DNA of 27,080 nt, from IMG/VR virus record IMGVR_UViG_3300010151_002808, positions 1 through 27,080 of that record, one strand, 5' to 3'. Of this stretch, positions 1-27,080 are shown one piece after another (the first letter of the stretch is position 1; every line of letters begins with the position of its first letter). The notes below the pieces were generated by a model. The model saw only the letters and a list, made by a program, of their open reading frames with translations, ran no database searches and had not been told where the DNA came from. The position numbers were made by a program, and so were the translations under genes. The DNA comes from a virus.

Positions 1-81
1 ATTAGCAATAGCCGAGGCTATGATAATTTTCGACATATCTGACAGCGATGAACTTGACGATAATGTCAATCCTGTTGCCAT
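1..81 (-). CDS. Probable major capsid protein, N-terminal fragment (runs off the window)
   Basis: An ORF opens at an ATG whose first base is 81 and stays open for 27 codons to the window edge. It begins MATGLTLSSSSSLSDMSKII. An AGGAG Shine-Dalgarno (bases 91-95, minus strand) sits 9 nt before the ATG, so this is a real start. No domain can be recognised in 27 residues. The call rests on position: the gene directly follows a scaffold-like gene in a packaging/head operon, where the major capsid gene is usually found, and a small Ser/Thr-rich N-terminus is compatible with that. It could instead be a decoration or other head protein. Confidence 0.5.
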   Translation of the reverse strand, partial: MATGLTLSSSSSLSDMSKIIIASAIAN

Positions 82-99
82 TTTATTTATCTCCTATTT

Positions 100-885
100 T
101 TAAAGGTCTTTTTTTAATTTTCTATAGTCATTAACAGAAACCTGCCCATTGGCAAATGCTGTAGATAAGTCTCCTAAGTTCCTAAATGCACGCTTTGGTT
201 GCGTTGGAGCACCCTGCGTGGTAGGTGGAACCTTATTTACAGCAGGTTCTGTAGTAACTGATTTATTTTTTCCAGCTATATCTTTTAGGTTTTGATTAGC
301 AAGTTTAACTGATTGACTAAATGTCATAGTGCTATTCCAGCCTTTCCAAACATTGGCATCATTCCTGACATCAACGCTTAAACCTAAAGTTGAAGCTGTA
401 TCCCTAACAACAGAATCTAAATCTTCAAGATTTTCAGGAGTAAGGTTAGAGCCTTGGCTCTGAGGGTTGTCCATGTTTTCCAACAATCGGTCAAGTTTCT
501 CCTCTTTTGCAACTCTTTCTCTATCTGCAATCTTTTGGTTCAATATATCTTTTTGATCCTCATCTAATATAGATGAAAAGTCATTCATAAATTCTGATAT
601 TTGAGCCTTAGCTCCGTCCTGAATTTCTTGAACCTTTTGGTTAGTGTACTGCTGAGCACGACCTTGTGCGTTATCAAACGCACTCTTTCGTTCTTCCAGC
701 ACCTTATCCAGGTCATCTTTTGTTAGGTATGAAGGTTGATTAGCTTCTTCTGCCGTAGCTTCTACGTTTTTTGCAGCCTCTGCAACCTGGTCTACCTGTT
801 GTTCAGTAGTTACTTCTTCAACAGGTTGTTCTTCAGAAACCTTAGTTTCCTCAGTTTGTTCAATATTATCTTTTTCTGTGGTCAT
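100..885 (-). CDS. Scaffold-like head assembly protein
   Basis: A 261-aa protein with the build of a phage scaffold: an acidic Glu/Gln/Thr-rich, probably disordered N-terminus (about residues 1-50), a charged helical and coiled-coil-prone middle (about 55-150), and a short basic C-terminus ending in RKLKKDL. Known scaffolds direct capsid protein assembly around the portal, often bind capsid through a basic C-terminal helix, and are later removed. The gene sits immediately before the putative capsid start and is preceded by a GGGAGG ribosome site about 7 nt before its ATG. There is no enzyme motif and no visible protease domain. Family assignment is by architecture and position, not by a recognised signature. 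Confidence 0.65.
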   Translation of the reverse strand: MTTEKDNIEQTEETKVSEEQPVEEVTTEQQVDQVAEAAKNVEATAEEANQPSYLTKDDLDKVLEERKSAFDNAQGRAQQYTNQKVQEIQDGAKAQISEFMNDFSSILDEDQKDILNQKIADRERVAKEEKLDRLLENMDNPQSQGSNLTPENLEDLDSVVRDTASTLGLSVDVRNDANVWKGWNSTMTFSQSVKLANQNLKDIAGKNKSVTTEPAVNKVPPTTQGAPTQPKRAFRNLGDLSTAFANGQVSVNDYRKLKKDL

Positions 886-932
886 AGCCGTAGCCTCCCA
901 ATCTTTTACTATTTTTGATTATAATATTCATT

Positions 933-3900
933 TTATTGTCCTGCAACCCCATGTTGAGGTAAATACTCTTCAAATGGGAATGCTGACTTCAGTTCATCTT
1001 CTCTTCCTGCATTAAAAGGGCTCATTAAAGATTCAGCAAAGCCCCACCTATACAAGAAGGCATCAAGTGCTGGATTTACCTTTCTTAACTCTACTCGTAT
1101 TCTCTCCCATTCTCTTAGTGCCTGTTTAAATCCTGGGTTGTTATCTTCAATTAATTTTTGTTTTCTATCATTATATTTAGATAGATACCATTCTCTGTAT
1201 ACAGTATCGAATTGCCCTTGATATCTAGTTTGGAATACTTCTTTTCTTGTGTCTTCCCAGTACTGTGGAAAATATTCATCTCTTCTTCTGTAGAACTCTT
1301 GATTAAACCCAGTGGTATCCCATCTTGCACCATATAACTTATCTTTAGCATATGCTTCATATTCAGGTATTGCCCATTTTTCTCTCCAACCATCAAGTTC
1401 TAACTCTCTAGCCTCAAAATCAAACATATATCCTAAGTCCCATTTATCATCAAACATTATTTCAGCGTATTCATCGGCAGCAAAGTCTTCAACTTTTTCA
1501 AACTCTCCCATTTTTCCTTTTATTGCCTGAAAATATGCATCAACATCTGGGTACTTTTCTTGTATTGCCTGCACTTCATATCTATATTGTGATCTAGCTT
1601 TTTGTTCTTCAAGTACATATTGCTCAATGCTAATCATATTTGACCTAAGCCTACTCTCAGATTCCCTGACTTCTTCTAAGTACTCTTCTCTTGCATCATC
1701 CACATCATTGTCTTTTAGCTCAAAGTTTCTATCTAAACTTGATCCTCCTACAACTTTCCTTTTTTCAAATATTTCTTCTTCTAATTGCCTTAACCTCTGA
1801 ACATTTGGATCAGCTTCTAGATCAGGTGCCGAGTTTATTATTCTTTTCTGAACATCATTCATATTTCTCCAGTTAACATTAAAGTACTGTTGAGCCAGCA
1901 TGTCCCTAACTTCTTTTCTTTTTTCGTACTCACTAATAGGACTTGTTCTAAGTCCAACAAATTCAGTTCCTCCACTAAGTAAATTCCAGTCTCCATTTTG
2001 AAGGATAGATTCTAGCCAGAATGGCATAGACTTCAGTCCTAACTTTCGGAACCAATCTCCTCTAAATGGTTTCATCTCTTCTCCTAGGAAGTTAGCTCCC
2101 ATAGCTGTATCCCACATAGTAGAACCTACTGGAGAGCTTCTTGATCTTATCCAATATGCAAGTTGGTTATTGTGTAAATAATCTCTTATACCCTGATCGT
2201 CAAACCCAGCTTTACCTCTACCTGCACCAGTTAGTAATAAAGGTGAATCAAGAATATCTCCTCTAAATGCAGGGTCATCAGCTAATTTGCCAAACAATCT
2301 GGCCAAAGATACCCACGAAGAACCAAACCCAACATTTATGCCACCTATTTCTGTAGATAAAAATTTACCACTTGTTGGGTCTAGGTGAATATAGTCTTCT
2401 ATGTTTTTGCCTGCTGCTTTAGCTGACATTGCAGCAAAACCTACATGTGTTGCTATACCAGCACCCATCATAGCTCTTATTGCACTTCTGGCTTCATCAC
2501 CTTGCAAATTACCTTTTAAAACAGAACCTACTAATCCTATAGTGGATCTTGTATATGCTGGAGAGAAAAATACAACAGATCTTTCTATATTAGACTGCCT
2601 TGCACTTATACCAGCTCTCCTGCTTGAAAATGCTCCAGTCATGCCATTTATATGTTCTCCTAATTGCCTGAGTTGTCTTTCCATAACATCTGCTGGAATG
2701 TTTTTATTTAAGATTGCTTTTTCTCCAGCTTCCCATAACCCCTCTCTTATAATATCTCCGTATGCTTCAAAGCTGGATTGGAATCCATCTAATACATTCG
2801 AACCCTTTTCTATAAAATACCTAGCTCGTTTAAATCCAGGTACTGAATCTTTTGCTGCAGTATTAGTAAGGCGACCTTCAGTTAATAATTTTGTGAAAGC
2901 ATTTTTTTGACCTCTAACTCTAAAATAGTCTTGTCCTGCACTACTAATCAATACTCCATAATTTGCCATTCGACTAAAGTTTTCATGTTTTTTTGCAATT
3001 AATTCTGCGTGTATTCTTGGAGCATCAGAACCTGCTGTGATAAGCCTAAACATATTTACTGAAGCTTTTGACCAAGTTTTTAAATACGGATTATTTGGTC
3101 CTTGAGTAGGTATAGCAGCTATACCTTTCATTAGTGTAGGCAAACCATGTAAGAAACCTGTACCTGCGTCAAATCCTGTTTGAACTACTCTAAGGTAGTC
3201 ATTTACATCGCTGGTAGTTTTAAGGAACCTGTCGAAACTATTTTCTTCATTTATATTTAAAACTCTTTCTATGTGTTTAGCAGTTTTATCATTAAAAAAT
3301 AGATCTCTATCTCGCAATGCTTTAACTTCATTCTTTATATCGCCTCTTTGATCTCTAACCGCTCTAAATCTAAGATTTTCTTCCCCATAAAGATTAGAAA
3401 GTTTTCTGGTTTTATCATTTAATACGAAATCTTTTTTATCAATATATTGTTTTACAAACTCTGTATAGTTTCTAGTCTCTTTTTCATACCTAACATCTAA
3501 GTCATCTAAAAAGTCTTTAATAATTCTGTTTACATCTTCATGAGCACTTGGATCATTGCTTTTAAGTATATCCTTAATTTTATTGTATTCTTTGTTCCAG
3601 TTTTTACTGGTTCCTTGTATTCCCGCCAATAGATCTGTTTTGCTCTCTCTTAATGCCTTATTTAAATCATCAACTATATCGTTTCCAAGTGATGATGCTA
3701 CAGTAGTGAAATTTTTAATTGATGCTAGTTCGCTTTGCTTTTCTCTAAATGTTTTAGCCCTATCTCTATACTCATTTAATTTCTTTGTATTTATTTTTGC
3801 TGCTTTTAGTTGCTTATGAGATATATTCTCTAATCTTCTAACTACTCCCTCATCTGCAACTTCTTTGTATACAGACTTTAAAAATTCCTCAAGCATTATT

Positions 3901-6900
3901 GTTTCATCTTGCTGATAAATTAAACCTCTTGCTTCATCTTCTATACCATCTAAAACATTATCAAAAACTCTATTTCGCTTTATAGTTGTTGTTCTTAGTG
4001 GCCCACCTGCTATTCTTGATACATCTTGAGCATCTACTAAACCTTGAACTTCATTTTGTGCTTCAGCCATATGATGAACATAGTTTCCAGTGGTATTGTC
4101 AAATAAGTTATCTACATTAATGCCCTTTCTTTTCAATAAGTGAGCACCCTCATCATAAACATTATAATATCGTTTTAGATAGTTATTTACCTCTGCTGGC
4201 AAATTAAAGTATTGTTCATACATTCTAATTGGTTTGCCCATAGGTCCCTGCCAATCTACTACCATTCCTGCCATATCTAAGAAATCCGTAATGTTCATAA
4301 CTATCTGGTCTTTTTTTGGAGCTACTAAATCAGTGTTGTTTTTTACAAGATCGTTAATCATATCATTTGTCAGTCCACCCATTTTCCTAATATTGTCCCA
4401 CTCAAACTTCTTGCCCGTGTACTTAGGATCAGACATAAAGTTGTCTCCAAAATGATGAACTCTAGTTACTCCATCATTGTCTATCCATGAAAAAGCATCT
4501 GCTTTTTTACCTTTGTTATACATAGGAGAATCAGGATTGTCGTATGCTCTATCTATTTCTCTCTTAAAATTCCTCATTAATGCATTAGATACAGATGGGT
4601 CATCATTGATAATATCATCAATACTGCCGCCAAGCTTTTTCTTTGATTTTGTAGATATAACTAACTTATTATTGTCTAATCCTCTTTGGGTTGCCTTTAA
4701 TATGCTAAATGCTGCTTTAGCATTTGTTATTGGAGCTCTTGCTTCATCTCCTATCATAAGTGAGCCTTTAGAAACCCCCCTTTGTGGCGGAAACATAACA
4801 TTTCTAACTTGATTTAAATTTGCAAATGAATCTGTTTGTTTATACTGAATATTTCCAACATATCCACCAATAGTTCCTGGCGGATCCATAGAGCTTTTCA
4901 TGCCAACTATTCCTGATGCTTCTCCTGGAGACAAACCCTCTTCTGTTAATCTTTCACGAGCAACATTTGTTCTCTTTTGGTTTAGATAAGCCTGTGCTTC
5001 TACAAGATTTTCCCTTTCAGTTTGGGTTAATTTTTGTAACTGCCCAGGGTTTGCAAAATGTTGATATTCATGTTCTAAAACAAAGTTTTCAAAATCTTCA
5101 TATGTAGGAAATGTTTCTTTATCTGCCCTTACTCTTTTCCAAATTGCTTCACCAACTTCAAGATCTCTACCTGCATATTCAAATCCAGGAGTCATTCCTT
5201 GAGCTGTTTCAGCTAATCCTTGTTCATAATCTTGTCTAATTTTCTTTCTATCTATTATAATTTGATGCACTCTTTGATCTGGTTGTGCTGCTCCTGTTGG
5301 CCCTGTAAATCCAGGCTTAAGTTCTTTGGGTGTGTGTGAAATCCATGCCACTGCACCCGCTGGTGCATATGGATTTTTTGCTGACAGTAATTCAGGATCA
5401 TCAACTACTGGAATGTTTTTGTAAAATTTTTGTTGAGTAGGAGTATTTGCAATATCTTCAAATCTTACCCCTTTGTCATTTAACTTTGAAACATTATAAT
5501 TTTTTATAGGATCATATACTTGCTGTCGGATTAAAGGGTTTTCTTCGTACACAGCAAAAATATCTGTTAAAAACTGTGCATATGCGTTATTAGCTTCAAT
5601 TTCAGCAGTTTCTAGTTCTATTAGTTTGTTTTGATATTCTTTAGTAGGTCTTCCTTTTGCTTTTTTTGCTTGCTTTAAATCAAGCATTTCTTGTTCTAGT
5701 TTTCCCCATCGCTGAACTTTATCATTAAATCCTCCCTCCATATTTAAGTATTTATTGGTAAATTCTTTAAAGGTTTTTATTTCGCTTAAACTATGTGCTT
5801 CAAAACCACCTGTTTTTTTTGCCAACTTAAATGCTTCGTTAGCTGGACTAAAATCAACTACATAAGTATCAACTTTATACGCCTGCCCAGAATTATATTT
5901 AATTTTATGTCCTTTGCCTGCGTGAATTCCTGTTTCTAAAGTAGATGGGCGATTGGTCATGGTTTCCCAGGCACTCATATTATCTGCACTAGCATTTAAC
6001 TTGCTAACTACGCCTGCTATTTCTTTATCATCTAGTCCTGATCTTTCTGTTACTTCTTGTGCAAACTTTTCTAAAGTCCTATTTCTTCCTTTGCTTTCTA
6101 AGATACCTCCCCCATAAATTACACCATTAACATCATATATACTCCATTTTCCCGTAAGCGGCTCAAAACCTAAAAACTTTTCTCCAGTAAGTATTCTGCC
6201 TTTTCCGTATCCAAAAACGCTTTCCATAGCTGCATTTCTTTCATTTGAAATTACTTTTTCAGTACCAATAGGTATAGTAATTAAAGCTTGTTCTTCATTC
6301 CTTAGAACACCATCCCCTAATTTAACCTGTCTTGTTGTGTTTACAAAAGGTATATTATGTTTATCAAGTATATCTTTTAGATTGTCACCTTTTTTCCTAA
6401 ATTTAGATACTATGCTCGTAACAAGGCTGTCTCCTTTTACGATATCATCATTAAAAGCAAGTAAAGCTCTGCCTTCTCTAGTTGAAGCTAAAGTATATGC
6501 GGGGTTAAGTATTTTATGTGTATTTTTTAACGCAGTCATAAAATATCTGCCAGGATTATATCTACTTAATCCCTTTACACGATCACTGTTTGCGTATCTT
6601 AAGAAATCACTAATTAGTCCTTCATTGTTTACACCTAAAGCTTCTAATGTAGAGTCATAATTTGAAGGATCAAAAACTTCTGTATTAGGAATAGTGGTAT
6701 TTTTAACATCATCTAAGTTAATGAGTCTTCCACTTTTGGCTCTAATCCTAATGTCTTGACCTCTATATATTGATTTAGCCCACTTTTTATAATCATCAGT
6801 TTTTACAGTATTTTTATCTAATGCCTTAAAAAAGTCTTTTAAGTTTTTTTGCGTTAGGTCTAGATTTCTAAGCTCATTATCAATCCCCTTATATTCTTTT

Positions 6901-7607
6901 AAGAGTTCTTTTCCGCCTTTTCTTACTTGTTTTACACCAGGTAATGCACTTGCCATGGTAGATATACCTTTACCAATAGGTCTTGCTATTGCACCAAGTG
7001 GTATGGCCATAGTTGCCCATCCAATAGGATCACCAATAAGTTCTGCAGCACCTTTAACTCCTAAATTAAATCCAAATCCTTCTCCTTTTTCTTTTCCAAT
7101 TCTTACTGTTGCAAATTCAGCTTGTCTCCATGCTTCACCAGCACTCATACCTCTAGATCTATTTCTTTGAACTTGTTGACTAAAAGGAGTTGATATATTT
7201 CCCATCCACCATTCAGTAGTTTTTTGCCAACCCTCAAGACCAGCCATTGCTGCTTTACCTAAGTGCTTAAATGGATTTAAACTTATACCATCATCATTAG
7301 GGAGTTCTACGCCTGGTTGCATTTGTACAGGTTTTGATACGTTCTGGTTTGCTTCATGTAACCCAAAACCATGAACTCCGCTTAATAATCCTTTATAGAC
7401 TCTATTTTGTGCTGATTGAGTTCTTTCTATTTCCTGCTTTATAGCTCTAGTTTCAGGTGTATCAAAAAACTGACCTTGCCTTTTAGATTGCTCTAATATG
7501 ATTTTCAGTCTTCGTACTTTTTCTTCTTCTTTTTCTTTATCTCTTGTTTTATTTTGCCAAGCTGTAGTACTTTCCCATGGCGACCTATCTCCAAATGGTG
7601 TTCTCAT
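933..7607 (-). CDS. Giant virion-associated protein with HExxH zincin-like motif
   Basis: A 2224-aa single ORF, by far the largest gene here, starting 7 nt after the upstream stop with AGGTG before the ATG. The N-terminus (1-75) is charged and helical. Residues about 178-228 form a Gly/Ala-rich hydrophobic stretch, and a second one lies around 1680-1735. Residues 846-850 read HEYQH, a HExxH zinc-peptidase signature, with Glu870 placed 20 residues after the second His as in gluzin-type peptidases. Long charged helical segments follow (about 1230-1450), and the last 350 residues are rich in Trp, Tyr, Glu and Arg. Very large proteins near portal genes in short-tailed phages are often internal proteins ejected with DNA, some with enzymatic domains for crossing the envelope; large polyvalent proteins are the alternative. 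Which applies is inference. Confidence 0.6.
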   Translation of the reverse strand: MRTPFGDRSPWESTTAWQNKTRDKEKEEEKVRRLKIILEQSKRQGQFFDTPETRAIKQEIERTQSAQNRVYKGLLSGVHGFGLHEANQNVSKPVQMQPGVELPNDDGISLNPFKHLGKAAMAGLEGWQKTTEWWMGNISTPFSQQVQRNRSRGMSAGEAWRQAEFATVRIGKEKGEGFGFNLGVKGAAELIGDPIGWATMAIPLGAIARPIGKGISTMASALPGVKQVRKGGKELLKEYKGIDNELRNLDLTQKNLKDFFKALDKNTVKTDDYKKWAKSIYRGQDIRIRAKSGRLINLDDVKNTTIPNTEVFDPSNYDSTLEALGVNNEGLISDFLRYANSDRVKGLSRYNPGRYFMTALKNTHKILNPAYTLASTREGRALLAFNDDIVKGDSLVTSIVSKFRKKGDNLKDILDKHNIPFVNTTRQVKLGDGVLRNEEQALITIPIGTEKVISNERNAAMESVFGYGKGRILTGEKFLGFEPLTGKWSIYDVNGVIYGGGILESKGRNRTLEKFAQEVTERSGLDDKEIAGVVSKLNASADNMSAWETMTNRPSTLETGIHAGKGHKIKYNSGQAYKVDTYVVDFSPANEAFKLAKKTGGFEAHSLSEIKTFKEFTNKYLNMEGGFNDKVQRWGKLEQEMLDLKQAKKAKGRPTKEYQNKLIELETAEIEANNAYAQFLTDIFAVYEENPLIRQQVYDPIKNYNVSKLNDKGVRFEDIANTPTQQKFYKNIPVVDDPELLSAKNPYAPAGAVAWISHTPKELKPGFTGPTGAAQPDQRVHQIIIDRKKIRQDYEQGLAETAQGMTPGFEYAGRDLEVGEAIWKRVRADKETFPTYEDFENFVLEHEYQHFANPGQLQKLTQTERENLVEAQAYLNQKRTNVARERLTEEGLSPGEASGIVGMKSSMDPPGTIGGYVGNIQYKQTDSFANLNQVRNVMFPPQRGVSKGSLMIGDEARAPITNAKAAFSILKATQRGLDNNKLVISTKSKKKLGGSIDDIINDDPSVSNALMRNFKREIDRAYDNPDSPMYNKGKKADAFSWIDNDGVTRVHHFGDNFMSDPKYTGKKFEWDNIRKMGGLTNDMINDLVKNNTDLVAPKKDQIVMNITDFLDMAGMVVDWQGPMGKPIRMYEQYFNLPAEVNNYLKRYYNVYDEGAHLLKRKGINVDNLFDNTTGNYVHHMAEAQNEVQGLVDAQDVSRIAGGPLRTTTIKRNRVFDNVLDGIEDEARGLIYQQDETIMLEEFLKSVYKEVADEGVVRRLENISHKQLKAAKINTKKLNEYRDRAKTFREKQSELASIKNFTTVASSLGNDIVDDLNKALRESKTDLLAGIQGTSKNWNKEYNKIKDILKSNDPSAHEDVNRIIKDFLDDLDVRYEKETRNYTEFVKQYIDKKDFVLNDKTRKLSNLYGEENLRFRAVRDQRGDIKNEVKALRDRDLFFNDKTAKHIERVLNINEENSFDRFLKTTSDVNDYLRVVQTGFDAGTGFLHGLPTLMKGIAAIPTQGPNNPYLKTWSKASVNMFRLITAGSDAPRIHAELIAKKHENFSRMANYGVLISSAGQDYFRVRGQKNAFTKLLTEGRLTNTAAKDSVPGFKRARYFIEKGSNVLDGFQSSFEAYGDIIREGLWEAGEKAILNKNIPADVMERQLRQLGEHINGMTGAFSSRRAGISARQSNIERSVVFFSPAYTRSTIGLVGSVLKGNLQGDEARSAIRAMMGAGIATHVGFAAMSAKAAGKNIEDYIHLDPTSGKFLSTEIGGINVGFGSSWVSLARLFGKLADDPAFRGDILDSPLLLTGAGRGKAGFDDQGIRDYLHNNQLAYWIRSRSSPVGSTMWDTAMGANFLGEEMKPFRGDWFRKLGLKSMPFWLESILQNGDWNLLSGGTEFVGLRTSPISEYEKRKEVRDMLAQQYFNVNWRNMNDVQKRIINSAPDLEADPNVQRLRQLEEEIFEKRKVVGGSSLDRNFELKDNDVDDAREEYLEEVRESESRLRSNMISIEQYVLEEQKARSQYRYEVQAIQEKYPDVDAYFQAIKGKMGEFEKVEDFAADEYAEIMFDDKWDLGYMFDFEARELELDGWREKWAIPEYEAYAKDKLYGARWDTTGFNQEFYRRRDEYFPQYWEDTRKEVFQTRYQGQFDTVYREWYLSKYNDRKQKLIEDNNPGFKQALREWERIRVELRKVNPALDAFLYRWGFAESLMSPFNAGREDELKSAFPFEEYLPQHGVAGQ

Positions 7608-7614
7608 AAATCAC

Positions 7615-10600
7615 CTACGCTATCATTGCTGATAATTGTCCAAATGGGCCAGTCTCCTGGAATGCTTGAGGAGTGACATCTTGTGCCATTCTTATAAATG
7701 TTTGAGGATCAATACCTAGGGCAGACAATGCACCTTGAAGGTATTCTAATCTGCCTGGCGTCATGTCTGTTAACTGCCCCATAGTAGGAACTGATTCAAA
7801 TGGCATTTCTCCAGATAATATAGTTACAAACGCACCAAGTGCCTGTGGATTAGAAAGAAGAGCCAACAAAGAGTTCATTTCTGATGATCTTGTTTCAGAC
7901 TGTATTTCAGCCAATCTTTCCTGTGCTGTTAATCCGCCTCTAGCAAGCAATGCTTGTAAGTTTGAATTTTCTTCTTCTGATAATCCACCTCTTTGTAACT
8001 CAAGTTGAGCAGCTTGAAGTTCTTGTGGATTAGCATAACCACCCAAAACTCTAAGTGTTTCAAGATCCATCTGTGCACCTTGAGCACCTGTTGCCTGCTG
8101 ACCTTCAAATGTTTGAATGTCTTCTCTGACAAGATTCTGATAAGTTTGTTCAGCTGTTCTAAGGCTTGCCTGATATGTTTCTTCCGCTTCTCTTAAGTCA
8201 TCTTCTCTGTCTTGCTGAGCTGTAAGTAACTGGTCAGACCTTTCGTATTGAGCTTGAATATCTGCAAGCTGTTGGGTTCTAAGAGTTGCTGCATCCGCTA
8301 AAGCCTGAGTTCTGGCTGTTGTGGCTGCTTGAGCTTGTTCTGTTCTGATAGTTTGTCGTTCTGTAGCAAGAAGCACTTCTGCTTTTGCTGCTTCTGCGAT
8401 CTCATATTCGTATTTTGCCTTTTCGTATTCTATCTGTGCGGTTTGCAATGTTTGTGCAGACCCAGTATTTATTCCTGCAACTAATTGAGCATCTGTGCCA
8501 GTTAATTGAGCTAATGCTACATTATAATCATTTCTTATTTTTTCTATATCTTTAAGGTCTGTAAGTTCAGAAGCTCGTAATGCTGTAGCATCATCACTGT
8601 AAATTAACATAGCTATAGTTTCAGCAGAAGTATTATTAGCATTAGCTATTGTTGTTTGAGCTTCAGTTTGCATCTCAATTACATCAAGTTGAGTAAGATT
8701 AGATGCTCCAGCTATTTTTTCTGCTGACATGTTGTTAATTGTAGAAACCTGATAAGCACTTTCTTTTTGTGTTTGTGCTACTTCTAGTTGAGCTTCACTT
8801 TGTAATCTAGCAATAAATTCTTTACTTGAATTTGTGGCAACAGCTATGTTTTCTTGTATTTCACCTTTAATTCTTTCTACATCTCTTTGGGTCATGCCTG
8901 TAATTTCAGCTACTTCAGCAGCACTTCTAGTATTTATTAGTGCTACCTGCTGAGAAGATAATCCGTTGATTTGTGCAACATCTCTAGATGCATTTGCACT
9001 AACTTCTGCTACATATTCTCTAGACTGATTAGTTGCCTGTGCAATCATTTCAGAACTTCTTAATTGAGAATTATTAATTCTTTCACTGGAAGCCATTTGC
9101 ATTTGGTCACTAGCAAATCCTATTTGAGATCTGTAATTGGCACTTTCCTGTTCCATTCCAATTTGATCTAATCTTCCTTGAATTTCTGCTACAGGAATAT
9201 CAATTTTTGTTGCTTGATCCATTCCTTCTAATCTTTCTAGCTGTGCTTGTTCAAATGGGCTAGTCCTAGCTTGTGCATCATAAAATTGTCTTAATAATAC
9301 TGCTGGCATTGAATTACCTGTAGCATCAGACATTCCTGCTTCAACTATATTTTTTGGTAAAACTGCTTGGCCTCCACCTTGAATTGTTTTTATTGCCTGC
9401 ATTGCTTCATTAAACATTCCTGGAGTTATTTGTCTTTGTGTTTGAGAAACTAAAGACTGATCTTCAGTTGCAGCAGTTTCAATTTCTTGTTCGTCTCTTG
9501 TTAGCTCAGAATACCTTTCTTCTGCCATAACTCTATCTCTATAGTCTGGTTGTCCTGTTACAGGATTTATTTGAGCTCCTGCCATTGAGAGATCACTTCC
9601 TTTATTCTCTATAAGTTGGTTTAATAAATCAATATCATCAGAGTAATATTGTTCTGGTGTTATACCAACTTTGCTAAGTTCTTGTAATAAATAGTCCTGT
9701 TGAAAAGTTGGCTGACCTCTACCTGCTCTTGATAAGCCTTCACCAACCCAATTTAGCCCCGTTCTCCATGGGTTTAATTGAACTAAGCTTCCTAGTTTAT
9801 CCCTAGCTTCTCGTAATTCATTATCATACTGTTCCTGTTGTTCATAAGTCATAGTGTCATAATATCCTGCTTTATCTCTACCTGGATTTGCTGCTCGATT
9901 TTGTCTGTCCCGTTCTTGGAGGTTCGCAATATCTTCTTCACTGTAATCTTGTTCAATTCCCCAATCAGCCCCACCTCCTGCAGGCGGCCCGAACATTGGG
10001 AACATATCGTCTATACCTTGGCCAAGAGGCATCCATGACCTAGGGTCCATATTAGGCTGACTTGAAACCAGTTTGTAAGGATCCATATAGCTGGTATCTC
10101 CTTGAACTACATTTTGACCACCCTGGTACTGCTGCGGTTGGAATGGTATTTGAGCATCATATGAAGTAGGTAATTGAAAACCTGCCAAATCTGCATTAAC
10201 TGATCTTGCAGTAGAAGGAGGAGGAGCAAGTCTATTCATACCTTGCATCATATTTGCAAATGTTGGTTGCTGCCCTAATTCAGCACTAAAAGGAGTCGGG
10301 TTACCTCTCTGCCTATTAACATCAATATTGCCTGTGTTAGCTAAAAACGGCATTGCATATGGATTTTGTTGTCCATAATATTGGTTTGCATAATTATAGT
10401 TTGAAAAATATGGGTTATTAGGACTTGAAGTGTTAGTTCTCATCATTTCTTCAAAGCTAGGATCAACACCTACAACACTAATTTTTCTTGAAGGCGATGC
10501 AGACGGATACATCTCATTATATCTGTTTAAGGCATCTTGCTCATCTAATCCATAAGAAGTTGTGTATTGAGTCCTACTTCCTATTTGTCTTGGATTACCT

Positions 10601-10677
10601 TGTTCATCAAGATCTTGTTCATCAAATTGAGGATCTTCAATTAATATTTGCCAAGGTTTTGGATTTTGCATTGTCAT
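7615..10677 (-). CDS. Large coiled-coil structural protein with 11-residue repeats
   Basis: A 1020-aa protein. Residues 1-260 are rich in Asn, Gln, Pro, Tyr and Gly and look disordered. Residues 530-694 are fifteen consecutive 11-residue units with Ile or Val at position 5 in every unit and often Ala at position 6. Residues 776-852 hold a second run of about seven 11-residue units rich in Ala, Gln, Arg and Glu. The last ~120 residues look globular. Such hendecad repeats form long helices or right-handed coiled coils. The gene overlaps the upstream 76-aa gene by 4 nt and uses an AGGAGG site in that gene's end. Lying between portal and the giant gene, it is probably a virion (internal or tail) component; no family was recognised. 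Confidence 0.6.
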   Translation of the reverse strand: MTMQNPKPWQILIEDPQFDEQDLDEQGNPRQIGSRTQYTTSYGLDEQDALNRYNEMYPSASPSRKISVVGVDPSFEEMMRTNTSSPNNPYFSNYNYANQYYGQQNPYAMPFLANTGNIDVNRQRGNPTPFSAELGQQPTFANMMQGMNRLAPPPSTARSVNADLAGFQLPTSYDAQIPFQPQQYQGGQNVVQGDTSYMDPYKLVSSQPNMDPRSWMPLGQGIDDMFPMFGPPAGGGADWGIEQDYSEEDIANLQERDRQNRAANPGRDKAGYYDTMTYEQQEQYDNELREARDKLGSLVQLNPWRTGLNWVGEGLSRAGRGQPTFQQDYLLQELSKVGITPEQYYSDDIDLLNQLIENKGSDLSMAGAQINPVTGQPDYRDRVMAEERYSELTRDEQEIETAATEDQSLVSQTQRQITPGMFNEAMQAIKTIQGGGQAVLPKNIVEAGMSDATGNSMPAVLLRQFYDAQARTSPFEQAQLERLEGMDQATKIDIPVAEIQGRLDQIGMEQESANYRSQIGFASDQMQMASSERINNSQLRSSEMIAQATNQSREYVAEVSANASRDVAQINGLSSQQVALINTRSAAEVAEITGMTQRDVERIKGEIQENIAVATNSSKEFIARLQSEAQLEVAQTQKESAYQVSTINNMSAEKIAGASNLTQLDVIEMQTEAQTTIANANNTSAETIAMLIYSDDATALRASELTDLKDIEKIRNDYNVALAQLTGTDAQLVAGINTGSAQTLQTAQIEYEKAKYEYEIAEAAKAEVLLATERQTIRTEQAQAATTARTQALADAATLRTQQLADIQAQYERSDQLLTAQQDREDDLREAEETYQASLRTAEQTYQNLVREDIQTFEGQQATGAQGAQMDLETLRVLGGYANPQELQAAQLELQRGGLSEEENSNLQALLARGGLTAQERLAEIQSETRSSEMNSLLALLSNPQALGAFVTILSGEMPFESVPTMGQLTDMTPGRLEYLQGALSALGIDPQTFIRMAQDVTPQAFQETGPFGQLSAMIA
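8122..8352 (-). repeat. Second run of about seven 11-residue protein repeats
   Basis: Codes for residues 776-852 of the 1020-aa protein. In-phase 11-mers include TARTQALADAA, TLRTQQLADIQ, AEETYQASLRT and AEQTYQNLVRE. It is more polar and charged than the first run and lacks the fixed Ile/Val at position 5, so it is probably a solvent-exposed helix or heteromeric coiled coil. Confidence 0.6.
8596..9090 (-). repeat. 15 tandem 11-residue (hendecad) protein repeats
   Basis: Codes for residues 530-694 of the 1020-aa protein. Units include SREYVAEVSAN, ASRDVAQINGL, SSQQVALINTR, SAAEVAEITGM and SKEFIARLQSE. Position 5 is Ile or Val in 15 of 15 units with no insertion or deletion. The units have diverged, so this is a protein-level repeat and not a recent DNA duplication. 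Confidence 0.85.
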
Positions 10678-10904
10678 AATGGCCTCCTAAATGGTGTGTC
10701 TGGCTCACCTACATGATAAGGTCTATTGGGGTCTCTTGTTTTTTTAACTGGTCTTGTTGAATTAGGATCAGGAACACTTAATCCACCCATGCTATCGTTA
10801 ATATTTTTAAAAGCTGTTTCGATCATTTCGAAATATCTTACAAAGCCAGCTTCTATTGGCTTTAATCCCTTTAATGTCTTTTTTGTATTATCTGTGTACG
10901 CCAT
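10674..10904 (-). CDS. Small hypothetical protein between portal and coiled-coil gene
   Basis: A 76-aa protein that I do not recognise. The first half is predicted helical, with a segment around residues 14-36 rich in Phe, Ile, Met and Lys. The second half is rich in Pro, Arg and Asp and probably extended. The start is one base after the portal stop, with AGGA inside the end of the portal gene as ribosome site. Its stop overlaps the next start by 4 nt. Tight coupling on both sides in a structural operon suggests a virion assembly role, for example a minor head protein, but nothing in the sequence proves it. Confidence 0.7.
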   Translation of the reverse strand: MAYTDNTKKTLKGLKPIEAGFVRYFEMIETAFKNINDSMGGLSVPDPNSTRPVKKTRDPNRPYHVGEPDTPFRRPL

Positions 10905-10905
10905 T

Positions 10906-12825
10906 TTATCCTAACCCTGGTGGCATATCTCCACCCATAGTTGGTTGAGGTCCTCTTCTAGGACCTGCAATTTGTGCTCCAATTTGATTCATTTCATCTA
11001 CGCTTCCAGGCATTACTGGTCTTACTGGTCCACTACCGACTCCTGCCTGGTTTCCTTGTGCAAAGTTACCAGCATTAGGTAATTGCATAGCACCTTGCGT
11101 ATTCATTATATTCTGAGCAATTTCTGCAGGATCAAAGCCAGCTTCTGCTCCACCTTGAGCTGCCTGAACTGCTTGCTGTAATATTGGAAGGCTTTGTGCA
11201 GCCAACATGCTAAAGGCCTGTTGTATCTGTGGAAGGTTAAAGAAGTCTTCTGCGATTCTGTTACCAACAACCTCTAGTGGGTTTGACACGCCTGCCTTGC
11301 GTAGGGCAGTAGTCCAGTCTACAAATCCAGTTCTCCATGTATCTCTCCACAATGACAATTTTCGTTCTTGTTCTTCAGGACTTGTAGATGTTAAACGAAC
11401 TGTGGAAACATAATGGCCTCTAATATCAGCAGGTTTGATCTTGGCGTCAATAGAACCCGCCTCTGTGTTACCAAATACGGTAACTGTATCTCCTATTACA
11501 TTTTCTACAATCCTAAGCACAATTTCGTTTGCTTCCTGTAATCCACGTTCAGTTGCATCAACTACAGCACCGAAGTTTAAACTTGCGATACCTGCTAATA
11601 CTGCAGTGTGATATCCAGATGCAGCTCCTTGAGGCCTTTCACCTCTAGCTACTGCTGGAACTGTATTTGCCTCGATTGCTCTTTCCAATGTACCCATTGC
11701 CTGAAGAATACTTTGAGGGGCTTCACTTACTGTTTGTGGCTCTACCTCAACATTTGGCGGAACATAGTTTCTAGCACCAGGTTCCTGTGAAAATTCCTGC
11801 ATGACTTCTTCCGTCATACCTCTTGGTCCTTTGAAATTCAATGAAGACCAAGCGTTCCTAGATACAATATCTAAGTATTGTGATGCTAGTCTTGATTCTG
11901 CTCTAATCATTCCAAAGTTACCAGCACCTATGCCTCTGTATAAATGTTCAGGTTTACTTCCGATTGTTTTTATTCCTGTTTGAGGATGGAATATGATCCA
12001 TGGGATTCTTCCATATGCATGACGCCTAGGCTCCATTGCCCACACACCATTCGCTAAATAACCTACATGCGTAGATGTCCATACTTCTGCGAAATCACAT
12101 TTTCCATCTTTAGTTTCACCTTGGAAATCAGGGAAATGAGCCATTATCCATTCAGAATCAATCTCAGTATTACGTATAATCCATCGTGGGTGTGTACTTG
12201 CTAAATCCCATACACATTCTTGTGGGTTTACTACTTCTGAAATAATTGGAAACTTAAACTTTCTATTTTCTGTAATCTCTTTGACTTGTCTTTCGTATTC
12301 AGACATATCGCCACCTTCTTCAGGTGGTTCAGGCATTTCTCCCCATTGATGTCCAGCAAACTCAAACTTAACCAAAGATACTCCATATAATCCTTGATGT
12401 TTTACAATTTCTCTTTTTACAGGAGTGTTTTGTTCAAGCATGTGATGTGCACCATTTAAAAACTTTTCAAGTAATTCTGCTCTAGCTGTAGCTCTTGGGC
12501 CAGGTGGAGGCACATCAATATCCATAAACCTAGGGGAGGCGTGGGCTACCAATGTATCAATGATGGAATGGAATGTTCCTAAGTTTACCTTAGTTCCGCC
12601 TAGAGGGACGGAAAAATCGAACTCCCCTAGATAAAATTCATCAGCTTCTGAGCAATTATCGTAAAATTTTGCAAAAAAATCTGCAGCACCACCTTTAGAT
12701 AATTGTGTTTTTACCCACGCTTCACTAAGCGTAGGTTCGTTTAAAGGTGGCGAAGATAGCAAATCGACAGTTTCTTCATGGGCCGATTCTGCTTCGCCTG
12801 TATTTACTCTATAGCTGTTAACCAT
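10906..12825 (-). CDS. Portal protein (head-tail connector)
   Basis: A 639-aa protein directly downstream of terL. Its length, Trp- and Pro-rich mixed alpha/beta middle (residues about 70-330), long helical part, and disordered Gln/Gly/Pro-rich C-terminus (from about 545) match large portal proteins of short-tailed phages. Portals form a dodecameric ring at one capsid vertex; terminase docks there and DNA passes through it. I see no discrete motif, so the call rests on size, composition and position between terL and head genes. The ATG follows the terL stop by a single base and has no clear Shine-Dalgarno, so translation probably depends on termination-reinitiation from terL. Confidence 0.75.
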   Translation of the reverse strand: MVNSYRVNTGEAESAHEETVDLLSSPPLNEPTLSEAWVKTQLSKGGAADFFAKFYDNCSEADEFYLGEFDFSVPLGGTKVNLGTFHSIIDTLVAHASPRFMDIDVPPPGPRATARAELLEKFLNGAHHMLEQNTPVKREIVKHQGLYGVSLVKFEFAGHQWGEMPEPPEEGGDMSEYERQVKEITENRKFKFPIISEVVNPQECVWDLASTHPRWIIRNTEIDSEWIMAHFPDFQGETKDGKCDFAEVWTSTHVGYLANGVWAMEPRRHAYGRIPWIIFHPQTGIKTIGSKPEHLYRGIGAGNFGMIRAESRLASQYLDIVSRNAWSSLNFKGPRGMTEEVMQEFSQEPGARNYVPPNVEVEPQTVSEAPQSILQAMGTLERAIEANTVPAVARGERPQGAASGYHTAVLAGIASLNFGAVVDATERGLQEANEIVLRIVENVIGDTVTVFGNTEAGSIDAKIKPADIRGHYVSTVRLTSTSPEEQERKLSLWRDTWRTGFVDWTTALRKAGVSNPLEVVGNRIAEDFFNLPQIQQAFSMLAAQSLPILQQAVQAAQGGAEAGFDPAEIAQNIMNTQGAMQLPNAGNFAQGNQAGVGSGPVRPVMPGSVDEMNQIGAQIAGPRRGPQPTMGGDMPPGLG

Positions 12826-12826
12826 A

Positions 12827-14389
12827 TCAGTCTAATGCGTCCATTAATATAGATTCTTGCTCTGTGCTAATCTCTACCACTTCTCGTAGTTCTTTTAGCT
12901 GTTTTGCTTTTCTTTGTCTTTTCATGCGGGCTATTCGCCCTTCTGTATAAGATACACCATTTTGAGTCAATGGTGCAACAGTTTTAATTGTAAAGACTGG
13001 TTCATATCCTTCTTCCATAGCTTCTGGAGGATCACAGGCCATTAGTGCTAGCACCTCGGCGTCCACCCAGTCATCATGCTGTGTGTTAGGGTGGGTAAAA
13101 CTATAGGTCAAGCCATTTTGTTTTACCTCAATCGAGTCTAGTTCGTTCTGCAATTTAGTCCATTCTGGAGGAAAAGTCGTTGTTCCATTTTGCAGAGCTA
13201 CAGCATAATTAAGGAATAGCTGATACTTGGTTTGAGGAGTGAACTTCTTGCCAATCACAGGGACGCCGAGATTTAACAATTCGTCAAATAATACATCACC
13301 ACCCATACCTGATGAGTCCATCATTACTGACTCACAACCCCATTTTTTAATCTCAGACACCAAGGTTTCCTTCTGTAATACCCAGTCAGTTTTAAGCATT
13401 TCATAAGAATAAACTGATTCTCTGGTAATTCTGTTCTTAATTATCAATACAGTAGGGTCAACCTGTTTTCCAAGGTCAAGACCTGCTACGTACTTATGTC
13501 CGTCAGTGGGGCGAGACAAGGAAGCACCTACAGCAGCATCTTCAATCTTTTTAAAGAATCCACCACCTACATCTGGCTGTTTAGCTAAAACCATCCTTTC
13601 CCATATCCACTCAGTAGTAGTTTCTTTTTGTTTATATATATTTTCTTTTTGCTGGTCAGTTAGATACATATTGTCAAAACTTGTAGCTGTGACTGCAAGA
13701 TTTTGGAGGGAAGGGTTGTTTTCTGCATATTTAAATTGCCTAGAAAACCAGTGTGATCTTGAAATAGGGGGGATACCTTCTGCAAATATTCTACCCATAC
13801 GACCAGGTGACTCAGTTACCCATTCCACCTTGTCCCACGCTATTTGTTTGACGTCCTGAGATTCTGCAATATGCAAAAAATCAAGACCCACAGTTTGTAG
13901 TGTTTCAGGGTTATCTGCGGATCGTAACTCCCAAAGCACACTCTTGCGGACAGTATCGGATGAGAAAACCCCGTTGGGCTGCCTCACTTCTAATTCTACA
14001 TAATATTCATCTTCATGCCAACATGATCCACGACCACCTGCCCTTGAATAATCTTTCCACATGTATCTAGGTATATAGGCTTTCATCTCATTCCACACCT
14101 GTCTCATCTGTGCCTTGGTCGGGGCAACAGTCCATATGTGAATATCAGGGACTAGGGTATCTGTTACATCATTGCCATTAACAATAAATTTGGTTTTGCT
14201 TGCTTCAAGTATAGTACTTATGGCCTCTTGAATAGCTGCTCTTCCCTTGCCTGCTCTTCGTCCTGCCCACACCCATTTACGCTTGGCTTGGTTTCTGTGT
14301 AAAGCATCTTGCCATGGAGATGGCGTATACTTAGGGACAGGTCTAACTAGAGCCTGTTTCCTTGGTTTCAGCGTTCTCTTTCTTGCCAT
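12827..14389 (-). CDS. terL: Terminase large subunit (packaging ATPase and nuclease)
   Basis: A 520-aa TerL, the motor that cuts concatemeric DNA and pumps it through the portal. The N-terminal ATPase has a Walker A-like loop at residues 43-49 (GRRAGKG) and a Walker B-like segment near 169-177 (LDFLHIAES, Glu176). The C-terminal RNase H-like nuclease shows three acidic clusters: Asp305 in GLDLGKQVD, Asp358 in MMDSSG, and Asp440/Asp443 in HDDWVDA. Length is normal for the family. The start is fixed by GGAGG 3 to 4 nt before the ATG, and the gene overlaps the end of the terS-like gene by 47 nt. The Walker A loop ends in Gly instead of the usual Ser/Thr, and the Walker B Asp before Glu is Ala. 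Confidence 0.93.
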   Translation of the reverse strand: MARKRTLKPRKQALVRPVPKYTPSPWQDALHRNQAKRKWVWAGRRAGKGRAAIQEAISTILEASKTKFIVNGNDVTDTLVPDIHIWTVAPTKAQMRQVWNEMKAYIPRYMWKDYSRAGGRGSCWHEDEYYVELEVRQPNGVFSSDTVRKSVLWELRSADNPETLQTVGLDFLHIAESQDVKQIAWDKVEWVTESPGRMGRIFAEGIPPISRSHWFSRQFKYAENNPSLQNLAVTATSFDNMYLTDQQKENIYKQKETTTEWIWERMVLAKQPDVGGGFFKKIEDAAVGASLSRPTDGHKYVAGLDLGKQVDPTVLIIKNRITRESVYSYEMLKTDWVLQKETLVSEIKKWGCESVMMDSSGMGGDVLFDELLNLGVPVIGKKFTPQTKYQLFLNYAVALQNGTTTFPPEWTKLQNELDSIEVKQNGLTYSFTHPNTQHDDWVDAEVLALMACDPPEAMEEGYEPVFTIKTVAPLTQNGVSYTEGRIARMKRQRKAKQLKELREVVEISTEQESILMDALD

Positions 14390-14996
14390 TTTCCTCCTCT
14401 GGATTTACATCCCTGACAAATGGTTTTAACCCTTCTTCTACTTGCTCCACCACAGACTCAGAATCTATTTTTTGTTCGTATTTGTCAAGTGCATGCTGTT
14501 TTTGACGCCTATATCTTTCGGTATCATACTCAATATTTGCGAACCATCCAGCAGAATCGACAATCTTGTGGTTAATTGGTGCTTGTCCTGCATTAGTTTC
14601 AAGGTTAATTATAGCTGAAACACTCATTTCGTTTGCGTACTGCTCAACCAGGTTAGGGTGTTTTAGATACTCACCAGTACTTTCACACTTAGGGTAGTGG
14701 CCATTGTTTTTTACAAAATCAACAATCTTTGCAAAGCTAGGCCTCTTGTTGACACGGATAAGCAAGTCGGCAGCATCCATACCCACTTCCTCTGCAATAG
14801 ACTCTAAGTCTCCATGAGTAGGCAACAATATCAATACCTTTCTAAACAACCTAGGATATGACTCCCAATGAGGTAATGCATCAAGCACACGCTTTCTTAA
14901 ACCATCAGGTGTTAGGCCTGACAATCTTTTTGATGTCTTACCCTGTGGTACCAATCTCTTTGGTTTCTGTCTATATGGATTATTGTTATCAGCCAT
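14343..14996 (-). CDS. Candidate terminase small subunit (HTH protein)
   Basis: A 217-aa protein just upstream of terL. Residues about 55-93 look like a helix-turn-helix (HGDLESIAEEVGMDAADLL, then a second helix), a hydrophobic helical middle follows, and the last 45 residues are highly charged and probably bind partners. Small terminases recognise the packaging site with an N-terminal HTH, oligomerise, and recruit TerL through the C-terminus. The size and order fit. The gene overlaps its upstream neighbour by 8 nt and terL by 47 nt, consistent with coupled expression. It could instead be another HTH regulator. Confidence 0.65.
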   Translation of the reverse strand: MADNNNPYRQKPKRLVPQGKTSKRLSGLTPDGLRKRVLDALPHWESYPRLFRKVLILLPTHGDLESIAEEVGMDAADLLIRVNKRPSFAKIVDFVKNNGHYPKCESTGEYLKHPNLVEQYANEMSVSAIINLETNAGQAPINHKIVDSAGWFANIEYDTERYRRQKQHALDKYEQKIDSESVVEQVEEGLKPFVRDVNPEEENGKKENAETKETGSS

Positions 14997-15696
14997 TTAC
15001 CATCTCTTTAAGTTCTAAATATTTTTTTGCATTTTTAAACAACAATACTGCGTTTTTTACGCTTATGCCTTCAGCCGACACAGAAGAGTTTGCTGAAAAA
15101 TAATTATCGCCGACTTCAATAATATCTCCGAACCAATCTTTTATTCTTGTTTTTCTTTTTTCTGCAAAGTGCATATGACCTGCACTAAACATTTCAGATA
15201 AAAACCAGCCGATTTCAAAACAATGTTTTCTTGCAAACTCTAAATCTTCTTCTTTGTTTTCGTAGGAATCAAAAACACGGTCTTTCTCCCAAAGGTAATC
15301 ATTGAACTTTGCTTTGTTGTTTTCGTATTCTTGTATTCGTTTTTGGAAGTTACCTAATTCAACCATTGAGTCAATTAAGTAAGCTTGGCTAACATAGAGT
15401 GGTAGTTTGCTTATTGCATGTTTAACATTATCGTAAAAACCAAACCATTCACCATTGCCTCTGTGTTCTTCAAAGTGTTTGTGCCAGTGCGACTCACTCC
15501 CAAACATGTAGCCTAAAAGATATATTTTGTCAGGGTTGCCTGTTTGACAACTTTTTAATCTACTTACAACAGCATCTTCATTGTCCCTAGACTTTATGTC
15601 TTGGTCTTTAGCTGTAACCTTGCCAATCTTTACGTGATGATTGCTGTAAAGAAAGTAAACTATTTCATTTATATCCGTAGACTCCATGTAGGGCAT
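14989..15696 (-). CDS. GIY-YIG superfamily protein of the MUG113/T5orf172 type
   Basis: A 235-aa protein whose first ~85 residues carry the T5orf172/MUG113 pattern: VYFL (13-16), VKIGK (22-26), RLKSCQTGNP (46-55), Glu68, then a His-rich stretch to GEWF (82-85). GIY-YIG enzymes cut DNA with a Tyr/Arg/Glu centre; Tyr14, Arg46 and Glu68 are the candidates, while the second Tyr of the name motif is replaced by Lys. The remaining 150 residues are helical and unrecognised. It is the first gene of the minus-strand operon, directly before terS. It could be a free-standing homing nuclease, or help packaging as HNH proteins near terminases do; both are inference. The nearest AGGAG lies 17 nt before the first ATG, so the start is uncertain. 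Confidence 0.8.
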   Translation of the reverse strand: MPYMESTDINEIVYFLYSNHHVKIGKVTAKDQDIKSRDNEDAVVSRLKSCQTGNPDKIYLLGYMFGSESHWHKHFEEHRGNGEWFGFYDNVKHAISKLPLYVSQAYLIDSMVELGNFQKRIQEYENNKAKFNDYLWEKDRVFDSYENKEEDLEFARKHCFEIGWFLSEMFSAGHMHFAEKRKTRIKDWFGDIIEVGDNYFSANSSVSAEGISVKNAVLLFKNAKKYLELKEMVNG

Positions 15697-15749
15697 AATA
15701 ACGCACTTTTAAGCTCCTAGTCAAGAGAGGGGAGAAACCCTTTCTTTTG

Positions 15750-15766
15750 GATATACGTAGTATATC
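15750..15766. promoter_or_regulatory. AT-rich palindrome close to the leftward operon start
   Basis: Perfect arms GATATAC and GTATATC separated by GTA, 54 bp before the GIY-YIG gene start. On the minus strand it contains TATACT, a possible -10 element, but no matching -35 is evident. It could be an operator, a promoter core, or both. Confidence 0.4.
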
Positions 15767-15887
15767 TTTTCTTTAGGAAGAAGAGAGAGTAGTACTTTAG
15801 AACTCTTACTAACGCACTACGCGGGCACACATGAACACCCTTATAGTTCCCTACATTCAGGATAGATAGAAAGTACTCAGCACTCTG

Positions 15888-15905
15888 AGAACCACCATTG
15901 GTTCT
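15888..15905. repeat. Inverted repeat with AGAACCA arms
   Basis: Perfect 7-bp arms AGAACCA and TGGTTCT around a 4-nt CCAT loop. The AGAAC half-site also appears at 15799-15803, in the long inverted repeat at 17523-17579 and in the phased repeats at 25685-25740. Confidence 0.5.
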
Positions 15906-15970
15906 ACAAGGGGGGTAAGACGACCATCGGCGTACAGCATTTAGCATCAATCCGCCCTAGCATCATCGGT

Positions 15971-16041
15971 GTAGCTCTCTTAGGTTCTGCCAAACCTAAA
16001 CTACTCTTCGGTAGATCAGAAGATCACAGCCTGATCTATCG
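15971..16041. repeat. Two adjacent hairpins in the divergent region
   Basis: First hairpin: TTAGGTT (15980-15986) pairs with AACCTAA (15993-15999) over a 6-nt loop, flanked by GTAG/CTAC. Second: CGGTAGATCAG (16009-16019) pairs with CTGATCTATCG (16031-16041), 11 bp with one G-U. No T-run follows either stem on either strand, so they are not simple terminators. A structured leader RNA for the leftward transcript or protein-binding sites are possible. Confidence 0.5.
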
Positions 16042-16097
16042 ACAAGCAACCCAGACTCCGCATATCCCGTACATTTTTTTTCAGGAGCCAAGTTCCA

Positions 16098-16117
16098 CCC
16101 CTGATCGTTGTCAGGGG
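16098..16117. repeat. GC-rich perfect hairpin
   Basis: CCCCTGA and TCAGGGG arms (7 bp) with a 6-nt loop. No U-tract follows on either strand. The minus-strand 11-mer ATCCCCTGACA (16109-16119) recurs in the opposite orientation at 16305-16315, making a pair of inverted sites about 190 bp apart. Confidence 0.5.
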
Positions 16118-16278
16118 ATTTGAAAACATTTTATTTTATAAGCAAATAAAAGTATTCCAAATCTTGGATAACATATAGAAAAAATGTACTCCATTCTCAT
16201 TCTCTCTCTCTTATGTCCGCATTTTATTACAAAGGGGACTGTCAACCGAAGTGGCCAGATTCTATTTCTCCTGCAGGT

Positions 16279-16300
16279 AAATTCGCTATAGTGCGAATTT
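16279..16300. promoter_or_regulatory. Perfect 22-bp palindrome, candidate operator
   Basis: Arms AAATTCGC (16279-16286) and GCGAATTT (16293-16300) around TATAGT. It is about 195 bp before the first rightward gene. The symmetry and 6-bp spacing suit a dimeric regulator. The CTATAG core faintly recalls single-subunit RNA polymerase promoters, but no such polymerase is encoded in the window. Confidence 0.5.
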
Positions 16301-16304
16301 CAAG

Positions 16305-16371
16305 ATCCCCTGACAGGTGGAAATGAACTGCCAGCTAGGTGGAAGTGTCCTGAGCTGGTGACAGGTTTTTT
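16305..16371 (+). promoter_or_regulatory. Repeat-rich site with hairpin and T6 run (possible leader terminator)
   Basis: Contains ATCCCCTGACA (16305-16315), two copies of TGACAGGT (16311-16318 and 16359-16366), and two related 16-mers starting AGGTGGAA (16315-16330 and 16337-16352, 22 bp apart). CCAGCT (16331-16336) can pair with AGCTGG (16353-16358), followed by TGACAGG and six T (16366-16371). It could be an attenuator ahead of the first rightward gene or a cluster of direct-repeat binding sites. Confidence 0.4.
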
Positions 16372-16494
16372 ACACCGCATTAATGGGTTATCAGCCGATT
16401 AAAAGGTAGGGTGCTAAAAAACTTGTAATAAAAGGACAGTCATAAGTGAGCGATTTGCCGCTTAGAAAGAAATAGTAAGTGAAAGGAACTTATT

Positions 16495-16977
16495 ATGAAT
16501 ACAATAAACAACTTATACAAACAGGGTTTCAGACCATCAGACACTTTAGGTGATTTGGTTGAGACTGAAGGTTTAATAGCACCAGCGATAGATAATGTCG
16601 ACACTGGTTTGTCTGGTTCAGGCAATAGACCTTCAGGAAAGGCTTTATTGGAAATTACTAATCCAATGAATGCCAGATTACAGCCATTGACTAATCCAGT
16701 GAGCTTGGTCTGTGATAGGGAGTCACAAAAGAAAGGAATTCAGACTTCAGTTAATGCTATGGCTGTAATTCTAATTCAGAACCCTAAGACTGAAAAATTG
16801 CATGTTGCAAGTGCTGTTTACTCAAATGATACTGTTGCTAAGACAGTTTTCACAAGGGCAGACTATGGTATAAAGCAATTTCAGTCTTATCTAAGTTATT
16901 GGCGAACACCGATAACTTGGAGTTTTGGGGCTGAATTTGTGATGCCTGAAGTAAACAAGATTGGTCAGGGTAACTAG
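16495..16977 (+). CDS. Hypothetical protein, first gene of the rightward side
   Basis: A 160-aa soluble protein that I do not recognise. There is no signal peptide, transmembrane segment or zinc motif. The N-terminal 50 residues are Gly/Asn/Ser-rich; a mixed alpha/beta part follows with hydrophobic strands around residues 84-96 and 100-108 and a Trp/Tyr/Phe-rich end. AAGGA lies about 8 nt before the ATG. It is alone, apart from two tiny coupled ORFs, between the divergent control region and a strong terminator, so it is probably regulated separately from the genes further right. Being next to the divergent region would suit an early host-takeover or regulatory protein, but no DNA-binding motif is visible. 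Confidence 0.8.
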   Translation: MNTINNLYKQGFRPSDTLGDLVETEGLIAPAIDNVDTGLSGSGNRPSGKALLEITNPMNARLQPLTNPVSLVCDRESQKKGIQTSVNAMAVILIQNPKTEKLHVASAVYSNDTVAKTVFTRADYGIKQFQSYLSYWRTPITWSFGAEFVMPEVNKIGQGN

Positions 16978-17063
16978 TGGATTATAAAGAACATTGGAGA
17001 TTATTAACTGTTGCGTGGTTAAGCATAGCCTTAAGACGTAAGAAAGGAATAACTAATGGATAG
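16977..17063 (+). CDS. Possible 28-aa coupled small ORF (GTG start)
   Basis: A GTG overlaps the last base of the previous gene's TAG stop (TAGTG), opening a 28-codon frame with a short hydrophobic centre (LLTVAWLSIAL) and a basic end (RRKKG). Stop-start overlap can allow reinitiation. Its stop overlaps the start region of the next tiny ORF. It has no independent ribosome site and could be spurious. Confidence 0.3.
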   Translation: MDYKEHWRLLTVAWLSIALRRKKGITNG

Positions 17064-17136
17064 TATAAAACCATGGACTGAACAAGATGATTTGGATCAT
17101 ATAGTTTCAGATTTTCTGTCGGGGGAGCTTAGGTAA
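17056..17136 (+). CDS. Possible 26-aa small ORF before the terminator
   Basis: The ATG at 17056 is preceded by AAAGGA 7 nt away, better than chance. It encodes a 26-aa acidic peptide beginning MDSIKPWTEQDD, of unknown function. It overlaps the end of the 28-aa frame by 8 nt and ends 13 bp before a strong terminator, so it would be the last gene of this short transcript. Confidence 0.4.
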   Translation: MDSIKPWTEQDDLDHIVSDFLSGELR

Positions 17137-17149
17137 GTAAGTAAGTGTA

Positions 17150-17185
17150 GGGAGATCAGCTATTTAAGCTGATCTCCCTTTTTTT
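17150..17185 (+). terminator. Rho-independent terminator
   Basis: Perfect 11-bp stem, GGGAGATCAGC (17150-17160) with GCTGATCTCCC (17168-17178), 7-nt loop, followed directly by seven T (17179-17185). It closes the 160-aa gene transcript. Confidence 0.93.
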
Positions 17186-17205
17186 GATCGTTACACCGCT
17201 CAAAT

Positions 17206-17229
17206 ATATAACAGCCACAGCTGTTATAT
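17206..17229. promoter_or_regulatory. Perfect palindrome, candidate operator 1
   Basis: Arms ATATAACAGC and GCTGTTATAT separated by CACA. It lies 20 bp after the terminator, in a non-coding stretch upstream of the second rightward operon. Confidence 0.5.
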
Positions 17230-17249
17230 CCCCCTTGTAGAACCTCATA

Positions 17250-17267
17250 GTGTAAACGTGTTTACAC
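17250..17267. promoter_or_regulatory. Perfect 18-bp palindrome, candidate operator 2
   Basis: GTGTAAAC and GTTTACAC arms around GT, 20 bp after operator 1. The TTACAC half recurs at 17191-17196 and near 17288. This looks like a dimeric repressor site. Confidence 0.55.
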
Positions 17268-17367
17268 AATGGGTTTTTTGGGCTGGCTTACACGAATGAC
17301 AACAACGACAGAATTAGGACATCATCTAAGAGAATTGAAATACATTCCTTATGGTAATTAGCACTTA

Positions 17368-17482
17368 GTGAAGAACATGAACTCATCCTGTTAATGTTGT
17401 AAGGGTGCTCTGTGAACTGAGGCCCGTCTCGTTACCTGGGCACTTAGAGCACTCTAGCAACTAGGGATTGCGAGCTCTTCAC
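17368..17482 (+). ncRNA. Candidate structured RNA (about 115 nt)
   Basis: Outer stem GTGAAGA (17368-17374) pairs perfectly with TCTTCAC (17476-17482). Inside, GGGTGCTCT (17403-17411) pairs with AGAGCACTC (17446-17454, one G-U), enclosing GCCC/GGGC (17422-17425 and 17438-17441). The strand is assumed from the neighbouring genes. No protein frame longer than 21 codons crosses it. No known RNA family was recognised; the fold is by eye. Confidence 0.4.
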
Positions 17483-17522
17483 GATATTCATTGCGTAATA
17501 ACACACACACGCATAGTAATTA

Positions 17523-17579
17523 TTAGTACTTTTATAAAAGTTCTTAAAAAGAGATATAAGAACTTTTAAAAAGTACTAA
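17523..17579. repeat. Long AT-rich inverted repeat
   Basis: Arms of 24 and 23 nt (17523-17546 and 17557-17579) pair throughout except for one small bulge, around a 10-nt loop. Each arm contains AGTACTTT/AAAGTACT and AGAACTTTT or its complement. It ends 16 bp before the next start codon, so it could be an operator, a hairpin in the mRNA leader, or a replication element. Confidence 0.65.
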
Positions 17580-17595
17580 AAATAAAGGAGCTGTT

Positions 17596-17913
17596 ATGAC
17601 CGATCACAATAAGCCTAATAAACCTAGCTATCCAGCTTACGTTAACATTGACGGAGTGGTTCACAAGCTAGTACCTAAGTCTCATTACGACAACCTGCAA
17701 ACAGAACGAATAAAATTGCAGATGGAATACGATGAGACGCAAGTAGATGTAGAACACAACATAAATCTATGTCGCATTATTAGTGGTGATAATAGGGCAC
17801 CATACTTTGGCAAAGCTACTGAAACTATGCGTTATAATGACGTCCAAGATCCTGTAGAATTTGCCGACACTTTTAATCAAAACCCAATAGTTCAAGGAGG
17901 AGCTAGTGACTGA
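17596..17913 (+). CDS. Hypothetical protein, first gene of second rightward operon
   Basis: A 105-aa soluble protein that I do not recognise. A short SH3-like or beta segment (PAYVNIDGVVHKLVPKSHYD, residues 13-32) is followed by a likely helix or coiled coil (33-60) and a polar tail. AAGGAG sits 6 nt before the ATG. It is the first gene after a 410-bp non-coding region with palindromes and a structured element, and its end overlaps the next gene by 8 nt. The start of an operon and a small polar protein fit early phage accessory genes, but no function can be assigned. Confidence 0.8.
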   Translation: MTDHNKPNKPSYPAYVNIDGVVHKLVPKSHYDNLQTERIKLQMEYDETQVDVEHNINLCRIISGDNRAPYFGKATETMRYNDVQDPVEFADTFNQNPIVQGGASD

Positions 17914-18286
17914 GAACACAACAAACATACGATTCGATTTACCATTGAATGAACCACTTGTTGTAGGGCAAGATGATGTGATAGTGGCAGGTAATATTGT
18001 GGGAAGGGAAGACATAATAGCCGTCCCAGCTGACAAATACCATAGTGATAAAGATGAGTTAAGTTTGCTACGTAAGGAGAAAGATGCTTGCGTAACAGCC
18101 ATGAGAGACATGCATAAACAGGGACTTGATGTGAGTCCTTTTAGTGATAATGTGTGGTTTCCTAAAGACGTTATAATTGACACAGAAGATTCTTGGGAAG
18201 AAGATGAAGATTGGATTCCTGATGATGCTGACGTTTATAGTGATTTCTGGGATCCATATGCAGCAATGGAGGACAGCAATGTTTAA
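17906..18286 (+). CDS. Acidic hypothetical protein (GTG start)
   Basis: A 126-aa acidic protein starting with GTG at 17906, supported by AAGGAGG 5 nt upstream and by 8-nt overlap with the preceding gene. Residues about 14-40 look beta-rich (LNEPLVVGQDDVIVAGNIVG). The C-terminal third is strongly acidic with Asp/Glu/Trp clusters (SWEEDEDWIPDDADVYSDFW), a composition seen in DNA-mimic proteins and in disordered tails. DNA mimicry is speculation; no family is recognised. It overlaps the next gene by 8 nt. Confidence 0.75.
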   Translation: MTENTTNIRFDLPLNEPLVVGQDDVIVAGNIVGREDIIAVPADKYHSDKDELSLLRKEKDACVTAMRDMHKQGLDVSPFSDNVWFPKDVIIDTEDSWEEDEDWIPDDADVYSDFWDPYAAMEDSNV

Positions 18287-18707
18287 GAAAAGCAAAATCG
18301 CAGAATATATGACAGATAGTGAATACGAAAAAGCTCTAGAAGGCTTTAAAAAGAGCCCACGCCACGATAGATTCAGGTACAAACTAGATAAATGGTATGA
18401 CAGAATGTCGTATAGGTATTACAAGGTAATTATGTTTATCATGAAATATTTACGTAAATCAAGCATATGGATTAATATGAAATCCCGATTTGCTCTTGAT
18501 TCAGACATGAGAGAGTGGTGGGCTATGCATCTTATGGGAATAACTGATGAGATGCTTACGAATGCCAAAACTGGTGATCTTGAAATGCTATATGAGATAA
18601 TAGAATGGGAATTAGGAGATCGAGGGGTTCAAGAACACGGATCACGGTGGTGGGCTATGCAAATAAATACGAATGCCAAAACTGATATGTGGGATACTCA
18701 TGAGTAG
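18279..18707 (+). CDS. Hypothetical protein with internal duplicated WWAM...TNAKT motif
   Basis: A 142-aa basic protein. I start it at 18279, not at the longer frame's 18177, because GGAGG lies 5 nt before this ATG and the longer start would overlap the previous gene by 110 nt. Residues 30-70 are basic and aromatic with a short hydrophobic segment (YYKVIMFIMKYL). WWAM occurs at 80-83 and again at 124-127, and TNAKTGD/TNAKTD at 94-100 and 131-136. The repeats also exist at DNA level (15 and 17 identical bases). Function is unknown. It overlaps the next gene by 8 nt. Confidence 0.7.
   Translation: MFKKSKIAEYMTDSEYEKALEGFKKSPRHDRFRYKLDKWYDRMSYRYYKVIMFIMKYLRKSSIWINMKSRFALDSDMREWWAMHLMGITDEMLTNAKTGDLEMLYEIIEWELGDRGVQEHGSRWWAMQINTNAKTDMWDTHE
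18515..18684 (+). repeat. Paired direct repeats inside the 142-aa gene
   Basis: GTGGTGGGCTATGCA occurs at 18515-18529 and 18647-18661. TACGAATGCCAAAACTG occurs at 18557-18573 and 18668-18684. The order is kept but the gap between the two blocks is 27 nt in the first copy and 6 nt in the second, consistent with duplication followed by deletion. Confidence 0.85.
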
Positions 18708-18906
18708 AAGTTGGAGAGAATGGAATAAGTACACAAGCGGAACTCCACGTAAGTGGAACAGGAAGGATCGTAGGGGTACTGTAGGACATTGTTGTAAGTA
18801 TCATCACGATATGGATGCATATGATTACGACAAAGAACGTGATTTACGTGAAGGCAAAAAAGAACATTTACGAGAAATACATAATGCTCTTAGGAGGTGC
18901 ATATGA
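18700..18906 (+). CDS. Small basic hypothetical protein
   Basis: A 68-aa basic protein, rich in Arg, Lys, Trp and His, with CCKYHHDMD at residues 31-39, a possible but incomplete metal-binding cluster. It is unrecognised. The ATG at 18700 overlaps the previous stop by 8 nt with GTGGGA upstream as a modest ribosome site; an earlier in-frame ATG at 18673 has no ribosome site. Its TGA overlaps the next tiny ORF by 4 nt. The high positive charge would suit nucleic-acid binding, which is inference only. Confidence 0.65.
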   Translation: MSRSWREWNKYTSGTPRKWNRKDRRGTVGHCCKYHHDMDAYDYDKERDLREGKKEHLREIHNALRRCI

Positions 18907-18947
18907 GCTTAAAGAAAATGGCTAAAATTTCAAGGATACCGTCATGA
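18903..18947 (+). CDS. Possible 14-aa ORF linked by ATGA overlaps at both ends
   Basis: ATG at 18903 has GGAGG 5 nt upstream, one of the better ribosome sites here. It encodes MSLKKMAKISRIPS. The start overlaps the previous stop (ATGA) and the stop overlaps the next start (ATGA). It may be a leader that feeds ribosomes onto the zinc-ribbon gene, which lacks its own ribosome site. Confidence 0.45.
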   Translation: MSLKKMAKISRIPS

Positions 18948-19186
18948 GGAAACAAGCGTTTAGTCGTGGTGGTTGTGTAATGGGGCCAGGGGAAGTTCCA
19001 GAAGCTGCTAAAATAGCATGGAAACCTAAAAAGGACACTTACGAAGAGCTTGAAGATGAAATATGTGTTCTTTGTTGCTCAGTAATCACAGACCATGGAC
19101 ACAATCCGAATCCTTTATCAAATTTTGGAAAGTGTTGCATAAATTGCAACGTAAAGGTTATGCAAGCAAGACTTGATAGCCTATAA
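18944..19186 (+). CDS. Small phage zinc-ribbon protein
   Basis: An 80-aa protein with a CxxC pair at residues 41-44 and a CCxxC group at 64-68, separated by a linker with HGHNPNPL, and followed by VMQARLDSL. This CxxC...NPxPL...G+CCxxCN...ARL layout matches a small zinc-ribbon family common in phage early regions, recognised from memory and with no known function. Cys41, Cys44, Cys64 or Cys65 and Cys68 are the likely zinc ligands. The extra Cys45 is unusual. It is the last gene before a strong terminator and is coupled to the 14-aa ORF by a 4-nt overlap. Confidence 0.8.
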   Translation: MRKQAFSRGGCVMGPGEVPEAAKIAWKPKKDTYEELEDEICVLCCSVITDHGHNPNPLSNFGKCCINCNVKVMQARLDSL

Positions 19187-19206
19187 CAACCAAAAGGTTT
19201 CGGTAT

Positions 19207-19239
19207 GGTATAGGACGTTTGTTCCTTTCTAGCCTATAC
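19207..19239 (+). repeat. Inverted repeat ahead of the terminator
   Basis: GTATAGG (19207-19213) and CCTATAC (19233-19239), a perfect 7-bp pair with a 19-nt loop, between the zinc-ribbon gene stop and the terminator. It may stabilise the 3' end of the transcript or be a protein site. Confidence 0.35.
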
Positions 19240-19253
19240 TGTGCAGAACTACG

Positions 19254-19288
19254 ACCCCCCAGCATTTATGTTGGGGGGTTTTTATTTT
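19254..19288 (+). terminator. Rho-independent terminator
   Basis: CCCCCCAGC (19255-19263) pairs with GTTGGGGGG (19270-19278), one G-U, 6-nt loop, followed by TTTTTATTTT. It ends the 17596-19186 operon. Confidence 0.92.
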
Positions 19289-19290
19289 AT

Positions 19291-19406
19291 GGGAGAGTAA
19301 CAGAATGTTCTGGTCCATACTTACGCTTGTAACTCAAGTGGAAGCCATGACTGTTTCTCAAGGGTATGAAGCAAGGTCGTAAGTAGGCTAGAACCCTTGC
19401 TCTCCC
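19291..19406 (+). ncRNA. Candidate folded leader RNA around a 25-aa ORF
   Basis: GGGAGAG (19291-19297) pairs with CTCTCCC (19400-19406), and CAAGGGT (19359-19365) pairs with ACCCTTG (19393-19399); the two 3' arms are directly adjacent, so the helices could stack. The element lies right after a terminator and 30 nt before the next gene. The outer stem would hide the ribosome site of the 25-aa ORF. No known RNA family was recognised. Confidence 0.4.
19305..19382 (+). CDS. Possible 25-aa small ORF
   Basis: ATG at 19305 with GGGAG about 9 nt upstream. It encodes a 25-aa peptide beginning MFWSILTLVTQVEAM, hydrophobic at the N-terminus and polar at the end. It lies within the folded element described above and could be a regulatory leader peptide or a tiny membrane-active protein. 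It is short enough to be chance. Confidence 0.35.
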   Translation: MFWSILTLVTQVEAMTVSQGYEARS

Positions 19407-19435
19407 TATTTATACAAACCAATAACAAGGACAAC

Positions 19436-19645
19436 ATGTATACAAATCGAGAACTAATTAGATTTCTACTCCAACTACCAAGAGATGGTAAGGTCAGTAT
19501 CGTACTACCAATAGTAGGCGATGATCCTAAAATATACGCAGGAGATATGGTCTATGAAATCAAGACTTGTTATGCAGTTGGCAAGGACACTTCGATATAC
19601 ATCGAGAAAGGTAGGTACGAAAATGCCTTACATACCAATGACTGA
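19436..19645 (+). CDS. Small hypothetical protein
   Basis: A 69-aa protein that I do not recognise. A short N-terminal helix (NRELIRFLLQLPRD) is followed by three probable beta strands (KVSIVLPIV, YEIKTCYAV, SIYIEK), suggesting a small alpha/beta fold. There is no metal or nucleotide motif. AAGGAC lies 5 nt before the ATG. It begins the long third rightward operon just after the folded element, and overlaps the next gene by 23 nt. Confidence 0.75.
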   Translation: MYTNRELIRFLLQLPRDGKVSIVLPIVGDDPKIYAGDMVYEIKTCYAVGKDTSIYIEKGRYENALHTND

Positions 19646-19961
19646 AGCAGAGAAACGTGCAATAGTCAAAGCAAAATTAGAAAAACTTAGTATTACTGTC
19701 AGCAATGATGACTCATGGTTAGATGTGCAAATACTAGCAAAACAAAACGGGCTAGATATTACACAACTACTTAAGCCATTCGTTCCTGATCACATGATGA
19801 TGGATAAAAATACTAAGGATAACTTAGATATAAAACCTATTGAAGGTGAAGATATCGCTAAAGATACTAACAAAAAGATTGCTAAGCCTAAACAGGAAAT
19901 GGGTTTCAGTAAACAGGAAACCAAAGCAGAAGTTAGTGATAAAACAGACTACCCATTATAA
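19623..19961 (+). CDS. Hypothetical protein with Lys-rich disordered tail
   Basis: A 112-aa protein. I start it at the ATG at 19623, with AGGTAGG upstream, because the longer frame from 19521 lies inside the previous gene. Residues 5-55 are helical and could be a small DNA- or protein-binding domain (MTEAEKRAIVKAKLEKLSI, then WLDVQILAKQNGLDITQLL). Residues 60-112 are Lys/Asp/Glu-rich and probably disordered. Function is unknown. It is followed by a 37-bp gap and a 55-aa gene. Confidence 0.75.
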   Translation: MPYIPMTEAEKRAIVKAKLEKLSITVSNDDSWLDVQILAKQNGLDITQLLKPFVPDHMMMDKNTKDNLDIKPIEGEDIAKDTNKKIAKPKQEMGFSKQETKAEVSDKTDYPL

Positions 19962-19998
19962 ACAATAAATGATAAACTTATAAAGGAAGGGGGAATCA

Positions 19999-20166
19999 AT
20001 GGCATCTATTGGAGAACATCTACATGCGTTAGCTACTACAGCAAAAGCTATGATAGAACGCATAGAAAACGAACCACTAAATGTTCCAGATACTATCGAA
20101 AGTAGTGACTGGAAAGCATCTAAAGATTATATAAATAAGATTGCGAATAGAACGCAAAACATATAG
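19999..20166 (+). CDS. Small helical hypothetical protein (55 aa)
   Basis: A 55-aa ORF starting at the ATG at 19999, preceded by GGAAGGGGG. The N-terminal 25 residues form a likely amphipathic helix (MASIGEHLHALATTAKAMIE), followed by a polar linker and a second short helix. It is unrecognised. It sits 8 bp before the MoxR-type ATPase gene, so it is probably co-translated with it and might be a partner or regulator of that ATPase; this is only positional inference. Confidence 0.75.
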   Translation: MASIGEHLHALATTAKAMIERIENEPLNVPDTIESSDWKASKDYINKIANRTQNI

Positions 20167-20174
20167 GAGAACTT

Positions 20175-20990
20175 ATGTCACATATTAAATTCAATCCTAC
20201 ACAGGAAAGAAAACACGTAAATAGGTTTACACAGGAAGGTGAAGACCTAATCAAATTCATAGGAATGGCTAAACCATATCCTGTAATACTTATGGGGCCA
20301 GCTGGTTGTGGAAAAACACAAGCTGTTGAGCAATACATTAAGAGAAATGACTTACCAGTGGAACACATTGCTTGTCACCCAGGTCTTGAGGCAAACGACC
20401 TTACAGGTGGATACTCACCAAAAGTTGGTAGTGAAGGACAAGCGTTATTAAGCTGGAATGATGGCCCGTACACAATCGCAGCTAAAGAAGGCAAGGTGAT
20501 GCTACTTGATGAGGTTACAAGACTAAACCAGCAACACATTGGTAAAATAATGAGTTCGCAGGACGAAACAAGATTGTTAACTAACCCAGAATCTGGCGAA
20601 GAAACAATAAAATGTCACCCAGACTTTCATGTAATCATGACAGCTAACCCACCAGCTATGGGTTACAACACAGTAAATCTTGATGAAGCTCTTAAATCTA
20701 GAGCAATGATTTACAAATACATTGACAAGCCGTTGTGTGATGAAGAAGCAACCTTAAGTGACATACTTGGTGGCGACAAAGAGTACGTAAAAGCCTTTAT
20801 AAACTGGGCTGAGGACTTAAGATCAGACGCAAGTACAGCAATATCCACAAGAGACTTATGTTACCTAGCTAAAATGGTTGGTCGTGGCTTTACAGCTATG
20901 CAAGCTATTGAGCTTAACTACAAAGACAAGGTTTCAATGGATAAAAGAGGGGTTGTATTAACTGGTGCATCAGCACACTTTGAGAACTAG
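20175..20990 (+). CDS. MoxR-type AAA+ ATPase
   Basis: A 271-aa single-domain AAA+ ATPase. Walker A is GPAGCGKT (41-48), Walker B is VMLLDE (108-113), sensor 1 is Asn158 in IMTANP, and the arginine finger is probably Arg176 in ALKSRA. Between them, GLEANDLTGGYSP (70-82) matches the MoxR-type LEGxDLxG signature. MoxR ATPases (RavA, CbbQ, NorQ, CobS) form hexamers that remodel a target or help insert a metal, with a VWA protein as adaptor. Such a VWA gene follows 9 bp downstream. AGGAG lies 7 nt before the ATG. Phage copies are often labelled CobS; nothing here proves cobalt chelation. Confidence 0.92.
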   Translation: MSHIKFNPTQERKHVNRFTQEGEDLIKFIGMAKPYPVILMGPAGCGKTQAVEQYIKRNDLPVEHIACHPGLEANDLTGGYSPKVGSEGQALLSWNDGPYTIAAKEGKVMLLDEVTRLNQQHIGKIMSSQDETRLLTNPESGEETIKCHPDFHVIMTANPPAMGYNTVNLDEALKSRAMIYKYIDKPLCDEEATLSDILGGDKEYVKAFINWAEDLRSDASTAISTRDLCYLAKMVGRGFTAMQAIELNYKDKVSMDKRGVVLTGASAHFEN

Positions 20991-20999
20991 GAGGGTTTC

Positions 21000-22943
21000 A
21001 TGGCAAAAATGCAAAAACGATATAAATCTCCAAAAGATTTACGAAGAGATCACAGAAACTTCACGAGTCATTTGGCAGGTAATAGGCAAATAGAATTTGC
21101 AAACTTTGATAAAGATGACGCAGGAATGTTTAATGTAGGAGTGGAAGCTAACCAATACAGCATGATCGTCAGAAGGCCAAAGGGTAGACTTACATTTAAT
21201 TCCAACTTACTTACAGCTGGTCAAGTTAAGTTTTCCAATCATGATGTATCAAATCATGTAAGGACTAACATGAAGAAAAAGTTAGCCGAGAGAGCTCTTG
21301 CAACTAATACAGCATCAGTTCATAGCACTGCAGCTGATAAAACTTATGTAGGTTATACTCAGGCAACTATAATATATGATGCTGTGTATAACATGTTAGA
21401 AAATTACAGAGCATCACGAAAATCTGCTGAACATTTCAACAGAAAAGCAATACTGAAAAATCACCTTAAAGATGTAAATACTACTGATTATGGTTATGAA
21501 ACAGTCATTACTTGGGAAGAAAGTATGGATGAAAGTGATCCTGACAATAAAAGATGTTGGTATGAAAAAGATGATCTAGAATTTGAGGTGAATTGGCAAG
21601 AATTGCGAAGATATATTTATGGATTCATGAATAAATCTGATATAAAAAACCCATTGATTAAATCAATAGTTCAAAGGCACGATAAGTTATTGAAAAATGC
21701 TACAACTTCTACCAATGATGTAGCACCTATTCACGCCGCACTGACTATCGCTTTAGATTTTGAGATGACAGCACAAGACTCTTTTGGGAACATTCCACAT
21801 GGTAGAGTAGGGGCAAATCGCAGTACATTATTAAAACCTGCTACTGGTAATTCTGGAGAGCATAATGCCTATAATAAAACCAAATTGGATAACGATTTGG
21901 ATGCAGAAATAGAAGATTTGACTGAAGAAATTACGAATAGTGGGATTGATGATTACAATACGGAAGAGCAAGCTAATGCCGCAAACAATAATCAAAGCTA
22001 CTTTCCGATAAATCCCAACAATAATGATTCATGGGACAAAAACAGAAAGCAAAAAGAAGCAATAGAAAATGCGAAAAGGTTAAACATTCTTTGTCGTGGT
22101 TGGATTATGAGTGATGATAGAAAGCACTATCCTACACAAACCAATATAGATTTAGGCACAATAAGCTTAGATGAATCTTCTGACACAAATAATGTCAGCA
22201 ATGGTTCTACTGGTTATAGACCTATTAGAAATTCATGGAGATTGCCATTTCTTAGTGACGTTAATGTCTTTAAAAAGCACCCAGCTACATCTGCTGATCT
22301 AATCACATTAATTGATGGATCTGGCTCTATGGGAACGCATATAGAAGAGATGATATATAGATGGGGAAAAGATTATAGCGATCAAGAAAAGGAAGATATG
22401 AGAACAGATTCGTCTTATAGCAATCAACCAATAGATCAGGCATCTGATATGGTTGCGGCAATCAAGAAAAGATTTCCTGACTCTAAAGCATTTGTGTTTG
22501 GAAATACAGATGAAAATGATCCTGCATTTAAGGAATTAGTGGCATCTATTCCTGAAGGAGGTGACAGGAGGCAATATAGATGGGCTGCTGGATTGTATGA
22601 AATCAAAGAAGGGAAGTTTCCAGAGTTTCCTTCAAGTGGAACTCCATTATGTGGTTCCTTAAAAGCACTGGAAAACAGCTTCTCGTTAGATCACGCAAGA
22701 ATCATAATTGCAACTGATGGGGACGCAAATCAATGTCAAACTGGAGATCCTTATGAATGTGTTTACAACATACTTGATAGCTGGAGAAACAAAGGTGTAA
22801 GAATAGCCACGCTATGGACGCCACGATGGGAAGGCGAAAGAATGCCACAATCATTACATGGTGACGTAACTATTCAAACTACACCAAATAAACCAATAAC
22901 AGACATACAAATCAAACAAGTATTCAACTTTATAAAGGGGTAA
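21000..22943 (+). CDS. VWA-domain protein, partner of the MoxR ATPase
   Basis: A 647-aa protein. Residues about 430-647 form a von Willebrand factor A domain with an intact MIDAS: Asp439, Ser441 and Ser443 in DGSGS, Thr548 in SSGTPL, and Asp573 in ATDGDA. The first ~430 residues are an unrecognised, Asn/Lys/Asp-rich helical region, with a low-complexity acidic part near 295-345. CobT, CbbO, NorD and ViaA have the same plan: a variable N-terminus plus a C-terminal VWA that docks on the MoxR ring. GGAGGG precedes the ATG. Substrate and process are unknown. Confidence 0.9.
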   Translation: MAKMQKRYKSPKDLRRDHRNFTSHLAGNRQIEFANFDKDDAGMFNVGVEANQYSMIVRRPKGRLTFNSNLLTAGQVKFSNHDVSNHVRTNMKKKLAERALATNTASVHSTAADKTYVGYTQATIIYDAVYNMLENYRASRKSAEHFNRKAILKNHLKDVNTTDYGYETVITWEESMDESDPDNKRCWYEKDDLEFEVNWQELRRYIYGFMNKSDIKNPLIKSIVQRHDKLLKNATTSTNDVAPIHAALTIALDFEMTAQDSFGNIPHGRVGANRSTLLKPATGNSGEHNAYNKTKLDNDLDAEIEDLTEEITNSGIDDYNTEEQANAANNNQSYFPINPNNNDSWDKNRKQKEAIENAKRLNILCRGWIMSDDRKHYPTQTNIDLGTISLDESSDTNNVSNGSTGYRPIRNSWRLPFLSDVNVFKKHPATSADLITLIDGSGSMGTHIEEMIYRWGKDYSDQEKEDMRTDSSYSNQPIDQASDMVAAIKKRFPDSKAFVFGNTDENDPAFKELVASIPEGGDRRQYRWAAGLYEIKEGKFPEFPSSGTPLCGSLKALENSFSLDHARIIIATDGDANQCQTGDPYECVYNILDSWRNKGVRIATLWTPRWEGERMPQSLHGDVTIQTTPNKPITDIQIKQVFNFIKG

Positions 22944-22948
22944 GCAAA

Positions 22949-23584
22949 ATGTACAACGAATTAAGTACTAAATTAAGAAAGTCGCTTAAGCATATGTTTT
23001 GGGTAGCAACTACTGAATCTGTAAAAGAAATAATGCGTGAAAAACAAAAAGTTCAATCGCATATATTTATGGCAGCTAATGTAAAAGCATTACCAAAAGA
23101 TGTACAAGATGACTTTAAGTCTTCAAAGATAGACTTGCAAAAGACTGACGGAATGCCAAGAGGTTACAAAGATTTTCTTAAAAATTCTTGGCAAGAGGTT
23201 CCTGTGCCGATTGCATGTCCATTGCCACAAGACAAAGAAGATGCAGAAGCTTTAATGAAACATGCATTAAATGATACACAAGCCATGATGTATATACATG
23301 TTACAGAAGCTATTGGCGTAAGAGAAAGCGTGTTAGATCAAAACGAAAAGCTTTTTGCATCAAAGCCTAGTGACGCACATCCAGACTGCATTATACGTTA
23401 TGTAGTGCTTTCTGTAATGGCTAACAAATTAAGACCAGAAACATATGCGGCAGAAGTGACGCAAAACATTATAGATAGAGATGGTAACTTAGGTAGAAAG
23501 CTTAAAGAGTTTAAGCCGTACACAAACACATTATCTCTACCACAAACTAAACATTGTCAAATTTTGACACGAAAAACAAAATAG
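22949..23584 (+). CDS. Hypothetical protein of the MoxR-VWA operon
   Basis: A 211-aa mostly helical soluble protein that I do not recognise. It has basic N- and C-termini, a central Pro-containing stretch (VPVPIACPLPQD, about residues 87-98), and no metal or nucleotide motif, signal or membrane segment. It starts 5 bp after the VWA gene with AAGGGG as ribosome site, so it is very likely made together with the ATPase pair and may be the third component or the target of the complex. Checking whether homologues always sit beside phage MoxR-VWA pairs would test this. Confidence 0.75.
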   Translation: MYNELSTKLRKSLKHMFWVATTESVKEIMREKQKVQSHIFMAANVKALPKDVQDDFKSSKIDLQKTDGMPRGYKDFLKNSWQEVPVPIACPLPQDKEDAEALMKHALNDTQAMMYIHVTEAIGVRESVLDQNEKLFASKPSDAHPDCIIRYVVLSVMANKLRPETYAAEVTQNIIDRDGNLGRKLKEFKPYTNTLSLPQTKHCQILTRKTK

Positions 23585-23593
23585 GAGGCTATT

Positions 23594-24199
23594 ATGCCAG
23601 GAAAAGCAAAATATTGTGAACATTGTAAAGGCTATGGAAGCCTTTTTGTTCAAGTAATTAAACGATTTGGAGATGACCGAATCAAGGAAAGGTATCCTGA
23701 AAACCCAGCAAAAGAACCCTGTGAGCCATGCAAAGGAACAGGCATGATATCTATTGAAACAGATAAAGTGCCAGTTTTTGATGTTGATGAACAGTCTTCA
23801 GCAAAGATAACCACAAGAGCTATAGAAGATAATGTCGTTTACGACATAGAAAAAGATGAAAAACCCAAAGCTCATGTAGAAACTGATCAAGAGTATGCAG
23901 ACAGAGTTGCTGAGGATCCTGGAGCTGACATAGACGTTCCGTCTGAAGCACCCGAACCTACTGAAGAAGATGAAAGCTTCAGCATGATGGATGCAAAAGA
24001 AAGCGTTAAGCAAAATCTAGACGAAGATGGTGAGGTTCTGTATAAAGAACAGCAAGAGGATGAGGAAGCTGAGCAAGAGGATGAGGAAGTTATAGACGTT
24101 ATAGATGAGCCAGAAGTTATTGATGAAAAACCTGTAGATAGAGATGATCCTGTAGTTTTTGAGGAAACGCCTGTAGAAGGAGATGAGATGTCATTATGA
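23594..24199 (+). CDS. CxxCxGxG zinc-binding protein with acidic tail
   Basis: A 201-aa protein. The N-terminus carries two DnaJ-like zinc motifs: CEHCKGYG (8-15) and CEPCKGTG (43-50), enough for one zinc site, whereas DnaJ has four motifs and two sites. No J domain is present. From about residue 55 it becomes increasingly acidic, with Glu/Asp/Gln/Val repeats (EQEDEEVIDVIDEPEVIDE) in the last third, probably disordered. AGGAGG lies 7 nt before the ATG, and the stop overlaps the next start by 4 nt. It could be a cochaperone-like adaptor for the neighbouring ATPase or a single-strand nucleic-acid handling protein. Confidence 0.7.
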   Translation: MPGKAKYCEHCKGYGSLFVQVIKRFGDDRIKERYPENPAKEPCEPCKGTGMISIETDKVPVFDVDEQSSAKITTRAIEDNVVYDIEKDEKPKAHVETDQEYADRVAEDPGADIDVPSEAPEPTEEDESFSMMDAKESVKQNLDEDGEVLYKEQQEDEEAEQEDEEVIDVIDEPEVIDEKPVDRDDPVVFEETPVEGDEMSL

Positions 24200-24654
24200 A
24201 CGAATCAGATATAACAGAAATTCTTTGGTATAAAGCTCTTGCAAAAAAAGCAACAGCTAAAGCTAAAGAGTTAGAAGCTGACATTCGCAAAGACTTTAAT
24301 GAGATTGGTCTTGACGCTACAGAAGTCGGCCCGTACAAACTACAACTCAGTCATCAGTCAGTTGACTGGGACGCTGATATTATAGATACTATTAAAACTA
24401 TCAATGGTGTCAGCGATGATGATAAAGAAAAGTTATTCATGCCTGTTAAACGTAAAGCTAATGGTGTTCATCTGAACTCTATTGGTAAAAAGTACGGCAA
24501 AACAGTTCAGGATAGAATAACAGAAGCTAGGCAAGAGTCTGGTGAAAGCTTTAAAATTACTACTGACAGAATGGAAAACAATATCATCGACAAAAGTGTT
24601 GACGAATTTTTAGAGTCAGCTAATGATGATGAAGAACAGGGGGACAACCTATGA
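24196..24654 (+). CDS. Hypothetical protein upstream of the RecT-like gene
   Basis: A 152-aa protein. Residues 8-35 form an Ala/Lys-rich helix, a beta-like part follows (GPYKLQLSHQSVDWD, 45-59), then a Lys/Asp-rich helical region and an acidic tail. It is not recognised. Genes beside phage annealing proteins often encode an exonuclease or a Gam-like nuclease inhibitor. No nuclease motif is visible; the helix-first layout is loosely compatible with Gam but is not evidence for it. It is linked by 4-nt ATGA overlaps to both neighbours, so the three proteins are probably made in fixed ratio. Confidence 0.75.
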   Translation: MNESDITEILWYKALAKKATAKAKELEADIRKDFNEIGLDATEVGPYKLQLSHQSVDWDADIIDTIKTINGVSDDDKEKLFMPVKRKANGVHLNSIGKKYGKTVQDRITEARQESGESFKITTDRMENNIIDKSVDEFLESANDDEEQGDNL

Positions 24655-25637
24655 GTGATAAAAAAGAAAACACTCCGAATGATGAGAACAGCAAGAATGA
24701 GAATACTCCAATGCCCTATAGTGACTTAAAGGCTATAGCTAAGGACTTTCATGAGTCTGGCTTTTTTCAGTCAATCAAAAATCCACAACAAGCGTTAGTT
24801 ACAATCATGGCTGGACGTGAAATGGGTATGGGGCCTTTTGAGGCAATGAGTAATGTGTATGTTATACAAGGTAGACCAGCATATTATGCTCATAAATATG
24901 GTGATATGATTAAAAGAACAGGTAAGTACAACTTCAAGGTTGAAAAGCTTACAGAAACAGAGTGTGTAATTGATTTCACAGAGAATGGGAAATCAATGGG
25001 GAAATCGGAATTTACGATGGAAGACGCCAAAAAAGCAGGTCTTAGTGGCACAAGTTGGACTAAGTATCCACGCAACATGCTTTACGCTAGAGCCATGTCT
25101 AATGGAGCTAGATGGTATTGTCCTGATGCATTTAATGGAGCTGCGTATGAACCCAGCGAACTTGGTGCAGAAGTAGTATACGATGAACAAGGCACACAAA
25201 CTGTCATATCAGTACCCGATGAAGATATAGTGGTTAAAGAAGCCACAACAACATCAGAACCTGTAGAAACATCTACAGAAACTGAGAATGAACAACAAGA
25301 TAATTTATTAGAAATTGACCACGAAACATCAAGGGCTGGCGTAGTTGTTACACAAGCGTCTGACTTTGAGATTGGTTCCTTTACAGAAAGGCAGTCGGCA
25401 AATGGTAACCCAATGGGCTCCATGTCGATTATTAGCAATTATACTTTACCAGCTGGCGTAGTAGCTAGGTGGGACGAGTATACTGTTTCTCCTTTCGTGT
25501 TCCAAGACAAGATTGATATGTATAGAGGTCTTGAAGCTGGAGACAAAGTGTTAGCAAAGCTAATCTTTGAGAATAAAGGCGATAAAAATTATCAAAACAT
25601 TGATGTTGTGATGAAGTATCCAAAAGATAACGAATAA
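24651..25637 (+). CDS. RecT-like single-strand annealing protein with C-terminal extension
   Basis: A 328-aa protein. Residues about 20-175 match a phage RecT-like family by pattern: the GREMGMGPFEAM block (55-66), IQGRPAYYAHKYGDMIKRTG (72-91), and YPRNMLYARAMSNGARWYCPDAF (139-161). Such proteins coat single-stranded DNA and anneal complementary strands during recombination and replication. A Glu/Thr-rich linker (185-220) follows, then a second region (225-328) with a beta-strand pattern (GDKVLAKLIFENKGD...) that may be an OB-like DNA-binding fold. GGGGGA precedes the start. No partner exonuclease is seen in the window. The family call is from remembered motifs, not a search. Confidence 0.65.
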   Translation: MSDKKENTPNDENSKNENTPMPYSDLKAIAKDFHESGFFQSIKNPQQALVTIMAGREMGMGPFEAMSNVYVIQGRPAYYAHKYGDMIKRTGKYNFKVEKLTETECVIDFTENGKSMGKSEFTMEDAKKAGLSGTSWTKYPRNMLYARAMSNGARWYCPDAFNGAAYEPSELGAEVVYDEQGTQTVISVPDEDIVVKEATTTSEPVETSTETENEQQDNLLEIDHETSRAGVVVTQASDFEIGSFTERQSANGNPMGSMSIISNYTLPAGVVARWDEYTVSPFVFQDKIDMYRGLEAGDKVLAKLIFENKGDKNYQNIDVVMKYPKDNE

Positions 25638-25651
25638 TTGGTTCCGTATCT

Positions 25652-25688
25652 GTTCTATGCACGCTTCAGGGCGTTGCGTGTATAGAAC
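25652..25688. repeat. 13-bp hairpin between RecT-like gene and next gene
   Basis: GTTCTATGCACGC (25652-25664) pairs with GCGTGTATAGAAC (25676-25688), one G-T, 11-nt loop. There is no T-run, so it is not a standard terminator. Its right arm runs directly into the phased GAACT repeats. Confidence 0.65.
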
Positions 25689-25740
25689 TAGAACTATATA
25701 GAACTATTTAGAACTTTAATGAACTTATTTTAGGAGAACT
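25683..25740. promoter_or_regulatory. Phased GAACT direct repeats
   Basis: GAACT occurs at 25685, 25691, 25701, 25711, 25721 and 25736. The four copies at 25691-25721 are spaced exactly 10 bp, close to one helical turn, and are separated by AT-rich spacers. Iteron-like or operator arrays look like this. The last copy overlaps the ribosome site of the next gene. Confidence 0.65.
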
Positions 25741-25741
25741 T

Positions 25742-25951
25742 ATGAGCTTAAGAGCTAAATTATACAACACCATTTACGAAAAGGTTTGTGATGAGGCAGA
25801 TGCTGTTGATTGGGGCGATCAGACTTATGAAGATAAGGTAGAATGGATACGCCAAGAAACACATAAAAGACAGTTAAAAGCTTACGACAAACCTGACACA
25901 CCTGATATCGATTCGATAGCAGAAAGAAACAACGAAAATTGGAGAACTTAA
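25742..25951 (+). CDS. Small acidic hypothetical protein
   Basis: A 69-aa protein, helical in its first 45 residues with acidic and aromatic positions (YEKVCDEADAVDWGDQTYED), and a Pro/Asp-rich end. It is unrecognised. AGGAG lies 8 nt before the ATG. It is the first gene after the phased-repeat region and is followed 2 bp later by the ParB-like gene, with which it is probably co-expressed. Confidence 0.75.
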   Translation: MSLRAKLYNTIYEKVCDEADAVDWGDQTYEDKVEWIRQETHKRQLKAYDKPDTPDIDSIAERNNENWRT

Positions 25952-25953
25952 CT

Positions 25954-26874
25954 ATGGTAAAGAAACTTAGCGAAGACAGGGTTAAAACAGTCATGGAGAC
26001 TGCAACTGTTTTTGAAGTAACACCAGATGAGTGCATAGTGGAAGACTATGGAAGGCCTTGCAAGCCACACAGAGTGAGAAAGCTAGTAAGGAATTGGGAT
26101 CAGAATGCAATGCAAATGCCGTTGCTAGCCGAATTAGAATACGATCCCAAAACAGGAAAAAGCTTATTTGCAATTCTTGATGGACAACACAGAATTAGGG
26201 CATTTGAAGAAAAGCATGCAAAGAATCATGCCTTTACTGCCCAAATAATTGATATAGATGAATTAACGTATGAAGAACGTGGAGCTCTTTATCTAACCAT
26301 TAACAATGAAAGAAAAGCATTAACACCAATAGAACAATTTATTGGTAGGCTTGAGATTGAAGAAGAAGCTGCTGTAACTATTTACGAAACCCTGAGAAGT
26401 ACAGGTGTAAAAGTTGGTGGTATCGACAAGACAATTAGAGCTAATCAGTACCCAGTCACTAACTCAATCAAAAAGATTGAAAGCATGTATAACAGGGGTA
26501 CTTTAAAAACAAGTATTGATTTGATTTTCAATGCTTACGCAAACAAAACTGAGGCACATAGTGACCAAGCATTTTCCGATAAGATGTTGCAATCAGTTGA
26601 CCAAATCGTGTATGCATTCAGGCATCCTTCAGGAGAACTTGAATACGATGAAGAAAGATTGATTGACACCATAGCCAAAAACCCAGCACATGTTTGGGTT
26701 ACGCAAAATACTATTGGAATGACATCGGAAAGAAAACAAGTGTATGCCGCACAGACAATACTACTTGCTTACAATAAAAACCTACCTAAAGCTAAACAAC
26801 TAGACACAGATAAAGTGTTCGATAGAAATTACAACTATCAAACTAGAAAAGCTTATGGAATTTTGAAGGGATAA
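25954..26874 (+). CDS. ParB/Srx-fold phage protein with DGQHR motif
   Basis: A 306-aa protein. DGQHR sits at residues 76-80 within FAILDGQHRIRAFEE, followed by ALYLTINNERKALTPIEQF, a layout typical of phage ParB-like nuclease-fold proteins (DUF6551/DGQHR-type). Related folds bind or cut DNA or bind CTP in true ParB. The residues after 130 are helical and unassigned. No HTH like that of chromosomal ParB is evident, so plasmid-type partitioning is not implied. I use the ATG at 25954 with GGAG 9 nt upstream; an in-frame TTG at 25939 overlaps the previous gene. The gene lies in the recombination/replication region, where a DNA-processing role is plausible. Confidence 0.75.
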   Translation: MVKKLSEDRVKTVMETATVFEVTPDECIVEDYGRPCKPHRVRKLVRNWDQNAMQMPLLAELEYDPKTGKSLFAILDGQHRIRAFEEKHAKNHAFTAQIIDIDELTYEERGALYLTINNERKALTPIEQFIGRLEIEEEAAVTIYETLRSTGVKVGGIDKTIRANQYPVTNSIKKIESMYNRGTLKTSIDLIFNAYANKTEAHSDQAFSDKMLQSVDQIVYAFRHPSGELEYDEERLIDTIAKNPAHVWVTQNTIGMTSERKQVYAAQTILLAYNKNLPKAKQLDTDKVFDRNYNYQTRKAYGILKG

Positions 26875-26876
26875 TT

Positions 26877-27080
26877 ATGATTGAAGTAACACGAGAAGAT
26901 AAGATAGACAAAATACTTGAGTATTGGGAAGAAGGTTGGTACGCCAATACTCTGCAAGACGCTTTTGATGAGTTTAAAGAACTTTACAAAGGCGAATTAC
27001 ACCAATTTACTAAATGGGACATTGCAGATATAGACGACCAATACGAAGAAGCATTGGAGTTTTTCAAGGAGCAAGAATGA
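26877..27080 (+). CDS. Small acidic hypothetical protein at window end
   Basis: A 67-aa acidic helical protein, rich in Glu, Asp, Trp and Tyr, with no recognised motif. It is complete: its TGA is the last three bases of the window. AAGGG lies 6 nt before the ATG, 2 bp after the ParB-like gene stop. The strong negative charge is typical of small early phage proteins. The function is unknown. Confidence 0.75.
   Translation: MIEVTREDKIDKILEYWEEGWYANTLQDAFDEFKELYKGELHQFTKWDIADIDDQYEEALEFFKEQE

Follow-up and report, generated by a model that had tools for sequence, protein, structure and literature searches.

Microvirus pilot-type hendecads in a putative ejection protein of a marine tailed phage

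To our knowledge, envelope bridging has been worked out in detail in very few short-tailed phages, and the H tube of phiX174 has so far appeared to be an oddity of ssDNA phages. Residues 151–271 of phiX174 H form a decameric tube, 170 Å long, whose lining consists chiefly of Asn, Gln, and Arg, and the hendecads of the protein read QKELTKMQLDN, QKEIAEMQNET, and QKEIAGIQSAT (PMC7354561). The pilot proteins of rodent-gut microviruses (phrog_5158; bajarodmic, Sigmofec, and Dipodfec viruses) contain about 9–11 in-phase hendecads of the form S/T-x-x-x-V-A-x-I-x-G-x. Hendecads of another kind are found in tape measures, where pattern 1 consists of seven or more [FW] residues at spacing 11 and about 5% of tape measures fit pattern 1 or 2 (PMC3271669).

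Here we analyzed a 27,080-base virus record (the window), in which a 1020-aa protein carries an array of hendecads matching the rodent-gut pilots at nearly every position. These pilots are proteins of 365–414 aa (three examined) that have an N-terminal domain of their own and are encoded by ssDNA viruses of about 5 kb, whereas the window protein lies in a dsDNA tailed-phage operon and has different N- and C-terminal domains. The H proteins of phiX174, G4, and alpha3 (4JPN, 4JPP) share with the array three hendecads of the same pattern with similar hydrophobic and charged faces; unlike the array, they have only these three, followed by heptads, in a decamer that passes ssDNA, and their pairwise similarity to it is weak. 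The ejection proteins T7 gp15/gp16, P22 gp7/16/20, and those of N4 (PMC8954989) resemble the window protein in being large, largely helical by prediction, and located beside a giant protein, and a long tail is seemingly absent from these phages and from the window virus alike. By contrast, T7 gp14–16, P22 gp7/16/20, and the N4 proteins have no sequence or profile similarity to the window protein (z ≤ 1.8), and T7 gp15 is not hendecad-based when judged by the 11-column profile described below. Siphovirus tape measures (PMC3271669) share pattern 1 repeats with two relatives of the window protein (L018 and L028); they differ from the window protein itself in having Phe/Trp instead of I/V-Ala, in their gene slot, and in being accompanied by recognized tail-tube genes.

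Gene order around the hendecad protein

The hendecad protein is encoded in the order TerL, portal, 76-aa protein, hendecad protein, giant protein, scaffold, and capsid, the capsid gene being seen in relatives.

12827..14389, minus strand: terminase large subunit (phrog_2, E 2e-20; TerL matches in named phages)
10906..12825, minus strand: portal protein, 639 aa (phrog_156 portal match in three relatives, best E 1.1e-4)
10674..10904, minus strand: ORF for a 76-aa protein between the portal and the hendecad protein
7615..10677, minus strand: ORF for the 1020-aa hendecad protein, a putative internal (ejected) virion protein with syntenic relatives in marine viral contigs
933..7607, minus strand: 2224-aa giant protein, a putative partner ejection protein, immediately downstream in all relatives whose flanks are long enough
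100..885, minus strand: probable scaffold protein, 261 aa, by position and sequence; directly before the capsid gene in relatives, in the slot of annotated scaffolds

The original prediction had assigned the array to a virion operon, and this assignment holds, with TerL recognized by PHROG, the portal by PHROG in three relatives, the capsid by homology to named phages, and the scaffold by position and sequence. In the relatives, the next gene after the probable scaffold encodes a capsid protein of 299 aa, which is ~30% identical to the capsids of Pelagibacter phages HTVC026P, HTVC111P, HTVC112P, and HTVC202P. In HTVC026P and DSL-LC06, which are annotated and have the same capsid type, a tape-measure gene follows the capsid gene. 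In a 42-kb relative (L032/G001), the capsid gene is followed by genes for small proteins and for proteins of 450 and 822 aa, and a fibre gene lies at the opposite end of the contig; because no tape-measure or tail-tube gene was recognized after this capsid gene, we infer a short-tailed particle. The 822-aa protein, encoded in the tail region of the relatives, has a carbohydrate-binding domain of the CBM_4_9 type (L036, 5319–7787; E 2.9e-7).

No family match was found in Pfam or PHROGs for the 2224-aa giant protein. It contains one HExxH motif, a motif seen in zinc peptidases, as HEYQH (window 5058–5072), which reads HEWQH in the relative L003, and in L014 the gene is split into parts encoding 1728 aa and 214 aa. 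Elsewhere in the window, the operon starts with a gene for a 235-aa protein with a MUG113 domain match (14989–15696; E 3.9e-5), just upstream of the genes for a 217-aa protein and TerL. A NorQ/CobS-like AAA ATPase (phrog_249, labelled porphyrin biosynthesis) is immediately followed by a 647-aa protein without family match (20175–22943), and a RecT-like single-strand annealing protein is encoded at 24651–25637 (phrog_561, E 1.8e-23).

The hendecad array and its conservation

The whole 1020-aa protein had no match in Pfam, PHROGs, PDB sequences, or INPHARED named phages, and a phmmer search of PDB with a 262-aa region (8470–9255) returned chance matches only. The following parts of the protein were distinguished.

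10462..10677, minus strand: N-terminal part, residues 1–72, modelled as mixed strand and helix with low to moderate confidence and kept among close relatives
8596..9090, minus strand: hendecad array, residues 530–694, 15 units of 11
8833..9021, minus strand: best-conserved stretch of the array, residues 553–615, which holds the invariant Thr593-Gly594 and is modelled by AlphaFold2 as short helices like sigma region 4 or a helix-turn-helix
8110..8490, minus strand: predicted long helix, residues 730–856 (pLDDT mostly 62–88), which contains a second run at 8122–8352
8107..8175, minus strand: three aromatics at spacing 11 in the sequence (Y835, Y846, and F857)
7618..7995, minus strand: conserved C-terminal domain, residues 895–1020, 43–85% identical across relatives and in part recognizable in L035

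The 15 units follow one another without a gap, and position 5 is I or V in all of them (8 V, 7 I). When the whole protein was shuffled 2000 times, at most 10 of 15 positions at spacing 11 were I or V, and the count at the other spacings tested (7 to 22) did not exceed 8 of 15. The hydrophobicity Fourier spectrum of the array peaked at 3.67 residues (11/3) with a power of 10.0, a peak reached by none of 2000 shuffles; the power was 1.3 at 18/5 and 1.2 at 7/2, which excludes a heptad reading. The hendecad repeat is thus real and not a product of chance. The original prediction of 15 in-phase, indel-free units with I or V at position 5 proved exact in coordinates and count, and the comparison of 11/3 with 7/2 proposed along with it came out clearly for 11/3. 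It had also named a second 11-residue run at 8122–8352, of which less was borne out: the run does end in the three aromatics 11 residues apart, but its hydrophobic power is 5.1 at 7/2 versus 1.0 at 11/3 (p 0.06), which is heptad-like and leaves an 11/3 helix unsupported there.

To describe the units, position 5 was taken as a, and residue composition was tallied over 117 units from eight proteins. In the window array, a is I/V, b is Ala, d is I/A/L, e is N/Q/S/T, and h is S/T/A. Across the 117 units, a is I/L/V/M in 97% and b is Ala in 82%; d is I/L/V/M in 54% and Ala in 20%, e is N/Q in 52% and S/T in 35%, f is Gly in 28% and N/Q in 24%, and h is S/T in 55% and Ala in 20%. Positions c, g, j, and k hold most of the charges. 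The e and i positions together had 15 acids where 42.1 were expected, a count as low being reached in none of 5000 permutations, and the window array has no acid at either position; the placement of acids in the hendecads is non-random. On an 11/3 wheel, the centres of the residue classes fall at −41 degrees for hydrophobic residues, −155 for charge, 80 for amides, and 101 for Ala/Gly, and those of the phiX174 H hendecads at −29, −147, 40, and 154 degrees, so that the hydrophobic and charged faces agree to within about 12 degrees. Such an arrangement of four faces would fit a barrel, in a putative orientation, whose lining is polar and uncharged and whose exterior is charged, with one I/V flank and one small-residue flank.

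Relatives were collected by IMG/VR scans with the hendecad protein, its portal, and its C-terminal domain, revealing 22 further proteins in the same slot, with identities of about 17% to 57% in those compared; a search with the C-terminal domain turned up no relative among 84,980 bacterial and archaeal genomes. The phase of the array is kept in 22 of the 23 proteins, down to about 20% identity. An 11-column profile built from two sequences, those of the window and L003, found 12–21 in-phase units in all other relatives except L035 (z 19–150). In six close relatives, the array aligned without indel, and orthologous units were 80% identical versus 24% for paralogous units, so the units had diverged from one another before the viruses separated. 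The only invariant residues in an alignment of 18 sequences were Thr593-Gly594, another four positions of the array, and a few outside it. The exception, L035, encodes in the same slot a 723-aa protein (12081–14252) with part of the C-terminal domain and without the hendecad array, indicating that the array is a separable module.

Similarity to DNA pilot proteins

Three independent lines of comparison linked the array to Microviridae DNA pilot proteins. For the first, we used tblastn against 50,697 phage records. All ten matches of the window array at E ≤ 1 were Microviridae DNA pilot proteins (best 4e-4). The array of L032 matched 28 records, apparently all microviruses by name (best 4e-7 over 82% of the query), and among the matches listed all 25 were annotated as DNA pilot protein; the array of L059 matched five records, comprising three pilot proteins and two unannotated contigs. 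The reversed window array found no match in the phage records, and the arrays of L020 and L022 found no pilot match there. An unverified and unannotated 5069-bp metagenomic contig from wastewater, labelled Listeria phage LM 4-11-1 (L092), has an ORF (1409–1753) that weakly matches the L059 array, and the best ORF of this contig scored z 3.7. The L032 array, but not the whole L032 protein, matched phrog_5158 (E 9.8e-5). In PHROGs v4 this family carries the label 'unknown function', yet three annotated microvirus DNA pilot proteins all have it as their top-scoring family (E 1e-71 to 1e-73).

A 33-aa triplet profile was run by hmmsearch against 177,635 PDB sequences and matched the phiX174 H tube (4jpn, E 1.1e-4; 4jpp, 8.6e-4) over profile positions 1–32 and 2–32, together with a designed CAP repeat (8vd6, E 1.3e-5) and a helix-turn-helix repressor (8bny, E 2.9e-4); reversed and position-permuted profiles reached E values of only 0.48 and 0.22 at best. 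The window/L003 profile picked out residues 157–186 of phiX174 H at z 11.2, with z 8.3 for G4 H, 4.4 for alpha3 H, and 24–36 for three gut-microvirus pilots, and gave z ≤ 1.8 for 32 other reference proteins, including virion proteins of T7 (gp14–16), P22, N4, and TP901-1. For the three pilots, the 12 best ungapped alignments of each fell into a single phase modulo 11, and ungapped scores reached 139 versus at most 45 for the reversed array; some units are nearly identical (TSRDVARINGL in a pilot, ASRDVAQINGL in the window). In 26 of 27 records compared, the length of the matched stretch of the pilot protein differed by whole units (0, 1, 2, or 3). The pairwise score to phiX174 H itself was 49, no better than that of the reversed array (50), and the pilot-type hendecad pattern was absent from phiMH2K VP2 and the SpV4 ORFs.

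With respect to membership in the pilot family, the window protein contains the central pilot-type array; the whole protein has no PHROG or Pfam pilot match, and the pilot N-terminal domain is absent. Its genome is not a small ssDNA genome with a jelly-roll capsid, as TerL, portal, and tailed-phage capsid protein belong to the same operon. Judged by sequence, the window protein as a whole is not a member of the pilot, tape-measure, or known ejection-protein families. The similarity of its array to the pilots may reflect either descent or convergence.

Structure models, alternative readings, and a possible DNA conduit

AlphaFold2 predictions gave a pTM of 0.28 for the full protein and 0.54 for the array alone. 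In the full-length model, the helix is broken at several unit boundaries, near residues 551, 573, 584, 595, 617, 661, and 683, where Asn/Gly and then Ser/Thr stand; the array-alone model has the same breaks, with pLDDT about 72–92 over residues 535–634 and below 50 beyond about residue 645. The invariant Thr593-Gly594 fits a turn more readily than an uninterrupted helix. The model of residues 553–615 resembles sigma region 4 (4g6d; rmsd 2.1–2.2 over 52–56 residues) at Z 4.6, a value commonplace for the tool. Foldseek searches of both models against PDB, and of the first also against BFVD, gave nothing at E ≤ 0.001, and VIA-align gave Z ≤ 7.9, mostly to designed helical repeats and in the range usual for unrelated helical models; the phiX174 H tube was absent from the structure-match lists, which is uninformative either way. 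Among helix-turn-helix families, the window array matched only wHTH-PRTase_assc (E 0.37), and the matches of other arrays were weak and below the curated cut-off. The extended helical tube of the original prediction is thus a hypothesis: the modelled breaks do not fit one unbroken rod, and a single rigid rod can be proposed only tentatively. These are monomer predictions, to which a rod formed only in the oligomer would be invisible, and ejection proteins are described as undergoing strong conformational change when ejected (PMC8954989); broken and rod states may therefore both exist.

The breaks raise the alternative that the array folds as short helices in a compact or solenoid-like stack, serving as a protein- or DNA-binding spacer in the head, for example on the portal, and forming no tube. 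Each unit would comprise an 8-residue helix with a Ser/Thr N-cap and an I-A core, and a turn at Asn/Gly, yielding successive helix-turn-helix corners. The breaks recurring in two AlphaFold2 runs, the invariant Thr593-Gly594, the resemblance to sigma region 4, and the profile matches to 8bny and 8vd6 agree with such a stack, and an adjacent pair of units reads like a helix-turn-helix motif. However, the same models cannot see an oligomer-only rod and match at ordinary Z values, and the array-alone one drops in confidence beyond about residue 645; the phiX174 H hendecads have N/S/T/D/A at these positions and are yet helical in the crystal (PMC7354561), and tblastn retrieved pilot proteins instead of the abundant phage regulators. 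We consider the stack unlikely. Also unlikely is a functionally meaningless convergence of low-complexity coiled-coil sequence, in which the array would be a generic coiled-coil spacer. The units are short and repetitive with a limited composition, the score to phiX174 H does not exceed that of the reversed array, and two relatives lack a pilot match, all as convergence would have it; against it, reversed and position-permuted controls of the same composition and period find nothing, the 32 other proteins score low, and the matches are confined to one functional class despite microvirus genomes of only about 5 kb.

A tape-measure-like or scaffold-core rod, acting as a ruler or internal core in head or tail assembly, is suggested by two relatives that fit the published pattern of seven [FW] at spacing 11 (PMC3271669) and by a weak PHROG tape-measure match of L032 (E 0.076). 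In L018, ten consecutive Phe stand 11 residues apart (residues 852–951), in phase with its I/V array and corresponding to Y835, Y846, and F857 of the window protein, and L028 has six Phe and one Trp at this spacing (residues 454–520), likewise in phase; one protein family thus contains hendecads of both the pilot type and the tape-measure type. The window protein itself, with three aromatics only, falls outside the [FW] pattern, its gene precedes scaffold and capsid instead of lying between tail-tube and distal-tail genes, no tail-tube gene was recognized, and a separate probable scaffold is present, making such a rod quite improbable. Least probable is an amphipathic helix like the 11/3 helices of synuclein and apolipoprotein, which would insert into the envelope after ejection. 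The periodicity and a weak hydrophobic face rich in Ser/Thr/Ala would be compatible with it, but the array has a net charge of −8 and a mean hydrophobicity of 0.22, and a Heliquest-type discriminant stays below 0.68 in every 18-residue window (mean −0.08). The charge and the discriminant place the array outside the lipid-binding range. Of the two devices originally envisaged for an ejected protein, the membrane-lying helix is accordingly disfavoured, and the tube gains from the sequence matches to pilots and phiX174 H.

We hold with moderate confidence that the 1020-aa protein is an internal (ejection) virion protein of a short-tailed marine dsDNA phage, whose array works like pilot-protein hendecads. 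An ejection protein is favoured by the position of the gene, which lies between portal and scaffold/capsid and next to that of a giant protein, and since the closest relatives of the array are phiX174-type DNA-injection tube proteins, the protein probably helps to build a DNA-entry channel. In the proposed mechanism, several copies would pack next to one another through the I/V-rich flank (a, d, h) and the Ala/Gly flank (b, f), forming a helical conduit whose lining would be uncharged Asn/Gln/Ser/Thr (e, i) and whose outer surface would carry the charges (c, g, j, k). The conduit would assemble at ejection and assist DNA passage through the cell envelope; its likely partner is the 2224-aa protein encoded next to it. 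Fully straight, the 165 residues of the array would span about 250 Å, compared with 170 Å from 121 residues in the phiX174 H tube. The analysis itself demonstrates the periodicity and its conservation, the specific pilot-protein similarity, the place in the operon, and the non-random acids; virion presence, ejection, oligomerization, lumen orientation, and DNA passage are all steps that we infer. A bolder proposal, which we regard as doubtful, is that a tube-forming pilot module is common to ssDNA Microviridae and marine tailed dsDNA phages through descent or horizontal transfer, and was lengthened in the latter to about 15–21 units and combined with tape-measure-type Phe/Trp hendecads to serve a dsDNA ejectosome.

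By sequence comparison, a protein family previously without database annotation gains a candidate function. A longer array of the phiX174 H type of unit in a tailed phage would suggest one building rule for DNA conduits in unrelated viruses: an 11-residue unit whose core is I/V-Ala and whose lining is Gln/Asn/Ser/Thr, the length of the conduit being set by the number of units. If this is true, purified arrays should form tubes, and the number of units should track envelope thickness or the length of the partner protein.
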